This document shows, piece by piece, positions 1 to 64,000 of a DNA stretch of 64,000 bases; the first letter of the stretch is position 1, and the number at the start of each line of letters is the position of its first letter. The DNA comes from Parabacteroides faecis (GTDB lineage Bacteria; Bacteroidota; Bacteroidia; Bacteroidales; Tannerellaceae). Both the position numbers and the translations under genes were made by a program. Under the pieces are notes generated by a model. The model was not told where the DNA came from, made no database searches, and saw only the letters and a program-made list of their open reading frames with translations. The stretch is taken from the NCBI RefSeq assembly GCF_014647375.1, contig NZ_BMPB01000012.1, positions 1 through 64,000 of the forward strand. Reading direction: 5' to 3'.

Positions 1-54
1 GAGCTGCTCGATTGCCTTGTTCTTGATCCTTTCAAAATCAAATTCTTCACTCAT
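1..54 (-). CDS. IS256-like transposase, N-terminal fragment (runs off the window)
   Basis: Only the first 18 codons lie in the window. They read MSEEFDFERIKNKAIEQL on the minus strand, starting from the ATG at 52-54. This acidic then basic opening resembles the N-terminus of Bacteroidetes IS256-family (mutator-type DDE) transposases, which cut and paste the element. The catalytic part is outside the window. The family call rests on this short stretch plus an adjacent inverted repeat of the right kind, so it is moderate. Confidence 0.5.
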   Translation of the reverse strand, partial: MSEEFDFERIKNKAIEQL

Positions 55-58
55 AAAA

Positions 59-111
59 AAACTGTGTTAGCAAAGTTAATACTTTATTTGTTTGCTTTGC
101 TGACACAGTTT
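59..111. repeat. Inverted repeat at the insertion-sequence end
   Basis: Positions 59-75 (aaactgtgttagcaaag) and 95-111 (ctttgctgacacagttt) are complementary with a single mismatch over 17 bp, separated by 19 bp. The outer copy is probably the terminal repeat. The inner copy lies just upstream of the transposase start, where it could bind transposase or form an RNA hairpin that limits expression. Confidence 0.7.
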
Positions 112-168
112 AAATTACAGCCTCTGCAAGCCACCGGCCTTACCGAATCGGAGATACAGGCACTATAA
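112..168 (+). pseudogene. 3' remnant of an Rpn/PD-(D/E)XK-transposase-type gene
   Basis: In the plus frame ending with TAA at 166-168 the sequence reads PLQATGLTESEIQAL before the stop. An ATGL-x-EEI-type ending is common at the C-terminus of Bacteroidetes Rpn family (PD-(D/E)XK nuclease transposase) proteins. The upstream part is missing because the insertion-sequence end abuts it. The family call is from memory of that tail and is tentative. Confidence 0.4.
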
Positions 169-189
169 TCACTATACATTTATATATAG

Positions 190-219
190 CAGGCGATCTA
201 TACCAGGTTGCCTGTTTTA
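190..219 (+). terminator. Possible intrinsic terminator
   Basis: caggc at 190-194 pairs with gcctg at 210-214, with partial extra pairing in the loop, and is followed by ttttatt. It would end transcription of the gene remnant just upstream. The rest of 169-278 shows nothing else recognisable. Confidence 0.4.
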
Positions 220-278
220 TTATCACACTAAAACCTTATTCATGAAACAGCCAGTGTATAGCTTGTCTTATGCTCTAT

Positions 279-2300
279 TTATAGTTTTCCTTGCAACGTC
301 CCTATTGCTAACACTGTATTCCCAAAAATTATTACTGCATTTTTCAATGGATAGATAGTCGTAATATAAGCTGTTTTAGAACCAGTTGTTTTATAAGCAA
401 TAAAATAGCCGGAAGAAGTACGAAACGAATGATGTTCTTCTGTTCTAGTATGATTTTCGACATCCTTTAGAAAGTCTGACTCTTGAATCAATGTTGTAAT
501 AGTCGGTATTAATGGAGTCCCAGGTTGAAAAAAGGAAATCTGCTGACCATCTGAATACTTATCAAAGTCATCACGACGCATAGCTGTTGCATAATCAATA
601 TATTCAAAAGTGTGTCCTGCTGCTATGTGAACAATTCTATCAGGCTTAATGAGCACCTTACAACTTTGATTTGTAAACTCAATCTGGGAAGTAGACAATG
701 TACCGGCAAAATGAGTTAAAAAAATATTGTAATATTTGTATACCTCACTCCAATTAGGACTATAGGACTTACAAGCCATTACCGCCATTTTGACATTTGG
801 CGGTAATAGTGTATAAGTGGCAGTCAGATCAAATATATAAATCATGTCGCTGTCAGTGGTAGGCGTAAGGCACATCTCATTGAATACATTTGCTATATCA
901 GTCAGGGGCCATGTTTCTAGCAGAGTCAGGAAATGAGTACTTGATTTGCATAAGTTAACCAATGCTTCCAACCCTTCCGCTTTTTTGAGCAATGGAATCA
1001 TCTCCGAGATCCGCTCCAGTTTATTCTTTTCTAATGTTTTTATCAAACAGTCAATAATCTCATACCTGTTTTTGAGCAATGAGAGTTTACACAACTTTAA
1101 TAAGGTTTCTTCGGATGGGGAAGTCTGCTCGAAACTTTGGACAATTTTAATCAATGCGGTCATATCCCAAGATAGCTTAAGGAGCTCTATTACGGTATCC
1201 GGCTTATTCGCCAGGCGTTTGGGAGCTGCTTTTACTAGTTCCACGATAGTCGAATATTCATTGGAGAACATATTGCTCCCGTTCATTAGTTCGATTACAT
1301 GGTCTATATCCCATTCTGGGGGCATGGCGGCAAAAGAATAGATTGCTTTCTGCCATTTATTCCAGTTCTGTGCGCATTGAGCCACTTTTATGATGTCCTC
1401 GAAAGGACGTAGTCGTAGTCTGGGGGGGAAATCATAAGCAAACAACCCGTAATAATTCGGTGTTGTGAAATTAACAAGCAGTGTAAAATCGATTATCTCA
1501 TCTATTGACAGAAGGAAGTTGGCATTTCTTTTCGATGCCATTGCTGTAATGGCATCGATCTTCTCTTTAGCTCCTTTTTGGTATACCCCATCTATCAGTT
1601 TATCTACATCTGCCTCCTCCATCGTTTCGATAGCAGCAAAACTGAGTACCTCATTTGGAAGGTTTAGCAATAGTTGATTTTGTGTTATTCGGAGGATATT
1701 TGCGTACCATTGTTCTTGGGACAAAGAGACCGGATTAACAGTCGTATTACTGCTGGTGAGTGATTTCGTGTTCTGTTGTTCTTGGATAGTTACGTTCTGT
1801 ATCAACTGGATAAGCAACTTAAACTCCCAATCTTTAATACCCTTCAATATCGTAGCAAGCTTTGTCGATAGAGCGTAACAGACCCTTCCTATATCCTTCT
1901 TATTGTTTTCTGTCAATATACGAAGCAATTCTTTGTGGTATGCAGGATTACAGTTTTCTAATACTTTTTCCGCTGTAGGGATAGGGGTATCCCCTTTTTG
2001 AAGCTTTGCTTGTGCAGGTTTAAAAAATGTATTTATGTGTTGTGCTATTTCTTCTTGGATAGTTAATTGTTGGGGATTCGGTGCCGGAGATGTTCCCTGT
2101 TCCAATATACTGTTAACTTGAGCCTTGCTTTCTGGATTGGGAACGGTGAGATCTGGTATTTCTGGTTGTAATGAGGTGAGAGTCGGTGCTTCTGTTGGCT
2201 GTCCCAGCACCTGATGAATACTACGGGTTGATCCGGTTGGCATTGGAGTTCGACTTTCTGTTTTTATTGAAGCTTGTTGATATTTGTGTTTTTTACCCAT
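279..2300 (-). CDS. 673-residue protein with a possible BECR/EndoU-like C-terminal domain
   Basis: I do not recognise this protein as a whole. Residues 1-90 are rich in Pro, Thr, Ser and Gln and are probably disordered; no signal peptide is visible. About residues 90-545 look alpha-helical, with many Leu/Lys-rich helices such as a VIELLKLSWD type, suggesting a helical-repeat body. The last 118 residues change character: HIAAGH (H558, H563), then QQISFFQPGT (S589), then beta-rich strands ending in VIIFGNTVLAIGTLQ. Paired histidines followed by an S-F-F-x-P segment recall BECR-fold ribonucleases such as bacterial EndoU, but I cannot confirm that. It stands alone, with long intergenic regions on both sides and no obvious partner gene. 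Confidence 0.6.
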   Translation of the reverse strand: MGKKHKYQQASIKTESRTPMPTGSTRSIHQVLGQPTEAPTLTSLQPEIPDLTVPNPESKAQVNSILEQGTSPAPNPQQLTIQEEIAQHINTFFKPAQAKLQKGDTPIPTAEKVLENCNPAYHKELLRILTENNKKDIGRVCYALSTKLATILKGIKDWEFKLLIQLIQNVTIQEQQNTKSLTSSNTTVNPVSLSQEQWYANILRITQNQLLLNLPNEVLSFAAIETMEEADVDKLIDGVYQKGAKEKIDAITAMASKRNANFLLSIDEIIDFTLLVNFTTPNYYGLFAYDFPPRLRLRPFEDIIKVAQCAQNWNKWQKAIYSFAAMPPEWDIDHVIELMNGSNMFSNEYSTIVELVKAAPKRLANKPDTVIELLKLSWDMTALIKIVQSFEQTSPSEETLLKLCKLSLLKNRYEIIDCLIKTLEKNKLERISEMIPLLKKAEGLEALVNLCKSSTHFLTLLETWPLTDIANVFNEMCLTPTTDSDMIYIFDLTATYTLLPPNVKMAVMACKSYSPNWSEVYKYYNIFLTHFAGTLSTSQIEFTNQSCKVLIKPDRIVHIAAGHTFEYIDYATAMRRDDFDKYSDGQQISFFQPGTPLIPTITTLIQESDFLKDVENHTRTEEHHSFRTSSGYFIAYKTTGSKTAYITTIYPLKNAVIIFGNTVLAIGTLQGKL

Positions 2301-2786
2301 AATTATACTGCTGATTTTAAGAGATAATAAAATAAGTGTATCCTCCTATTTTTTCAGCCTGTAAGACTTAGGAGATATAACTTCGCAAATCTATATAAAA
2401 TACTTTGAATTATAAGCGATGTAGGCATATATATGTGTGTAATGTATTGAACTGTAAAGAGATGGAAAATTTGTTTGCAGGCTTAATAGTGTCGTTTACA
2501 AACAATATCTGTCGTTTGCAGGGATAAATTGCAAAATCGTTCACAATCTTTTGTATGGCATATAGCTCATCTGTATCTCTGTCTGGTAATATACTATGTG
2601 TTCAAAAATAGATGAAGTTAGTGATTGTTTAAATATTCCTATATATGAAGAATTATATTTTAGTAAGAATACTTTAATTATCAAAATGACTAGCTAAAAC
2701 GATCGTTTTTTTTAGTCATTTTGATTTTTTACAAAACGGTCGTTTATTATTCGGATCAGTTACAATAATCCATAAAAAACACTAGT
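2301..2786. other. AT-rich divergent intergenic region
   Basis: The 486 bases separate the minus-strand 673-residue gene from the plus-strand HU/DUF4469 pseudogene, so promoters for both should lie here. No gene is visible. The only clear structure is the palindromic cluster at 2680-2746. I did not find a clean TAnnTTTG box with a properly spaced TTTG. Confidence 0.6.
2680..2746. promoter_or_regulatory. Nested palindromes, possible operator
   Basis: A perfect 13-bp inverted repeat, atcaaaatgacta (2680-2692) and tagtcattttgat (2713-2725), encloses a perfect palindrome aaaacgatcgtttt (2696-2709). A near copy of the inner palindrome, aaaacggtcgttta, follows at 2733-2746. Two similar palindromes 37 bp apart, about 40-90 bp upstream of a start codon, look like paired protein-binding sites. 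The outer repeat could also form a hairpin in RNA. Confidence 0.5.
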
Positions 2787-3539
2787 ATGCAAAACAAATT
2801 ACGCGGATGGCTGGCAGACAACAGCTTAACGGCAGATCCGAAAGACCGGATTCTGGTACTGGACCCCGCAGGTGATGCCGGGCTTGAAGAAATCTACAAA
2901 GAGATGCTTGAAGAAGATACAGGACTCAGGCAATAGACTATGACTCATGTCGTTACACTCTTTCAACGTATTGTGGCACGCTTCCTGATGAACGGCTTTA
3001 ACGTCAATACCGGACTCTTCCATGCAGTGCCCCGTTTTACCGGAATTATCGAACAAGGCATCTGGAACCCCGAAAAGAACGGGATTTACGTCTCTTTCAT
3101 ACAAGATAAAATGATACGCGAAGAGATCGCAAAGACAGAAGTTGTCATAAAGGGAGAAAAGGCCGACGTGATGTATATCAGCGGCGTGGAAGACCGCAGC
3201 AACAACATGACCGACGGCAGCATGACACCCGGACGCAACTTCGCCATTTTCGGTGCTTACCTCCGTGTGGTGGGCGACAATGAAACGGTGGGGATCACTT
3301 TTCGCAATACCGCTACCGATGCCGTTGTCAAACTCGGCAACGACATGTTCAGCACCAACGATCCCGGCAAACTGATCTTTATCGTTCCTTCCGAACTAGG
3401 GAACGGAACTTACGAACTCACGATAACTACCCAGTATATGAAAGGGAAGAACGCTTTACGCAAAACTCCCCGTGTCATTTCCACCTCTGTATTTGTGGGC
3501 GACGGCAGTGGCGGCGGCGACCGTCCCGAGATCGAATAA
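2787..3539 (+). pseudogene. HU-like/DUF4469 DNA-binding protein split by an in-frame TAG
   Basis: Two segments in the same frame together match the Bacteroidetes DUF4469 family: an HU/IHF-like N-terminal half and a beta-sandwich C-terminal half. The first part (2787-2933, 49 residues, starting MQNKLRGWLADNSLTAD) stops at TAG 2934-2936. The second resumes as THVVTLFQRIVARFLMNGFN and contains TPGRNFAIFGAYLRVVGD and the DUF4469-like ending LPSELGNGTYELTITTQ-type strands. The stop falls where relatives have a charged residue just before HVV, so a single base change such as GAG to TAG explains it. The ATG at 2940 could in principle restart translation, giving a 199-residue protein without the first helices. 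It may be a recent loss or a sequencing error. Confidence 0.7.
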
Positions 3540-3540
3540 G

Positions 3541-3780
3541 TACGCCCTGTCCTTTCGCCGTACCCGGACCCCCGGCGTTCCCCTTGCAGGAACCGGGGCG
3601 TTCCCGATGCAGCGAAAGGATGGTTCCCCTGCCGGGAACCTGTGCGGTTGTTTCAAGGCTTCGGCGCCTTTTATCCGGTACAACAGACGGAACGCCCCGG
3701 ACGTAACCCCAAAACGGGTGAGCCGAAAACGGTCCCTTCCCGCCGGACAGCGAAGTTCCGTCCGGGAATTGCTTTTCTAA
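3541..3780. ncRNA. GC-rich multi-hairpin segment, candidate structured RNA
   Basis: This stretch is much richer in G+C than its surroundings and contains several perfect inverted repeats: tcctttcgc (3550-3558) with gcgaaagga (3612-3620), ccggggcgttcc (3593-3604) with ggaacgccccgg (3689-3700), ggttccc (3622-3628) with gggaacc (3634-3640), aaggc (3655-3659) with gcctt (3666-3670), and cccggac (3563-3569) with gtccggg (3760-3766). Open frames here show no protein-like composition. On the minus strand a TATCTTTG box sits at 3791-3798, which could drive transcription leftward through it, but no -33 TTTG is visible. Strand and function are unknown. Confidence 0.45.
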
Positions 3781-3837
3781 AAGATTTGAACAAAGATAAA
3801 ATAGAATAGAAGTGTTTACTAAAAAAATATAGGGAGT

Positions 3838-4200
3838 ATGAATATGGTAGATAAGCAGCAATGCGACAGGCAACGAAGTGGCTTGTTGCTTTTTTTGTTT
3901 TATATAGGGTGGTGGTTTCATAAAGTGGAAAAGATAATGCCTACAGGCTCAACCGACCTGTGGCGGAGAACTTCAAAACCGGTAATTGTCTTTTTGATGG
4001 TTTCGATGCTGGCTCTTGTCAATATGGCTGCCGTAGAAGCAAGGACGGTTACGATCGATTTGGATCAATTGAAAGATGGGGATAAATCTGAAGTAGATGG
4101 GTGGATGTTGGAGACCTATGGAACTACTCTTTGGTTAGAAGAGAGTCAAGCTTTACATCCCCTCTTTTTATTTGTTAAAATCACTACATCTAGTGATTGA
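3838..4200 (+). CDS. Small secreted or membrane-anchored hypothetical protein
   Basis: The frame gives 120 residues from the ATG at 3838. The ATG at 3937 (MPTGST) is an equally good start and would place a signal-like segment, PVIVFLMVSMLALVNMAA, closer to the N-terminus, followed by a plausible cleavage site at VEA-RT. The mature part is short, ending LFLFVKITTSSD. The stretch RTVTIDLDQLKDGDKSEVDGW resembles the opening of larger secreted beta-rich proteins, so this may be a truncated gene. It lies 57 bp before the first TonB receptor of the porphyrin cluster. No function can be assigned. Confidence 0.4.
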   Translation: MNMVDKQQCDRQRSGLLLFLFYIGWWFHKVEKIMPTGSTDLWRRTSKPVIVFLMVSMLALVNMAAVEARTVTIDLDQLKDGDKSEVDGWMLETYGTTLWLEESQALHPLFLFVKITTSSD

Positions 4201-4257
4201 TTGTCTTCTATCTTTCCTATTCCTTTGCAATCGTAAAATACTAATAGTTCGAACACG

Positions 4258-6576
4258 ATGAAACAACGCTACCTGTATGTCCTGACTGCCGGCTCTCTTC
4301 TTGGTTTACAAACGTTGAAGGCTGACGAAGTGAAAGTGAATATCAACGAGAATGATACGATCAAAACGTATAACATCGATGAGGTCATTGTGACTTCGTC
4401 TACGAAAGAGACGAACGATTTACGTTTGTTGCCTGGTTCTGTTTCCATCCTTTCCCCACAGGCTATTTCAGGACGTCAGATCGATGCGTTGAAAGATATC
4501 AGTTCGTTCGTTCCCAACCTGTATATGCCGGATTATGGTTCTAAGATGACTTCGGCTATTTATATCCGGGGTATCGGTGCACGGAGCAGCGGACAGTCGA
4601 TCGGACTGTATGTGGATAACGTGCCGTATCTGGATAAGAGCACATTCGATTTTGAACTCAATGATATCCAGCGTATGGAAGTGTTGCGTGGTCCGCAGGG
4701 AACTTTGTACGGACGTAATGCGATGGGAGGGATCGTGAATATTTATACACTTTCGCCGTTAAATTATCAGGGAACCAAAATCTCTTTATCCGGTGGAAAT
4801 TATGGGGCGTTCAAGGCGAAGGCTTCGCATTACAATAAATTGAGCGACCATGTAGGTATTTCTCTTAGCGGTTATTACGACCGGAATGACGGATTCTTTG
4901 TCAACGAATATAATAATACCCGGGCTGATAAAGAAGAATCGGCAGGTGGTCGTTTCAAACTGGACTGGCTTATCAAGCCGAACCTGAAAGCGCAATATAC
5001 ATTCAACTACGACTATGTCAATCAACGGGCTTTTCCTTACGGACTGTATGATAAGGCAACAGGGGTGGTCGCTCCGATCCGCATCAACGATCCCAGTTCC
5101 TATGAACGGAATATGCTGAATAATAGCCTTTATCTGGAATGGAAAACGGATAAGATACTGCTTTCTTCCACTACTGCCTACCAGTATCTGAAGGATGATA
5201 TGAAGATGGACCAGGATTATACGGAAAAGTCGGTATTTACCTTGAACCAGAAGCAGAAACAATATGCGTGGAGTGAAGAGGTAGCGATCCGATCCAATCA
5301 TAAAAAGAATTATCAATGGAGCTTCGGGGCATACGGTTTCTATAATAGTCTGAATACGGACGGACCGGTTATCTTTAAGGAGGATGGCCTGGAAGGTATT
5401 TTGCAGAAGGCATTTGATGAAATGGTCAAGAATCCGAAATTGACGGTGTATGGAGATGATAAGAAGCAGATTTATTTCCCCGGTTATTTTAAAACTCCGA
5501 CATTTGGTTTTGCTGCTTTTCATCAATCTACTTACAATAATTTGTTTGTAGAAGGATTGTCTGTAACAGCCGGTATCCGTTTGGATTATGAAAAAGCGAA
5601 GCTGAATTATGATTCGGCCGTAGATAGCATGAAGATCGGGGTAAAAGTAGGGCCGCGTCCGGAAATTGTTTTACCCGTCGATACCCGTTTGGAGGGAAAG
5701 ACATCACAGGATTTTTTGCAAGTCTTGCCTAAAGTCTCGTTGCGTTATCAGTGCAGTCCGGGAACATTTACATATATTTCTGTTGCCAGAGGGTATAAAA
5801 CCGGAGGGTATAATGTACAGATGTTTGGAGATTTGGTGCAGGAATATGCACGTTATGATTTGATGAATAAATTCATGCCTGCTATGGCTGAAAATTATAA
5901 GCCGTCGGCTGTAGAAGATGTGGCTTCTTATAAGCCGGAACATAGCTGGAACTATGAATTAGGTGTCCGTAGCGAATTGATAAAAGACCGGCTGAATGCT
6001 GAGTTGACACTTTTCTATATGGATATACAGGATATTCAGTTAACTACATTTGCAAAGACAGGTAGCGGCCGTATGATCACCAACGGCGGTAAAGCAGATA
6101 GCTATGGCGTGGAAGTAAGTCTTCGCAGCCGTATTGCCGAGGGATTGACTGCCGATCTGAATTATGGTTTTACCCGCGCTACTTTCCGTGATTACCTGGC
6201 GATCGACCGGGAAAGCAAACAAGAAGTGAATTACAAGGATAATTTTGTCCCTTACACTCCGCGCCATACCGTGAGCCTGGGACTTCAATATACGAAGTTA
6301 TTACGTAATTGCTGGTTGGATCAGTTTACCGTCTCAGCACAATGTTCCGGAGCAGGGAAGATCTTCTGGACGGAAAAGAATGATATCAGCCAGGATTTTT
6401 ATGCCGTATTGAATGCGAAGGCCGGTGTGCGCAAAGGCGCTGTCAGCCTGAATGTATGGAGCCGCAATATAACGAATACGGATTATCAGGCTTTTTATTT
6501 CGAATCATTCGATAATTCATTTATACAAAAAGGCAAACCGTTCCAGATCGGGGCAGAGGTTGCGGTAACTTTCTAA
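4258..6576 (+). CDS. TonB-dependent outer-membrane receptor (first of a tandem pair)
   Basis: This 772-residue protein has a signal peptide (residues 1-22), a TonB-box-like segment DEVIVTSS (41-48), a plug domain with RGPQGTLYGRNAMGG (144-158), and a 22-strand-type barrel ending in the aromatic EVAVTF typical of outer-membrane proteins. It lacks the N-terminal carboxypeptidase-like domain of SusC proteins and looks like the siderophore/heme class of receptors. It is 10 bp upstream of a clear paralog (shared PNL-MPDYGSK and YIRG-G segments) and leads an operon with a permease, hemN and protoporphyrinogen oxidase. Import of a porphyrin or heme precursor is therefore the best guess, inferred from context. 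A weak -7-like box TTCCTTTG lies at 4220-4227. Confidence 0.85.
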   Translation: MKQRYLYVLTAGSLLGLQTLKADEVKVNINENDTIKTYNIDEVIVTSSTKETNDLRLLPGSVSILSPQAISGRQIDALKDISSFVPNLYMPDYGSKMTSAIYIRGIGARSSGQSIGLYVDNVPYLDKSTFDFELNDIQRMEVLRGPQGTLYGRNAMGGIVNIYTLSPLNYQGTKISLSGGNYGAFKAKASHYNKLSDHVGISLSGYYDRNDGFFVNEYNNTRADKEESAGGRFKLDWLIKPNLKAQYTFNYDYVNQRAFPYGLYDKATGVVAPIRINDPSSYERNMLNNSLYLEWKTDKILLSSTTAYQYLKDDMKMDQDYTEKSVFTLNQKQKQYAWSEEVAIRSNHKKNYQWSFGAYGFYNSLNTDGPVIFKEDGLEGILQKAFDEMVKNPKLTVYGDDKKQIYFPGYFKTPTFGFAAFHQSTYNNLFVEGLSVTAGIRLDYEKAKLNYDSAVDSMKIGVKVGPRPEIVLPVDTRLEGKTSQDFLQVLPKVSLRYQCSPGTFTYISVARGYKTGGYNVQMFGDLVQEYARYDLMNKFMPAMAENYKPSAVEDVASYKPEHSWNYELGVRSELIKDRLNAELTLFYMDIQDIQLTTFAKTGSGRMITNGGKADSYGVEVSLRSRIAEGLTADLNYGFTRATFRDYLAIDRESKQEVNYKDNFVPYTPRHTVSLGLQYTKLLRNCWLDQFTVSAQCSGAGKIFWTEKNDISQDFYAVLNAKAGVRKGAVSLNVWSRNITNTDYQAFYFESFDNSFIQKGKPFQIGAEVAVTF

Positions 6577-6586
6577 AATAAATTAT

Positions 6587-8662
6587 ATGAAGGTATTATT
6601 CTTGTTCTGTTGTCTGTCGCTCTCTGTTTCCTTGGTAAAAGCAGACGACCAGGATACCACGAAAGTCCGTCAGATTGATTTGAACGAGGTTGTAGTCCAG
6701 TCATTCAAACAAAACAGGGATCTGCGCCTGGAGCCGCTGTCGGCATCGTCTGTTACCGGTACAGCCATACAGAATAAGAACATTACAAGTATCAAGGAAT
6801 TCAGTTCATTCATTCCGAACCTCTTTATGCCTGATTACGGCTCGAAGCTGACCTCTCCGGTCTATATCCGTGGGGTCGGCTCAAAGATCAACGCTCCTTC
6901 CGTCGGGCTTTATGTGGATGGTATCCCTTACTTTGAAAAGTCGGCATTCGATTTTGACTTTGCTGAAATAGACCGTGTCGAAGTGTTGCGCGGGCCACAA
7001 GGAACTTTATACGGACGTAACACGATGGGAGGGATCATCAACGTATATACCAAATCACCCCTGAAGTTTCAGGGAATGAACGCCTCGATCTCCAACGGAA
7101 CGTACGGTGTCCGCGATTATGCCCTTTCCCGCTATGCGAAGATAGGGGAGAAATTCGGCTATTCCCTTTCTGCCGATTATAGCAGGAGCGACGGCTATTT
7201 CACCAATACCTTTACCGACAAGAAGGCCGATGACCAGAAAAGTGGTTCCGGGCGTATTCGTCTGGAATGGCAGCCGACGCAGCAATGGTCGCTGGGTTTG
7301 ATGAGTTCCTACGATTATTCCAAACAGGGAGGATACCCTTATGCAGTCTGCGATTCGCTGACCCATAAGCCCGGTGAGGTAAACTATAACGACTATAGTT
7401 TTTATAAACGCGTTCTGTCGACAACCGGCCTTACAGCAGAGTATAAAGGAACCGAATATAGCCTGAGCAGTAAAACGGCCTTTCAATATCTGTCAGACCA
7501 TCAGGGTATCGACCAGGATTTTTCTCCGGCAAGCGTTTATTTTGCCCGGCAAGACCAGAAGCAGAAGATGTTTTCGGAAGAGCTGAATCTGAAATCGACA
7601 ACGGCCAATCGGTATAAATGGCTGTTCGGTGCTTTCGGATTCTGGCAGGGGATCGATAATACGGTGATACTCGATTATCTGGCACAAAAATACACAACCC
7701 GCAAATTCTATGATACGCCGACTTATGGCTTTGCCCTGTATCACCAGTCCACTTTCGATGATCTGTTGTTCGACGGCCTCTCCGCTACTTTCGGTATACG
7801 GTATGATTACGAACGTGCTTCTACCGATTTTGTCGGTTTCAAAGATACGGAAGAGAAAACGGAACAATCGGATGCTTTCTACAGTAAACTGAAATTCAGC
7901 CAGGTGACGCCTAAGTTTGCCTTACAGTATCTATTCCCGTCTTCCGGTATCCTTTATGCGACTGTGACCAAAGGATATAAGACCGGCGGATTCAATACCT
8001 CTTTCGAACGTGAAGAGGATCGCTCTTTCCGCCCGGAAACAAGCTGGAACTACGAGATAGGCGGTAAGCATCCATTTCTGGATAACCGCTTGCGTGCCGA
8101 TATCGCCTTCTTCTGGATCGACTGGAAGAATCAGCAGATCAGCCAGACCCTTCCCTCCGGACGTGGTTCGATGTTGACCAATGCCGGACGGAGCGAGAGT
8201 AAAGGGGTAGAGGTTAGCTTGCAGGGGAATCCGGTGAACGGGCTGATGGTGCAGGTGAATTATGGTTTCACCCATGCTACGTTTAAGGAGTATGTCGATG
8301 AGAAGAAAAAGATCGATTATTCGGGCAATTATCTCCCGATGGTGCCTTCGCATACCTTTGCCGTCGGTGCCGATTATACGATTCCGACACCTTGTTCCCA
8401 TATCGACCGTATCATGATCAGTACGAATTTTACCGGAGTGGGACGGATCCACTGGAAAGAGGATAACAAAGTTTCCCAACCTTTTTACGGACAATTGAAC
8501 GGAAAAGTGTCAATAACCAAAGGATTCGCTACCTTTGCAATCTGGGCAAAGAATATCACCGATACACAATATACCGCTTTTTATTTCGAATCGGCAGGAA
8601 AAGGTCTGGCACAGTCGGGCCGGCCGTTTACGATTGGCGGAAGTGTGGCGATAGCACTTTGA
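6587..8662 (+). CDS. TonB-dependent outer-membrane receptor (second of a tandem pair)
   Basis: A 691-residue receptor with a signal peptide (1-19), a TonB-box-like NEVVVQSF (33-40), the plug motif RGPQGTLYGRNTMGG (135-149) and a barrel ending in GGSVAIAL. It is shorter than its upstream paralog mainly in extracellular loops: the first protein has an extra stretch around KTSQDFLQVLPKVSLRYQ and before SWNYELG. The two probably arose by tandem duplication and may bind related but different ligands. The next gene, an inner-membrane permease, starts 22 bp downstream, suggesting one transcript. The ligand is inferred from the heme genes that follow. Confidence 0.85.
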   Translation: MKVLFLFCCLSLSVSLVKADDQDTTKVRQIDLNEVVVQSFKQNRDLRLEPLSASSVTGTAIQNKNITSIKEFSSFIPNLFMPDYGSKLTSPVYIRGVGSKINAPSVGLYVDGIPYFEKSAFDFDFAEIDRVEVLRGPQGTLYGRNTMGGIINVYTKSPLKFQGMNASISNGTYGVRDYALSRYAKIGEKFGYSLSADYSRSDGYFTNTFTDKKADDQKSGSGRIRLEWQPTQQWSLGLMSSYDYSKQGGYPYAVCDSLTHKPGEVNYNDYSFYKRVLSTTGLTAEYKGTEYSLSSKTAFQYLSDHQGIDQDFSPASVYFARQDQKQKMFSEELNLKSTTANRYKWLFGAFGFWQGIDNTVILDYLAQKYTTRKFYDTPTYGFALYHQSTFDDLLFDGLSATFGIRYDYERASTDFVGFKDTEEKTEQSDAFYSKLKFSQVTPKFALQYLFPSSGILYATVTKGYKTGGFNTSFEREEDRSFRPETSWNYEIGGKHPFLDNRLRADIAFFWIDWKNQQISQTLPSGRGSMLTNAGRSESKGVEVSLQGNPVNGLMVQVNYGFTHATFKEYVDEKKKIDYSGNYLPMVPSHTFAVGADYTIPTPCSHIDRIMISTNFTGVGRIHWKEDNKVSQPFYGQLNGKVSITKGFATFAIWAKNITDTQYTAFYFESAGKGLAQSGRPFTIGGSVAIAL

Positions 8663-8684
8663 TATGGCTTACATCTGATAAGAT

Positions 8685-9890
8685 ATGATACAAAAAAATA
8701 AAGCGTTTAATCTCGGAACTTTCTTCTGTCTGTACATTGCTCAGACCATTCCGATGAGTTTTTTCTCTACCGTGATCCCGGTGATGATGAGGCAGGAGAA
8801 TTTCTCTTTGTCAGCCATCGGATTGCTGCAACTGATCAAGCTGCCCTGGATCCTGAAGTTCCTGTGGTCGCCGATGGTGGACCGTCATGCCCGGACAACG
8901 GGCGATTACAAGCGGTGGATCTTCTCTTCTGAGCTGATCTATGCCATCCTGATCTTTGCCGTTGCTTTCCTCGATTTTAAAACGGACTTTTATACCATCA
9001 TCGCTTTGATCATCGTGTCTTTTATCGCTTCAGCCACACAGGACATTGCGACCGATGCACTGGCTGTCCTTTCCTTTAACCGGAAGGATAAGAGCCTGGT
9101 GAACAGTATGCAGTCGATGGGTAGCTTCGGCGGTTCGATGATCGGCGGCGGGGTGTTGCTGCTGTTGTTTAAGCAATTGGGTTGGAACAGCCTGCTGCCG
9201 TGTGTGGCTCTGTTCGTGATCGTGGCTTTGCTTCCGTTGCTGTTCAACCGCGGCCTGGAGATTGCTCCGAAAGATACGCATGAAAGGGCGAAGAAAGCAG
9301 ATGTCTTTTATTTCTTTACCCAAAAGAATATATGGAAACAGATCGGTTTCCTGTTCCTCTATTATTCCGGCCTGATCGGTACACTGGCGATGTTGAAGCC
9401 TTATCTGGTCGACCTGGGATATTCCATGAAAGAGATCGGGGTGATGAGTGGCGTGGTCGGCACTTCCTTCGGTTTTGTTTTTTCTTTTATCGGAGGGTTT
9501 GTCGTACGGCGGATCGGGCGGCATTGGGCGCGTATCCTGTTTTCCGTCTTTGTATTGCTTGCCACGCTTTACTTCCTGGGACTTTCATATGTTACCCCGA
9601 CGATCGGCATGTTGTATGCCGGTATTGCCTTGCTTTGGGGGAGTTACGGCATGGCGACGATCGTTGTTTATACTACGGCGATGGATTGCGTACGTCCCGG
9701 ACGGGAAGGTACCGACTTTACGATACAGACAGTCATTACCCATTTGAGCGGGATGCTGATGGCGATATTGAGCGGAAAGATTGCCGACCATACCGGCTAT
9801 CACGGATTGTTTTTCTTTGAAGTCAGCCTGGCTGTCTTGTCGTTTGTTTATATATTAATCGTGTTCAGAAAAGAGAAAGAAACAGCATAG
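8685..9890 (+). CDS. AmpG/PAT-like major facilitator permease
   Basis: 401 residues with about 12 hydrophobic segments. The segments KLPWILKFLWSPMVDR (loop 2-3) and SATQDIATDALAV are characteristic of the AmpG/PAT branch of the major facilitator superfamily, whose known members carry muropeptides or acetyl-CoA across the inner membrane. Here the gene sits between TonB receptors and hemN, two bases before the latter, so the cargo may instead be a tetrapyrrole delivered to the periplasm by the receptors. That role is inference from context; the family call is firm. Confidence 0.8.
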   Translation: MIQKNKAFNLGTFFCLYIAQTIPMSFFSTVIPVMMRQENFSLSAIGLLQLIKLPWILKFLWSPMVDRHARTTGDYKRWIFSSELIYAILIFAVAFLDFKTDFYTIIALIIVSFIASATQDIATDALAVLSFNRKDKSLVNSMQSMGSFGGSMIGGGVLLLLFKQLGWNSLLPCVALFVIVALLPLLFNRGLEIAPKDTHERAKKADVFYFFTQKNIWKQIGFLFLYYSGLIGTLAMLKPYLVDLGYSMKEIGVMSGVVGTSFGFVFSFIGGFVVRRIGRHWARILFSVFVLLATLYFLGLSYVTPTIGMLYAGIALLWGSYGMATIVVYTTAMDCVRPGREGTDFTIQTVITHLSGMLMAILSGKIADHTGYHGLFFFEVSLAVLSFVYILIVFRKEKETA

Positions 9891-9892
9891 TT

Positions 9893-11260
9893 ATGATACA
9901 GGACTTATTACAGAAATATAATGTACCGGTTCCGAGATATACCAGTTATCCCCCGGCCAATTATTTTACGGATACATTTACAAATACAGATTATGAATCT
10001 GCCATAGAAGCCTCTAACACCGCCAGTCCGGGACACATCTCATTTTATGTGCATATTCCTTTTTGCCGTCATCTTTGCCATTATTGCGGATGTAATTCGT
10101 TTGCGATGATGAACCGGGATGTGGTAGAACGTTATATAGAAGCCGTACATGAGGAGATCGACCGGGTGAAAGAGCGTCTGGCTCCCGGACGGAAAATCTC
10201 CCAGATCCATTATGGCGGAGGAAGCCCTACCGCAATGCCGGTGTATGTGTTGAAGGAACTGAACGAGCATCTGCTATCCGGTTTTGAGACGATCGATCAG
10301 CCGGAAATAGCAGTGGAATGCCACCCCGGATATCTGGACGAAGAATACTGGCAATGCCTGGCAGAAGCAGGTTTTAACCGCTTTAGCCTGGGAGTCCAGG
10401 ATTTCGATGAGAAAGTATTGAAGACGGTAAACCGCCGTCCGGCCTTGCTGCCGGTTGAAATGATCTTCCGGATACTACGCAGTAAAGGTGCACGTATCAA
10501 TATGGATTTTATTTACGGACTGCCTTTCCAGACAGCCGAAAGCTTCTCCGAAACCATCACCCGGGCGGCTGTTTTACAACCCGACCGTCTGGTCACTTTC
10601 TCTTATGCACACGTTCCCTGGGTCAACCGGCAACAGTTGATCCTGGAAAAAGCCGGGCTTCCGGCCAGTGAGGAAAAGAGCCGCATGTTTGAAGCTGCCA
10701 AAGAAATATTAGGCGGCAACGGTTATAAAACGATCGGACTGGATCATTTCGTCCGCAAAGACGACGAACTGTACACAGCCCGGCAAAACGGACAGTTACA
10801 CCGTAACTTTCAGGGCTATTGTACCCGCCGTACGACAGGACAGGTGTATGCTTTCGGAGTGACGGGTATAAGCCAGTTGAGTTCCGCCTATACACAAAAC
10901 AGCAAAGACATCAATCGATATATCGAACAGATCGGGAGCGGTTCGTTTGCTATAACGAAAGGATATACACTGAGTCGTGACGAACAGATTACCCGTGAAG
11001 TGATCGAAACGTTGATGTGTAATTATACATTGAACTGGCAGGAAGTGGCAATCCGTCTGTCTTGTCCGGTAGATGAGGTAAAGGCAGCAACGGCCTATGA
11101 TGAGAATCGCATACGGGAGTTTGCCGAAGATGGTCTGATCGAATATGACGATGATCATATCCGCATGACTTCCGAAGGTGCCCTTTTTGTTCGTAATGTG
11201 GCTGCATCGCTGGATAAACTGATGCTTCACTCAAATAAATCATTTTCAAAACCAGTCTGA
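9893..11260 (+). CDS. hemN: Oxygen-independent coproporphyrinogen III dehydrogenase
   Basis: 455 residues, the same size as the E. coli enzyme. It is a radical SAM protein that oxidatively decarboxylates coproporphyrinogen III to protoporphyrinogen IX under anaerobic conditions. The iron-sulfur motif is C58-x3-C62-x2-C65, and the extra C67 with the flanking HIPFCRHLCHYCGCNS is the signature of true HemN rather than the heme chaperone HemW. SAM-binding GGGSPT follows, and the C-terminal HemN domain (from about residue 365, with ITREVIETLMCNY) is present. It overlaps closely with its neighbours (2 bp after the permease, 1 bp before the oxidase), which carries the product one step further. Confidence 0.92.
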   Translation: MIQDLLQKYNVPVPRYTSYPPANYFTDTFTNTDYESAIEASNTASPGHISFYVHIPFCRHLCHYCGCNSFAMMNRDVVERYIEAVHEEIDRVKERLAPGRKISQIHYGGGSPTAMPVYVLKELNEHLLSGFETIDQPEIAVECHPGYLDEEYWQCLAEAGFNRFSLGVQDFDEKVLKTVNRRPALLPVEMIFRILRSKGARINMDFIYGLPFQTAESFSETITRAAVLQPDRLVTFSYAHVPWVNRQQLILEKAGLPASEEKSRMFEAAKEILGGNGYKTIGLDHFVRKDDELYTARQNGQLHRNFQGYCTRRTTGQVYAFGVTGISQLSSAYTQNSKDINRYIEQIGSGSFAITKGYTLSRDEQITREVIETLMCNYTLNWQEVAIRLSCPVDEVKAATAYDENRIREFAEDGLIEYDDDHIRMTSEGALFVRNVAASLDKLMLHSNKSFSKPV

Positions 11261-11261
11261 T

Positions 11262-12635
11262 ATGAAACAGCATACTACGGATATTCTGATAATCGGAGCC
11301 GGATTGACCGGTTTGACCACCGCTTTTCATCTCGTGCGGGGAGGAAAACAAGTACATATTCTGGAATGTAACGACCGGGTAGGAGGACAGATACATACTT
11401 TCCGGGAAGATGGTTTCATCTTTGAAAGCGGTCCTAATACAGGAGTCGTTTCTTATCCGGAAGTGGCAGAATTGTTTTCGGCTCTATCTCCGGCATGTCA
11501 ATTGGAGACGGCCCATGACGAGGCGAAGTGCCGCCTCATCTGGAAAGGAAATGCATTCCGTGCGTTGCCTTCCGGCCTGTTCAGTGCCGTGACAACCCCC
11601 TTATTCACGTTGAGTGATAAATTCCGTATCCTGGGAGAACCCTTCCGTGCCAAAGGTACGAATCCGGATGAATCGGTAGGAGAACTGGCCGCCCGGCGTT
11701 TAGGAAAGTCTTTCCTGAATTATGCAGTCGATCCGTTTTTATCCGGCGTCTATGCGGGCGATCCGCTGAAGCTGGTTACTCGTTATGCTTTACCTAAATT
11801 ATACAATCTGGAACAGCAATACGGTGGATTTATCAAGGGAACGATCGCAAAAGCCCGGTTACCTAAAACGGACCGTGACCGGCTGGCAACCAAGAAGGTA
11901 TTTTCCGCATCCGGTGGTTTGGAAAATCTGGTGAAGGCTATGGAAGAAACCATCGGCCGCCCGAATATCACGCTATCGGCTTCCGGTATCACGATCCGTC
12001 CGTCGGAAAATGGCTGGCAGGCTACTTATAAAACATCGGAAGGGGAGCAAACCCTTCATGCCAATACGGTGGTAACGACCTGCGGCGCTTATGCATTGCC
12101 GGCTCTGTTACCGTTTATCCCCGCAGTAGATATGGATAAGATCAGCAACCTGCAATATGCTCCGGTAGTACAAGTCAGCGTCGGTATCCGTAATACAGGG
12201 AATTTACATTTTAATGCTTTCGGGGGGCTGGTCCCTTCCTGTGAAAAGAAAGATGTGTTGGGAATCCTTTTTCCGGCAGCCTGTTTCGATAACCGGGCAC
12301 CGAAAGGAGGGGCGCTCTTCTCTTTCTTTATCGGTGGTGTCAAACGCTCGGAACTGACCCGTTTGACGGATGACGAGTTGAAGGCCTTGGTGATACATGA
12401 GTTCCATGCGATGTTGAAATTCCCGATCGGGATACAGCCGGATATGATCCGTATTTTCCGCCATGCCCATGCTATTCCTCAATATGAATTAAGCAGCGGT
12501 GAACGTTTTGCTACGATCGATAAATTACAAACACGCTATCCCGGTCTGATACTGGCTGGTAATATCAAAGGCGGTATCGGTATGGCCGACCGGATCCGGC
12601 AGGCAACAGGTATTGCTGAAAACTTGCTCATGTAA
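11262..12635 (+). CDS. hemG: Protoporphyrinogen oxidase (FAD flavoprotein)
   Basis: 457 residues. The N-terminus has the Rossmann FAD motif GAGLTGL (12-18), an acidic E35 at the end of the second strand and RVGG (39-42); the C-terminus has a second FAD-contacting GNIKGGIGMADRI. This is the HemY-type protoporphyrinogen IX oxidase fold, found in Bacteroidetes under the name HemG, which removes six electrons to give protoporphyrin IX. It directly follows hemN, its metabolic supplier. A ferrochelatase gene is not in the window. Amine oxidases and phytoene desaturases share the fold, but size and context favour this call. Confidence 0.9.
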   Translation: MKQHTTDILIIGAGLTGLTTAFHLVRGGKQVHILECNDRVGGQIHTFREDGFIFESGPNTGVVSYPEVAELFSALSPACQLETAHDEAKCRLIWKGNAFRALPSGLFSAVTTPLFTLSDKFRILGEPFRAKGTNPDESVGELAARRLGKSFLNYAVDPFLSGVYAGDPLKLVTRYALPKLYNLEQQYGGFIKGTIAKARLPKTDRDRLATKKVFSASGGLENLVKAMEETIGRPNITLSASGITIRPSENGWQATYKTSEGEQTLHANTVVTTCGAYALPALLPFIPAVDMDKISNLQYAPVVQVSVGIRNTGNLHFNAFGGLVPSCEKKDVLGILFPAACFDNRAPKGGALFSFFIGGVKRSELTRLTDDELKALVIHEFHAMLKFPIGIQPDMIRIFRHAHAIPQYELSSGERFATIDKLQTRYPGLILAGNIKGGIGMADRIRQATGIAENLLM

Positions 12636-12670
12636 GTCAAAATTACTTTCTTTGTAAAAAAGACAAGTTC

Positions 12671-13069
12671 ATGGATGATATGGATAAGATGGTCGAGATT
12701 GCACGGTTTCAATACCCGGCCGAGGCACAAACGTTGATAGCGTTGCTCAAATCGGAAGGGATCGAGTGTTATCTGCGAAACGAATACACGAGTCAGTTAT
12801 ATGCCAGCTATGTGGATGTCGGTGGTGCCCGTGTGGAGATCCTGGAAAGTGATGTGCCTGAAGCTTTGGAGATTATGAAAGCCGGTGGATATGATATACC
12901 GGAGGAAGACGAAGAAGCAGAGCAGATACAGGTCGTAGCCGGTTGGGCACGTCATATCCCTTTTCTACGTAATTATACGTTGGAAAAGCAAATTGTCATC
13001 TTATTCGTGATTATTGCTGTACTTTTGGTATTATTGATCTTTTTTGGATCACAAATCTCATCTAACTAA
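12671..13069 (+). CDS. DUF2007-type protein with C-terminal membrane anchor
   Basis: 132 residues. Residues 6-75 match the small ferredoxin-like DUF2007 fold (putative signal-transducing protein): VEIARFQYPAEAQTLIALL, then EGIECYLRN and RVEILESDVPEALEIM. A transmembrane helix follows at about 105-127, with the tail probably in the periplasm. It lies 35 bp after the heme operon and 13 bp before another small membrane protein. The role is unknown; family members often bind PII-like or regulatory partners, but nothing here shows that. Confidence 0.65.
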   Translation: MDDMDKMVEIARFQYPAEAQTLIALLKSEGIECYLRNEYTSQLYASYVDVGGARVEILESDVPEALEIMKAGGYDIPEEDEEAEQIQVVAGWARHIPFLRNYTLEKQIVILFVIIAVLLVLLIFFGSQISSN

Positions 13070-13082
13070 ACAAATGTAACCA

Positions 13083-13265
13083 ATGGCCCGTAGAAAGATT
13101 ACAAATAGTCAGGCGGTATGTCTCACCCTTTTGTGGGGTGTTTTAGCCTACATGCTGCTTGTTTACAGCGAAGAGATCACATTTGATGTGATTTTTGCCC
13201 TGGTAGCATCAGCTATCATTGTGTTCGTTCCTGTCTATAAAAACATAAAACGTAGAAATGAGTGA
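13083..13265 (+). CDS. Small two-helix membrane protein
   Basis: 60 residues: basic N-terminus MARRKITNS, helix 1 about 10-30, helix 2 about 35-52, and a basic tail KNIKRRNE. It is 13 bp downstream of the DUF2007 gene and probably co-transcribed with it. Composition is that of a genuine inner-membrane protein, but I know no function. Confidence 0.55.
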   Translation: MARRKITNSQAVCLTLLWGVLAYMLLVYSEEITFDVIFALVASAIIVFVPVYKNIKRRNE

Positions 13266-13332
13266 CATTTAGTTATTATTGCCCCTTTAAAATGTCTAAA
13301 TGATATTTTTTTATCATTTTTTCTTTCAAATA

Positions 13333-13363
13333 TTTGCTAGTTTGAAAAAATGGCTTACCTTTG
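13333..13363 (+). promoter_or_regulatory. Bacteroidetes-type promoter of gdhA
   Basis: A -33 element TTTG (13333-13336) and a -7 element TACCTTTG (13356-13363) are separated by 19 bp, the standard spacing for the Bacteroidetes primary sigma factor. Transcription would start near 13370, leaving a leader of about 55 bases before the gdhA ATG. Confidence 0.7.
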
Positions 13364-13427
13364 CGACGTTCTTGAATGAAGGACGTTAAATAGCAAATTG
13401 GTATAACATTCTAAATAAACAGTTCTT

Positions 13428-14762
13428 ATGAAGGCAAATGAAGTTTTAGACAACTTAAAAAGAAGATTTCCTAACGAACCCGAGTATCATCAGGCAGTTG
13501 CAGAAGTTTTAGGCACAATTGAAGAAGCCTATAACGAACATCCTGAATTTGAAAAAAGCAACCTGATCGAACGTCTCTGTATTCCTGATCGTATTTTTTC
13601 ATTCCGTGTAACCTGGGTGGATGATAAAGGACAAGTACAGACAAACATGGGTTATCGTATCCAGCATAACAACGTGATCGGCCCGTACAAAGGCGGTATT
13701 CGTTTCCATGCTTCGGTAAATCAGTCTATCCTTAAGTTTCTGGCTTTCGAACAGACTTTCAAGAACTCATTGACTACACTGCCGATGGGTGGTGGTAAAG
13801 GTGGTGCCGACTTCAGCCCGCGTGGTAAATCAAATGCTGAAATCATGCGTTTCTGCCAGGCATTCGTAATGGAATTGTGGCGTCACATTGGTCCGGATAC
13901 AGACGTTCCTGCAGGTGATATCGGTGTCGGTGGACGTGAAGTGGCTTATATGTATGGTATGTACAAAAAACTGGCTCGCGAAAACACTGGTACATTCACT
14001 GGTAAAGGTATTGAATTCGGTGGTTCGCTGATCCGTCCGGAAGCAACAGGTTACGGTAATGTTTACTTCCTGTTGGAAATGTTGAAGACTCGTAACATCG
14101 ATATCAAAGGCAAGGTGGTTGCTGTTTCCGGTTCAGGTAACGTAGCTCAGTACACAGTTGAAAAACTGATCGAACTGGGAGCTAAACCGGTTACTATGTC
14201 AGATTCTGACGGTTATATCTATGATCCGGACGGTATCGACCGTGAAAAACTGGATTATATCATGGAATTGAAGAACCTGTATCGTGGACGTATCCGCGAA
14301 TATGCAGAAAAATATGGTTGCAAATATGTTCAGGGTGCACGCCCCTGGGGGGAAAAATGCGATATCGCTATGCCGAGTGCCACTCAGAACGAATTGAATG
14401 GCGACGATGCCAAGGCATTGTTGGCAAACGGATGTTTCGCTGTATCTGAAGGTGCTAACATGCCTTCTACTCCGGAAGCGATCGATGCATTCCTGGAAGC
14501 TAAGATCCTGTACGCTCCGGGTAAGGCTGCTAACGCTGGTGGTGTTTCTGTATCAGGTCTGGAAATGACTCAGAACGCAATGAAGCTGAGCTGGACAAGA
14601 GAAGAAGTAGACGAAAAACTGAAAGGTATCATGAAGTCTATCCACGAACAGTGTGTAAAATACGGAACACAGGCTGACGGAACTGTAAACTATGTGAAGG
14701 GTGCAAACGTTGCCGGCTTCATGAAGGTTGCAAAAGCAATGATGGCGCAAGGTATCTTATAA
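13428..14762 (+). CDS. gdhA: NADP-dependent glutamate dehydrogenase
   Basis: 444 residues, the length of the hexameric small-subunit class. It interconverts 2-oxoglutarate plus ammonium and glutamate, and in gut Bacteroidales is the main route of ammonia assimilation. The substrate region shows GPYKGGIRFH and LPMGGGKGGADF (catalytic lysine region), then the PAGDIGVGGREV loop and the nucleotide fold VVAVSGSGNVAQYTVEKL. It has its own promoter upstream and a strong terminator downstream, so it is a single-gene transcript. Codon use is that of a highly expressed gene. Confidence 0.93.
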   Translation: MKANEVLDNLKRRFPNEPEYHQAVAEVLGTIEEAYNEHPEFEKSNLIERLCIPDRIFSFRVTWVDDKGQVQTNMGYRIQHNNVIGPYKGGIRFHASVNQSILKFLAFEQTFKNSLTTLPMGGGKGGADFSPRGKSNAEIMRFCQAFVMELWRHIGPDTDVPAGDIGVGGREVAYMYGMYKKLARENTGTFTGKGIEFGGSLIRPEATGYGNVYFLLEMLKTRNIDIKGKVVAVSGSGNVAQYTVEKLIELGAKPVTMSDSDGYIYDPDGIDREKLDYIMELKNLYRGRIREYAEKYGCKYVQGARPWGEKCDIAMPSATQNELNGDDAKALLANGCFAVSEGANMPSTPEAIDAFLEAKILYAPGKAANAGGVSVSGLEMTQNAMKLSWTREEVDEKLKGIMKSIHEQCVKYGTQADGTVNYVKGANVAGFMKVAKAMMAQGIL

Positions 14763-14803
14763 TTGACAGAAATGCCGGTTACAATATAGATTTTTGGTCA
14801 TGG

Positions 14804-14835
14804 AAAAAGGGAGTCGAAACGGCTCCCTTTTTTAT
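14804..14835 (+). terminator. Terminator between convergent genes
   Basis: gggagtc (14809-14815) pairs with ggctccc (14821-14827), with one G-T pair, around a gaaac loop. It is flanked by an A-run before and a T-run after, so it can act in both directions for gdhA and for the methyltransferase gene that ends at 14855. Confidence 0.85.
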
Positions 14836-14854
14836 TTTATTTCTTACAGTTTTT

Positions 14855-16039
14855 TTATTCTACGTATAAAACCAGTCCTTTCAGATATTCTCCTTCCGGA
14901 TGGTAAATATTCACCGGGTGATCGGCAGGTTGTGTCAATTGATGCAGGATGCGGACGCTGCGTCCAGATTGTGCAGCGGCACTGAATACCGCTAACCGGA
15001 AATTCTCTTTACTCACAACTTGCGAGCAGGAGAATGTGAACAGGATACCTCCCGGTTTGATCTTTTCGAAAGCGATCGCATTTAATTTACGATATCCCTG
15101 CAACGCATTGCGAAGTACATTTTTATGTTTGGCAAAGGCTGGAGGGTCCAGAATGATCAGGTCGTAATTACTTCCCATCTTTTCCAGGTATTTAAAAGCA
15201 TCTTCCGCAAAAGCCTTATGACGGGGATCGCCCGGGAAATTCAACTCCACATTCTTATTGGTCAGCGAGATCGCTTTGGCAGAACTGTCTACCGAATGAA
15301 CGATTTCTGCACCGCCGCGCATCGCATAGAAAGAGAAACCGCCTGTGTAGCAGAACATATTCAATACCGAATGACCTTTCGCATACTTTTCCAGTAACGA
15401 ACGGTTCTCACGCTGGTCGACGAAGAATCCTGTCTTTTGGCCTTTCTGCCAGTCCACGCAGAATTTCAATCCGTTCTCGATGGCAATATCTTCAACCTCT
15501 CCGCCATACAAATAACCGTCTTCGCTTCCGAGATTCGCTTTGTAAGGAAGGGTTGCTTCCGATTTGTAGTAAATATTCTGTAGTGAATCTCCCAATACCG
15601 TTTTTAAAGCTTCGGCAATATTGTGACGGGCATAATGCATACCGACCGAATGCGCCTGCATAACAGCAGTATGGGCATACATGTCGATGACCAGTCCCGG
15701 AAGATTATCACCTTCCCCATGAATCAGACGATACGTATTATTGTTTTCCACACCGGCTAGTCCCAGTTCACGCCGTAGATCATAAGCAATACGGATACGA
15801 TTCGTCCAGAAATCCGCATCGATCGCGGCTTGCTTGAACGACAAAATACGTACGGCAATACTACCGATCTGATAGTGGCCGATAGCCAGGAAACGCTGGT
15901 TTGCACCGTACACTTCTACCACATCGCCCTCTTCCGGGTTACCTTCAATGCTCTGGATCGCTCCGGAGAATACCCAGGGATGGAAGCGCAGTAACGATTC
16001 TTCCTTTTTCGGTTTGAGAAAGATTTTACAATAATTCAT
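14855..16039 (-). CDS. rlmI: RlmI-like 23S rRNA cytosine-5 methyltransferase
   Basis: 394 residues. The N-terminal 75 residues form a PUA-like RNA-binding domain (HPWVFSGAIQSIEG, VVEVYGANQRFLAIGHY), followed by a linker and a class I SAM methyltransferase domain. Key segments are VLNMFCYTGGFSFYA (SAM site), LIILDPPAFAKHKN (catalytic DPP motif) and FTFSCSQVVSKENF. This matches the RlmI family, which methylates C1962 of 23S rRNA. It is the last gene of a three-gene minus-strand operon, 6 bp after the exonuclease gene. Confidence 0.85.
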   Translation of the reverse strand: MNYCKIFLKPKKEESLLRFHPWVFSGAIQSIEGNPEEGDVVEVYGANQRFLAIGHYQIGSIAVRILSFKQAAIDADFWTNRIRIAYDLRRELGLAGVENNNTYRLIHGEGDNLPGLVIDMYAHTAVMQAHSVGMHYARHNIAEALKTVLGDSLQNIYYKSEATLPYKANLGSEDGYLYGGEVEDIAIENGLKFCVDWQKGQKTGFFVDQRENRSLLEKYAKGHSVLNMFCYTGGFSFYAMRGGAEIVHSVDSSAKAISLTNKNVELNFPGDPRHKAFAEDAFKYLEKMGSNYDLIILDPPAFAKHKNVLRNALQGYRKLNAIAFEKIKPGGILFTFSCSQVVSKENFRLAVFSAAAQSGRSVRILHQLTQPADHPVNIYHPEGEYLKGLVLYVE

Positions 16040-16045
16040 TCTGTA

Positions 16046-16630
16046 TTATTTATCTTGATTCAATTGGTTGTATATTCTCAGGCAAGCCCAGGCGTCGAGG
16101 GCTGCATATTTCTTCTGTTGTTCGGTCAGTATATCTGCCTCCCAGTTACTCAGGCGTTGTCCTTTCGATATCTTTTTATCGAAAAGGATCGCATATATCT
16201 TTTGCAGGCTGGCATCCTCGATACCGAACTGTCCGACGTAATTCTGCAGATCCAGGAAGTTTGCCGGTTTGATATCCGTCCGTTTCCGCATGGCGCCGAA
16301 GTCATCACGCAGGGAAAGACCTATTTTCAGTATCTTTTCATTCACCAGAAAATCTTCCAATGACTGCGGAATGCCGATCCGGTTCAGCCGGAAAAGGAAG
16401 CAAGCCTCGTCTGTTGAGATCTGCATCAGCGAAATTTTATAACGTGTCCCTTTTTTAAAACTGGGGCGCGTTTCCGTATCGAAACCCACGGCCTCGAATC
16501 CGGATAAATAGCTAACGGCTTTATCACTGTCTTTTTCTGTATCGATCACGATAATCCGTCCTAAAAATTCTTCTATCTCAAGAAGCGATATTTCTTCCTT
16601 TGTTATTGTGTGTGTATATTGTGTCATCAT
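16046..16630 (-). CDS. 3'-5' exonuclease domain protein (RNase D/WRN type)
   Basis: 194 residues making up a single DEDD exonuclease domain. Motif I is VGFDTETRPSF (D-x-E), motif II lies around LRDDFGAMRK, and motif III is KYAALDAWACLRIY (Y-x3-D). There is no HRDC domain, so it is not full-length RNase D. Stand-alone proteins of this kind degrade RNA or single-stranded DNA 3' ends; the substrate is unknown. Its start overlaps the stop of the preceding DUF5063 gene by 4 bp, so the two are translationally coupled. Confidence 0.8.
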   Translation of the reverse strand: MMTQYTHTITKEEISLLEIEEFLGRIIVIDTEKDSDKAVSYLSGFEAVGFDTETRPSFKKGTRYKISLMQISTDEACFLFRLNRIGIPQSLEDFLVNEKILKIGLSLRDDFGAMRKRTDIKPANFLDLQNYVGQFGIEDASLQKIYAILFDKKISKGQRLSNWEADILTEQQKKYAALDAWACLRIYNQLNQDK

Positions 16631-17169
16631 TCCTCGTTCGTTTCAATAATTTCATCATCGCTGTAACGGGCAGCGTGAAGTGCTTTCAGTGCGTTTAAGA
16701 GTTGCTGTCCCCAGAACTCCTGGAAATTGGTACGGCATAAGGCAATAGACTGAAGCATGACTTCTTCGTTTCCCTGACGGAAAAGTGAAACGAAATTCCC
16801 GACATCCTGATAAACATCGGCGAGGTTTTCAGAGATAAATGCAGCGATAGGCGTATCGCTGTATTGCATATCCGGATGGAAGGTTTCCAGATAGGAATCC
16901 TTCTCTCCCAGCAGTTCAGCAATCCGGTTACGAACAGATTCGTACATGTCTTCCGTAACGGTCAGCTCCGGTTCGTCATCTTCGTCCGGTTCTACTTCCG
17001 GTAGAAGTGTTGCTTTCAGATAAAGTAACGGCAATAGTTTGACAGCTTTGTCCATAAAATCGAACAGCTCTCTTTCTCCGGCTGTTTCAACAAATGTACA
17101 AAACTCCAGCGCTACAGTTACAAACTCCAGCGTATTACGTTCGTATATAGGGTTGTTCTCCTTTTCCAT
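16627..17169 (-). CDS. DUF5063-family protein
   Basis: From the ATG at 17167-17169 the protein has 180 residues (MEKENNPIYERNTLEFV). The frame stays open for 16 more codons upstream, but those add an unlikely basic leader (MLLLQVRNLRYTIRSN), so the internal start is preferred. The protein is acidic and helical, with VTVALEFCTFVE near the start and FGQQLLNAL-like and FWGQQL segments near the end, which fit DUF5063. No catalytic motif is visible. It is the first gene of the operon with the exonuclease and RlmI-like methyltransferase. Confidence 0.65.
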   Translation of the reverse strand: MEKENNPIYERNTLEFVTVALEFCTFVETAGERELFDFMDKAVKLLPLLYLKATLLPEVEPDEDDEPELTVTEDMYESVRNRIAELLGEKDSYLETFHPDMQYSDTPIAAFISENLADVYQDVGNFVSLFRQGNEEVMLQSIALCRTNFQEFWGQQLLNALKALHAARYSDDEIIETNEE

Positions 17170-17389
17170 GTTACTTCTTATGGTGTACCTAAGATTTCTA
17201 ACTTGCAAAAGTAACAAATATATTGCGATAATCAGAATTATTAATTCTTAATTAAGGTCTAATAAAAAGATGGTCTCTTGGATTTGTCTGTTTGTCACAT
17301 TTATAGTCGCTGTTGATAAACCTTGGGAGAAATACGTAAGAAACGATAAAAAACAAGTGATCAGAAGAATAATTATACCCTTTCTGTTG

Positions 17390-17397
17390 TATATTTG
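17390..17397 (+). promoter_or_regulatory. Probable -7 promoter box of the HU-like gene
   Basis: TATATTTG fits TAnnTTTG exactly. No TTTG is found at the usual -33 distance. If used, transcription starts near 17404 and the 22-bp repeats lie in the 5' leader, about 70-160 bases before the start codon. Confidence 0.4.
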
Positions 17398-17415
17398 TAA
17401 AGGATGAAATCAGCG

Positions 17416-17503
17416 GCTGATAATTGTCAGCCGATCGGTCGATGATTATGAGCCAATCGGTCGATAATTATTAGCCATATGGCCGACGGTTATCAACCAC
17501 TGA
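17416..17503. repeat. Four imperfect 22-bp tandem repeats
   Basis: Copies start at 17416, 17438, 17460 and 17482, directly abutting. The shared core runs like tcgataattat-agcc followed by a cg step; the first copy contains the near-palindrome gctgataattgtcagc. The last copy is the most diverged. Direct abutment and dyad character suggest a stacked protein-binding site ahead of the HU-like gene. Confidence 0.75.
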
Positions 17504-17573
17504 TTACCCGCCGTACTAATTCGAAAAAGTATGGCATATAGATAGAATTAGTATGTAATCTAAAAATAATGCC

Positions 17574-18164
17574 ATGGCAATAAAATTTAAAGTTTATTCA
17601 ACGCCAAAGCCAAACGGGCGCGCTGGTGCAAGATTAACACATGCCCGTGCAATCAGCCGGGGAACTTATAACTTGGAGAAAGTATGTAGGCTGATAAGCG
17701 AACGTTCTGCCGTATCGTCTGCCGAAGTGAAAAGTGTCCTTGACTCATTTGCCTGGGTGATTGAACTGGCATTGGAAGACGGTTGTCATGTGGAACTGGA
17801 TGATCTGGGCTATTTCTCACCATCGTTGAAAACTGTTTTGAATAAAAAGAATGAAAACAGGAATATGGTTTATGTAGATGGGATCAATTATCGTTGTTCG
17901 ACCTCTTTGCGTGAGAAGTTACGTGCGATCGATCTGGAATATGTAAAAGTAAAAAAGAAACCGGGAGATTGGGAGACACGGAGAAATGAGTTGGTAAAAT
18001 ATATGGAAGATTGGGAAAGCGTCACTCCCCGTACTTATGCAGAAGCTTTTGGTTGTAGCCGTTACCGGGCGACACTCGATCTGCAACGGTTTGTGGAAGA
18101 AGGGGTATTGGCAAAAGTTGGTTATCGGAATAAGGTGATGTATTTGCTGGCGAATAACGAATGA
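17574..18164 (+). CDS. HU-family DNA-binding protein with extra C-terminal domain
   Basis: 196 residues. The N-terminal 125 residues follow the Bacteroidetes HU-like pattern: MAIKFKVYSTPKPNG, a helical pair with ISERSAVSSAEVKSVLDSFA, and the beta arm region VELDDLGYFSPSL. The C-terminal 60 residues (TPRTYAEAFGCSRYRATLDL, then LQRFVEEGVLAKVGYRNKVMYLL) look like a winged helix, as in related regulators. It may bend or organise DNA, and the 22-bp repeat upstream is a candidate autoregulatory site. It ends 12 bp before the lipoprotein gene, so it may be the first gene of the surface-protein cluster. Confidence 0.75.
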   Translation: MAIKFKVYSTPKPNGRAGARLTHARAISRGTYNLEKVCRLISERSAVSSAEVKSVLDSFAWVIELALEDGCHVELDDLGYFSPSLKTVLNKKNENRNMVYVDGINYRCSTSLREKLRAIDLEYVKVKKKPGDWETRRNELVKYMEDWESVTPRTYAEAFGCSRYRATLDLQRFVEEGVLAKVGYRNKVMYLLANNE

Positions 18165-18176
18165 AAGGACTGAATT

Positions 18177-19286
18177 ATGAAAAACCATATTTTTGTTTAT
18201 AGTATAATAGCATTGATGTCACTGCTATCCTGTAATAAGGAAAAAGGGACTATATATACGGTCGATTTCTCTTCCGGAAATTTTCCGCAAAAGAGTGTAG
18301 ATCTGGATGATTATGTCGGTTCATGGAAAAAAGTGGTTCTGGAGACAGATTCGTTTTGTTTAGTGGATAAGTCTGCTCATTTCTATCCATGTAAAGAGTA
18401 TATCATTGTTTATTCGCCCAATAGGATCATGATGTTTGATTATGGCGGTAAGTTCATAAAGAATATTGCTCAGGGCGGCAACGGACCGGGTGAACTTAAC
18501 TATTTATCAGACTGTACGATTGATGAAGAAAATCAGATGCTATATTATCTGGATATATTTGATACAGAGAATATACATTCTATCTCATTAAAAGATGGGG
18601 CCATTGGAACCATCCCGATTGCTATCGGGAAAATGTTAAAATCATTTGTGTTCCATCATGATGTTATAACCTGTTTCCCGTATGTAGGAAATAGAAGTCA
18701 GTCGTGTTATACACAGGATTTGAAAGGCAATATACTTGATCCGGCTTCTTTAAAGATAGAGGAACCCGATGGTCCCTTTGTTCAGTCACCGATCAATATG
18801 TTCTTTTTGAATGACGATATATTCTATCAGGGATTATATGAAGATACAGTTTACAGTGTAACAACACATCTGCCCATGCTTGTATTTTCAAAAGGCAATA
18901 GGCATGCGGACGATGTCAATACTAAAGATATCCGGGAAAATCAGGTGTTTTTTAATTCCCTGTTTTCTTCCGGAAATAACTGTGTGCTGTCAAGAGTTGA
19001 ATATGTGTTGAAGGCGACTGATGAGGAGGGGCAACTCCTTGAAATGATTCCGGATGAATATAGATATTACCTTTATGATCATCATTTAAAAGAAGTAAGC
19101 GAAATAACCGGATGTACATTCACGCCGATTGATAAGAAATATGTAAAGGATAAGCTGCCGGATCTTTTCCCTCTTATCTCTTCGTTAAATCCGCGTAAGA
19201 TCGTATTGGCATTTCCTGCAGAGGAACTGGGCGGTGAGTTTGATGATAATCCGATTTTATATGTTGGTGATTTAAGAGATCGATGA
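18177..19286 (+). CDS. 6-bladed beta-propeller lipoprotein
   Basis: 369 residues. The start MKNHIFVYSIIALMSLLSC gives a lipoprotein signal with the lipobox LLSC (C19). The body has the repeated blade pattern of the Bacteroides 6-bladed beta-propeller (BF2992-like) family, such as YIIVYSPNRIMMFDYGGKFI followed by GGNGPGEL and DEENQMLYYLDIF. Such proteins sit on the outer membrane; their ligands are mostly unknown. It is adjacent to a TPR/HTH membrane regulator, a frequent pairing in this phylum. Confidence 0.75.
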   Translation: MKNHIFVYSIIALMSLLSCNKEKGTIYTVDFSSGNFPQKSVDLDDYVGSWKKVVLETDSFCLVDKSAHFYPCKEYIIVYSPNRIMMFDYGGKFIKNIAQGGNGPGELNYLSDCTIDEENQMLYYLDIFDTENIHSISLKDGAIGTIPIAIGKMLKSFVFHHDVITCFPYVGNRSQSCYTQDLKGNILDPASLKIEEPDGPFVQSPINMFFLNDDIFYQGLYEDTVYSVTTHLPMLVFSKGNRHADDVNTKDIRENQVFFNSLFSSGNNCVLSRVEYVLKATDEEGQLLEMIPDEYRYYLYDHHLKEVSEITGCTFTPIDKKYVKDKLPDLFPLISSLNPRKIVLAFPAEELGGEFDDNPILYVGDLRDR

Positions 19287-19325
19287 ATGGAAAGTGGAAT
19301 AGGATAATTGTGCTAAAAGTGAAAT

Positions 19326-20996
19326 ATGGATAATATAGGGACGAGGATATATGTATTATCTATTTTATTCATTCAGATCCTTTTGTGTATTTCTTGCGCA
19401 AATGGAAGGAATGAAATGATATTTTCCGAATCAGAATCTCTTTTGAATACTGATCCTGATAGTGCTTTATTGGTATTGAATTCAATTGTTTATCCTGAAA
19501 AATTGAGCGAGAAAGAGTATAACCGTTATATTTTACTGAAAATTCAGGCGGAATATAAATCTTATCAGGATATAACATCTGATTCGGTTATTCTTTCTGT
19601 TCGGGATTATTATTTGGAAAAGAAGGATAACCCCAACCTGGCTTTGGCATCGTATTATTGTGGTTGTTATTACAAAGAGTGTGATGATGGAGAGAATGCG
19701 ATGAGGTATTTTCTGGAGGCTGACAAGTATGCGGGAAAAGGTGATGATAATAATTTAAGAGGGTTGATTTTGAGTGCGATTGGAGTCATTCTACTGGATC
19801 AATTTGACTGTGAAGGAGCAATACGTTATTTTCGTGAATCAGCAGCTTTAGACAGATTGACCGGGAATTTGAATAATGCGGCAGTTTCTTACATGCAAAT
19901 CGGAGATTGTTTCCAATATTTAGAACAACCGGATAGTGCTTTACATTATTATATGAAGTGTCTGCATTTGGTAGATGAAGGGAATTTATGCCATGAACAG
20001 TCCAATATCCGGCAGAACTTAGGAATATTATATGCCCGGAAAGGAGACTTGGCAAAAGCAAATCAACTTTTGAGAGAAGCATTGGAACATGCTCCCAATC
20101 AGGACGATCAAATAAAAATATATCTCTCTTTGTTAGATTTATATGTAGAAAATCATCAGATAGATTCTGTAAATTTCTATATGAACCATTTGTTACAGAA
20201 AAAAGACAGCATAAAAGATATATATGTAAAAGCAAATTTGTTTCAGGCTCTTTCAGAGAGAGAAGAAATGTTGGGGAATTATCCGGAGGCGTTGGAATAT
20301 AATGAAATGTATGCCGAGAATCTTTTGCAGATAATTACGATCAATTCGGATAAGAGATTGTTGGAGCTTCAGAAAAAATATGATTATGAAAAAATACATT
20401 TACATAATACTCGCTTAAGACTGGAAAGAAGCTATACGTTTATTGGATTATTAGTGTTAGTTTTCTGTATTGTTCTTTCGATAATATTTTTATCAAGAGA
20501 GTATCGAAGACGTGAAAATGTAATGCTGGAATTAGAAGATAAAGTATCGCAATTGAATAGTTTGGCGAAAAAATATGATGAAAAAGAGAAAACATTTGTT
20601 TCCTATTTACTTAAACATTTTAAAGTTTTAAAGAAAGTATCCAGTTTGGAGATTTATATAAATAAAAAACAATCTCATAAGGATGAATTTTGGATAAAGA
20701 AATTTAATGATATAGTCTATGGTCAAGATACTTTGAATTGGGATATTTTATATGATGTAATGAATGAATTGCATAATGGTTTTTTTATCAAATTGAAAGC
20801 ATTATATCCGCAGTTAAAGGAAGTAGATTTTCGTATTCTATGTTTGACTTATTCAGGCTTTTCAACAGAAGAAATAGCGATTGTCTTAAACTTAAGTATA
20901 AATACGATTAATACAAAACGTTCAGCTATACGTAAAGGTCTTGCCATTCCTTCTTTTGCCAATTTGCGTGACTTCCTGGATGACAAATTGCTTTGA
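19326..20996 (+). CDS. Membrane-bound TPR regulator with C-terminal HTH
   Basis: 556 residues. A signal or lipobox-like start (IQILLCISCANG) is followed by tetratricopeptide repeats over about 30-330 (for example DSALHYYMKCLHLVDEGN and AKANQLLREALEHAP). A single transmembrane helix (about 374-392, FIGLLVLVFCIVLSIIFL) is followed by a coiled coil and a LuxR-like helix-turn-helix at the end (VDFRILCLTYSGFSTEEIAI, NLSINTINTKRSAIRK). The layout places the TPR sensor in the periplasm and the DNA-binding part in the cytoplasm, a one-protein signal path common in Bacteroidetes. It probably controls the adjacent surface genes, including the DUF3244 and RHS genes; this is inferred from position. Confidence 0.8.
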   Translation: MDNIGTRIYVLSILFIQILLCISCANGRNEMIFSESESLLNTDPDSALLVLNSIVYPEKLSEKEYNRYILLKIQAEYKSYQDITSDSVILSVRDYYLEKKDNPNLALASYYCGCYYKECDDGENAMRYFLEADKYAGKGDDNNLRGLILSAIGVILLDQFDCEGAIRYFRESAALDRLTGNLNNAAVSYMQIGDCFQYLEQPDSALHYYMKCLHLVDEGNLCHEQSNIRQNLGILYARKGDLAKANQLLREALEHAPNQDDQIKIYLSLLDLYVENHQIDSVNFYMNHLLQKKDSIKDIYVKANLFQALSEREEMLGNYPEALEYNEMYAENLLQIITINSDKRLLELQKKYDYEKIHLHNTRLRLERSYTFIGLLVLVFCIVLSIIFLSREYRRRENVMLELEDKVSQLNSLAKKYDEKEKTFVSYLLKHFKVLKKVSSLEIYINKKQSHKDEFWIKKFNDIVYGQDTLNWDILYDVMNELHNGFFIKLKALYPQLKEVDFRILCLTYSGFSTEEIAIVLNLSINTINTKRSAIRKGLAIPSFANLRDFLDDKLL

Positions 20997-21165
20997 TAAA
21001 CCTATACTATTAGAAAGAAAAAGTTATATCTGATATTTGTTATATTCTTGAATATCATTATTCTATCTTGCTTTTTGTGTGTGAAAAGTTATATCCCTGA
21101 ATAAGGATAGTTAAAAATAGATACTTTTACTCCTGGTTTTTTAATTTAATTAAAAGAGTGAATGT

Positions 21166-21582
21166 ATGAAACTAACTAAAACACTATTCGGTATTTTTAT
21201 TGTGGCAGTATGTTTATTAAAACCATCTGTGCAAACTATAGCATCTTCTTCTGCTAATAATGAATTGTCTTCTAAAATAATGAGTTCTACCAAAGTCTAT
21301 TTGAAAGGACGATTATCTACTCCGACAAAACGAAATGTTTCCCAACCTGTTGAAGTCTATCAGGAAAATAAGACTTTGATGATTTCTTATTTGTCTGAAT
21401 TGGAAAAAATAGAAATTATAATTAGTGATGAATGGGATTCAATTGTGTATTCGGAAATCGTATCTGTTTCTGAAAGTACTGTATCATTTGTTGATTTGAG
21501 TGGACTTAAAAAAGGGAGTTATACTCTTAATTTGAGAAATATTGAAGGAGAAGAGTTATCCGGAATGTTTGCTGTTGAGTGA
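21166..21582 (+). CDS. DUF3244-family secreted protein
   Basis: 138 residues with a signal peptide (cleavage near residue 27) and a single Ig-like beta-sandwich: VEVYQENKTLMISYLSELEK, IIISDEWDSIVYSEIV and the closing GSYTLNLRNIEGEELSGMF. This is the DUF3244 pattern of small periplasmic proteins often found beside TPR/HTH regulators. It has a 170-bp upstream region of its own, in which the short sequence aaagttatatc occurs twice (near 21020 and 21089). Confidence 0.7.
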   Translation: MKLTKTLFGIFIVAVCLLKPSVQTIASSSANNELSSKIMSSTKVYLKGRLSTPTKRNVSQPVEVYQENKTLMISYLSELEKIEIIISDEWDSIVYSEIVSVSESTVSFVDLSGLKKGSYTLNLRNIEGEELSGMFAVE

Positions 21583-21638
21583 TAGACTATCTGTATTTTG
21601 TTTTATAAATGACAAGTAACATAAATAACTGGATTGAT

Positions 21639-22802
21639 ATGAAAAAGAAAATTTACTTATTAACTGTTTTAATAACCGTTTTGTGTTTTAATTCAAATGC
21701 TCAATTGAGATTATTGCAGAATGGCCGTGTACAAGTGGGAACATTAAGATTAGATGGAGAAGACGCACTAAATGTAACAACAATGCAGGTTTTCGGACCT
21801 CATGGTGACATGCGTTCAGGATCGAAGTTAACCTTTGGTGATTTTGGAAAATTTCCAAGTAATGGCTGGAATGTTTTTATAGGGGAATATGGCTCTGACG
21901 ATACTGATCAATTATGGTTACATGGTAAAAACGGAATTTATTTGACCAGAGGTGGGCAGGCAAGTAATGTGATCGGTTATTATAATCCGTCTTCCAACAG
22001 TAATTTTGTATTTAATACGAATCTACGTGTGAACGGAGTCGATATAACTTCCGATGCCCGGTTGAAAGAAAATGTTCAATCGCTTCAAAATCCACTGGAT
22101 CTTCTGTCTCATGTGAGTGGTGTAACTTATAATTATAAGCTTTCCGAAATGAAAAAATATTGTGAGCCGGATAAATCGAAGTTTACTGAGGAACAAAGCA
22201 TACAAGATAATGCATCAGATATGCAAACATCGATGGATGCAGCCGCCATCGAGAAAGCAAACAGAGACAAACTACTTCAAGATGCAATTGACCGCAAGGA
22301 TGCAGAAGAGGCTGGTCGTAAGAGAATCGGTTTTTTGGCTCAGGATGTAGAAAAAATTCTGCCGGAATTGGTTAAGACGGATGAAGATGGTGTAAAATCT
22401 ATTGATTATATAGGCTTTATTCCTTTATTAGTTGAAAGTATCAACGAAATGCGACTTACTATCCAGGAACAACAAAATGAGATAGAGATGTTGAAAAGTT
22501 TACTGTCTGTTGAAACAAAATCGACATTGCGTTCAACATCAACTGGCAATCTAAATGTGATAGAAGGTGCAAAATTATATAATGGAACCGGGGCATCTGT
22601 TTCTTATATATTGCCGTCTACTTTTAGTAATGCATATTTACAGGTCTTCGATATCTCCGGAAGGATGGTAAAGAAAATTACTCTGACTGTTGCCAATGAC
22701 GTTGTAGAAATTAACCCTACCGAAATTGGTTACGGAACGTTTGTCTATGCCTTGTATGTAGATGGACAAAAAGCGGATACGTTGAAGAAATTTGTTAATT
22801 GA
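21639..22802 (+). CDS. Secreted protein with S74 intramolecular chaperone domain
   Basis: 387 residues from the ATG at 21639, which gives a clean signal peptide (MKKKIYLLTVLITVLCFNSN); an upstream in-frame ATG at 21609 would add ten polar residues. The central part holds SDARLKENVQSL, the signature of the peptidase S74 self-cleaving chaperone domain known from phage tail spikes, followed by RIGFLAQDVEKILPELV and a coiled coil (INEMRLTIQEQQNEIEML). The C-terminus (LQVFDISGRMVKKI to LYVDGQ) resembles a type IX secretion sorting domain. It is likely a trimeric surface fibre. The same domain is found in other Bacteroidetes surface proteins next to RHS genes. Confidence 0.75.
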   Translation: MKKKIYLLTVLITVLCFNSNAQLRLLQNGRVQVGTLRLDGEDALNVTTMQVFGPHGDMRSGSKLTFGDFGKFPSNGWNVFIGEYGSDDTDQLWLHGKNGIYLTRGGQASNVIGYYNPSSNSNFVFNTNLRVNGVDITSDARLKENVQSLQNPLDLLSHVSGVTYNYKLSEMKKYCEPDKSKFTEEQSIQDNASDMQTSMDAAAIEKANRDKLLQDAIDRKDAEEAGRKRIGFLAQDVEKILPELVKTDEDGVKSIDYIGFIPLLVESINEMRLTIQEQQNEIEMLKSLLSVETKSTLRSTSTGNLNVIEGAKLYNGTGASVSYILPSTFSNAYLQVFDISGRMVKKITLTVANDVVEINPTEIGYGTFVYALYVDGQKADTLKKFVN

Positions 22803-22809
22803 TTTAGCT

Positions 22810-23286
22810 ATGAAAAGATATAATATACCAAGTACATACATAAGAATATGTATGATGTTTTTTCTTTTGTTTGACTTTGTTGATTCAGTATATTCAAAAA
22901 GCTTTAAAATCGCAGAAGAATCAAATAGAACTTCGGCTCTGCTTGTATCTGATAGTGTGAGAATAGAACAACAATCAGATAGCATCTCTGTATTTGCTAC
23001 AAGTTCCTGTGTTAATACTTTTGAAAACCAGACGGTTTCTTCAAGACTTTCAGTTCAAGGATGTAACATTCTTACATTACAAAATGTGACAGTATCCTCT
23101 AACGGAGATTTAACACTATCTGCTCCGGATGCTATTTTGATAAATGGTTTATTTGAAGTGAAGCTAGGAGGTCTCTTGAATATAAAAAGTGAGTTAACTC
23201 AATGGACCTTCGATTATGGATACGATAATTCTGGAAATAGAAAAATGCGTAGTGCAAATTTCGTGAAATTGTCTGATGTAGATTAA
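22810..23286 (+). CDS. Small secreted protein upstream of the RHS gene
   Basis: 158 residues from the ATG at 22810; an earlier in-frame ATG at 22792 is less likely because it overlaps the previous gene. It has a signal peptide (RICMMFFLLFDFVDSVYS) and a beta-rich mature part with regularly spaced polar/hydrophobic strands (LTLQNVTVSSNGDLTLSA). Its end, YGYDNSGNRKMRS, looks like a single YD/RHS-type repeat. It lies 32 bp before the RHS gene and may be exported or assembled with it. No known family is recognised. Confidence 0.6.
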   Translation: MKRYNIPSTYIRICMMFFLLFDFVDSVYSKSFKIAEESNRTSALLVSDSVRIEQQSDSISVFATSSCVNTFENQTVSSRLSVQGCNILTLQNVTVSSNGDLTLSAPDAILINGLFEVKLGGLLNIKSELTQWTFDYGYDNSGNRKMRSANFVKLSDVD

Positions 23287-23318
23287 TTTTTGTAAATCAG
23301 AGATTAAAAAGACTTGTT

Positions 23319-26300
23319 ATGAAGAAAAGAATAAGTATATCAACAATCCTACTACTTTTTGTTGCATTAAAAATATTGGGACAAACGAATCTGAAAGTCC
23401 ATACTTTAGGCAATTATGATAATAAATTATCGGACACGATAAGAATTGAAACAGAGTTGATACCTTCTTCACTTAAAGAACTATTGGATTCCCGTACGAA
23501 AGACGATAATAAGGAGTTGGAACAACCGAATGTGGCTACATTTTCTGTAGATAAAAGTAAAGAGGTTGGAACGATTGTCGGCACAGTCGATGTTACAGAA
23601 ACAGGTAGTGCCAACTATGTAATTCCAATAGAAGTACCAAAGGGAATAGTAGGATTAGAACCTGCAGTTTCAATTAATTATAACAGCCAGTTTGCTAATG
23701 GTTTAATGGGGTATGGATGGAATGTTGCTGCATTTTCTGCAATATCTCGTTGTGGTAAATCATATTATTATGATAATGTAACTGAGGCACCTCAACTCTC
23801 CAGTTCCGATAATCTGATGCTTGATGGGCAACGTTTACTATTGATTTCGGGGCAAAATCTTGTAGATGGAGCCAAGTATAGGATGGAATATGATCCATTT
23901 ACAGAAATTACATATAAAGTAGTAAATTCTGTTCTGTGCTTTGTGGTTAGGACAAAAGATGGAATGACAAAAGTTTTCGGTTCCACTTCTGATTCGAACA
24001 TAGGGGCTTCGAGTGGAAGTACATTATTTTGGGTATTATCAAAAGTGACAGATAAGAATGGTAATACAATAAATTATAAGTATGATGAAATTGTAAACAA
24101 TGGTGAGTTTTATCTTACAAAGATCGAATATGCAGGAAACCGTAGCGTAGAATTTGCTTATGAAACAAGAAGCGATAAGCAAAAGACATATTTTGCCGGT
24201 GCACAAATAAATAATAATAAAATACTGAAAAGTATTTCTACATATATAGGCCAAACCAGGATCAGACAGTATCAATTTAACTATACGAATGATGGTTTCT
24301 ATTCTAAATTAATTGAATTGATAGAGGTTGGGCAAAATAATAAACAGCACAATTCAACTGTTATAAATTATGGAAGTAGTGATGCTCAACAGAATGAATA
24401 TTTTTCAAGTTTGTCACAAAAAAGGGAAGGGAATAAACCCCTGTTTGCTGATTTTAATGGAGATGGAAAGGCTGATTTTCTTTCGTATCCGGAAAAAGAT
24501 TCGTATACGACTTCAGATGTAGCTACTTTATTTATAGCACAGAAAGTTTATGGAAGTGTAGACTTTGTTAAAAAGTGTACTATTCCTATTCAGTCTTCAT
24601 CTGGAGTGTTTCAGGGTTTTCTTTTAGCGGATCTGAATGGAGATGGATGTGCAGATGTTGTTAATATATCTAAGGCTTTAAACGGAACTTATCGTTATAA
24701 TTATTATATGTATGATGGAAAGAAGCTTACATATGATTACAAAGGATTTAATACAGATAGTAATGAGGCGATTGTAGGTGATTTTAATGGTGATGGTAAA
24801 CAAGAAGTATTGGTTGTTAAAAATCAGAAAGTCTTTGATGGTGAGGGAAAGGAAATAGCTTCTGGAGGTATTGATGATTGGGGAACAGAATATATTGAAG
24901 GTTATTATCCTAATAATAGATATCTCTGTGACTTTAATGGAAATGGAAAGGCTAATATACTTGTAATGAATGCGTCTGCTGGTTGGGTGTATGAGTTGAG
25001 TGGAAGAAGTTTTGTTAGATTGAACTCTTTTAATACATCAGAAATTAAAAATTATTATTTTCCATATTTTGGAGATTTTAATGGCGATGGTTATACGGAT
25101 ATTTTAATTCAAAACACATATTCAGCAAGTGGGAATGATGTCAGTATCTTATTTTCAACGGGAAAGGGATTCATAAAGCAAGAAATATCAAATGCAGATA
25201 TAGGGAAAAGCTCTAAAGTTTTTGTAGCAGATTTTAATAGAGATGGAAAATCAGATATTTTTCATATGAGTGTTGTTAATAATGCTGTGCGAATGAAAGT
25301 TGGAACATTTAATGGAACAAATTTTACAACGGCATATTATTCAACTGTTTTAAAACCGTCAGATATGTCTGTCCCAATTGAATATGAAAATTATCTTTTT
25401 CAAGTTGAAGATTTTGATGGAGACGGTAGAGGTGAATTTTGTTGTGCGAGATATGTGGATAGTTATATAATTCATTCTTTTACAGATAATCAGACTTTAC
25501 TAACAAAAACAATAACTAATGGACTTGGTGCACAGATATCATTTCAATATGCTCCAATAACAGAGGAGAGTGTTTGTTCTAGTAGCAATAATAATAATTA
25601 TCCGGTATCAGGTAATAGAGTTCCTTTATATGTAGTCACTAATGTTGTTCAGAATGCGAATGGATATAGTGAGAATATATATTATCGTTATAAAAATCCC
25701 CGAATTCATTTACAGGGAAAAGGCTTTTTAGGATTTGGTAGTATTGAGGCGGAAAATTATAATAAAGATAGAAAGATAACAACTCTTTATGGTTATAATG
25801 AATATTATTATCCTTTTATTCAAGAACAAAAGGTAACAACAAGAGCAGGCGCAAATGTATCTACTTCAGTCTATGAAAACTCTTATGTATACCAAGGAAA
25901 TAAACGTGTAACTCCTTATATAAGAAAGTTGACGGAGACGGATCATTTGACAAGTACTTTGAAAACTGTTGATTGTACGTCTACTGATAGTTGGGGAAAT
26001 CCATTAACTGTTATTACTAAGTATGGTAATGATCTTACAGAAACAGTAACAAACACTTACTTGAATAGTGGAGCGGAAAATGTATGGATATTTGGTTTAC
26101 CTCTTTCTCAAACGAAGCGAATAACAAGGGGAAGTGATAGTTGGATAGAAAAGCATACGTTTGAGTATAATGACAAATATTTGCTGGGAAAGTCGGTTGA
26201 ATATACTTCGGATGGGACTAAGAAGGTATTAGAGAATGTTTTTGGATATGATACATTCGGGAATATTACAAAGAAAATAGTTAAAAATTATTCTTCTTCT

Positions 26301-29246
26301 AATGAGTTGATAACCAAATATGAGTATTCTTCGGATGGAGTTTTTTTAACAAAAGAGACAGATCCATTATTGTTAGAGACTACGTGGAGATATAATTCAC
26401 TGGGACAAATCGAATTGAGCACAGACCCTTTAAAGAAAGCAACAACGTATAAATACGATAGTATGGGGGATTTGGTCAAAACTATTTTTCCTGATAATAC
26501 ATTTTCAACTACCATATTAACATGGAGCGATTCACCGACAAATGCTGTTTATTGTGTAACAGAGAGTTCTTCAGGTAGTCTGGTTACGAAAAAATTTTAT
26601 GATGCTTTTGAGCGAGAGCTAAGAAGTAGTATAATAGAATTTGATGGTTCCGAAAGAAAATATGATAAGAAATACGATAATGCCAGTCGTCTTTCTCAGG
26701 TTTCTCTACCGTTTAAAGGAAGTTCTGCAACGAAATGGAATATTTATAATTATGATAATTATGGACGATTGATACGTTTAGCTTATGCCTCAGGAAAATC
26801 AGATACATATTCTTATTCCGGTACGAGCATAACATTGACTAAAAATGGCATTCCTTCGGAACAAAAATATAATTCAAAGGGAGAATTGGTCTCAGTATCT
26901 GACCCTGCTGGAAAAATAACTTATAATCTGCGTCCTGATGGTCAACTTTCAAGTGTTGTGGCTCCAGGAGATATAACAACGACTTTTGAATATGATGAAT
27001 ATGGTAGAAGGAAAGCGATTGTAGATCCAAGTGCAGGTAGAAAAACTTTTACTTATGATGAAGCCGGAAACTTGAAAGAAGAGACCGATGCAGACAATAG
27101 AAAAAAAATATATTTATATGATGCATATGGGCGTATTATATCGAAGGAGTTTCAGAATGAATTCAAAACAACGTATAATTATGAAAAAGATTTATTGAGT
27201 TCTGTAACTTCTACTAATGGAACCTCACATACGTATCAATATGATAGCGGTATGTATGGTCGTCTCACTAAAGAGAGAGATAATGGTCCCGATGGAATGT
27301 GGTTGGAAAAGACTTATTCATATTCTTCCGGAAATTTGTCTTCCATTAATTTCACATCGCAAACAGGGGCTATCGGTACAGAATCTTACGTATATTCAAA
27401 TGGACATAAAAGTGAAGTGAAATTTGGTTCAACCAGTGTTTGGAAATTGAGAGAGGAAAATGATATGGGGCAGCCTGTGTCTGTAGTAACAGGACCATTA
27501 ACACGCTCTTATTCTTTTGATGAGTATGGTATTCCGACAGGTAGAACGACTTCTGCCTCTAATAATCGGATATTACAAAATGATACTTATACTTTCAATC
27601 GTTTAAATGGAAACCTCACGGCTCGTGTAGATAATACAAGAGATGTATCTGAAAATTTTAGTTATGATAATCTAAATCGTTTAACTCAATCTGCTGGTGG
27701 AACAGTAGCGTATGATATAAAAGGTAATATCATTCGAAAAGGAGATACTGGCAATCTTTTTTATTATAATACACCGAATAAACCTTATGCTATATCCAAA
27801 GTGGATGCTTCTAGACAGAATTCAATTCCTCCAAGAAATCAGGCAGTGAGTTATACCTCATTTGAGCGTCCTTCCGCTATTACCGAGAATGGCTATGAGG
27901 CTACGTTTGTCTATGATTTGGCAGGAAGTCGTAAGAAAATGCAGTTGAAATATAGCAAGAATGTTCAATTGGAACGTTACTATTTAGGTAACTGTTATGA
28001 AGCTGATTACAAAAACTTATTGGAAAAACAAATATTATATATTGGTGGAGATGCATATTCCGCTCCGGCTGTTTATGTGAATGAGGGTAACTCTTGGGCA
28101 ATGTATTATATTTGCCGTGATTATTTGGGTAGCATAACACATGTGATAAGCAGTAGTGGAACTGTTACACAAGAAAATAGTTTTGATGCTTGGGGACGTT
28201 TACGCAATCCGGCCACAAACGTTGTTTATTTACCAGGACAGGAACCCACCTTATTTTTAGGTAGAGGTTATACCGGGCATGAACATTTGTTACAGTTCGG
28301 TTTGGTAAATATGAATGCTCGTCTATACGATCCGGCCATAGGACGTATTCTGTCTCCTGATCCGTTTGTACAAATGCCTGATTTTTCACAAAACTTTAAC
28401 CGATATAGTTATTGTCTCAATAATCCATTGGTTTATGTGGATGAAGATGGGGAGTTCTTTTGGTTTATTGTTGGCGGGGCTGCGATAATTGGAGCGATAA
28501 CGAATGTAGCAACACATTGGAAGGAAATAAAAGCTATTGGTGGTTGGAAAGGTTTTTGGAAAGGAACCGGTTATTTTGTTGTAGGAGGAGTTGCTGCCGG
28601 AGCAGGTGCAGCAGCAGGCGTAGCGGCAGCCGTAGGATTTGGTGGAATGATGAGCGTTACTGCAGCTCAAATGGCTGCTGCATCCACTGGATTTATACCA
28701 GGAGCTACCATCGGTGCGGCTGGTGGTGCTACAAGTGGTTTTGTGTTAAACACTGGGAATAGCTTGGTGGATGGCGATCGATTTGGTGGAGCTTTGCAGA
28801 GTGGACTAATGAGAGGTCTAACCGGTGGTATTTTCGGAGGATTATCTGGTGGATTGATTGGAGGGGCCCAGGTGTTACAGCATGGACGTGACTTTTGGAC
28901 TGGTAAAATAACCAATCGTACATTGGTACAAAGAGCAGCAACTGTTGCAGAAAGAAATGTAGGAGGGAAAGGGGCTGTTGCAGGAACAAAAAAACATGGA
29001 TATGCAACGGAAATGCTAGAAAGATATCAGAATATGTATGAAGATAGGCAACTTTTTTTTAAAGAATACAAATATGATATTAATGGTAGAAAGAATATCC
29101 TTGATGTTTTGGATAAGAAAAATAAGATGATATATGATTGGAAATTTGGATATCCGAATAAAACTCCATTCCAATTAAATTCAACTCCTCAGATGCAAAA
29201 TTATCGTAGATTATGGGGATACCCTTCTGAGGTTATAAAACCTTAA
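23319..29246 (+). CDS. SpvB/FG-GAP/RHS-repeat toxin with PD-(D/E)XK-like tip
   Basis: 1975 residues. Order: signal peptide (1-21); SpvB-like region (about 85-180, VPKGIVGLEPAVSINYN); FG-GAP repeats (about 375-700, several copies like ADFNGDGKADF); YD/RHS repeats (about 980-1600, such as YDAYGRIISKEF); RHS core (about 1645-1710, ending GRILSPDPFVQMPDF and NRYSYCLNNPLVYVDEDGE). After the core comes a Gly/Ala-rich, membrane-active-looking linker (1730-1850), then a variable tip. The tip has D1929 and D1940-W-K1942 in LDVLDKKNKMIYDWKFG, the spacing of a PD-(D/E)XK nuclease active site, so DNA cleavage is likely. The shell resembles Tc-toxin B/C proteins, which enclose the tip. Immunity candidates follow directly. 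Confidence 0.88.
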   Translation: MKKRISISTILLLFVALKILGQTNLKVHTLGNYDNKLSDTIRIETELIPSSLKELLDSRTKDDNKELEQPNVATFSVDKSKEVGTIVGTVDVTETGSANYVIPIEVPKGIVGLEPAVSINYNSQFANGLMGYGWNVAAFSAISRCGKSYYYDNVTEAPQLSSSDNLMLDGQRLLLISGQNLVDGAKYRMEYDPFTEITYKVVNSVLCFVVRTKDGMTKVFGSTSDSNIGASSGSTLFWVLSKVTDKNGNTINYKYDEIVNNGEFYLTKIEYAGNRSVEFAYETRSDKQKTYFAGAQINNNKILKSISTYIGQTRIRQYQFNYTNDGFYSKLIELIEVGQNNKQHNSTVINYGSSDAQQNEYFSSLSQKREGNKPLFADFNGDGKADFLSYPEKDSYTTSDVATLFIAQKVYGSVDFVKKCTIPIQSSSGVFQGFLLADLNGDGCADVVNISKALNGTYRYNYYMYDGKKLTYDYKGFNTDSNEAIVGDFNGDGKQEVLVVKNQKVFDGEGKEIASGGIDDWGTEYIEGYYPNNRYLCDFNGNGKANILVMNASAGWVYELSGRSFVRLNSFNTSEIKNYYFPYFGDFNGDGYTDILIQNTYSASGNDVSILFSTGKGFIKQEISNADIGKSSKVFVADFNRDGKSDIFHMSVVNNAVRMKVGTFNGTNFTTAYYSTVLKPSDMSVPIEYENYLFQVEDFDGDGRGEFCCARYVDSYIIHSFTDNQTLLTKTITNGLGAQISFQYAPITEESVCSSSNNNNYPVSGNRVPLYVVTNVVQNANGYSENIYYRYKNPRIHLQGKGFLGFGSIEAENYNKDRKITTLYGYNEYYYPFIQEQKVTTRAGANVSTSVYENSYVYQGNKRVTPYIRKLTETDHLTSTLKTVDCTSTDSWGNPLTVITKYGNDLTETVTNTYLNSGAENVWIFGLPLSQTKRITRGSDSWIEKHTFEYNDKYLLGKSVEYTSDGTKKVLENVFGYDTFGNITKKIVKNYSSSNELITKYEYSSDGVFLTKETDPLLLETTWRYNSLGQIELSTDPLKKATTYKYDSMGDLVKTIFPDNTFSTTILTWSDSPTNAVYCVTESSSGSLVTKKFYDAFERELRSSIIEFDGSERKYDKKYDNASRLSQVSLPFKGSSATKWNIYNYDNYGRLIRLAYASGKSDTYSYSGTSITLTKNGIPSEQKYNSKGELVSVSDPAGKITYNLRPDGQLSSVVAPGDITTTFEYDEYGRRKAIVDPSAGRKTFTYDEAGNLKEETDADNRKKIYLYDAYGRIISKEFQNEFKTTYNYEKDLLSSVTSTNGTSHTYQYDSGMYGRLTKERDNGPDGMWLEKTYSYSSGNLSSINFTSQTGAIGTESYVYSNGHKSEVKFGSTSVWKLREENDMGQPVSVVTGPLTRSYSFDEYGIPTGRTTSASNNRILQNDTYTFNRLNGNLTARVDNTRDVSENFSYDNLNRLTQSAGGTVAYDIKGNIIRKGDTGNLFYYNTPNKPYAISKVDASRQNSIPPRNQAVSYTSFERPSAITENGYEATFVYDLAGSRKKMQLKYSKNVQLERYYLGNCYEADYKNLLEKQILYIGGDAYSAPAVYVNEGNSWAMYYICRDYLGSITHVISSSGTVTQENSFDAWGRLRNPATNVVYLPGQEPTLFLGRGYTGHEHLLQFGLVNMNARLYDPAIGRILSPDPFVQMPDFSQNFNRYSYCLNNPLVYVDEDGEFFWFIVGGAAIIGAITNVATHWKEIKAIGGWKGFWKGTGYFVVGGVAAGAGAAAGVAAAVGFGGMMSVTAAQMAAASTGFIPGATIGAAGGATSGFVLNTGNSLVDGDRFGGALQSGLMRGLTGGIFGGLSGGLIGGAQVLQHGRDFWTGKITNRTLVQRAATVAERNVGGKGAVAGTKKHGYATEMLERYQNMYEDRQLFFKEYKYDINGRKNILDVLDKKNKMIYDWKFGYPNKTPFQLNSTPQMQNYRRLWGYPSEVIKP

Positions 29247-29343
29247 ATGATCTTTTGCGAAAATGATTATTAGATGAAAATAAATATTTTTGTAATAATT
29301 GTCAAGTGTTTAAGGAAAATAAAATATTTTAAAATTTGATTGT

Positions 29344-30018
29344 ATGAATGAAATAATAGAAATGAAAGATATCTTAAAAGACTGGCAGAAACAATTTCCT
29401 ATTTTGTCTCGATATTCATCTACAAGTCTGTATATGAAGGCTGATCTTGTTTTATTAGGATTAAAATTAGAGAAAGTTTTTTCTACTGTATATCGACCAA
29501 CATTAATATGTCTTCCTTTATGGGAAAAATCAAAAAAAACAATTCCCATTTTCTGGTGTGAATTGTTAGATAATAAGAAATTACAATTTGATATTAAATA
29601 TCAATTACATAATTACTTATTTCCAGCGGCGATTGAGTGCGCTAAAATACAATTTGGATTTGTTTTTAAAGAAGAGGTTTTATTAAGTGATTTATTTTTT
29701 TATTTGAATAAATATTTGTCTTATCGTTTATTAGAAAATGATCCTTTAATTTTGTATCGTTTGTTTGAATTTAAGTTAGCTATTGCTCTTTATTTTGATG
29801 ATTTAAAATTGATAGATAATATTAAAATTGAAATAGAAAAAGAGTCAAAATTATGGGAACCTGAACGTTTTAAATATTTATTCGAAAAATCTATAGAAGA
29901 ATGGAAAGATGATTTATATAGAAAATTTGAAAATAGGGATACTTTTATAGAACAATTGAATCAGAATGTTTCTGATAAGAAGATTTCAAAGCTGAAATCA
30001 GCTCATCTGCTGTTTTGA
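29344..30018 (+). CDS. Probable immunity protein for the RHS nuclease tip
   Basis: 224 residues, no signal peptide, helical and rich in Lys, Glu, Leu and Phe. It begins 97 bp after the RHS gene, the usual place for a cognate immunity gene, and is strongly AT-rich like the toxin tip. Its C-terminal third (YRLFEFKLAIALYFDD, IEKESKLWEPERF, ending SKLKSAHLLF) recurs as a decayed fragment at 33040-33316, so the family has been copied within the locus. No named immunity family is recognised; function is inferred from position. Confidence 0.6.
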   Translation: MNEIIEMKDILKDWQKQFPILSRYSSTSLYMKADLVLLGLKLEKVFSTVYRPTLICLPLWEKSKKTIPIFWCELLDNKKLQFDIKYQLHNYLFPAAIECAKIQFGFVFKEEVLLSDLFFYLNKYLSYRLLENDPLILYRLFEFKLAIALYFDDLKLIDNIKIEIEKESKLWEPERFKYLFEKSIEEWKDDLYRKFENRDTFIEQLNQNVSDKKISKLKSAHLLF

Positions 30019-30030
30019 TTTTTTAATAAT

Positions 30031-30546
30031 ATGGTAAGGCGAATAGTAATAAAAATAGGTGATGTATTTTGTGCTGAGATTGATAATCAGCACAAGAGAT
30101 ACTTTCAGTATATTGTGAATGACATGGAGCAATTGAATAGTTCTGTGATACGAGTGTTTAAAACTCATTATCCAATGGAACATAAACCAGTTTGTGATGA
30201 AGTTGTAAAAGATGAAGTTGAGTTTTATGCACATACGGTTCTGCGGGCAGGTATTGTAAATAATGCTTGGTACAAGGTTGGTAAGTCAAAAGATCTAGGA
30301 GGTGATGAATATATGGATGTACTGTTTGGAATAGCACAAGCCTGTATGGGAGATTCTCCTACAAATATAAAATGGGTAGATCCGGTAGAGAACTGGTATG
30401 TTTGGCATATAAATGAGCCAAGTGTTCGTATCGGAAGGCTTACAGAAGAATATCGGCATGTTGAGATGGGGCCGGTAATGTCTTATATTTCTATTGTTGA
30501 TAGGCTTAGATATGGACATTATACAAATAAATTTCCAGGATATTAA
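30031..30546 (+). CDS. Putative immunity protein, Imm26-like
   Basis: 171 residues, cytoplasmic. It starts MVRRIVIKIGDVFCAEIDNQ, reminiscent of the beta-barrel immunity proteins (Imm26 type) that open with a G-D-V/I-F strand. It lies 12 bp after the previous candidate immunity gene. A near-identical but truncated copy is at 31142-31476. The C-terminal part missing from that copy contains NWYVWHINEPSVRIGRLTEE and the end HYTNKFPGY. The Imm26 link is from the N-terminal pattern only. Confidence 0.5.
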   Translation: MVRRIVIKIGDVFCAEIDNQHKRYFQYIVNDMEQLNSSVIRVFKTHYPMEHKPVCDEVVKDEVEFYAHTVLRAGIVNNAWYKVGKSKDLGGDEYMDVLFGIAQACMGDSPTNIKWVDPVENWYVWHINEPSVRIGRLTEEYRHVEMGPVMSYISIVDRLRYGHYTNKFPGY

Positions 30547-30668
30547 TCTGTAAAAGGAGATATGATGAGGTTAAATAAAAACTTATTGTCAAACAAAGAT
30601 TGTACTAACTATTTATTTGGAAGTATAATCTTTGTTTGATATGAATTTAGGTGATTATATAATGATGA

Positions 30669-31145
30669 ATGAAAGAGGTGATTAATATAAATAATGTTTC
30701 TTCTCGTTTGATTGATTTAAATTCGATAGATAATAGTGAGGAGATTATTATATCTAACTCAATTATAGATGAGATAAATTTTGCATCTTTGATATTTTCG
30801 AAGAAAGTCTGTATCTCTAAGTGTATAATTGATAAGTTTGTAATTCATTCAAGTTGGTTTGAAGGGGAACTGAATTTTGTTGATAATATTGTTCTTTCTG
30901 ATATTGATTATCAAATGGGAGGACATAATATCACAAATTTTGTTTTGGAAAGAAATCTTTTTAATGGATTCTTTAGCTTTTTTGATTGTCAGTTTGAAGG
31001 AGATGTTATAGTTAAAAATAATATATTTAAAAAGGGGAGCGATCTTTTGCTTAAAGAGGATAAGGGATTTGATAATTTATTCGAACGACAGTTGATTATA
31101 GAGAATAATATAGGTCGTTTGGATATGTTTCTTGATTTAATATGA
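30669..31145 (+). CDS. Beta-helix-like putative immunity protein
   Basis: 158 residues. Short strands repeat with a roughly regular hydrophobic spacing (EIIISNSIIDEINFASLIF, VCISKCIIDKFVIHSSWF, GDVIVKNNIFKKGSD), as in right-handed beta-helix or pentapeptide-like proteins, some of which protect DNA-acting enzymes. No signal peptide. Its stop overlaps the next gene's ATG by 4 bp. Position inside the immunity array suggests a protective role, but this is inference. The start ATG at 30669 is chosen because the nearby ATGs at 30662 and 30665 run into an early stop. Confidence 0.5.
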   Translation: MKEVININNVSSRLIDLNSIDNSEEIIISNSIIDEINFASLIFSKKVCISKCIIDKFVIHSSWFEGELNFVDNIVLSDIDYQMGGHNITNFVLERNLFNGFFSFFDCQFEGDVIVKNNIFKKGSDLLLKEDKGFDNLFERQLIIENNIGRLDMFLDLI

Positions 31146-31504
31146 AAAAACGAATAGTAACAAAAATCGGTAATGTCTTTTGCGCAGAGATTGACGATAA
31201 ATTTAAAAGATATTTTCAATATATCGTAAATGATATGGAAATGTTGAATAGTTCTGTGATACGGGTATTTAAAACTCATTATCCGATGGAACATAAGCCT
31301 GTTTGTGATGAAATTGTGAAAGATGAGGTGGAATTTTATGCACATACGGTTCTGCGGGTAGGTATTGTAAATAATGCTGGGTACAAGGTTGGTAAGTCAA
31401 AAGATCTAGGAGGTGATGAATATATGGATGTATTGTTTGGAATAGCACAAGCCTGTATGGGAGATTCTCCTACAAATCAGGTGCAGGTTTTGGCGCTGAG
31501 TTGA
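31142..31504 (+). pseudogene. Truncated copy of the Imm26-like gene
   Basis: Residues 1-111 match the intact gene at 30031 closely; the DNA of the last 200 bases before the break is almost identical. At about 31476, just after GDSPTN, the sequence switches to an RHS C-terminal fragment and the frame ends after eight foreign residues (QVQVLALS). The C-terminal third is therefore missing. It overlaps the previous gene by 4 bp. The break is a recombination junction between an immunity gene and a toxin-tip cassette. Confidence 0.75.
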
Positions 31505-31848
31505 AAGCTGGATTCGTAGGAGGTGCGTTGAGTGCTGCTTTTAGTGGTATATCCGGTGGTTTGATACGTGGGTTTACGGATATGGCTAAAGGATATTCTT
31601 TTGGAATGGAAGAACAACCTCTGAGTTTGTAATAGGAAATTCAATAGAAAAGACAGATTATAAATCAATGGGAGATAATTATAATGACAGTTTTACTGCT
31701 GAATTGAATGATGAAAACCTGAGAACTAGAATTCAAGGAGAGCTTCTCAACCAGTAAAGGCATTTCAGTGGATGCAAAACGCTATTAGTCGACGTTTTTT
31801 TGGCACCCTGGTAGTTATGAAATTCCCTATATTTATAGGTTTAGATAA
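31477..31848 (+). pseudogene. Orphan RHS C-terminal tip, frameshifted
   Basis: The frame starting near 31478 reads GAGFGAELKAGFVGGALSAA and continues to DMAKGYSF, the same linker as at 34411-35053. One T is missing after YSF relative to that copy, which shifts the frame; the correct frame continues as WNGRTTSEFVIGN and later DNYNDSFTAELND. A second interruption lies near 31755-31790, after which STFFWHPGSYEIPYIYRFR runs to TAA at 31846-31848. That stop overlaps the ATG of the next gene (TAATG). It is an inactive toxin tip with no RHS shell of its own. Confidence 0.7.
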
Positions 31849-32594
31849 TGAAATATATATTTGTCATACTATTTATGTTTTGTGCAAATCCTTTATTTGC
31901 ACAAAGATATGTTTTGGGTGAAAGTAATTTCTTGAACCATTGGACTCAGGAGTATATGGATTGTCGGTTGTATCTATTGGACAATAAATATACTATGAAA
32001 TTATCTTTGATATCAGATGATATCGTTTTTAATATGTTTCCCTTTTATGGGTATGTCCGAAAAGAGGGAAATTTGTATTATTTGAAAGATATTCCAACCA
32101 ATGCTGAAATAGTCTTGGAAAAGGATAAGTCTGCTAATTTCAATATAAAAAAGGGCTTTTCATTTATGCAAAAGAAATGTCTTACTTATGAAGACAAAGC
32201 TGATAGTGATGATTTTTCTTGGTTTGATATCGATGTTGAGAATGATAAAAAGAAGAAAGATGTTCAATCAGTAAGAGATAAACAGTTACCTGATAAACTA
32301 AAATTTAGGTTTGGGGAATATATGAATGGGAATGTTCATGTGTCTCTTGAAGAAAATGGCTCATATACAATTGCATATAGATTTCAAGAGTATTTGATTG
32401 TAATTTCAGAAGGAAAATGGTCAACCAGAAATGGTATTTTAAAATTAAGAGATCCATTTCTTAATTATTCGTTTACAATGTTGATAAGCGTGGATAAAAA
32501 GTTGATTGCGATTGATTTTCCAAATGAACTGAACGAGGAGTGGATATACTCCTTTGTGGAAGAAGGGAATAAATATAAAAAAATAAATTTGTAG
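31848..32594 (+). CDS. Family-of-four protein, copy 1 (secreted; putative immunity)
   Basis: 248 residues with a signal peptide (MKYIFVILFMFCANPLFAQ). It has three paralogs at 33652, 35053 and 39382 sharing DIVFNMFPFYG, a YYLKDIP-x-AEIVLEK segment, KKGFSFM, and SEGKW followed by a G-x-L-x-L-x-D pattern and NYSF. Its ATG overlaps the stop of the upstream RHS tip (TAATG), which argues that it is the cognate immunity protein of that tip. The signal peptide would place it in the periplasm, or on the outer membrane. I know no named family. Confidence 0.65.
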   Translation: MKYIFVILFMFCANPLFAQRYVLGESNFLNHWTQEYMDCRLYLLDNKYTMKLSLISDDIVFNMFPFYGYVRKEGNLYYLKDIPTNAEIVLEKDKSANFNIKKGFSFMQKKCLTYEDKADSDDFSWFDIDVENDKKKKDVQSVRDKQLPDKLKFRFGEYMNGNVHVSLEENGSYTIAYRFQEYLIVISEGKWSTRNGILKLRDPFLNYSFTMLISVDKKLIAIDFPNELNEEWIYSFVEEGNKYKKINL

Positions 32595-32607
32595 GAATAA
32601 AAATTCC

Positions 32608-33033
32608 TTATCCAGGCAAAAATATAATAAACGGGATCTATCTTTTTCCTCAAAAAGATCAAATGTATCCTTTTTCTATGTGGTAATTCTTTGTATAAGA
32701 GTGTGTAAGATAGAAATATGAAAAACAAAAAAAATGAAAATAGCAAACTTATTATTGATTTTACTTCTACCTATCTGTTTAGGTAGTTGCGCTCCGAAAG
32801 TAATAACCCATATCGAAAGAAGTTACTCTCCTCGTGCTGCGGCAGAGGAGGTTCATTTATATGGAGTGGGACAAACCGTACCGGAATCGGCAGAGTTGAT
32901 AGGAACTGTAAAGGTAGTGGATAGTGGAGCTTCAACCAAATGTAATTATGACCAGGTTGTTGCACTGGCAAAACAGACAACCTCCAAAAACGGAGGAAAT
33001 GCGTTAGCCCTGACCGATCATCGGGAGCCTTCT
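32608..33033 (+). repeat. Duplicated block, copy A
   Basis: This block matches 35726-36151 at a constant offset of 3118 bp with few differences. It includes the 3' end of a lost family-of-four gene (frame ending DQMYPFSMW), the leader, and the first 100 codons of a lipoprotein gene. It ends at the REPS codons, where the two copies diverge. The edges mark recombination breakpoints. Confidence 0.8.
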
Positions 33034-33174
33034 TTTTTATTCCAAGCAAACAATTCTTTTCGTATACCATTGATGGAGGTGGAATTATATTTGGCAAAGT
33101 ATAGTAATAATAGAATATTATTAGACAGTATCATGAATAATATTGATAAAAAATCAAAAAAAATGGCATCCTGA
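32734..33174 (+). pseudogene. 5' part of lipoprotein gene fused to an immunity-gene remnant
   Basis: Residues 1-100 are the N-terminus of the lipoprotein/barrel protein at 35852 (lipobox LGSC, then APKVITHIERSYSP). After REPS the sequence switches in frame to FRIPLMEVELYLAKYSNNR, which aligns with the C-terminal third of the immunity protein at 29344. The frame is then lost in a run of eight A residues near 33155-33164, ending with MAS. It is a chimera produced by recombination and is probably non-functional; the exported N-terminal part might still be made. Confidence 0.7.
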
Positions 33175-33316
33175 TCATTTTAATATATCTATTGAACTTT
33201 GGAAAAAGGAGTTGTTTGAAAAAGTGGATCACTGGGATAAGGTTCTTTGTTGTATTCAGAATAATTTGAATAATCCTAAAATAGCAAAACTGAATAAGGC
33301 CCATCTGATATTTTAA
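33040..33316 (+). pseudogene. C-terminal remnant of an immunity gene
   Basis: Across the A-run frameshift the sequence reads LLDSIMNNIDKKSKK, then WHPDHFNISIELWKKELFEK and finally NPKIAKLNKAHLIF before TAA at 33314-33316. This parallels IDNIKIEIEKESKLWEPERF and SDKKISKLKSAHLLF in the intact protein at 29344-30018. Only the last third is left. The first part of the remnant is in frame with the lipoprotein fragment; the rest is shifted by one base. Confidence 0.65.
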
Positions 33317-33383
33317 GATATAAAGAAAACGCAGTCAAAATATTAACATATTCTAAAATCACCGGACAATTACCTCATGACAA

Positions 33384-33641
33384 TTGTCTGATGATTTTAT
33401 GATTGATAGGCCTACGTACGAGGTTACAGTCGCTCAAATGACTGTTGCATCCACAGGATTTATACCTGGAGCTACTATAGGTGCTGTAGGAGGTGCTACA
33501 AGTGGCTTTGTATTAAACACTGGAAATAGTTTGATGGATGGCGAGCGATTTGGTGGAGCTTTGCAGAGTGGACTAATGGGAGGTCTAACTCCTAGTAATT
33601 ATAATTTAGGAAATACTATAAAATCAATGTGGCTTTATTAA
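33384..33641 (+). pseudogene. Orphan RHS linker fragment
   Basis: The 85-codon frame contains ASTGFIPGATIGAVGGATSG and a following VLNTGNSLMDGERFGGALQS, which repeats residues 1782-1835 of the main RHS protein, with DNA matching at an offset near 4767 bp. After MGGLT the match stops and PSNYNLGNTIKSMWLY follows. There is no RHS core and no full toxin domain. It is followed 10 bp later by copy 2 of the family-of-four, the same order as at the other two tips. Confidence 0.7.
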
Positions 33642-33651
33642 ATTTGTAACT

Positions 33652-34368
33652 ATGCTAAAATCTTTTTATAACTTAAAAAAAACTTTAGTTCAAATATATG
33701 AGCTGAAAAATTCTTTTTTTGAAAAAAATATTTCATGTTATTTAGAAATGATAAATAATAGGGAGTATTGTATTTATTTTATTATTGGACCAGGTGATGA
33801 TAGGTTGATTTTATTTCTGTCTTTCGGATCAATGTCTGTGAAGGGGAGTAGTATTTTTTTGACTGATATAGGAAGTAATTCGACTTTAATTCTGGAAAAA
33901 AGAAACAATATTGATCTATTTGTAAAAAAAGGTTTTAAATTAATGCATGGGAAATATTTTATTTATGTAGATGAATCAGACTCTTTTACACATAAATCTA
34001 TATTGGATATAAACGGTGAATCAGAAAAAAGAAAGAAGAAAGTAGAGGACTATTTAAGTTTAATAAACTCAGATCGTATCCCTTTACAATTAGGAGTGTA
34101 TGATAATGGATATGTTTATTTAGATATAAATATAAATTTTGATTTTAGAATCTATTATTTGATAGAAAGAAAAGTTTTTTTGTTATCAGAAGGTAAATGG
34201 ATGAAAGATGGTAATAAATTGCAGTTATATGACTCATGTTTGGACTATTATTTTTTACTCCTAATTGATTCTGGATCATTAATTTCAGTTTATTTTCCAA
34301 ATGAGATAAATGAGAGTGATCGATATTATTTAGTTAAAAATGGATTGTATGCATTTATTATGAGATGA
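33652..34368 (+). CDS. Family-of-four protein, copy 2 (putative immunity)
   Basis: 238 residues. It carries the family landmarks TLILEKRNNIDLFVKKGFKL, then PLQLGVYDNG, LLSEGKWMKDGNKLQLYD and FPNEINES, and ends AFIMR like copy 4. It has no signal peptide, unlike copy 1, and is very AT-rich. It follows an orphan RHS linker fragment. Loss of the signal peptide may make it cytoplasmic or be a result of 5' recombination. Confidence 0.6.
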   Translation: MLKSFYNLKKTLVQIYELKNSFFEKNISCYLEMINNREYCIYFIIGPGDDRLILFLSFGSMSVKGSSIFLTDIGSNSTLILEKRNNIDLFVKKGFKLMHGKYFIYVDESDSFTHKSILDINGESEKRKKKVEDYLSLINSDRIPLQLGVYDNGYVYLDININFDFRIYYLIERKVFLLSEGKWMKDGNKLQLYDSCLDYYFLLLIDSGSLISVYFPNEINESDRYYLVKNGLYAFIMR

Positions 34369-34410
34369 GTGTTAATATATACCAGAATAATACAACATGA
34401 TATTATTTAG

Positions 34411-35053
34411 AGTCTGTTTGTCGGTGCGGCTTCGGGTGTGGCTGGTGCATGGGCTGGTGGAGCTGTGGCTGGGTCGATAACAGCGGGCGGTTTCATTCAT
34501 GGAAGTCTATCAGGTTTGGCTGGTGGATTTGGTGGAGGTTTTGTTGGTTGTTTCGGAAATACTTGGTTATCAGGTGCTGGTTTTGGCGTTGGGTTGAAAG
34601 CTGGATTCGTTGGAGGTGCGTTGAGTGCTGCTTTTAGTGGTATATCCGGTGGTTTGATACGTGGGTTAACGGATATGGCTAAAGGGTATTCATTTTGGGA
34701 TGGAACAAAAACTTCTCAATTTGTAGTGGGAAAAGCTGGAAATTATAATGATATTGCAAAAACATACAATGCAAGTGCAGATGCTGGAATTAATGATGCT
34801 AAGTTGAAAAATAGACTTTGGTCTGAGTTTGATGTTGTGGAGGGAAATTTTAGAATTGACATTCAATGTTAAATATGTGAAAAAGTTTTCTGAAAGTATA
34901 GCTTATAAATATTCCGCATCTACTTATATGACTGTGGGAAAAGTGTTTGAAGCTGTTGATATGATGAGAACAGCAACTAGACTTGGTTATTGGAATGCAT
35001 CTGGAGCTGTGAACTACTATAAAAGCATAGGGGTTCCTAGTATTTGGTGGTAA
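34411..35053 (+). pseudogene. Orphan RHS C-terminal tip with a frameshift
   Basis: The sequence opens in mid-protein (LFVGAASGVAGAWAGG) with no ATG; the longest frame starts from GTG at 34438 and runs to 34872 through GGFGGGFVGCFGN and GGLIRGLTDMAKGYSFWDG. Near 34850 the frame changes: the alternative frame gives REILELTFNVKYVKKFSESI and RTATRLGYWNASGAVNYYKS, ending SIGVPSIWW with TAA at 35051-35053. The stop overlaps the next gene's ATG (TAATG). The tip type is unknown. Missing RHS core and the frameshift suggest a silent cassette. Confidence 0.65.
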
Positions 35054-35745
35054 TGTTAATTTTATTTAACGGCATGAATGCTTCTCAGAATATTATATAT
35101 GATGAATATGTCTTGTCTGATGTATCCGGGTTGAGATATATCAATATAACGCGAAATAATAGAATGATAGGTGTGAATATAAGGATTGTTCTTTTATTGA
35201 TAAATAAGACTTATTACAGTATGAGGATTGATCTTCTTGGGTATAATCCAAATATTGAGACTTTATTTTCTTATGGATGTTTTAATCAAGAAAATAATGT
35301 TGTCTTCTTGAAAGATGTTCCTTCCGGATTTCAAATGGTTCTGGAAAAAATAGATGAATTGTCTTTTCTTTGTAAGAAAGGTTTTTATTTTTTAGAAAAT
35401 AAAATATTTCAATATAAGGAAAGTTCTTCTATTGAAGAATATTTCCCTATTGATAGATGGATTGTAGAACATAGAAAAAGAGAAGATTTGTTTAGAAAAG
35501 AAAAATTGAATTATCCTATACCTTTTAAATTAGGTACTTATGGGCATAGTCTAATAATAGAAGTAAATAATCGATATAAGTTATTCGAAGATGCTGATGT
35601 TGATCTACGTTTGCTATTATCTGAAGGCTCATGGAGAAAGGATGGAAATGAATTAAGATTATATGATTCTAGTCTTGATTATTCATTTCTATTGTTAATT
35701 AGAAACGATGATTTGTTAAAAATCGTTATCCAGACAATAATATAA
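35053..35745 (+). CDS. Family-of-four protein, copy 3 (putative immunity)
   Basis: From the ATG at 35053, 230 residues (MLILFNGMNASQNI). The ATG shares its A with the stop of the RHS tip just upstream. A TTG further upstream in frame is possible but unlikely. Family segments include FQMVLEKIDELSFLCKKGFY, PFKLGTYGHS and LLSEGSWRKDGNELRLYD. The normal C-terminus is lost: near 35720 the frame meets copy B of the duplicated block and ends as KIVIQTII, while the family-like ending (YPDNNIINGIYLF, MYPFTMW) continues out of frame. The protein is therefore slightly truncated and altered at the end. Confidence 0.55.
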   Translation: MLILFNGMNASQNIIYDEYVLSDVSGLRYINITRNNRMIGVNIRIVLLLINKTYYSMRIDLLGYNPNIETLFSYGCFNQENNVVFLKDVPSGFQMVLEKIDELSFLCKKGFYFLENKIFQYKESSSIEEYFPIDRWIVEHRKREDLFRKEKLNYPIPFKLGTYGHSLIIEVNNRYKLFEDADVDLRLLLSEGSWRKDGNELRLYDSSLDYSFLLLIRNDDLLKIVIQTII

Positions 35746-36151
35746 TAAACGGGATCTATCTTTTTCCTCAAAAAGATCAAATGTATCCTTTTACTATGTG
35801 GTAATTCTGTGTATAAAAGTATGTAAGGTAACAGCATAAAATACGAAAATAATGAAAATAGCAAACTTATTATTGATTTTACTTCTACCTATCTGTTTAG
35901 GTAGTTGCGCTCCGAAAGTAATAACCCATATCGAAAGAAGTTACTCTCCTCGTGCTGCAGCGGAGGAGGTGCATTTATATGGAGTGGGACAAACCGTGCC
36001 AGAATCGGCAGAGTTGATAGGAACTGTAAAGGTGGTGGATAGTGGAGCTTCAACCAAATGTAATTATGACCAGGTTGTTGCACTGGCAAAACAGACAACC
36101 TCCAAAAACGGAGGAAATGCGTTAGCCCTGACCGATCATCGGGAGCCTTCT
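35726..36151 (+). repeat. Duplicated block, copy B
   Basis: This is the second copy of the block at 32608-33033. Here the lipoprotein gene continues intact beyond the block, so this is probably the original arrangement for that gene. The start of the block again carries an out-of-frame tail of a family-of-four gene. Confidence 0.8.
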
Positions 36152-36805
36152 CTTTTAGGAAGCAGTTGCCACCAAATAGCAGGCAATATGTTGTGGATAG
36201 GTGATGCGACCAATCTGGAAACTGAAATTGCTCCGGTAGTTACGACTTCCGGTCGTGATAATAATGCAGGTGTTTCTAAAAGTTCGTTTTATCATAGTAC
36301 GATCTATGCCAATATCGGTTATGCCTTTATGACGAATAAATTTTATCTTCCCAACGGAGCGTCGGGTCATCCCAGGAAAGGAATGGATTGGCAAGTCGGT
36401 TATGATTGGGTGTCAAGGAGTGGTTTTGGCGCTGGTCTGATGTATTCGGGATATAAGTCATCTTACAGTTATTCCCATGTGGATGTGAATGTAGGGCTTG
36501 CTTATATTGCTCCTCAGTTCGTGATGAAACAAAAAGTGGGTCGTTGGGGAATAGAAGAAAAGTTCGGCATCGGTTATTTTAAATATCGTGAATCGGCGAA
36601 AGGAGTTAGTGAATCGCTATCGGGATTTGGGTATAACTTCCTGATCGGAGCAGAATATTATTTGTCTGATCATATAGGAATCGGAGCGAATTTAGGGTAT
36701 ATTGGCAGTTCTCTTCCTAAACAGGATAATATGGACTATAAGGATGGAGAACATTCGGGAATATTTCGTTTGCATCTGGATGCTGGAATACGTTTTCATT
36801 TCTGA
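35852..36805 (+). CDS. Lipoprotein with C-terminal outer-membrane beta-barrel
   Basis: 317 residues. The signal MKIANLLLILLLPICLGSC ends in a lipobox (C19). Residues 20-115 are a small domain with IGTVKVVDSGASTKCNYDQV and KNGGNALALTDHREP, like the metal- or peptide-associated folds in other Bacteroidetes lipoproteins. From about 145 the alternating strands (STIYANIGYAFMTNKFYL, GAGLMYSGYKSSYSYSHVDV, IGIGANLGYIGSSL) form an OmpW/porin-like barrel ending in RLHLDAGIRFHF. Function is unknown. A truncated copy is at 32734. Confidence 0.65.
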   Translation: MKIANLLLILLLPICLGSCAPKVITHIERSYSPRAAAEEVHLYGVGQTVPESAELIGTVKVVDSGASTKCNYDQVVALAKQTTSKNGGNALALTDHREPSLLGSSCHQIAGNMLWIGDATNLETEIAPVVTTSGRDNNAGVSKSSFYHSTIYANIGYAFMTNKFYLPNGASGHPRKGMDWQVGYDWVSRSGFGAGLMYSGYKSSYSYSHVDVNVGLAYIAPQFVMKQKVGRWGIEEKFGIGYFKYRESAKGVSESLSGFGYNFLIGAEYYLSDHIGIGANLGYIGSSLPKQDNMDYKDGEHSGIFRLHLDAGIRFHF

Positions 36806-36821
36806 TAGATTACGGATTGTT

Positions 36822-36988
36822 TTTTGGGTAGAGGATATACTGGATATGAATATCTTCTTTGGTTCGATGTAGTTAATATGAATGCCCGTTTGTATGATCG
36901 ATCCGGTCTTGGAACGTTTCTTAAGTCCGGTTCCATTTTTAAGAAATCACCTAAAACAATAAAAATGAAATACTACGTTATGATTTAA
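36822..36988 (+). pseudogene. RHS core remnant
   Basis: The frame reads LGRGYTGYEYLLWFDVVNMN, then ARLYDRSGLGTFLKS. This corresponds to LGRGYTGHEHLLQFGLVNMN and ARLYDPAIGRILS of the main RHS protein. The motif then degrades and the frame ends at TAA 36986-36988. It shows that at least one more RHS gene end, with its core, once stood here. Confidence 0.7.
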
Positions 36989-37048
36989 AATGGCAGTCAT
37001 GAAGTTGAAGATGCTTCGGCAGTAGAAACTGTTATAAAGATACGAATA

Positions 37049-37684
37049 ATGGATTTAGAGGAAAATAAAATATCACTGGCGGCTATTAGGCAATATTTAA
37101 AGTTGCTTATATCTAATGTAGATGTGTTTACGAGACTGGAGTTTAAAACATTGCGGGGATGGATGCTATATTCACTCTCTCTAGTGTTTGCCCTCTGTAT
37201 TCCTTGTGTAATCATTCTTTTTATTACCGGACTCTTATCGGGGAATATAGAATTAGAATTATTAGTAGCAGTATCTCTGATTCCTTTTATGTTTATTTTG
37301 CCCTTGACGTTACTGCTTACTTTTATTCATAATTACAGGTTGCCTAAGGTGTTGAGAAAATGCATATTAAACGGATTAGAGCGTTATCGTTGGGATGGTC
37401 CGATACAACAGGTTGGACAAACGGCCTTTGAGTGTTTCAGGGATGGTTGTCTTTTTAGGACAGAAGTCCGTTTGTGGAAAGATAAAGGACGCGAGAGAAG
37501 ATTCATCTCTATGATTATACCTTATTTTATTCCCAAGTCGGTAGAGGATGAAGAGAAGTATATGAATGATGTGGATAGCTACTTGGAGGGAAGATGTATT
37601 TTTGAGATAAAGCAGGATATGGCATTTATTATGGTTCCGGTTAAGCTTTTCCCTCGATTGGATTTGGGTGGAAGTATCACTTGA
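37049..37684 (+). CDS. Membrane protein of unknown function in the RHS array
   Basis: 211 residues with two adjacent transmembrane helices (about 43-65 and 71-95) and a soluble C-terminal half (RWDGPIQQVGQTAFECFRDG, then FEIKQDMAFIMVPVKLFPR). It follows the RHS core remnant, so it may be the immunity partner of a lost toxin tip acting at the membrane, but no family is recognised. Codon use is less AT-biased than the surrounding fragments. Confidence 0.5.
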   Translation: MDLEENKISLAAIRQYLKLLISNVDVFTRLEFKTLRGWMLYSLSLVFALCIPCVIILFITGLLSGNIELELLVAVSLIPFMFILPLTLLLTFIHNYRLPKVLRKCILNGLERYRWDGPIQQVGQTAFECFRDGCLFRTEVRLWKDKGRERRFISMIIPYFIPKSVEDEEKYMNDVDSYLEGRCIFEIKQDMAFIMVPVKLFPRLDLGGSIT

Positions 37685-37689
37685 AACCG

Positions 37690-37777
37690 AAATTCCGGCT
37701 TTGGAATGAATTGGACTACATCAGGTGTTTATAGTGAAAATGGAAACATAACATTCAAGTTGGATGTCAGCGTATAA
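37690..37777 (+). pseudogene. Short C-terminal coding remnant
   Basis: In the frame ending with TAA at 37775-37777 the sequence reads SGFGMNWTTSGVYSENGN followed by ITFKLDVSV. The amphipathic strands look protein-like, but no start or upstream part exists. It is probably the end of another lost tip. No function can be given. Confidence 0.3.
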
Positions 37778-37860
37778 GGTTTTGGGAATGAATGATATAT
37801 ATTAACTAAATTGGTGAATGATTATAGTAAATTAGATTTTAATCATTTAAATATTAAGCC

Positions 37861-38556
37861 ATGGTAACAATGTTTGTGAAAAAATATATTTTAATTCTTT
37901 TGGTAAATATTTTTTTTATGAGAGGTTATGCTACGAATGATGGTAGAAATGAGTATTTATTGTTTGAAAATTTCTTGGAAGAAAAATTGTTACCAGCAGA
38001 TTTCTCTACTATTAATAGTAATATAATAACTGACAGTATTTTTTTTAATGAAAAACTATTATTATATCCCCATGAAAAATCAAAAATAACAGGAGATATG
38101 TTAAATTTTTTATCTGATATTGATTTGATAAATAATAAGGAATCTTATGAGGATATTGATGATAATAATTGTTCGAAAAACTATGATAAGTTTCTGGAGT
38201 CAAGAAAAAATAATTTGAAATTGTATAATATAGGAAGAATTATAATTTCAAAAGAATTTGAGAGTTTTATCATTTTGTCAATTGATGGAGATGAAAATGA
38301 GTATAATTGGGTAAGAAATCTTTATTTGATAAATGTGAATAATCAAAAGTGTAAATCATTAACAAGGATATCTTGTTATGCTTGCTTTGATGGTGAATCT
38401 CTTTGTCTTTATACAGAAAGAAAAGCAAATAATTTGTTTGTATTGCAAGATGAATATATTAATTGTAATTTGTCTATGGTCGATGAAATACAGAAAAAAT
38501 CATCTGTAGTGAAATTTATGTATGATAAAAAAGGAATGGTGAAAATATTAAAATGA
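37861..38556 (+). CDS. Secreted hypothetical protein, putative periplasmic immunity
   Basis: 231 residues with a signal peptide (MVTMFVKKYILILLVNIFFM, cleavage near YA-TN; an internal ATG at 37870 is also possible). The mature part is AT-rich in code and acidic, with a C-terminal beta-rich half (FIILSIDGDENEYNWVRNLY, then LCLYTERKANNLFVL). No family is recognised. Its place in the array suggests a role linked to toxin tips, with no direct proof. Confidence 0.5.
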   Translation: MVTMFVKKYILILLVNIFFMRGYATNDGRNEYLLFENFLEEKLLPADFSTINSNIITDSIFFNEKLLLYPHEKSKITGDMLNFLSDIDLINNKESYEDIDDNNCSKNYDKFLESRKNNLKLYNIGRIIISKEFESFIILSIDGDENEYNWVRNLYLINVNNQKCKSLTRISCYACFDGESLCLYTERKANNLFVLQDEYINCNLSMVDEIQKKSSVVKFMYDKKGMVKILK

Positions 38557-38671
38557 TAAATGGAAAACAAATTTGTTATAAACTTAATTTCAGCAGAGTA
38601 CATTTTTATTTTAGTTTTTATCATCAAAGTCTTTTAATAGAAGTAGTATGAATGATTAGTTTGGATGGAAT

Positions 38672-39361
38672 ATGAAGTATATTTTAAGAATATGTATTGT
38701 TTTTCTTTCCTTGAGTGCTAAAGCGTATGCTCAATCTCCAGTCTCTTTCCGGGTAAAGGCTGGCGCAGGAATTGCGAGTATGTGGGGTAAGAACACGGAG
38801 GAAAATGCTAAATTCGCTTATAAGGTGGGCGTTGGAATGGAATATGGTTTTAATAAAACCTGGGCGTTACAACCTTCTTTGAATTTTGTTTCAAAGGGAT
38901 CTAAAGAAGATGGAAAAGATTTGGGAAAGGCTACGGTGAATATGCTTTATCTTGAATTGCCTGTTATGTTGTCAGCCCGGCTGCATCTTACGAAAACATC
39001 TAACCTGGTTATTTCGGGAGGACCTTATATGGTTTATGGAGTAGGAGGCAAAACATCGATCGATGTATGGTTACCGATTCCGGGTACTACAGGATTTCAT
39101 AACGTTCATAAAGAATATAAACTCAATACCTTTGGTAATATGACCGATGGGAATATGGGATGCAAACGCTTTGATGCCGGAGTTGGACTGGGAATTGCCT
39201 ATGAGTACCGGAGAATTGTAGTTGGATTGGAAGGACAGTTGGGACTGGTCAAAGTACATGATGGAGTTAGCGGACTTTCCGAGTTGGAGAATATGACTGA
39301 ACTAAAAGACTATGCTCCTAAAAATCTATTGATGTTAGTCTCGGTAGGATATAATTTTTAA
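38672..39361 (+). CDS. PorT-like outer-membrane beta-barrel protein
   Basis: 229 residues with a signal peptide ending AYA-Q, then the FRVKAGAGIASMWG start and EYGFNKTWALQPSLNFVSKG of the 8-strand outer-membrane barrel (PorT/OMP_b-brl_2) family, closing in LMLVSVGYNF. Such proteins are common and often of unknown role. It lies directly ahead of copy 4 of the family-of-four. Confidence 0.7.
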   Translation: MKYILRICIVFLSLSAKAYAQSPVSFRVKAGAGIASMWGKNTEENAKFAYKVGVGMEYGFNKTWALQPSLNFVSKGSKEDGKDLGKATVNMLYLELPVMLSARLHLTKTSNLVISGGPYMVYGVGGKTSIDVWLPIPGTTGFHNVHKEYKLNTFGNMTDGNMGCKRFDAGVGLGIAYEYRRIVVGLEGQLGLVKVHDGVSGLSELENMTELKDYAPKNLLMLVSVGYNF

Positions 39362-39381
39362 TTGTGTTAAGTTCGGATAAT

Positions 39382-40098
39382 ATGACATATCCTCAATCGT
39401 ACTCATTTGGGAATGACAACACATGGCGGGATGCGAAATCGAAATGGAATAACATGCCGATACCAATTTCTTGTAGCTTATATTTGTTACAGGAGAATCG
39501 CTATTATATTGATATTAGTATTTGGGAGTCGGATGATATTGTTTTTGGAATGTTTCCGTCTTATGGCACTTTTTACAAAAGAGGAAAGTTTTATTATTTA
39601 GAGGATATCTCAAGTGGAGCTGAGCTTGTATTGAAAGAAGTGAAGTATTCCAATTTATTGGTGAAGAAAGGCTTTTGTTTTATGAAAAATGAGTGTTTTT
39701 TCAAGGATGAATATACTTATGATTCGGATGAGAATATGATTGATTTTGAGGAAGAAGCCGTGAAAAGACAAAGGAGGGAACTGGATTTATTGAAGAATAA
39801 ACAAACAGATCCTGTGCCTTTGCAATTGGGTGTCTATAAAAATGGAACTATTTCGTTGTTTTTAGAGCTTGATTTTCATTATAGAATTCTTTTTTTCAGT
39901 GAGAGTCCTCTTTGCTTACTTTCAGAAGGGAAATGGGAAAAACACGGAAATGTACTGCATTTGTATGATCCTTCTCTGAATTATACGTTTTTGGCCTTTG
40001 TAGATGTGAAGGGTGTAAAAATGATTCGTTTTCCGAATTGTGGCTATCCAGATTGGATGTATGACTTATCTATAGGATATCCGTTTATTATGAGATGA
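39382..40098 (+). CDS. Family-of-four protein, copy 4
   Basis: From the ATG at 39382, 238 residues (MTYPQSYSFGNDNTWRDAK). A GTG at 39364 in the same frame is possible and would add six residues. Family landmarks are SDDIVFGMFPSYG, YYLEDISSGAELVLKE, KKGFCFM, PLQLGVYKNG and LLSEGKWEKHGNVLHLYD, with the ending YPFIMR. It has no signal peptide although copy 1, its closest match in the first half, does. No RHS fragment is left beside it, so it could be an orphan immunity gene. Confidence 0.6.
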   Translation: MTYPQSYSFGNDNTWRDAKSKWNNMPIPISCSLYLLQENRYYIDISIWESDDIVFGMFPSYGTFYKRGKFYYLEDISSGAELVLKEVKYSNLLVKKGFCFMKNECFFKDEYTYDSDENMIDFEEEAVKRQRRELDLLKNKQTDPVPLQLGVYKNGTISLFLELDFHYRILFFSESPLCLLSEGKWEKHGNVLHLYDPSLNYTFLAFVDVKGVKMIRFPNCGYPDWMYDLSIGYPFIMR

Positions 40099-40239
40099 AT
40101 GAGAAAATCGTTATTCGATGTCAGGTTCGCTTATGTAGAGTTTCATTATTTCTTTGTTAAAGAATAGGAGGTATATTGCATATCCGATGTTTTTGTTTAA
40201 TTTTGTTTAAAATAAGGAAGTTGTTGTGAGATATTAAGA

Positions 40240-40794
40240 TTGATGGATTTCGAGAACTTTTATATAACATGGTATTCACGTGTCAAACATTTTGCACGCG
40301 ACTATGTCCTTTCTGATGAGGAAGCAGAAAACATTACACAGGATGTTTTTCTTGATTTCTATCAAAAGAGAGATACTTTGGATTTCCATATAAACGTAAT
40401 AGCCTATCTGTTTACCTCTGTAAAGAACAGATGTATAGACTATCTGCGGCGTAAATTACTGGAACAGGAAGCAGCCACGAAAATGCAGGAGGATTTTGAT
40501 CTGTCCTTCCGTATGAAGTTCGATTCTTTGGAAGCGTTCGATGTGGATGGACTTTCGGAGGATAATATAAAGGATATAATAGAAAAAGCACTTAACGCAC
40601 TTCCCGAACGATGCCGCGAAATATTTATATTAAGCAAGTTGGAAGGGAAAAAACAGAAAGAGATAGCAGAAGAACTGAATGTATCTGTCAAAACTATTGA
40701 AACACAGATGACTATAGCTTATAAAAAGTTAAGGGAAGAGCTGAAAAACCATTTACCTCTATTGTTGTTTATTTTGTCTTCCTGGGAAAATTGA
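40240..40794 (+). CDS. ECF sigma-70 factor of the polysaccharide locus
   Basis: 184 residues. Region 2 (LSDEEAENITQDVFLDFYQK and NVIAYLFTSVKNRCIDYLRR) and region 4 with a helix-turn-helix (KEIAEELNVSVKTIETQMTI) are complete. This class pairs with a FecR-like anti-sigma and responds to glycan uptake by the neighbouring SusC receptor. The anti-sigma gene follows after a terminator-like hairpin. A second ATG at 40243 is equally possible as start. Confidence 0.9.
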   Translation: MMDFENFYITWYSRVKHFARDYVLSDEEAENITQDVFLDFYQKRDTLDFHINVIAYLFTSVKNRCIDYLRRKLLEQEAATKMQEDFDLSFRMKFDSLEAFDVDGLSEDNIKDIIEKALNALPERCREIFILSKLEGKKQKEIAEELNVSVKTIETQMTIAYKKLREELKNHLPLLLFILSSWEN

Positions 40795-40803
40795 GAAAAA
40801 CTG

Positions 40804-40839
40804 AAAAATAATCCGATTTCTTTAGGGGGATTATTTTTT
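40804..40839 (+). terminator. Terminator-like hairpin between sigma and anti-sigma genes
   Basis: aaaaataatcc (40804-40814) pairs with ggattatttttt (40828-40839). The stem ends in T residues, as in an intrinsic terminator, and would limit anti-sigma transcription relative to the sigma gene. Stem bases are mostly A-T, so it may be leaky. Confidence 0.5.
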
Positions 40840-40871
40840 CTGTTCGTTTACTATATAAAGAATAGTGAATA

Positions 40872-41855
40872 ATGGACGAAAGAATCATAAAATATTGTCA
40901 GGGAATATTATCGAAGCAAGAACAGGACCGACTTTTAAAAGAAGCCTATAATGATCCTGTACTTAAATCTCAAATAATAGATTATCAACACGTGCATAGC
41001 CTGTTGGAGTTGGCTCCGGAAAAAGCCGATTCCCTGCAGGGACACGAGGGATATGGCAATTTTAAAAGACTTGTAGATTCTCAAAGGAGAAAAGTGTGGC
41101 TGATTTCGTTTAGCCGGTATGCAGCAATACTAGCGATCGCTTTTGTGTCTGCATGGATGCTGGCGTCTTACTATTTCTCCGGTAATATCACAGAGAAACA
41201 AGAGTTGATAGCTTTTCAGCAGGAGTTAGTGGTTCCTTCCGGTCAACGTGCAGAGCTTACGTTGCCCGATGGAACGAAAGTTTGGTTGAATGCCGGTTCC
41301 AAATTATCTTATCCTTCTTTCTTTGAAAAGGAACGGAAAGTCTTTTTGTCGGGGGAAGGTTTTTTTAGTGTTGCTAAGAATGAAAAAGTACCTTTCATCG
41401 TTTCTACCCGGACGATAGATGTTAAAGCTTTAGGTACCCAGTTCAACGTGTTTAGTTATCCGGAAAGTGATTATACCAGTGTTTATCTTCAGGAAGGAAA
41501 AGTAAAAGCTTACTTTCCCTCTTCCGAAACAGAAGGGGTAGAACTTTCTCCGGAACAATATCTGATACAGGAAGGAAAACAATTTAAACTATCTACCATG
41601 GACCCCGATGATCTGTTATGGCGCGAAGGTATTTACACCTTCAAAAGACAGAAGCTGGCAAGTATTATAAAGAAACTTGAATTATACTATGATGTAAAGA
41701 TCATAGTGAAGGATAAAGAAATATTGGATTACGAATATGTCGGGAAATTCCGTCAGAGGGATGGTGTTATGGAGATATTGCGGTTAATCCAGCGGATACA
41801 TAAGTTTAAAATCAACAAAGATGATGACCTGAATCAAATAGTGCTGAGTAAGTAA
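40872..41855 (+). CDS. FecR-like anti-sigma factor
   Basis: 327 residues. A cytoplasmic sigma-binding part (1-75), one transmembrane helix (about 79-100, YAAILAIAFVSAWMLASYYF), a periplasmic FecR domain (about 115-215, VPSGQRAELTLPDGTKVWLN and FFSVAKNEKVPFIVST) and a C-terminal DUF4974 domain (about 250-320, YTFKRQKLASIIKKLELYYD). It would hold the upstream sigma factor until the N-terminal signalling domain of the SusC receptor reports bound glycan. Confidence 0.9.
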   Translation: MDERIIKYCQGILSKQEQDRLLKEAYNDPVLKSQIIDYQHVHSLLELAPEKADSLQGHEGYGNFKRLVDSQRRKVWLISFSRYAAILAIAFVSAWMLASYYFSGNITEKQELIAFQQELVVPSGQRAELTLPDGTKVWLNAGSKLSYPSFFEKERKVFLSGEGFFSVAKNEKVPFIVSTRTIDVKALGTQFNVFSYPESDYTSVYLQEGKVKAYFPSSETEGVELSPEQYLIQEGKQFKLSTMDPDDLLWREGIYTFKRQKLASIIKKLELYYDVKIIVKDKEILDYEYVGKFRQRDGVMEILRLIQRIHKFKINKDDDLNQIVLSK

Positions 41856-41909
41856 AATAATTATTAACCTTAAAAAATAATATGTATGAGTCCATGAAGA
41901 ATTAAAAAA

Positions 41910-41941
41910 AAATCGGCAGATATTGGCGTATCTACCGATTT
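41910..41941. promoter_or_regulatory. Hairpin in the leader of the susC gene
   Basis: aaatcggcagata (41910-41922) pairs with tatctaccgattt (41929-41941) with one mismatch. No T-run follows on the plus strand, whereas an A-run precedes it, so it would be a terminator only for the minus strand. In the plus direction it lies 60 bases before the SusC start and may act as a leader structure. Confidence 0.45.
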
Positions 41942-42000
41942 AGCGAAAAGCAAACCCATTTGTGTTCAAAAAATTAGTATTTACTTAACAAAACAAAGAT

Positions 42001-45000
42001 ATGAAAATAAATCCTTTGTTAACGCATATCCTGTGTCTAAAAAATTATCAAAAGGCATTCAGAATTATGAAACTATCCTTTTTTATCCTGTTTGTTTGTG
42101 CTTGTCAGTTGTTCGCTGTGAATACGGAAGCGCAAAATGCTGTTATCGAATTGAACTCTAATAAAATTTCAATAGAAGAGCTTTTTAAAGAGATTGAAAA
42201 ACAGACTGATTATCTGGTGATCTATAGTACAAGCGGTGTTCGTTCAAACTTTGAATTATCATTAACGAAAAAGAAAGCAAAAGTATCCGAATATTTGGAG
42301 GAAGCTTTAGCCGGACATAACTTGAAATATGAGTTTGTGAATAATTACATAATCCTGTCGAGTTTGGAGGTAAAACAATCCCAACAGGATAAAAAACAAT
42401 TGCAAGGAACTGTTTATGACCAGAATGGAGAACCAGTCATTGGTGCGAATGTAATAGAAAAAGGTACTCACAATGGAACGGTTACAGATATCGATGGTAA
42501 ATTCTCTCTTGCTATAGGAAAAAATAGTTCTTTGGAAATTACCTTTATCGGTTATTTGGCACAATCTGTAACACCTAAAGACAATACAATCAATATTTAT
42601 CTGAAGGAAGATTTACAAACTCTTGACGAGGTGGTTGTAGTTGGTTATGGTGTACAGAAAAAGGTAAATGTAATTGGAGCTGTAGCTGCAGTTAATTCTG
42701 AATCGATCGGAAACAGGCCTGTGACTAATATATCCAATGCTATTCAAGGTCTGTTGCCTGGGGTGTCGGTTACTTCCGATACAGGACAGCCAGGGCGTGA
42801 TAACCCCACACTGCGTGTTCGCGGAACCGGAACATTAAATAACTCGAATCCTATGTATGTTGTGGATGGAATGCCTGTAAGCGGTATCAGTGACATCGAT
42901 CCGAATGATATTGAAAGCTTATCTGTTCTGAAAGATGCTTCATCTGCTGCTATTTATGGATCACGTGCTGCTAACGGTGTAATTCTCATCACAACCAAAA
43001 AAGGAACGGAAAGAGCTCCCCGTTTAAAATATGACGGATATGTAGGATGGCAGAATGCAATTAGTTTACCGGAATATCTGTCTTCTGCGGAATATGCAGA
43101 GTTGTATAATAAGGCTTTGGTCTATGAAGGTAAAGCTCCGAGATATACAACGGAAGAGATCGCTCTGTTTAAAAACGGATCTGATCCGGATAATTATCCG
43201 GATACGGATTGGCATGATCTGTTTTATAAGACAGGGTTTATGCAAAATCATAGAGCAGAAATAAGCGGCGGAAATGGTGGGACATCCTATATGTTTTCGG
43301 TCGGTTATTTAGGACAAGATGGTATCGTTAAGAATTCTGAATATGATCGTTATACAGTAAGAGGTAATGTGAATTCAAAAATAAGCAATGTGATTACAGC
43401 TGGTGTAAATCTGTCTTTTATGTATGGAGATATGAAAGAACCTATTTCTGCGAAAACTGGGTCGACAGGTTCTTTATTCACTATGATAAATACAATAGCT
43501 CCCTTTGTTCCTTATAAATATTCGAATGGCTATTATGGTTATAATTCCGATGGTAATCCGATATCCAATTTGGATATTAATAATATAAATAACGAAAAAT
43601 GGTACTCAAGTCGCGCTGTAGGAAATATTACTTATGAACCGATTAAAGGGTTAAAACTTCAGGAAAATGTCGGATTTGAATACAAAGCGAATGTAGCGGA
43701 ATGTTTCAAAAAAGATCAGCAGTTCTATAATTGGAAAACCGGTTCTCCAAGTATGTATATCGGTCCTAATAGTCAAACGGATGAACGTAATAATCAATTA
43801 CGTGTCAATTTGCAGACATTAATTAATTATAATAAGACTTTCGGACCTCATGATATAGGTATTATGGGAGGATTCGAACAGGAGTACACTCGTTATGACT
43901 GGACAAAAGGATATCGGATCAATTTCCTTAATAATGACTTGTGGGAATTGAATGCCGGTTCTCCGGATGGACAACAAGCTTCCGGTTCTGCCTATGAAAT
44001 AGCTCTCCGTTCTTTCTTTGGCCGTTTAAGCTATATTTACGATAACAGATATTTATTGGAGGTCAATATCAGAAGGGACGGAACTTCTCGCATTGCTCAA
44101 AGTACACGATGGGGTAATTTCCCTTCTTTCTCTGCTGCCTGGAGAATTATTAATGAATCGTTTATGGAAGGAACCCGGGATATTTTGTCTGATTTGAAAC
44201 TTCGTGGAGGTTGGGGTAGATTAGGAAACCAGGCGATATCCAATTATCCTTATCAATCGGTTCTTGCACAGAAGAACTATGCATTGGGTGGTTCTGTTTA
44301 TCAGGGTGTTGCTCCTGTTGACGGAGCAAACAAGGACATCAAATGGGAGACAACGGAAACGATCAATTTGGGATTGGATGTTGCTTTCTTATCCAATCAG
44401 TTTGTTTTGTCGGTCGATGCATATAAGAAAAAGACATATGATATATTAATGAAATTACCGGTCAGTCCGCTTTACGGATTATCAGCTCCTTATCAAAATG
44501 CAGGGGAGGTTCATAATACAGGAGTTGAACTTCAATTAGGATATAAATATGCACATAAAGATTGGACAGTAGATGTTACTGCGAACACTGCTTATAATAA
44601 AAATGAGATCGTAGATTTAAAAAATAACGGTGCACGCATCTGGGATGGATATAAATTCCTGCAGGAAGGGTATTCCATTGATTCCTATGGCGGATTTATT
44701 GTAGACGGTATTTTCCAAAATGAGGAAGATGTTAAGAATAATGCAGTGATAAATAGAGCAAATGCCGGTCCGGGTGATTTTAAGTATAGAGACGTAAAAG
44801 AGGATGGCGTTATAGATGCAGAAGATCGCGTTTATCTGGGATGTAGTACTCCTAAATGGATATTTGGTTTGAACTTGTCCGCTACATGGAAAAATCTGGA
44901 TGCATCGGTGTTCTTCCAAGGGGCTGCTGATGCGAAAGGATTTCTTCATTCATGGGCAGTCGGCGAATTGATGGGAGATAAATCGAAGCCATCTTCCCTG

Positions 45001-45336
45001 TATCGGGATGCATGGGATGCAGAGACCAATCCTGACGGGAAATTTCCAAGGCCATTGTCATCCTGGTCGCAGAACAGCAGTATATATTATAATTCGTCAT
45101 TTTGGATGAGAAATGCTTCCTATCTGCGATTGAAAAATCTCCAGGTTGGGTATACAATACCAAAAGAATGGCTGAATATCCTTAATATAGAAAAAGTACG
45201 ATTTTATTATAGTGGCCAGAATATGCTTACCATCACAAAATATCCAAAAGGATTTGATCCGGAAAGAACGTATACGGACGGTGGTTCCAATCCTCTGTTA
45301 AGAGCGCATACGTTTGGTGTAAATATTGTTTTCTAA
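42001..45336 (+). CDS. SusC-like TonB-dependent transporter with STN domain
   Basis: 1111 residues. A signal region (to about 45) is followed by an STN signalling domain (about 48-118, NKISIEELFKEIEKQTDYLV), which fits sigma/anti-sigma control. Next come the carboxypeptidase-like regulatory domain (133-205, LQGTVYDQNGEPVIGANVIE), TonB box region LDEVVVVGYG, plug (NRPVTNISNAIQGLLPGV) and a barrel ending LLRAHTFGVNIVF. It imports oligosaccharides together with the SusD protein encoded 17 bp downstream. The ATG at 42001 is used; the ATG at 42067 would also leave a usable signal peptide. Confidence 0.93.
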   Translation: MKINPLLTHILCLKNYQKAFRIMKLSFFILFVCACQLFAVNTEAQNAVIELNSNKISIEELFKEIEKQTDYLVIYSTSGVRSNFELSLTKKKAKVSEYLEEALAGHNLKYEFVNNYIILSSLEVKQSQQDKKQLQGTVYDQNGEPVIGANVIEKGTHNGTVTDIDGKFSLAIGKNSSLEITFIGYLAQSVTPKDNTINIYLKEDLQTLDEVVVVGYGVQKKVNVIGAVAAVNSESIGNRPVTNISNAIQGLLPGVSVTSDTGQPGRDNPTLRVRGTGTLNNSNPMYVVDGMPVSGISDIDPNDIESLSVLKDASSAAIYGSRAANGVILITTKKGTERAPRLKYDGYVGWQNAISLPEYLSSAEYAELYNKALVYEGKAPRYTTEEIALFKNGSDPDNYPDTDWHDLFYKTGFMQNHRAEISGGNGGTSYMFSVGYLGQDGIVKNSEYDRYTVRGNVNSKISNVITAGVNLSFMYGDMKEPISAKTGSTGSLFTMINTIAPFVPYKYSNGYYGYNSDGNPISNLDINNINNEKWYSSRAVGNITYEPIKGLKLQENVGFEYKANVAECFKKDQQFYNWKTGSPSMYIGPNSQTDERNNQLRVNLQTLINYNKTFGPHDIGIMGGFEQEYTRYDWTKGYRINFLNNDLWELNAGSPDGQQASGSAYEIALRSFFGRLSYIYDNRYLLEVNIRRDGTSRIAQSTRWGNFPSFSAAWRIINESFMEGTRDILSDLKLRGGWGRLGNQAISNYPYQSVLAQKNYALGGSVYQGVAPVDGANKDIKWETTETINLGLDVAFLSNQFVLSVDAYKKKTYDILMKLPVSPLYGLSAPYQNAGEVHNTGVELQLGYKYAHKDWTVDVTANTAYNKNEIVDLKNNGARIWDGYKFLQEGYSIDSYGGFIVDGIFQNEEDVKNNAVINRANAGPGDFKYRDVKEDGVIDAEDRVYLGCSTPKWIFGLNLSATWKNLDASVFFQGAADAKGFLHSWAVGELMGDKSKPSSLYRDAWDAETNPDGKFPRPLSSWSQNSSIYYNSSFWMRNASYLRLKNLQVGYTIPKEWLNILNIEKVRFYYSGQNMLTITKYPKGFDPERTYTDGGSNPLLRAHTFGVNIVF

Positions 45337-45353
45337 TTTAATACGATGAAAAA

Positions 45354-46922
45354 ATGAGAAATATAATTTATTCGATAATAGGTGCGCTGTTTTTATCAGC
45401 GTGCAGCAGTGATTTTTTGGAAAGAAATCCATTGGACCAGCCTTCAAACGAAGGATTCTGGAATACGGAAAAAGATGCTGTAGCTGCGGCTATGGGATGT
45501 TATGACGGGTGGTTTTCAATGACAGAGGTGATATCTTTAGATTGTGCTTCTGATAATGCACATGATCCGTTCCCTTGGGAAGGATGGTCGGTTCAGGCTT
45601 CCGGGTATGCAACACCTTCTGATCCGGGGACAGATTATTTTGGATATAGCAAAATGGTCCGTTACAATAATTTTCTGGAAAATATTCATCGTCCGGAAAT
45701 GGATGATGCATTGAGAACCAGACTAACTGCGGAAGTCCGGTTTTTGCGTGCATGGGATTACTTTTGGAAAGTTTTGTTTTATGGTGATATCCCTTTGGTA
45801 AAAGAAGTTTTACCTATAACAGATGCGAATAAACCGCGTAATCCGAAAGAAGAAGTTATTCAGTTTATTTTGGACGAACTTACCGAGATAGCACCTCAAC
45901 TAGAGATTAAATATACAGGAAATGATGTGGGGCGTGTTACACGTGGAGCTGCATTGACATTAAAAGCGAGGATGTTGTTGTATAATAATCAATATGCAGA
46001 TTGTCTGAAAGCATGTGAAGAAATTATGAAACTCGGATATTCCTTGTTTCCGGATTACAGAGGTTTGTTTCGAATTTCGAACAAGAATAATCAGGAAATA
46101 ATCATGGATGTTCAGTATGTTGAAAATTTATATTCTAATGAGACATTGGGTATATTGCCTCCTGCCAGTAGCGGAGGGTGGTGTTCTATCAATCCGACAC
46201 AAAGTTTGGTGGATGTATATGAATGTATAGATGGAAAAACGATAGGAGAATCGCCTCTTTACGATCCTGACCAACCTTATCAGAATCGTGATCCTCGACT
46301 TAGTGCCAGTATTTTATGTCCGGGTGACCTGTACGAGGGAAAATACTATGATCCGATAGATCAGAACGATCCCAATGGAGATTATTATGCTCCTTACGGA
46401 CGTTCTAAAACAGGTTATCTGGTTCGTAAATATGTGGATAATTTGGGTGATTATGCTGATATGTGGAATACGGCTATGAATGCTATCGTGATGCGTTATG
46501 CAGAAGTCTTATTAATGTATGCAGAGTGTAAAGTAGAATTAGGGGAAATAGATGCTTCTGTCTATGACGTACTTAATGAACTTCGTGATCGTGCCGGTAT
46601 GCGTGAAGTCGATAAAACGGTTTATGCGACTCAAGCGAAAATGAGAGAACTGGTGCGGCGCGAACGTCGTGTAGAACTGGCTTTGGAAGGATTACGCTGG
46701 TTTGATGTTTGTCGTTGGAAGATTGGTGAAGAGGTAATGCCCGGGCAGGTTTACGGATGTCGTTTAGGAACAGTGGATCCTGTAACCGGTAAATTGGCTT
46801 TAACGGAGGAACGGATCAAGACGGAAGTTCGGATTTTTGATCCTGCGAAGCATTACCTGTGGCCTATTCCACAAACAACGATCGATGCAGCTTCTGAGAT
46901 AAAACAAAATCCGGGGTACTGA
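45354..46922 (+). CDS. SusD/RagB-like glycan-binding lipoprotein
   Basis: 522 residues. A lipobox LSAC (C17) is followed by the SusD N-terminal region (SDFLERNPLDQPSNEGFWNT) and helical TPR-like units, then the conserved RYAEVLLMYAECKVELGEID and the C-terminal ERRVELALEGLRWFDVCRWK and HYLWPIPQTTIDAAS. It caps the SusC transporter and captures the sugar. It shares the operon and, by its position, the ligand. Confidence 0.93.
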   Translation: MRNIIYSIIGALFLSACSSDFLERNPLDQPSNEGFWNTEKDAVAAAMGCYDGWFSMTEVISLDCASDNAHDPFPWEGWSVQASGYATPSDPGTDYFGYSKMVRYNNFLENIHRPEMDDALRTRLTAEVRFLRAWDYFWKVLFYGDIPLVKEVLPITDANKPRNPKEEVIQFILDELTEIAPQLEIKYTGNDVGRVTRGAALTLKARMLLYNNQYADCLKACEEIMKLGYSLFPDYRGLFRISNKNNQEIIMDVQYVENLYSNETLGILPPASSGGWCSINPTQSLVDVYECIDGKTIGESPLYDPDQPYQNRDPRLSASILCPGDLYEGKYYDPIDQNDPNGDYYAPYGRSKTGYLVRKYVDNLGDYADMWNTAMNAIVMRYAEVLLMYAECKVELGEIDASVYDVLNELRDRAGMREVDKTVYATQAKMRELVRRERRVELALEGLRWFDVCRWKIGEEVMPGQVYGCRLGTVDPVTGKLALTEERIKTEVRIFDPAKHYLWPIPQTTIDAASEIKQNPGY

Positions 46923-46943
46923 TAAAATATCCGGTATAACTAA

Positions 46944-46976
46944 TCAAGGCAAAACTGATTGTCTGTTTTGCCTTGA
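46944..46976 (+). promoter_or_regulatory. 12-bp hairpin between susD and the first glycosidase
   Basis: tcaaggcaaaac (46944-46955) and gttttgccttga (46965-46976) are perfectly complementary around a 9-base loop. There is no T-run after it, so it may stabilise the susCD part of the message or mark a processing site, allowing less glycosidase than transporter. Confidence 0.5.
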
Positions 46977-46998
46977 CCTTTATAAAAGATCATCTATA

Positions 46999-49900
46999 AT
47001 GAAAAAAATAATCTGTTGTATTTTTCTACTTTTTTCTTTACATCAGTTTTTAATATCCCAAACTACCGGACGGATATCGTTAGCCGGAGATTGGCGGTTT
47101 GAACTGGATTCGGCTGACATTGGCGAAAAAGAATTATGGTATACAAAAACATTAATTGATAGTATAAAACTGCCGGGCATTACGGATGAAGGCGGTTATG
47201 GTCCAGAAGTTATTGAGACAGGAAAACTGTCCCGGTTGCATAAATATATAGGGAAAGCATGGTACCAGATGGATATAAGCATACCTGAAAACTGGAAAAA
47301 TAAAAATGTATCCCTTTGTTTTGAGCGGATAATGTGGAAAAGTAAGTTGTGGTTAAATGATCAATATATTGATGCGCAGGAATCGTTATTGACACCTCAC
47401 TATTATTTTTTAGGTAAGTTGTCTCCGGGTACCTATAGGTTGACTTTATGTATTGATAATCGCGAAATCTATCCGATAGGAAATGAATGGGGACATAGTT
47501 ATGGCGAACAGACACAAATTATCTGGAACGGAATAATCGGAGAAATGATCATGTCATCACATCCGGATGTACAAATCAGCCAGATACGTACTTTCCCGGA
47601 TGATACGGGACAATTGGATATTGAAATTTCGGTTTTGAATCGATCAAAAAAGGAACAGAAAGCAAAACTGTGTTTTGAATTAAGGGATAGGAAAACGGGC
47701 AAGGTGGTTAATACAATGGAGTCGAATTGTCGGATAACTTCCGGAAAAAACAGGATCGTCGAATCTCTTAAAGTCTCTGATGTAAAACTTTGGGATGAGT
47801 TTTCTCCTTCCTTATACGAACTGAACTGTTCTTTGATGAGTAAATCGGGAAATGATGTTTATGAACCTGTTATATTCGGATTCCGTTCGATTGGAAAAAC
47901 AGAGGATTATATAACGGTTAATGGTCTGGAACGTTACTTGAGAGGAAATTTGGATTGTGCCGTTTTTCCATTGACAGGATACCCGGCCACAGATAAAAAG
48001 AGTTGGCTTCATATTCTTCGACACTATAAAGATTTTGGTTTAAACCATGTCCGTTTTCATTCATGGACTCCCCCTAAAGCTGCTTTTGAAGCAGCAGACG
48101 AACTTGGCTTATATATATTGAGTGAAATATTCTGGCGAGACGGATGGATGGGGAAAGAATTGGATATTGAAAAAGTAGAACCTTTTTTGCATGCAGAGTT
48201 AAGGAGGATAGCTGATTCTTATGGGAATCATCCCTCTTTGATCATGCTGGCAATGGGAAATGAACTGGGGGGATTTGATCGTAATAAGTTGGACCCTTGG
48301 ATAAAAGACGTCAAAGAGTATGATCCGCGGCATTTTTATACAGCATCGGTCAGACGACCTGTTACAATGAATTCGGATATCAATTTTCAAGGGGATCTTT
48401 CATCTCCTTATCCGTTACTTTTTATTAATGAAGGACGATTATCCACGGATTGGGATTATGCCCGGTGGTATGGGGATGCCTCTCCGTTACCATCTATTCA
48501 ACATGAAGTCGGGCAATGGGTGTTTTATCCCGACTGGAATGAAATAAATAAATATACAGGAAATCTGAGAGCACGATCGATGGAATCGTATAAAAAACTA
48601 GCTTTGAAACATGGTGTATATGAGCAAAATAAGGAGTTTATACAATCTTCCGGACTCCAATCGCTTACTTTATATAAGGAGAATGTGGAATCTTTATTGA
48701 GAACTCCTTATTGTGGAGGTTTTCAATTGTTGAGTATTCAGGATTTTTCGGGACAAGGAGTGGCATTGGTCGGCTGGTTGGATTCGTTTTATGATAACAA
48801 AGGGATTGTCACACCTGAAAAAGTTAGAAATTGGTGCAATACGACAGTTCCGCTTATGCGGGTCCCATCTTATATATACATGTCAGTCGATACTTTGAAA
48901 GTCGGAATAGAGGTTTTTCATTTTGCCAATAAAGATATAGAAGATGCAAGGATTGATTGGCAATTAAGGAATGAAAATGGTTATGTATGGGATAAAGGGA
49001 CTTTCGACCATTATGATATTAAAAATGCAGTATTGAATAAAATTGGATTATTGTCAGTCCCATTGAATAAAATAGATCGTTCACAGAAATTGGTTCTGGA
49101 GGTCTCGATACGTGATACGGAGTATAAGAATAACTGGAATTTATGGGTATTCACCGAACAGAAGGATTTAAAGGATAATTCAGTGAAAGAAACAACTTCT
49201 GTTACAGAAGCTATTGATTATCTTAAAGCTGGAAAGAGTGTTGTTTTGTGGGCACATCGGTTGGGGGGTAATAAAAATGCCGGATATGCTCATTGGAAAC
49301 CTACTTTCTGGCAGGCGGGAGATCAGGGAAATGAAGGGTTCACGAATGGAGCGGTTATTCGAAACACACATCCGGCATTCAACAATTTTCCGACCGACAA
49401 CTATCTGGATTTTCAGTGGTTTGAGATTTGTCAGGGAGGACGTGGTTTTGATTTAGAAGGATTTCCGTCTACTATACGCCCTATTGTACAACCGATTCAT
49501 GATTTTCATTTTAATCGTAAATTAGGTTCCATCATGGAATTTGTAAGTAAAGAAGGAGGACGTATTTTAATCTGTGGGTATAATTTGGTGGATTCGTTGG
49601 AGAAGAGACCTGCAGCGCGGGCTTTGAAGAACAGCTTACTAGGATATGTCGCTTCCTCCGGTTTTCAACCAAGTGACATTATTGATTATGATTGGATGAA
49701 ACGCGAATTATATGATATAAACACATCTTACTTAGCCCCTAGTGAATTTGAAAAGGCTTATCTCTATGTAAAGGCTGGAGGCCGTTGGGAGCAAAACGGG
49801 GTAACAGAATGGACACTCGAAAAGGATGCTTCTACATTTTATGAAACAGATAAATATGGTTATCGTGTTCATTGTGATAATATAATAGTAGATGAATCAT

Positions 49901-50187
49901 TTTCGGCATGGCAGGGAAAGAAGATTGAATTGGACTTAAAATTACCATTTGATTTTGATGGTGTGATTAAATTATTCCTCTGTAATCCGGATAATAAGGT
50001 TAGAAAAGGGACTGTTCTTTTCAATGGAAGAGAAACAATTGTCGATCATATTCCGCATAAAGGAAAATGGATTACATTTAAGTTGAATCCGGGAGAAACC
50101 TTATTAGGTAATATCGGTATTACGCTTACAGGCCTTGATGGTGGATCTTTGTTGGTTGGTGAAATAGCCTTGATGCCTAAACAATAA
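46999..50187 (+). CDS. Secreted GH2-type glycosidase (first of two)
   Basis: 1062 residues with a signal peptide (ending SQ-TTGR). The order is sugar-binding jelly roll (about 25-190), Ig-like domain, then a TIM barrel starting near DYITVNGLERYLRGN. The likely acid/base is E422 in LAMGNELGGFDRN and the nucleophile E503 in SIQHEVGQWVFYPDW, the GH2 arrangement. A long C-terminal region (about 700-1062) holds further beta domains. Close relatives act on plant or host glycans as beta-galactosidase- or beta-glucuronidase-like enzymes; the substrate is not clear here. It starts 76 bp after susD. Confidence 0.8.
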   Translation: MKKIICCIFLLFSLHQFLISQTTGRISLAGDWRFELDSADIGEKELWYTKTLIDSIKLPGITDEGGYGPEVIETGKLSRLHKYIGKAWYQMDISIPENWKNKNVSLCFERIMWKSKLWLNDQYIDAQESLLTPHYYFLGKLSPGTYRLTLCIDNREIYPIGNEWGHSYGEQTQIIWNGIIGEMIMSSHPDVQISQIRTFPDDTGQLDIEISVLNRSKKEQKAKLCFELRDRKTGKVVNTMESNCRITSGKNRIVESLKVSDVKLWDEFSPSLYELNCSLMSKSGNDVYEPVIFGFRSIGKTEDYITVNGLERYLRGNLDCAVFPLTGYPATDKKSWLHILRHYKDFGLNHVRFHSWTPPKAAFEAADELGLYILSEIFWRDGWMGKELDIEKVEPFLHAELRRIADSYGNHPSLIMLAMGNELGGFDRNKLDPWIKDVKEYDPRHFYTASVRRPVTMNSDINFQGDLSSPYPLLFINEGRLSTDWDYARWYGDASPLPSIQHEVGQWVFYPDWNEINKYTGNLRARSMESYKKLALKHGVYEQNKEFIQSSGLQSLTLYKENVESLLRTPYCGGFQLLSIQDFSGQGVALVGWLDSFYDNKGIVTPEKVRNWCNTTVPLMRVPSYIYMSVDTLKVGIEVFHFANKDIEDARIDWQLRNENGYVWDKGTFDHYDIKNAVLNKIGLLSVPLNKIDRSQKLVLEVSIRDTEYKNNWNLWVFTEQKDLKDNSVKETTSVTEAIDYLKAGKSVVLWAHRLGGNKNAGYAHWKPTFWQAGDQGNEGFTNGAVIRNTHPAFNNFPTDNYLDFQWFEICQGGRGFDLEGFPSTIRPIVQPIHDFHFNRKLGSIMEFVSKEGGRILICGYNLVDSLEKRPAARALKNSLLGYVASSGFQPSDIIDYDWMKRELYDINTSYLAPSEFEKAYLYVKAGGRWEQNGVTEWTLEKDASTFYETDKYGYRVHCDNIIVDESFSAWQGKKIELDLKLPFDFDGVIKLFLCNPDNKVRKGTVLFNGRETIVDHIPHKGKWITFKLNPGETLLGNIGITLTGLDGGSLLVGEIALMPKQ

Positions 50188-50193
50188 TATTTT

Positions 50194-53136
50194 ATGAAGA
50201 GTGCGAAAAAGTATATAAATAAGTTTTTAAGTGGGATCATCTTCTTTTGTATGTTTTTTGCGGAAACGTATGCAGGAGATGTTTCACGGATAAACCTTTC
50301 AATGAATACTGACTGGGCTTTTTTTCGGGGTGATATTGAAAACGGTGAATCTATTACGGCTGATGACTCCTCTTGGATGCCGGTTTCAATTCCTCATATT
50401 ATGCAACTGGAAAGGAAACATTGTGGTGGAGATGTGATTTATGATGGGATAGGTTGGTATCGTCGTTATTTTACTCTCGCTCCTGAATATAAAGATAAAA
50501 ATATTCGTATAGCATTTGAAGGTGTTATGACTTCATGTAAAGTCTATCTGAACGGGCATGAAATAACTGAAAATCATGGTGGGTATATTGGCTTTATTGC
50601 AGATATCACGGGTATGGTCAACTTTGACGGAAATAATGTCTTGGCAGTACGTGTATCCGCGGAATATGATCCGTTGACTCCGCCTGGAAAACCACAGAGC
50701 GATCTGGACTTTTATTATTATAGCGGCATATACCGGGATGTGGGAATGATAATTTCAGATAAGCTTTATGTTACGGATCCTCTGGAAGAGAATGAAATTG
50801 CCGGAGGAGGAGTTTTTGTCACTTATCCCGAGGTGAGTAGAGAAAAGGCAAAGATACATATAAAGACTCATGTCAGGAATCGGAACAATATTTCCAGAAA
50901 AGGATATCTTCTCACCTGTTTGATTGATTCGGATAACAAGGAAATTGTTTGTCAACGGCGTCCCTTTTCATTAAAAGCTGGTACAAGTATTCATTTGGAG
51001 CAAGAATTGTCGGTTGATAATCCTTCTCTTTGGTATCCTTATCGTCCTTGCTTGTATGAATTGAGAACAGAAGTGGTAGTTGACGATAAAACGGTAGATA
51101 AGGTTACCCGCCAAATAGGAATACGCTCTATACAATATACGACAGAAGATGGCTTTCTTATAAATGGAGAAAAATTGTATATGCGTGGTGCAAACCGGCA
51201 TCAGGCTTATCCCTATGTAGGGGATGCCGCTTCGAATTCGATGCAGGAAAGAGAAGTGATCAATATGAAACAGGGTGGTTATAATGCGGTACGTGCAGCT
51301 CACTATCCACAAGATCCAGCTTTCCTTGACGCTTGTGATAAATATGGACTGTTGGTTGTAGAATGTATACCGGGGTGGCAGTATTTTAATAATGATACTA
51401 CTTTTATAAACCGAGTTTATGAGGTTTGCCGTAGAATGATCAGGCGTGACAGGAATCACACCTCGGTTGTTTTATGGGAGACAGCGTTAAACGAGACGCG
51501 TTATCCGAAGGAAATTGCTAAGATGCTTTACAGGATAGCTCATGAAGAATATCCCGGTGATCAAATGTATACGGCTGGAGATTATTTTGGTCATACGGAT
51601 CTGGTGGATTGTTATGATGTGTTCTATAAACAAGTAGCCCGTTTCCCGAAAGACGGTAATGTAATGAGTAATTATACGGAGGATCAAGTTGTAATTAAGC
51701 CGTTACTAACCAGGGAATGGGGAGATGGAGCCGGAGAGAGACCTCGTGTGAGTATAGCTGGGGATGAGAGAGAATTGCTTGAACAATGTAATACCCGCTA
51801 TGAACAGCTGGAAGGAAGAGGTTATTTTGATTGGTGTATGTTGGATGCCAATGAACGTTTAGGAGGACATTTCTTATGGAGTTATAATGATTATAATCGG
51901 GGAAGTCAGGAAACGACAATGTATTGCGGCGTTGTGGATGTAAACCGTGCCCCAAAGTTTAGTTATTATATGATGCAGAGTATGCGTGATAAAAATATAA
52001 GCCAGGCTGGTTTATATGAAGGGCCGATGGTGTTTATCGCTTCCTATAATATGCCTTCGGAGACCGGGGGGGCTTTATCCCCAATCACTGTGTTTTCTAA
52101 CTGTGATGAAGTAAAACTCTATCAGAATAAACGGCTTATAGGAACACAAACTCGGTTGGAGCGAACTTCATTCCGCCCTAATATAGTAAAAAAAGGAGGG
52201 AGTCCGGATTTCGTTTTTTATCTAGATAGATATGAGCAAGGAGAATTAATGGCTGAAGGTTTATCAGATGGCAAAATTGTAGCTACACATGTGGTACGTA
52301 CCCCTGGGAAGCCACATCATCTGGAAGTCTTTTTTAGTCATAAAAATGTGATGCCGGTGGCGGACGGAAGTGATATGATACCAGTTTATATAAAGGTTTG
52401 TGATGAAAACGGGACATTAGTGAATAATGCTACAGATTTGATTACTTTGTCAATACGTGGAGAGGGAGAGATCATAGGTGATGGTATTGAACGGATAGGT
52501 GTTAGTCGTCAAAAGGTAGAAGGTGGTATTGGTTTTGTTTTTGTCCGGACCGGCAAATATCCCGGGGAGATAATAGTTAAGGCTGAAGCGAAAGATCTGC
52601 AGGAAGGAATAGCTGGTATAAAAAGTATCCCTTATGACGGTTTGTTCGTGCCGGACGGTATTCACGCACCTTTTAAAGGGAAAGAAGAAGATGGCGTAGT
52701 AGAAAAGATGAATGTAAAAGAAAGGATGTTGCTAAATCTTCCTGTGTTAATTCCCCGGAAGGTTACGGCAACCAGTTCTCATGTTTCTTATCCTGTAGTA
52801 AATCTCGTAGATGGGGATGATCGGAGTTGGTGGATTGCGGATACGGATAGTCTGCCTCAGGTTGTGACTTTTTCGTTTGATGAACCTGTCGATATAAAGG
52901 CAAGTCGTATTCTTTTTCAAAAGGATAGCTCTTTGTACGGACATACTGTTGAAGTGTCGTCTGATGGAAATAATTGGAGTTTGCTCTATGAGCGGGAGTG
53001 TACCGGTTGGGAGTTTAAACCGATAGAATTGAATTGTAGAAATGTGAAGTATTTTCGGGTTACAATTCATAGTGTATCGGAAGGACGTGCTGGTATGGGA
53101 GAAGTTACTTTGTTTGGGAAACGTAATACAGATTGA
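50194..53136 (+). CDS. Secreted GH2 beta-galactosidase-like enzyme with C-terminal F5/8C domain
   Basis: 980 residues with a signal peptide (ending YAG-D). The GH2 jelly roll holds SWMPVSIPHIMQL and WYRRYFTL; the TIM barrel starts near FLINGEKLYMRGANRHQ. The acid/base is E434 in WETALNETRYP and the nucleophile E508 in LLTREWGDGAG. A DUF4982-like beta domain follows, and residues 845-977 (VTATSSHVSYPVVNLVDGDD, ending GMGEVTLFGK) form an F5/8 type C (discoidin/CBM32-like) sugar-binding domain. It lies 6 bp after the first glycosidase. The substrate likely ends in a beta-linked galactose-like sugar; this is inferred from the family. Confidence 0.85.
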   Translation: MKSAKKYINKFLSGIIFFCMFFAETYAGDVSRINLSMNTDWAFFRGDIENGESITADDSSWMPVSIPHIMQLERKHCGGDVIYDGIGWYRRYFTLAPEYKDKNIRIAFEGVMTSCKVYLNGHEITENHGGYIGFIADITGMVNFDGNNVLAVRVSAEYDPLTPPGKPQSDLDFYYYSGIYRDVGMIISDKLYVTDPLEENEIAGGGVFVTYPEVSREKAKIHIKTHVRNRNNISRKGYLLTCLIDSDNKEIVCQRRPFSLKAGTSIHLEQELSVDNPSLWYPYRPCLYELRTEVVVDDKTVDKVTRQIGIRSIQYTTEDGFLINGEKLYMRGANRHQAYPYVGDAASNSMQEREVINMKQGGYNAVRAAHYPQDPAFLDACDKYGLLVVECIPGWQYFNNDTTFINRVYEVCRRMIRRDRNHTSVVLWETALNETRYPKEIAKMLYRIAHEEYPGDQMYTAGDYFGHTDLVDCYDVFYKQVARFPKDGNVMSNYTEDQVVIKPLLTREWGDGAGERPRVSIAGDERELLEQCNTRYEQLEGRGYFDWCMLDANERLGGHFLWSYNDYNRGSQETTMYCGVVDVNRAPKFSYYMMQSMRDKNISQAGLYEGPMVFIASYNMPSETGGALSPITVFSNCDEVKLYQNKRLIGTQTRLERTSFRPNIVKKGGSPDFVFYLDRYEQGELMAEGLSDGKIVATHVVRTPGKPHHLEVFFSHKNVMPVADGSDMIPVYIKVCDENGTLVNNATDLITLSIRGEGEIIGDGIERIGVSRQKVEGGIGFVFVRTGKYPGEIIVKAEAKDLQEGIAGIKSIPYDGLFVPDGIHAPFKGKEEDGVVEKMNVKERMLLNLPVLIPRKVTATSSHVSYPVVNLVDGDDRSWWIADTDSLPQVVTFSFDEPVDIKASRILFQKDSSLYGHTVEVSSDGNNWSLLYERECTGWEFKPIELNCRNVKYFRVTIHSVSEGRAGMGEVTLFGKRNTD

Positions 53137-53399
53137 TTTCAAATATTCAATTCTCAAGGACGAATGAGTGACTTTTTAGACAACCCCCTTTTGTTTTTTA
53201 TTATTAATGTTTAACATCGTGGTTTGCTTAGTTTACCAATCCCTCTGACGGACTGAACATATAAATTGCAGAAACTGGCAAAAGGGACTGATAGGGAATA
53301 ATAGAATTTTTGCGTGGCGATTTGGAGATAATCATGTATATTTGCAAGTTATAAAAGATACCTGGACTGTTTTTCAGATATCATTGAACGAGGATTTAT
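53137..53399. other. Intergenic region between the polysaccharide locus and ftsK
   Basis: The 263 bases contain no gene. The end nearer ftsK holds its probable -7 box (53337-53344). No clear terminator for the upstream operon is visible; only a short T-rich run near 53188-53200. Confidence 0.5.
53337..53344 (+). promoter_or_regulatory. Probable -7 promoter box of ftsK
   Basis: TATATTTG fits TAnnTTTG and lies 55 bases before the ftsK start. TTTG occurs at 53321-53324, but the 12-base gap is too short for the standard -33 element. Confidence 0.4.
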
Positions 53400-55925
53400 A
53401 TGGCAAAGAAAGCAACTACAACAAAACAAAATAGTAATAACGAGCCGGGCAAATTAGCGTTGATGAAAATGTTTTTCACCAATGAGCGTACCCGTTTCAT
53501 TACAGGATTGGTAATAGCAATTATCACTATTTATATAGGATTGGCACTTATATCCTTCTTCTTTACAGGAGGTGCCGATCAGAGCAAGATTGAAAACGTT
53601 CCGTTGGCAGACCTGCTGACGAACAGAGGGTCGGTTGAGAACTGGACGGGAGTGCGGGGGGCTGTTTTGGCTGACCTGCTGATGAACCGCTGGTTCGGGA
53701 TATCTTCTTTTATGATCTTGTTTTTCCTCGGATCGGTAGGAGCCAAACTGATGAACCTTCGGCGGGTATCGCTATTGAAGCGGTTTCTGTTTTGTGCCGC
53801 TATGCTGGTTTGGGGATCTATGTTTTTTGCCTTTGTGTTTATCAGCGGATATGAAGATACATTTATTTATCTGGGAGGACAACATGGATATTACCTGTCG
53901 GAAATGATGATTACCAATGTCGGTATTCCCGGAACTATCTTGCTGTTGGCCGGAGTTTTTCTGATCATTGCTATATTTTCAAGCAAGAGAACGATCCCGT
54001 TCCTGCAAAGTGTGCTTTCTTTCGGATGGCTGAAAAATCGTCTGAAGAGAGAAAAGGCAGAAGGTATGGATGATGCAGAAGAAGTAGTTGAAAATAAAGA
54101 GGATGAAGAGAAGGCGTCAGGCAGAACTGTCGTAGAACAGCCGGATGAGAAACCCGAAACGGTTGATTTCGTATTCGATACGGAAAGAGAAATGGAGACT
54201 GCCCGCCATGAGGAGAAGAAGCAGAAAACAGAAACCTATTCGAATATCTCCAATGATGATACGTTTGAAGTGACAGTACCTCAGGAAGAAGATGTTTATG
54301 ATGCTCCGAATGCGGAAAATCAGCCGGATGAACCGGAAGATCTTCCCGGCGATCCGCGTTTTACCGTTGAAGTTCCTACCGGTGATGACGAAGTGTATGA
54401 TGCTTCCGCTTTGGGTGATTACGACCCGAAACTGGATCTGTCCAGCTTCCGCAATCCGCCGATAGAACTGCTGAAGAAATATGATGTCAGCGATCATCAG
54501 GTAGACATGGAAGAGCAGATGGCTAACCAGAAACGAATCAAACAGACACTGGAAAGTTTCGGTATCAGCATCGCATCAATTAAGGCGACGGTCGGTCCGA
54601 CCATTACATTATATGAAGTAATTCCGGATACGGGTGTCCGTATTTCGAAGATCAAGAATCTGGAAGACGATATTGCCCTGAACCTGTCGGCTTTGGGTAT
54701 TCGTATCATTGCTCCGATGCCGGGTAAGGGTACGATCGGTATCGAGGTGCCGAACAAAGACCCGCAGATCGTATCTATGCAGTCGGTTGTTGCTTCACGC
54801 AAATTCCAGGAGTCGAAATATGACCTGCCGGTCGTTTTGGGTAAGACCATTACCAACGAGATCTTTATGTTCGACCTGTGTAAGATGCCCCACTTGCTGG
54901 TGGCCGGTGCTACCGGACAAGGTAAATCTGTCGGGCTGAACGCCGTAATAACATCTTTGTTATATAGAAAACATCCGTCTGAACTGAAGTTTGTACTCGT
55001 CGATCCGAAGATGGTGGAATTCGGTATCTATTCTGATCTCGAACGCCATTATCTGGCGAAACTGCCGGATGCGGACAAAGCCGTTATTACCGACTGTACC
55101 AAAGTGATCATGACGCTGAATTCCGTATGTAAGGAGATGGACGACCGTTATGAATTGCTGATGAAAGCGCATGTGCGTAATATCAAGGAATATAATACCA
55201 AATTCGTATCCCGTCATCTGAATCCGGAAAAAGGACATAAATTCATGCCGTTCATCGTGGTGATCATCGATGAGTTTGGTGATCTGATCATGCAGGCAGG
55301 TAAAGAAATTGAAACGCCGATCGCCCGTATCGCACAGAAAGCGCGTGCCGTCGGTATCCATATGATCATTGCGACACAACGTCCGTCTACCAATATCATT
55401 ACCGGTATTATCAAGGCGAACTTCCCGGCACGTATGGCATTCCGTGTAATGCAGATGGTCGACTCGCGTACTATTCTGGATGCTCCGGGAGCGAACCAGT
55501 TGATCGGTCGTGGTGACTTGCTGTTTTCGCAGGGAGGTGATACGAACCGTGTACAGTGTGCCTTTGTGGATACTCCGGAAGTGGAACAGATCGTCAATTA
55601 TATCTCCGGCCAGGTCGGATATGCTACAGCTTTCCTGTTGCCTGAATATGTGGGCGAAGGTGGTGACGACAAAGCACCGGGTTCGGTCGACCTGTCCGAT
55701 CGTGACCCCTTGTTCGATGAAGCAGCCCGCCTGATCGTAATCCAGCAACAGGGATCGACTTCGCTGATCCAGCGTAAGTTTGCTATCGGGTATAACCGTG
55801 CCGGTCGTTTGATGGACCAGTTGGAGGCTGCCGGTATCGTCGGACCGTTTGAAGGAAGTAAAGCCCGTCAGGTATTGATTCAGGATGAATATAATCTGGA
55901 GCAATTACTTAATTCGCTGAAATAA
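53400..55925 (+). CDS. ftsK: DNA translocase FtsK/SpoIIIE
   Basis: 841 residues. The N-terminus has four transmembrane helices (the first about 34-56), followed by an acidic linker (about 210-345) typical of Bacteroidetes. The motor has a Walker A GATGQGKS (503-510), a Walker B VVIIDEFGDLI and the IIATQRPSTNIITGIIKANF segment. The C-terminal winged-helix gamma domain is present (STSLIQRKFAIGYNRAGRLM, DQLEAAGIVGPFEGSKARQV). It pumps chromosomal DNA through the division septum and promotes dimer resolution. It is followed 32 bp later by lolA, a common order in this phylum. Confidence 0.95.
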   Translation: MAKKATTTKQNSNNEPGKLALMKMFFTNERTRFITGLVIAIITIYIGLALISFFFTGGADQSKIENVPLADLLTNRGSVENWTGVRGAVLADLLMNRWFGISSFMILFFLGSVGAKLMNLRRVSLLKRFLFCAAMLVWGSMFFAFVFISGYEDTFIYLGGQHGYYLSEMMITNVGIPGTILLLAGVFLIIAIFSSKRTIPFLQSVLSFGWLKNRLKREKAEGMDDAEEVVENKEDEEKASGRTVVEQPDEKPETVDFVFDTEREMETARHEEKKQKTETYSNISNDDTFEVTVPQEEDVYDAPNAENQPDEPEDLPGDPRFTVEVPTGDDEVYDASALGDYDPKLDLSSFRNPPIELLKKYDVSDHQVDMEEQMANQKRIKQTLESFGISIASIKATVGPTITLYEVIPDTGVRISKIKNLEDDIALNLSALGIRIIAPMPGKGTIGIEVPNKDPQIVSMQSVVASRKFQESKYDLPVVLGKTITNEIFMFDLCKMPHLLVAGATGQGKSVGLNAVITSLLYRKHPSELKFVLVDPKMVEFGIYSDLERHYLAKLPDADKAVITDCTKVIMTLNSVCKEMDDRYELLMKAHVRNIKEYNTKFVSRHLNPEKGHKFMPFIVVIIDEFGDLIMQAGKEIETPIARIAQKARAVGIHMIIATQRPSTNIITGIIKANFPARMAFRVMQMVDSRTILDAPGANQLIGRGDLLFSQGGDTNRVQCAFVDTPEVEQIVNYISGQVGYATAFLLPEYVGEGGDDKAPGSVDLSDRDPLFDEAARLIVIQQQGSTSLIQRKFAIGYNRAGRLMDQLEAAGIVGPFEGSKARQVLIQDEYNLEQLLNSLK

Positions 55926-55957
55926 GGTTTCCTTTTTTCCTAAATAATTAATTACCT

Positions 55958-56632
55958 ATGAAAAGAGAACAGAAAATAAAAATATGGAGAGCGATCGCTA
56001 TTTTCGGACTGTTGGCATGCCTGCTCTTTGGGATCAGAGTAACAAGCCGGGCACAGAATGCTGCTTCCATCCTGGATAAGGCGGCCGATGCTTATGAAAA
56101 GTCAAATGGTATTTCAGCCTCCTTTGCTCTGAACACCCGTTCGGATGTGCAGAAAGTATCTGAGAGTTTTGAAGGCACGATCAATATGAAGGGGGATAAG
56201 TTTACATTAGTTACCCCCGATATGGTTACTTGGTTTGACGGAACGACCCAATGGTCTTATGTGGAGCGCAATGACGAAGTCAATGTAAGTACCCCGAGCG
56301 GTGAAGAACTACAATTTACCAATCCGGCTTTATTGTTACGGGCGTATAAGAAAGGGTTTACCCCTAAATATATTGGTGAAAGTACAGCTTCGAACGGAAA
56401 GTCTGCCTATGATATCGAATTGACGCCTAAAAAGAAAGGGGATATCCTGAAAGTGGAATTACAGATCGAGAAATTCTCCAATTTCCCTGCTAAAATAAAG
56501 GTTGAAGCAAAGAATGGTATCAGTAATACGATTCATATCAGCAATTTGAAGACAGGCGTAAACCAACCGGACGATTTTTTTGTTTTTAAGGAAAGCGATT
56601 ATCCGGATGCCGAAGTGATCGACCTGCGTTAA
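55958..56632 (+). CDS. lolA: LolA-like outer-membrane lipoprotein carrier
   Basis: 224 residues with a signal segment (IFGLLACLLFGIRVTSRA). The mature part begins ILDKAADAYEKSNGISASFA and shows the LolA half-barrel pattern FEGTINMKGDKFTLVTPDMV, TWFDGTTQWSYV. In the periplasm it carries lipoproteins to the outer membrane. It lies between ftsK and trxB. LolA-like proteins of Bacteroidetes are diverged, so the precise partner set is unknown. Confidence 0.85.
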   Translation: MKREQKIKIWRAIAIFGLLACLLFGIRVTSRAQNAASILDKAADAYEKSNGISASFALNTRSDVQKVSESFEGTINMKGDKFTLVTPDMVTWFDGTTQWSYVERNDEVNVSTPSGEELQFTNPALLLRAYKKGFTPKYIGESTASNGKSAYDIELTPKKKGDILKVELQIEKFSNFPAKIKVEAKNGISNTIHISNLKTGVNQPDDFFVFKESDYPDAEVIDLR

Positions 56633-56684
56633 AATATAAGCGATAAAATAAGTTTCAAGTATCAATTTCAATTAACATAAAACT

Positions 56685-57638
56685 ATGAGTGATTCAATAA
56701 ATGAAAAGGTTCGTTGCCTGATTATAGGTTCCGGTCCTGCAGGATATACAGCAGCAATCTATGCTTCACGTGCTAATTTGTCTCCCGTATTGTACGAAGG
56801 AATTCAACCGGGCGGCCAGCTGACAACGACTACAGAAGTTGAAAACTTTCCGGGGTATCCTGAAGGTATCACCGGTCCGGAGTTAATGGAAGATTTGAAA
56901 CAGCAGGCTTTGCGTTTCGGAGCCGATATTCGTTTCGGTATCGCTACGGCGACAGACCTTTCCGCTGCTCCTTATAAAATAACGATCGACGGTGAGAAAG
57001 TGATTGAAACAGAAACATTGATCATTGCTACCGGTGCAACCGCTAAATATCTGGGAATCCCCGACGAACATAAATATGCCGGGATGGGTGTTTCTGCCTG
57101 TGCAACCTGCGACGGTTTCTTCTATCGTAAGAAAGTGGTAGCTGTAGTAGGTGGTGGCGATACGGCTTGCGAAGAAGCTATTTATCTGGCAGGTTTGGCT
57201 AAACAGGTGTATCTGATCGTACGTAAACCTTATCTGCGTGCTTCGAAAGTGATGCAGGACCGTGTGTTCAATACGCCGAATATCATGGTGTTGTTTGAAC
57301 ATAATACAATCGGTCTGTTCGGAGAAAATGGCGTGGAAGGTGCTCACCTGGTAAAACGTATGGGTGAGCCGGATGAAGAAAAGGTGGATATCGCTATCGA
57401 CGGTTTCTTCCTGGCTATCGGACACAAACCGAACTCTGATATTTTCAAACCGTGGCTTGAAACAGATGAGATCGGTTATATCAAAACAATACCTGATACG
57501 CCGCGTACAACTGTTCCCGGTGTTTTTGCGGCAGGTGATGTGGCAGATCCGCACTATCGCCAGGCAATTACTGCTGCCGGCAGTGGTTGTAAGGCAGCCA
57601 TTGAAGCTGAACGCTACCTGTCTGAAATGGGTAAATAA
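56685..57638 (+). CDS. trxB: Thioredoxin-disulfide reductase
   Basis: 317 residues. The FAD site is GSGPAG (15-20), the redox pair is C139-A-T-C142 in VSACATCDGFFYRK, and the NADPH site VVGGGDTACEEA follows; the C-terminus holds VFAAGDVADPHYRQAITAAG. It reduces thioredoxin with NADPH, part of the defence against oxidative stress in these anaerobes. A strong terminator follows. Confidence 0.94.
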   Translation: MSDSINEKVRCLIIGSGPAGYTAAIYASRANLSPVLYEGIQPGGQLTTTTEVENFPGYPEGITGPELMEDLKQQALRFGADIRFGIATATDLSAAPYKITIDGEKVIETETLIIATGATAKYLGIPDEHKYAGMGVSACATCDGFFYRKKVVAVVGGGDTACEEAIYLAGLAKQVYLIVRKPYLRASKVMQDRVFNTPNIMVLFEHNTIGLFGENGVEGAHLVKRMGEPDEEKVDIAIDGFFLAIGHKPNSDIFKPWLETDEIGYIKTIPDTPRTTVPGVFAAGDVADPHYRQAITAAGSGCKAAIEAERYLSEMGK

Positions 57639-57678
57639 GCTCTGATCTTTTAAACTAAATATCAGTAAAATAATAGGT

Positions 57679-57716
57679 AATACATCTATGTATCATGCAT
57701 AGATGTATTATTTTTG
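57679..57716 (+). terminator. Terminator after trxB, overlapping a -7 box
   Basis: aatacatctatg (57679-57690) pairs perfectly with catagatgtatt (57698-57709), followed by atttttg. The last bases form TATTTTTG (57709-57716), which fits the -7 consensus for the next gene, so the end of one unit and the start of another may coincide. Confidence 0.8.
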
Positions 57717-57746
57717 TCCACCAAATAATATCGTAGAGGGAGTGGT

Positions 57747-59228
57747 ATGAAGAAAATTTTATTGTTGTTGCCTGTATTTTTATTGATAATAGGATCTGTA
57801 CGTGCGGTGGAATCTCCGAAACGGGAGATACGTGCGGTTTGGCTGACTACTATATATGGTCTTGACTGGCCGAAGAAACCGGCGACAACAGAAGCCGGAC
57901 GAAAAGCCCAGCAGCAGGAGTTATGTACTATATTGGATCAGCTGGCCGATGCCAATTTTAATACCGTCTTTTTGCAGGTTCGCTTGAGGGGTGACGTGAT
58001 CTACCGTTCGGCAATTGAACCGGCATCGAAAACTTTCTCAGGTAAATACGGAACAATGCCCGGATATGATCCGTTGGCTTTTGCAATAGAAGAATGTCAT
58101 AAACGGGGAATGGAGTGCCATGCCTGGTTTGTCACATTTCCAGTCGGTACGGAAAAGGCCGTGAAGGAACAGGGCAAACTTTCTGTTGTGAAACGGAATC
58201 CGAAGTTGTGTAAACGGCATAATGGAGAGTGGTATCTCGATCCGGGAGTGCCGGAGACGGCCGATTATATTTTATCATTGGTGAAGGAATTGGTGAACGG
58301 ATATGATATCGATGGTATTCAGTTCGACTATATCCGTTATCCGGAGCAGGCAAAGACTTTTCCGGACAAGGCGGTCCATCAGAAATATGGAAAATCTACC
58401 CGTTTGCCCGATTGGCGCCGTGAGAATATCAATAAGATGGTATATCGTATTTATGACTGGGTCAAACAGGCAAAGCCCTGGGTTCAGGTCAGCAGTTCGC
58501 CGCTAGGTAAATACAACCGTATCGAACGGGTTCCCAATGCCGGATGGACGGCGTATGAAAGTGTTTTCCAGGATCCTAAAATGTGGATGCAAAAAGGGAA
58601 ACAGGATATGATCGTTCCGATGATGTACTACCTGCACGACAATTTTTTTCCGTTTGTGGACAACTGGGTGGAAAATTGTAACGGGCGTTTGGTTGTCCCG
58701 GGATTGGGGGCTTACCGGATGGATAAATCCGAAGCAGACTGGACGGTTAATGACATTACGGATCAGATAGATTACAGCCGTTATTATGGAGGTGCCGGTT
58801 GTACTTTTTTCCGCTGTGCAAATGTGTTGGATAATTCGAAAGGGTTATATAATGAACTGAAAGATAATTATTATAAATATCCCGCCCAGTTGTTACCGCT
58901 GACCTGGTTGAATGACCGCATCCCTGACTCGCCGGAGGGGATATGCGTGGAGCGGACAGGAGATGAGTTGAAATTATCCTGGCAGAAACCGGCAACGGAA
59001 AAAGAGGATCTTTCCTATACGGTATATTACTCGTTGACGGATTCGATCGATACGGCGTCGGCCAAATCCATGCTCGCAACAGGGATAAGGGATACAGTCT
59101 TGTATCTGCCGGTCGGACCGAATGAGGAGAGAGGTTACAGTTTCAGTGTTTCGGCTTCTACCCGCTATCATATAGAAGGGCAGCCGTCTCCTGAAACCTA
59201 TTATTACTTATCTAAGTTTCCTAAATAA
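57747..59228 (+). CDS. GHL10/DUF187-type secreted glycoside hydrolase-like protein
   Basis: 493 residues with a signal peptide (ending VRA-VE). The TIM barrel starts with KREIRAVWLTTIYGLDWP and has FNTVFLQVRLRGDVIYRSAI and the hallmark GYDIDGIQFDYIRYP, the DUF187 (GHL10) pattern. The C-terminal about 95 residues form a fibronectin type III-like domain. Relatives are thought to cleave cell-wall or exopolysaccharide glycans; the substrate is not established. It probably forms a single-gene unit. Confidence 0.85.
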   Translation: MKKILLLLPVFLLIIGSVRAVESPKREIRAVWLTTIYGLDWPKKPATTEAGRKAQQQELCTILDQLADANFNTVFLQVRLRGDVIYRSAIEPASKTFSGKYGTMPGYDPLAFAIEECHKRGMECHAWFVTFPVGTEKAVKEQGKLSVVKRNPKLCKRHNGEWYLDPGVPETADYILSLVKELVNGYDIDGIQFDYIRYPEQAKTFPDKAVHQKYGKSTRLPDWRRENINKMVYRIYDWVKQAKPWVQVSSSPLGKYNRIERVPNAGWTAYESVFQDPKMWMQKGKQDMIVPMMYYLHDNFFPFVDNWVENCNGRLVVPGLGAYRMDKSEADWTVNDITDQIDYSRYYGGAGCTFFRCANVLDNSKGLYNELKDNYYKYPAQLLPLTWLNDRIPDSPEGICVERTGDELKLSWQKPATEKEDLSYTVYYSLTDSIDTASAKSMLATGIRDTVLYLPVGPNEERGYSFSVSASTRYHIEGQPSPETYYYLSKFPK

Positions 59229-59261
59229 TATTAACGATTAGGAGTGAATATGTGAAAGCAC

Positions 59262-59269
59262 TATCTTTG
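59262..59269 (+). promoter_or_regulatory. -7 box abutting a start codon
   Basis: TATCTTTG matches TAnnTTTG exactly and ends only 6 bases before the ATG at 59276. Transcription from it would begin at or next to the start codon, giving a leaderless message. No TTTG is present at the usual -33 distance, so the call is tentative. Confidence 0.4.
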
Positions 59270-59275
59270 TGCTGA

Positions 59276-59713
59276 ATGAAAAAGACTGTTACATATCTGT
59301 TTATCGTTTTTCTGGCGTCTCTTATTTTCTATGGAGGTGCCGGAGTGAACTTTGTGACGTATTGTTGCAATGATTGCCGTACGGAAGGTGTAGCCGTTTT
59401 ATTAAATGATAATTGTTGTGAAGTGCACGGTCATGGTTGCTGTGACACAGCTACAGAAGAGACATCCTGCTCCTCCGGTTGTTGCGAAGACGACTGTTGT
59501 GATCTGGAACGGATCAGTTTTGATTGGAGCAATTTTAATAATCCCATAGTAGAACTACAACCGGTAATGATCGACTTACTGTCGTTCAGTTCATCTTTGA
59601 CCTCATTGGTACCGGTTCCTTCCATAAAAGAATCTATCTCGCTGGATCAGGACGGACCACCTATTGTCTGTCCCCGCATTTATTTGAATTTACTTACTTC
59701 TCTGTTGATTTAG
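59276..59713 (+). CDS. Cysteine-rich secreted protein, HYC_CC_PP-like
   Basis: 145 residues with a signal segment (LFIVFLASLIFYGGAG). The mature part holds a dense Cys/His cluster: YCCNDC, NCCEVHGHGCC, and SCSSGCCEDDCC. It ends with DGPPIVCPRIYLNLLTSLLI. CC pairs followed by a late PP and a hydrophobic end fit the Bacteroidetes HYC_CC_PP family, usually encoded beside a TonB receptor and an HMA protein, as here. Binding of a thiophilic metal such as copper is likely but inferred. Confidence 0.6.
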   Translation: MKKTVTYLFIVFLASLIFYGGAGVNFVTYCCNDCRTEGVAVLLNDNCCEVHGHGCCDTATEETSCSSGCCEDDCCDLERISFDWSNFNNPIVELQPVMIDLLSFSSSLTSLVPVPSIKESISLDQDGPPIVCPRIYLNLLTSLLI

Positions 59714-59747
59714 TAGCTCAATATTAGAAAAAGGTGAAACCTTTTTC

Positions 59748-60124
59748 AGTTGACAGTTGACAAGTGACAGTTGACAGTTAGGCTTCGCAATCGAATATAT
59801 AAAACGGGAGTCTATTCGTCAATCGGCTTCTGTTATCAATAAGGCATGCTTTGTTACAGGTTCATTTGCCGTCAGTTTTAACTGACGGAGTACAAGTTGT
59901 TTCTCTTTTTGGCTTTAGCCACATTTCTCTTAGCATGGAGAGTGTGTTTAAAATGGGACTAAAGTCCAAAGAAATAGCTCATTTACTAATCCGTCAGTTA
60001 AAACTGACGGCAAATGAACCTGTAATAGCGAAATCTCTTTGATAAGGGGATAGCTCAAACTGACAATCTTTGAAACATTCAAATCTGATAATAACTGTCA
60101 ACTGTCACTTGTCAACTGTCAACT
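59748..60124. repeat. Nested palindromic element with 33-bp perfect terminal inverted repeats
   Basis: The ends, 59748-59780 and 60092-60124, are perfectly complementary over 33 bp and are built from 7-bp units (gttgaca). Inside lies a second perfect inverted repeat of 36 bp, 59854-59889 with 59990-60025, whose core gccgtcagttttaactgacg is itself palindromic. Short hairpins flank the element: gaaaaaggt/acctttttc (59727-59747) and tacagaaatg/catttctgta (60124-60146). No convincing gene is inside. It resembles a non-autonomous, REP- or MITE-like element placed between the cysteine-rich gene and the TonB receptor. The sequence up to 60206 also has the hairpin attccggttttaccggaat. Confidence 0.8.
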
Positions 60125-60206
60125 ACAGAAATGAAACATTTCTGTAATAATAGAAACCCCAAATTCCGGTTTTACCGGAATATCTACTGAATCAAAATAT
60201 AAAGTA

Positions 60207-62417
60207 ATGTTGAAACAACTCTATCTTATTATAATACTGATTTTCTTCGCCATTACAGCCCAGGCGAAAGAAGTAAAAGGGCATGTGTTTGATGATAATG
60301 ACCAGCCGATAATCGGAGCGAATGTCTATTGGGAAGGAACCCAGCAAGGGACAACAACCGATGTAGACGGTGCTTTCAAACTGAAAACCAGGGAAGGCGC
60401 GAATAAACTGGTCGTAAGTTATATCGGTTATGAGACTTTTGTCTTACCGGTTACGAATGTAGACGAGCCTTTGAAGATAAAACTGAAAGGTGAAGTTGCT
60501 CTGGAGGAAGTCGTGATCAGTGAACGTAAAATAGGAACGATCGCTTCACGAACCAGTGTGTTGCAGACACAGAAGATCACTTATGATGAACTCTGCCGTG
60601 CCGCCTGTTGTAACCTGGCGGAAAGTTTCGAGACAAACCCTTCTGTCGATGTCTCCTATGCGGATGCAGCTACCGGAGCGCGACAAATCAAACTGTTAGG
60701 GTTGGCTGGAACCTATGTGCAGATGCTGACGGAAAATTATCCGAATTTCCGTGGTGCAGCTTCTTTATACGGACTGGACTATGTACCCGGTGCCTGGATG
60801 GAGAGTATTCAGGTGTCTAAAGGAACCTCTTCCGTTAAGAATGGCTATGAAGCACTGGCTGGCCAGATCAATGTGGAATTCAAGAAGCCGCCGACGGCAG
60901 ATATCTTTTCCGTAAATCTGTTCGGTAGTGATGCCGGACGTTATGAAGGAAATGCAGATGCTTCCTGGCATATCAATGACAAGGTTTCGACCGGCTTGCT
61001 GGTCCATTATTCCAATGATAAGAAGCAGCATGACGGTAACGATGACGGTTTTCTGGATACTCCTTTGAGGGAACAGGTCAACCTGATGAACCGTTGGTAT
61101 CATAAACTGGATAAATATGTTGCCCAGTATGGAGTCCGTTATCTGCATGAAAGCCGTACCGGGGGGCAAGCCACCAAACATCATGATTTTGCCGATCCGT
61201 ACAAGGTTCATCTGAATACGAACCGGGCGGAACTCTATACGAAGCAAGCCTATATTATCGATAATGAAAAAGTAGAAAGCGTGGCATTGATCCTTTCCGG
61301 TTCTTACCACGAACAGAAGTCTATGTATGACCGTACCCCTTACAATGTGTATCAGAACAATGTTTATGCAAGTTTGCTTTACGAAAAGGAATTTTCGCCG
61401 GCCCATAGTCTGAGCACCGGTCTAAGCATGAATTATGACGGCTTCAATGAAAACCTGTTACAGAATGATGTGCGTAATGTCTTTGACCGGACGGAGGTGG
61501 TGCCAGGTGCTTATCTGCAATATACTTACAACCTGAACGATAAATTAATTGTGTTGGGAGGTATCAGGGCAGATTACAGTTCTTTGTATGATTTCTTTGT
61601 TACGCCTCGCGTACATATTAAATATAATCCGTTTGACTGGTTTCATGTCCGTGTTTCTGCCGGTAAAGGTTTCCGTACGGCAAATATTCTTGCAGAAAAT
61701 AACTTCCTGCTGTCGAGTAGCCGTAAAATGAATATCGCAGATAATCTGGATCAGGAAGAGGCTTGGAATACAGGTGTTAACCTGGCTTTCTATATCCCGT
61801 TGTTCGGAAAGGAACTGACATTGAACGGAGAATGGTATTATACCAATTTCCTGAAACAGGTCGTAGTCGATATGGATAGCGATCCTCATGCCGTCAGTTT
61901 TTATAATCTGGATGGAAAATCTTATTCAAACAGTTTTCAGGTGGAAGCGACTTATCCCTTCTTCCGTGGATTTACATTGACGGCCGCTTACCGTTATACG
62001 GATGCAAAAACCGATTACCGGAATGCTGCGGGAGTAACACAACGTCTGAAGAAACCGTTGGTCAGCGATTATAAGGGGCTGCTGACTGCTTCCTATCAAA
62101 CTCCCTTGAAGAAATGGCAGTTCGACCTGACCGGCCAGTTCAACGGAGGAGGCCGGATGCCTGCCCCGGATGCAACAAATCCGTTGTGGAAATCCGACTT
62201 TAATGCTTATACTGTTGTGAATGCGCAGATAACGAAGTATTTTCGCAGATGGTCGGTCTATATAGGTGCGGAGAACCTGTTCGATTATAAACAATCTCAT
62301 CCTATTATAGATGCCGAAAATCCGCGGGGAGATAATTTTGACGGTTCGATGGTCTGGGGGCCGGTTCACGGACGAAAAATATATGCCGGTCTGCGTTTTA
62401 ACATCAGCCGCGATTAA
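60207..62417 (+). CDS. TonB-dependent receptor, probably for a metal
   Basis: 736 residues: signal peptide (ending AQA-KE), carboxypeptidase-like domain (about 22-95, VKGHVFDDNDQPIIGANVYW), TonB box region LEEVVISER, plug with an unusual Cys cluster (ELCRAACCNLAESFETNP) and GLAGTYVQMLTENYPNFRG, and a barrel ending KIYAGLRFNISRD. It is not a SusC-type protein, being shorter and without a SusD partner. The gene sits between a cysteine-rich protein gene and a secreted HMA gene, so it may move copper or another soft metal or its chelate. That assignment is by context. Confidence 0.8.
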   Translation: MLKQLYLIIILIFFAITAQAKEVKGHVFDDNDQPIIGANVYWEGTQQGTTTDVDGAFKLKTREGANKLVVSYIGYETFVLPVTNVDEPLKIKLKGEVALEEVVISERKIGTIASRTSVLQTQKITYDELCRAACCNLAESFETNPSVDVSYADAATGARQIKLLGLAGTYVQMLTENYPNFRGAASLYGLDYVPGAWMESIQVSKGTSSVKNGYEALAGQINVEFKKPPTADIFSVNLFGSDAGRYEGNADASWHINDKVSTGLLVHYSNDKKQHDGNDDGFLDTPLREQVNLMNRWYHKLDKYVAQYGVRYLHESRTGGQATKHHDFADPYKVHLNTNRAELYTKQAYIIDNEKVESVALILSGSYHEQKSMYDRTPYNVYQNNVYASLLYEKEFSPAHSLSTGLSMNYDGFNENLLQNDVRNVFDRTEVVPGAYLQYTYNLNDKLIVLGGIRADYSSLYDFFVTPRVHIKYNPFDWFHVRVSAGKGFRTANILAENNFLLSSSRKMNIADNLDQEEAWNTGVNLAFYIPLFGKELTLNGEWYYTNFLKQVVVDMDSDPHAVSFYNLDGKSYSNSFQVEATYPFFRGFTLTAAYRYTDAKTDYRNAAGVTQRLKKPLVSDYKGLLTASYQTPLKKWQFDLTGQFNGGGRMPAPDATNPLWKSDFNAYTVVNAQITKYFRRWSVYIGAENLFDYKQSHPIIDAENPRGDNFDGSMVWGPVHGRKIYAGLRFNISRD

Positions 62418-62453
62418 ATAACGATCATATTCACCAATTAATACAGATACATT

Positions 62454-62786
62454 ATGAAACAGTTTGTAGTAGCATTGATTTGTGCCGTATTTACTTTTTC
62501 TACGGCGTATGCACAGGATGCAAAAAAGAAAAAAGACACCGTGACTTTCTTCGTTGAAGGAATGGAGTGTGCCAATTGTCAGAAAAAAGTAGAAAAGAAT
62601 ATCTCATTCGAAAAAGGAGTGACCGATATGAAGTGTGATCTTAAAACCCGCACGGTAGAGGTTACTTACAAGACGGATAAGACATCGAAAACGAAATTAG
62701 CTTCAGCCTTTAAAAAGATTGGTATGGAAGCTGTGCCTGTGGATGATGGTGCCGGTTGTCCGGTCAGTCCTGCGAAAAAAAATTAA
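62454..62786 (+). CDS. Secreted HMA-domain metal-binding protein
   Basis: 110 residues with a signal peptide ending AYA-Q. Residues 29-98 form a heavy-metal-associated ferredoxin-like domain with C39-A-N-C42 in VEGMECANCQKKVEKN and the closing KKIGMEAVPV. The CxxC pair binds Cu(I) or a similar ion. The usual cytoplasmic chaperone CopZ lacks a signal peptide, so this periplasmic form probably hands metal to or from the adjacent TonB receptor. It starts 36 bp after that gene. Confidence 0.8.
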   Translation: MKQFVVALICAVFTFSTAYAQDAKKKKDTVTFFVEGMECANCQKKVEKNISFEKGVTDMKCDLKTRTVEVTYKTDKTSKTKLASAFKKIGMEAVPVDDGAGCPVSPAKKN

Positions 62787-62827
62787 GCAGTCTATATCCG
62801 TTAACACGAAAATTCGTTAGAACATCT

Positions 62828-62880
62828 TATCTTTGCAAAGCATACCTGTATGGGGCGGATCTATGTGTCCGCCTCTTTTA
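62828..62880 (+). promoter_or_regulatory. Possible promoter and leader hairpin of the second ECF sigma gene
   Basis: TATCTTTG (62828-62835) fits the -7 consensus. About 18 bases later ggcgga (62854-62859) pairs with tccgcc (62868-62873), followed by tctttta. The hairpin could end the HMA transcript, or, if the box is used, act as an attenuator in the 5' leader of the sigma gene. No -33 TTTG is visible. Confidence 0.35.
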
Positions 62881-62974
62881 TGAAAAAAAAGTTCATAAAA
62901 CATGCAGCGTTTTGTACGAGAATAACATCATAATAGTTGTATGGCCTCGTAAGAGGTGAGAAGGCACACACTGA

Positions 62975-63502
62975 ATGGATGAGACACAACTGATAAATGG
63001 TTGTAGGAAGGGGGACAGGCTGGCTCAGAAAGAGCTTTACGAGAGGTATTCCCGCAAAATGATGGGAGTTTGTCTGCGTTATGTAAACGACAGGGAGACT
63101 GCCCGCGATTTGTTGCAGGATGGATTCGTAAAAGTTTTTACCAGTATGGACTCTTTCTCGGGTATAGGTTCATTCGAAGGGTGGATGCGTAAGATCTTTG
63201 TCAATTGTGCATTGGAACATTTGCGTAAATCGGATGTGTTGCGCGAATCGACCGATCTGGATAACACGGCTGAATTGATACAGCCGGATAGTTCGGTCAT
63301 ATCGGATATGTCGGCGGCGGAGCTGATGAGGCTGGTACAGGAGTTACCGGCAGGTTTCCGTACCGTATTCAACCTGTTCGCAATAGAAGGATATTCGCAT
63401 AAGGAGATCAGTGATATGTTGAATATAACGGAAAGTACGTCACGTTCACAGTTTACGCGCGCCAAACAGATGTTGCAAAAGAGGATTAACGCTTTGTATT
63501 GA
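62975..63502 (+). CDS. ECF sigma-70 factor
   Basis: 175 residues. Region 2 is QKELYERYSRKMMGVCLRYV and RDLLQDGFVKVFTSMDSF; region 4 has the helix-turn-helix HKEISDMLNITESTSRSQF. It is followed 9 bp later by a membrane protein gene with an acidic N-terminus, the usual partner of this class of Bacteroidetes sigma factors. The target genes are unknown. Confidence 0.88.
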   Translation: MDETQLINGCRKGDRLAQKELYERYSRKMMGVCLRYVNDRETARDLLQDGFVKVFTSMDSFSGIGSFEGWMRKIFVNCALEHLRKSDVLRESTDLDNTAELIQPDSSVISDMSAAELMRLVQELPAGFRTVFNLFAIEGYSHKEISDMLNITESTSRSQFTRAKQMLQKRINALY

Positions 63503-63511
63503 AAGGAAAAA

Positions 63512-64000
63512 ATGGAAAAGGAAAGAGATACAATTGATGATTTGTTCCGCTCGAAATTACAAGATTTTGAGGTGGATACAATGCCGGGCGACTGGGAGGC
63601 GATAGCCGATCGTTTGCCGGGTAGAGCGCCGGTACCTTTCCGCCGGACCCTGCGCTATTGGGCTGCAGCAGCAGTTATATCGCTGTTAATGATAACGAGT
63701 AGCGTTTATTTATTCAGATCAGAGAAGGAGGCAACTCCGATTGCTGCAAAGATCGAACAGGAAACAAAGAAAATAGAAACAGAGCTGGCAAAGGAAACAG
63801 AACCATCTGTTACTCAGATACAGCCTGTAGAAGAACAAATTACAGCTACACCGGTTGCCAGAGTGCAACAGCCGGTGAAGCATGAAACATATAAGGCGAC
63901 TGTAACAGTTGCCGATACTGAACCTGCCGTTATTTCTTCAGATGATGACATGGAGGAGAATGCAGAAGTAATAATACATTCGGATGATACCGCTGTGGTT
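63512..64000 (+). CDS. Membrane protein partner of the sigma factor (partial, runs off the window)
   Basis: 163 codons are visible from the ATG at 63512 without a stop. The N-terminus MEKERDTIDDLFRSKLQDFE and MPGDWEAIADRLPG is the cytoplasmic head usual in proteins encoded behind ECF sigma genes, followed by one transmembrane helix (about 48-67, AAAAVISLLMITSSVYLF) and a Thr/Val/Glu-rich periplasmic linker. Full-length relatives often end in an outer-membrane-type barrel domain. It probably acts as the anti-sigma factor; this is inferred from position and the N-terminal head. Confidence 0.65.
   Translation, partial: MEKERDTIDDLFRSKLQDFEVDTMPGDWEAIADRLPGRAPVPFRRTLRYWAAAAVISLLMITSSVYLFRSEKEATPIAAKIEQETKKIETELAKETEPSVTQIQPVEEQITATPVARVQQPVKHETYKATVTVADTEPAVISSDDDMEENAEVIIHSDDTAVV

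Follow-up and report, generated by a model that had tools for sequence, protein, structure and literature searches.

Displaced toxin tips that lie with their immunity genes 3' of a main RHS or CDI gene are known from the orphan rhs-CT/rhsI and cdiA-CT/cdiI modules, for which the cited passages of PMC3150448 report that an orphan immunity gene is expressed and that the toxin fragments mostly have no start signals. The same arrangement occurs in the window, i.e. the whole stretch of 64,000 nucleotides analyzed here (Parabacteroides faecis, assembly GCF_014647375.1, contig NZ_BMPB01000012.1, positions 1-64,000, forward strand). The orphan toxin of E. coli EC93 described in the same passages is still functional, whereas the displaced tips of the window (3/3) have no catalytic core.

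Tox-MPTase2 and the other RHS metallopeptidase toxins of PMC3482391 share with the toxin considered below their occurrence in Bacteroidetes, a TcdB/TcaC-type RHS carrier and an HExxH motif, and the table of that survey gives no immunity protein for Tox-MPTase1-5. Our toxin domain differs from them in matching no Tox-MPTase Pfam model at an E-value of 1 (four tips searched). The Pseudomonas protein VgrG2b, as described in the cited part of PMC6899460, is likewise an antibacterial gluzincin with an HExxH motif and a third glutamate ligand, which is bound and neutralized by its cognate, exported immunity protein PA0261. Here the likeness is one of description; the carrier of VgrG2b is a T6SS spike, and PA0261 is exported, whereas several members of the family studied here have no signal peptide (as judged by eye). 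Finally, the AID and rAID arrays (PMC12247911, in the part cited) are also collections of immunity genes in Bacteroidales that are not accompanied by their cognate effectors. Unlike in rAID arrays, toxin remnants are still attached here and the window contains no tyrosine recombinase match (23 PF00589 matches in this genome, none of them in the window, the nearest on the contig about 86 kb beyond it).

Family members and RHS tips of the Parabacteroides faecis locus

The initial annotation described a family of four genes in this region, and all four members are present (Table 1); no further member was matched elsewhere in the 6.66-Mb genome. W2, W3 and W4 are 31, 29 and 35% identical to W1, respectively. 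W1 shows 93% identity to positions 9001-9753 of the related locus L023 (L023a), where W2 also has its counterpart (positions 10218-10940; L023b), and W4 has 71% protein identity to the lone member of the genome G038. The C-terminus of W3 is about 20 amino acids shorter than those of the other members, with a break where a duplicated stretch of 440 bp starts (35718). The gene upstream of W4 encodes an outer-membrane beta-barrel protein rather than an RHS tip.

Table 1. Positions of the RHS gene, the tip remnants and the family members in the window.
Feature	Position	Strand	Length	Description
Resident RHS protein	23319..29246	+	1975 aa	SpvB, TcdB_toxin_midN, FG-GAP, RHS repeats; signal peptide by eye
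Tip remnant 1	31477..31848	+		RHS linker, followed by the beginning of the toxin domain and the final codons of the toxin; no catalytic core
W1 family member	31848..32594	+	248 aa	Putative orphan immunity gene, with a signal peptide by eye
Tip remnant 3	33384..33641	+		RHS linker fused at ~33589/33590 to the terminal ~16 toxin codons
W2 family member	33652..34368	+	238 aa	Without signal peptide by eye
Tip remnant 2, first frame	34411..34872	+		RHS linker and start of the toxin domain (profile 1-49)
Tip remnant 2, second frame	34829..35053	+		End of the toxin domain (profile 123-166); TAA overlaps the next ATG
W3 family member	35053..35745	+	230 aa	
W4 family member	39364..40098	+		Likely ATG at 39382; no tip upstream

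The stop codon of a tip overlaps the ATG of a member in a TAATG at 31846-31850 and at 35051-35055, as first noticed, and at the third junction the linker fragment ends 10 bp before W2. These 1-nt overlaps exceed chance, as none was found among the 33 successive same-strand gaps of a comparison set (a hand-picked gene list in which 3 gaps skip other genes, leaving about 30 true neighbors). TAATG also occurs at L023 8999-9003 and at positions 9769-9773 of another related locus, L028. By homology, the two TAA codons of the window are very probably those at which the toxins originally ended; because of this homology, and because the junction recurs in relatives, a chance origin of TAATG is ruled out.

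The tips themselves are all broken (0/3 intact), with neither a catalytic core nor an HExxH motif, and they match the toxin profile solely outside the catalytic core. In tip 1, the frame ending at 31848 carries six in-frame stops ahead of its last codon, the beginning of the toxin is found in a different frame again, and the counterpart of L023 8570-8889 (the segment with HELIH) is absent. Tip 2 is split between two overlapping frames (34438-34872 and 34829-35053), the second of which has retained a SESIAYKY motif, but not HExxH. The deletion joints of tips 1 and 3 are near-blunt; these two joints, which are those examined, have at most a few shared bases and do not support a deletion by recombination between repeats. 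The tip of the resident RHS protein does not match the metallopeptidase toxin profile. Hence, with the toxin halves broken and their zinc motif missing, this genome contains no intact toxin/immunity pair of this family.

Since the upstream frames are interrupted, the translational coupling through TAATG that the initial annotation proposed is not supported in this genome and could not operate in the way described. The motif TANNTTTG, which we take to be the Bacteroides-type -7 motif, occurs within 150 nt upstream of 4/18 members, one of them in the window; no TTTG was found upstream of these four matches.

Metallopeptidase tips of related Bacteroidales and their neighbors

Looking for the family beside RHS genes elsewhere was fruitful. 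Intact tips lie directly 5' of members at four loci of related Bacteroidales, namely L023 (-1 nt), L028 (1 nt), L040 (13 nt) and L029 (22 nt), and a second, frame-broken tip of L023 is followed by a member 4 nt downstream. In L029 and L040, the toxin is carried at the C-terminus of a full-length RHS protein. The pairing of toxins with family members put forward from the window is thus supported as ancestry, but not as pairs in this genome.

We observed HELxHxYH and a downstream conserved glutamate in all intact tips (4/4). In the alignment of these four tips (A2), H111, E112, H115 and E132 are invariant, and in L023 the conserved glutamate is located 17 residues past the second histidine. In terms of sequence, this combination is the mark of a zinc metallopeptidase of the gluzincin type. 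A SprT-like model matched the toxin tip with an E-value of 1.5e-4 and 22.0 bits, below its cut-off of 25.6; for Peptidase_M91, the best E-value among the four tips was 0.17, short of the Pfam cut-off. The search of PDB sequences with the toxin gave no match. As the AlphaFold model of the toxin failed (pLDDT of only 30), the zincin fold is proposed here from the sequence. The toxin was found on no plasmid, and the 42 pattern matches to its profile in viral contigs included no relative.

The association between toxin and family was observed in both directions. Starting from the family, we asked whether homologs occur mainly away from toxins: within the stretches fetched, 9/16 loci contain RHS sequence and 5/16 (L024, L027, L031, L039 and L044) contain none, while 2/16 (L026 and L043) are cut by contig ends. 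Starting from the toxin, a member follows within 22 nt at all five loci of the same toxin subfamily (one of which is frame-broken), whereas three distant HExxH tips (in G418, G219 and G135, the latter readable over about 390 nt only) have none downstream. Toxin matches were found in 3/124 and 8/393 genomes, G000 being included in both counts on account of its remnants. The co-occurrence of toxin and family in genomes has hypergeometric probabilities of 2.4e-6 (order draw) and 1.1e-4 (family), uncorrected for kinship. The identities between toxins and between their immunity proteins are moderately correlated (Mantel r of 0.55 for 6 pairs, with 31/720 permutations as high). From the conserved adjacency in the toxin subfamily, we propose that the members of the family very probably serve as cognate immunity proteins to an RHS-borne metallopeptidase toxin that has no name yet.

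Apart from the fused TonB_C part of the L042 member, no Pfam or NCBIfam model exceeded its cut-off in the scanned members. The family appears to be a two-repeat beta protein, the N-terminal half of which models as a calycin-like (lipocalin/NlpE-like) barrel; Foldseek found nothing for this model at an E-value of 0.001, and a sequence search of the PDB gave two weak rows (E-values of 0.24 and 1.1). Such a barrel, together with the loci without RHS, would suit an ordinary envelope lipocalin-like protein that hitchhikes beside RHS tips. We consider this very improbable, in view of the adjacency at 5/5 toxin loci and of the rarity of the family, which occurs in 7/393 genomes of the order and, in a phylum draw of 395 genomes, in the genome of the window only. 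The 19-member and 4-member profiles found the same seven genomes of the order, at most seven candidates per genome having been scored in the first look with the 19-member profile.

The linkage to one tip subfamily and the signal peptides that some members seem to have (by eye) could also point to an RHS accessory, i.e. a chaperone or maturation factor for this class of tips. This is very improbable too, because the family occupies the position that RHS immunity genes have in the cited passages of PMC3150448, forms tandem arrays of diverged copies (L028 and L030) and persists in several genomes without a toxin match. The fusion of the L042 member to TonB_C looks like a poly-immunity fusion; TonB_C also makes up a small gene that overlaps a different RHS tip, in L068 and, by eye, in L030. 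Searches with W1 found one plasmid record and no match in phages.

Selection on the retained genes and a proposed orphan-immunity explanation

Taking these data together, we propose, with a probability of roughly 0.8, that the genes studied here are the immunity family of an RHS metallopeptidase toxin, kept in P. faecis as orphan immunity genes beside dead toxins. In working loci, the toxin would be the C-terminal ~180 residues of a SpvB/TcdB-type RHS protein. Because the immunity gene begins at or just after the toxin stop, both proteins would be made together, and the immunity protein would, in producing cells and their siblings, bind the protease and block it. The resident RHS protein of this genome now bears a different tip, and downstream of it three former metallopeptidase modules have lost their catalytic cores and kept their immunity genes. 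The W genes may act, or may recently have acted, as orphan immunity against neighbors still deploying the toxin.

We alternatively considered that the array is the wreckage of past tip exchanges, in which former immunity genes are now functionless neutral passengers. This proposal is in line with the loss of the last ~20 residues of W3 at a joint, the P. distasonis plasmid copy split in two (L068), the truncated member of L028 and the several near-blunt joints that scar the locus. However, it is unlikely for the following reasons. First, the reading frames of W1, W2 and W4 are open over their full length, whereas all three tips are broken. Second, synonymous changes are in significant excess in the two members tested, W1 (18 synonymous and 18 nonsynonymous changes; p = 1.7e-5) and W2 (26 and 39; p = 7.8e-5), corresponding to dN/dS values of 0.21 and 0.32, which also span the time before the toxin was lost. 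For W4 and L027, the estimate is 0.15 with a dS above 1. Third, members persist in six genomes (G021, G038, G064, G125, G136 and G163) that are negative for the toxin profile at an E-value of 0.001.

Under the orphan-immunity explanation, the history of the modules may be recent: because their dS values (0.144 for W1/L023a and 0.222 for W2/L023b) are below that of the RHS core (0.54), it is as if the modules had moved later than the species split. More tentatively, disarming might be repeatable. After a tip exchange, a module would lose its core by illegitimate deletion, while the distal end and the immunity gene stay under selection, which would leave a bank of diverged antidotes without weapons. 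This route is doubtful, yet if true it would bear on a question raised in the cited passages of PMC3150448, namely why the toxin fragments are retained if it is the immunity that is being collected.

The RHS toxin/immunity module is of a known kind, and the immunity family is new; among the matches listed, the titles and abstract beginnings of the literature contain no earlier description of it. Our analysis assigns a likely function to a family for which the scanned members, the fused TonB_C part aside, gave no domain-model match above the cut-off, and offers a candidate immunity protein for a class of RHS metallopeptidase toxins for which the table of the 2012 survey (PMC3482391) names none. 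In this locus, the toxin and immunity halves decay at unequal rates, and the orphan-immunity hypothesis is testable because a close relative has an intact toxin against which the retained genes of P. faecis could be used.

Junctions and remnant tips in the window

The junctions described by the initial annotation, with a TAATG at 31846-31850 and 35051-35055 and a linker fragment ending (33641) 10 bp before another member (33652), are present letter for letter, and the family of four (W1-W4) is real, a fifth match being absent from the genome. Overlaps of 1 nt occurred in 0 of 33 successive gaps of a hand-picked same-strand gene list, three gaps of which skip other genes. None of the three tips, however, is an intact gene: the tip 1 frame ending at 31848 contains six stops ahead of its last codon, tip 2, ending at 35053, is spread over two frames, and tip 3 is an RHS linker fused to a toxin's final ~16 codons.

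Using a profile of the ~180-residue toxin domain (metallopeptidase profile), tip 1 matched positions 3-39 only, and tip 2 positions 1-49 and 123-166 only. The loss of the toxin core was observed directly by comparison with L023, a locus of P. goldsteinii, the nearest named relative of this Parabacteroides-type genome: tip 1 has no counterpart of the L023 stretch that holds the zinc motif, and in tip 3 the linker runs straight into the toxin's last codons. Because the two joints inspected (tips 1 and 3) have only a few shared bases, the losses look like separate illegitimate deletions.

Features of the window and of relatives' loci (L-handles)
Feature	Coordinates	Strand	Remark
Main RHS gene	23319-29246		SpvB, TcdB_toxin_midN, FG-GAP, RHS repeats
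Resident RHS tip	28900-29246		contains D...DWKFG
Gene after resident RHS	29344-30018
Duplicated gene, copy 1	30031-30546
Duplicated gene, copy 2	31142-31504		cut at 31477, continues into RHS linker
Tip 1	31477-31848
W1	31848-32594	+
440-bp stretch, copy 1	32600-33039		behind W1
57-aa open frame	33143-33316
Tip 3	33384-33641
W2	33652-34368	+
Tip 2	34411-35053
W3	35053-35745	+
440-bp stretch, copy 2	35718-36157		behind W3
W4	39364-40098	+
L023, similar to duplicated gene	7312-7857		after RHS
L023, intact tip	8039-9001
L023, zinc-motif stretch	8570-8889
L068, small TonB_C gene	8446-8877		Pfam match
L030, small TonB_C gene	about 13452-13883	-	by eye
L042, member with TonB_C	7892-9034	-	380 aa
L031, exported protein	10309-11196		by eye
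L041, exported protein	2205-3119		by eye

The main RHS tip did not match the metallopeptidase profile, and neither it nor the 224-aa gene after it matched a Pfam family; the D...DWKFG stretch of the tip resembles, and might be, a PD-(D/E)xK nuclease. The 57-aa open frame, similar by eye to the C-terminus of the gene after the resident RHS, is probably a remnant of that gene's family. The two copies of the duplicated gene share 340 bp at 88%, and copy 1 weakly matched Imm26 (E 0.042, below cut-off). The 440-bp copies, 94.5% identical, are the start of a lipoprotein-like gene (MKIANLLLILLLPICLGSC); the gene that begins in copy 1 is itself cut short, and copy 2 starts where the end of W3 is shortened by ~20 residues. 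The similar exported proteins behind family members in two distant genomes (L031, L041) are possibly another part of immunity arrays.

Intact tips in relatives

The gene order was established directly in relatives. The L023 tip is itself an orphan, lying behind the main RHS gene of its strain, and its stop reaches one base into the start codon of a member that shares 93% identity with W1. The RHS proteins of L029 (2014 aa) and L040 (2217 aa) end 22 and 13 nt before a member, and in L028 the 3' part of an RHS (672 aa, preceded by a further RHS frame) ends 1 nt before one. The toxin/immunity pair initially proposed is therefore right as ancestry, since intact tips adjoin members in relatives, but wrong for this genome, where the tips are broken.

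The four intact tips have the ~180-residue domain in common, the three others being 42, 39 and 40% identical to that of L023, with an invariant H-E-L-x-H-x-Y-H and a Glu 17 residues past the second His (L023 numbering). Together these residues form the signature of a gluzincin-type metallopeptidase. The name is putative, taken from the motif and from low-scoring hits to SprT-like (E 1.5e-4) and to M48 (E 0.007), both under their cut-offs. Such a tip would be toxic, with a proposed mode of action similar to that of VgrG2b/PA0261 (PMC6899460), and the family protein would neutralise it.

In L068 and L030, the small TonB_C genes overlap or directly follow the end of another RHS tip class (ending PRRW), an immunity-gene-like position, so that in Bacteroidales TonB_C may serve repeatedly as an immunity domain for RHS tips. 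In L042 the metallopeptidase tip is truncated, and the member directly behind it, with its C-terminal TonB_C, has the look of a poly-immunity fusion.

Association and state of the putative immunity genes

The family profile matched 5/39 genus, 7/124 family and 7/393 order genomes, and its own genome only in the 395-genome phylum draw. L024 and L068 were added to the profile-found loci (16 in all). On whether homologs occur mainly away from toxin genes, which had been named as speaking against the pairing, RHS sequence was found in nine of the stretches retrieved around the 16 loci (window, L023, L028, L029, L030, L040, L041, L042, L068), downstream of the members in L030; five had no RHS match (L024, L027, L031, L039, L044), and two (L026, L043) are interrupted by contig ends.

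From the toxin side, 3/124 family and 8/393 order genomes matched, this genome's remnants being counted in both. An association was observed directly: each of the five same-subfamily toxin loci (L028, L029, L040 and two in L023, one of them frame-broken) is followed by a member within 22 nt. The more distant toxin of L041 has one beyond an intervening gene, and a truncated tip precedes a member in L042. The distant toxins of genomes G418, G219 and G135 (only ~390 nt readable in G135) have no member downstream, and that of G128 stops at a contig edge. Since the same-subfamily toxins have a member and those of G418, G219 and G135 none, the association seems to be confined to a single toxin subfamily. 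Co-occurrence at the level of genomes gave p 2.4e-6 (order) and 1.1e-4 (family), uncorrected for relatedness.

The dN/dS was 0.21 for W1 and 0.32 for W2 against their L023 counterparts, 0.15 for W4 against the G038 genome's copy (rough, as dS >1) and 0.11 for the RHS core. In both members covered by the test, the synonymous excess was significant (W1, 18/18, p 1.7e-5; W2, 26/39, p 7.8e-5). At synonymous sites W1 (0.144) and W2 (0.222) have diverged much less than the RHS core (0.54), as if the modules had been exchanged after species separation. The lone W4 counterpart of G038 lies, by eye, between genes whose window equivalents are found at about 15-18 kb, and the 20 kb searched in G038 gave no RHS match.

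The likeliest reading is that W1-W4 belong to an RHS-type toxin/immunity family with a metallopeptidase toxin, of which this genome preserves just the orphan immunity genes, next to disarmed tips; as orphan immunity genes they would still be in use at present. The locus is organised like the orphan modules of PMC3150448; a rAID array was ruled out by a recombinase test. In the table of PMC3482391, RHS metallopeptidase toxins are given without immunity partners, and the W1-W4 family may supply the absent partner for one subfamily of such toxins.
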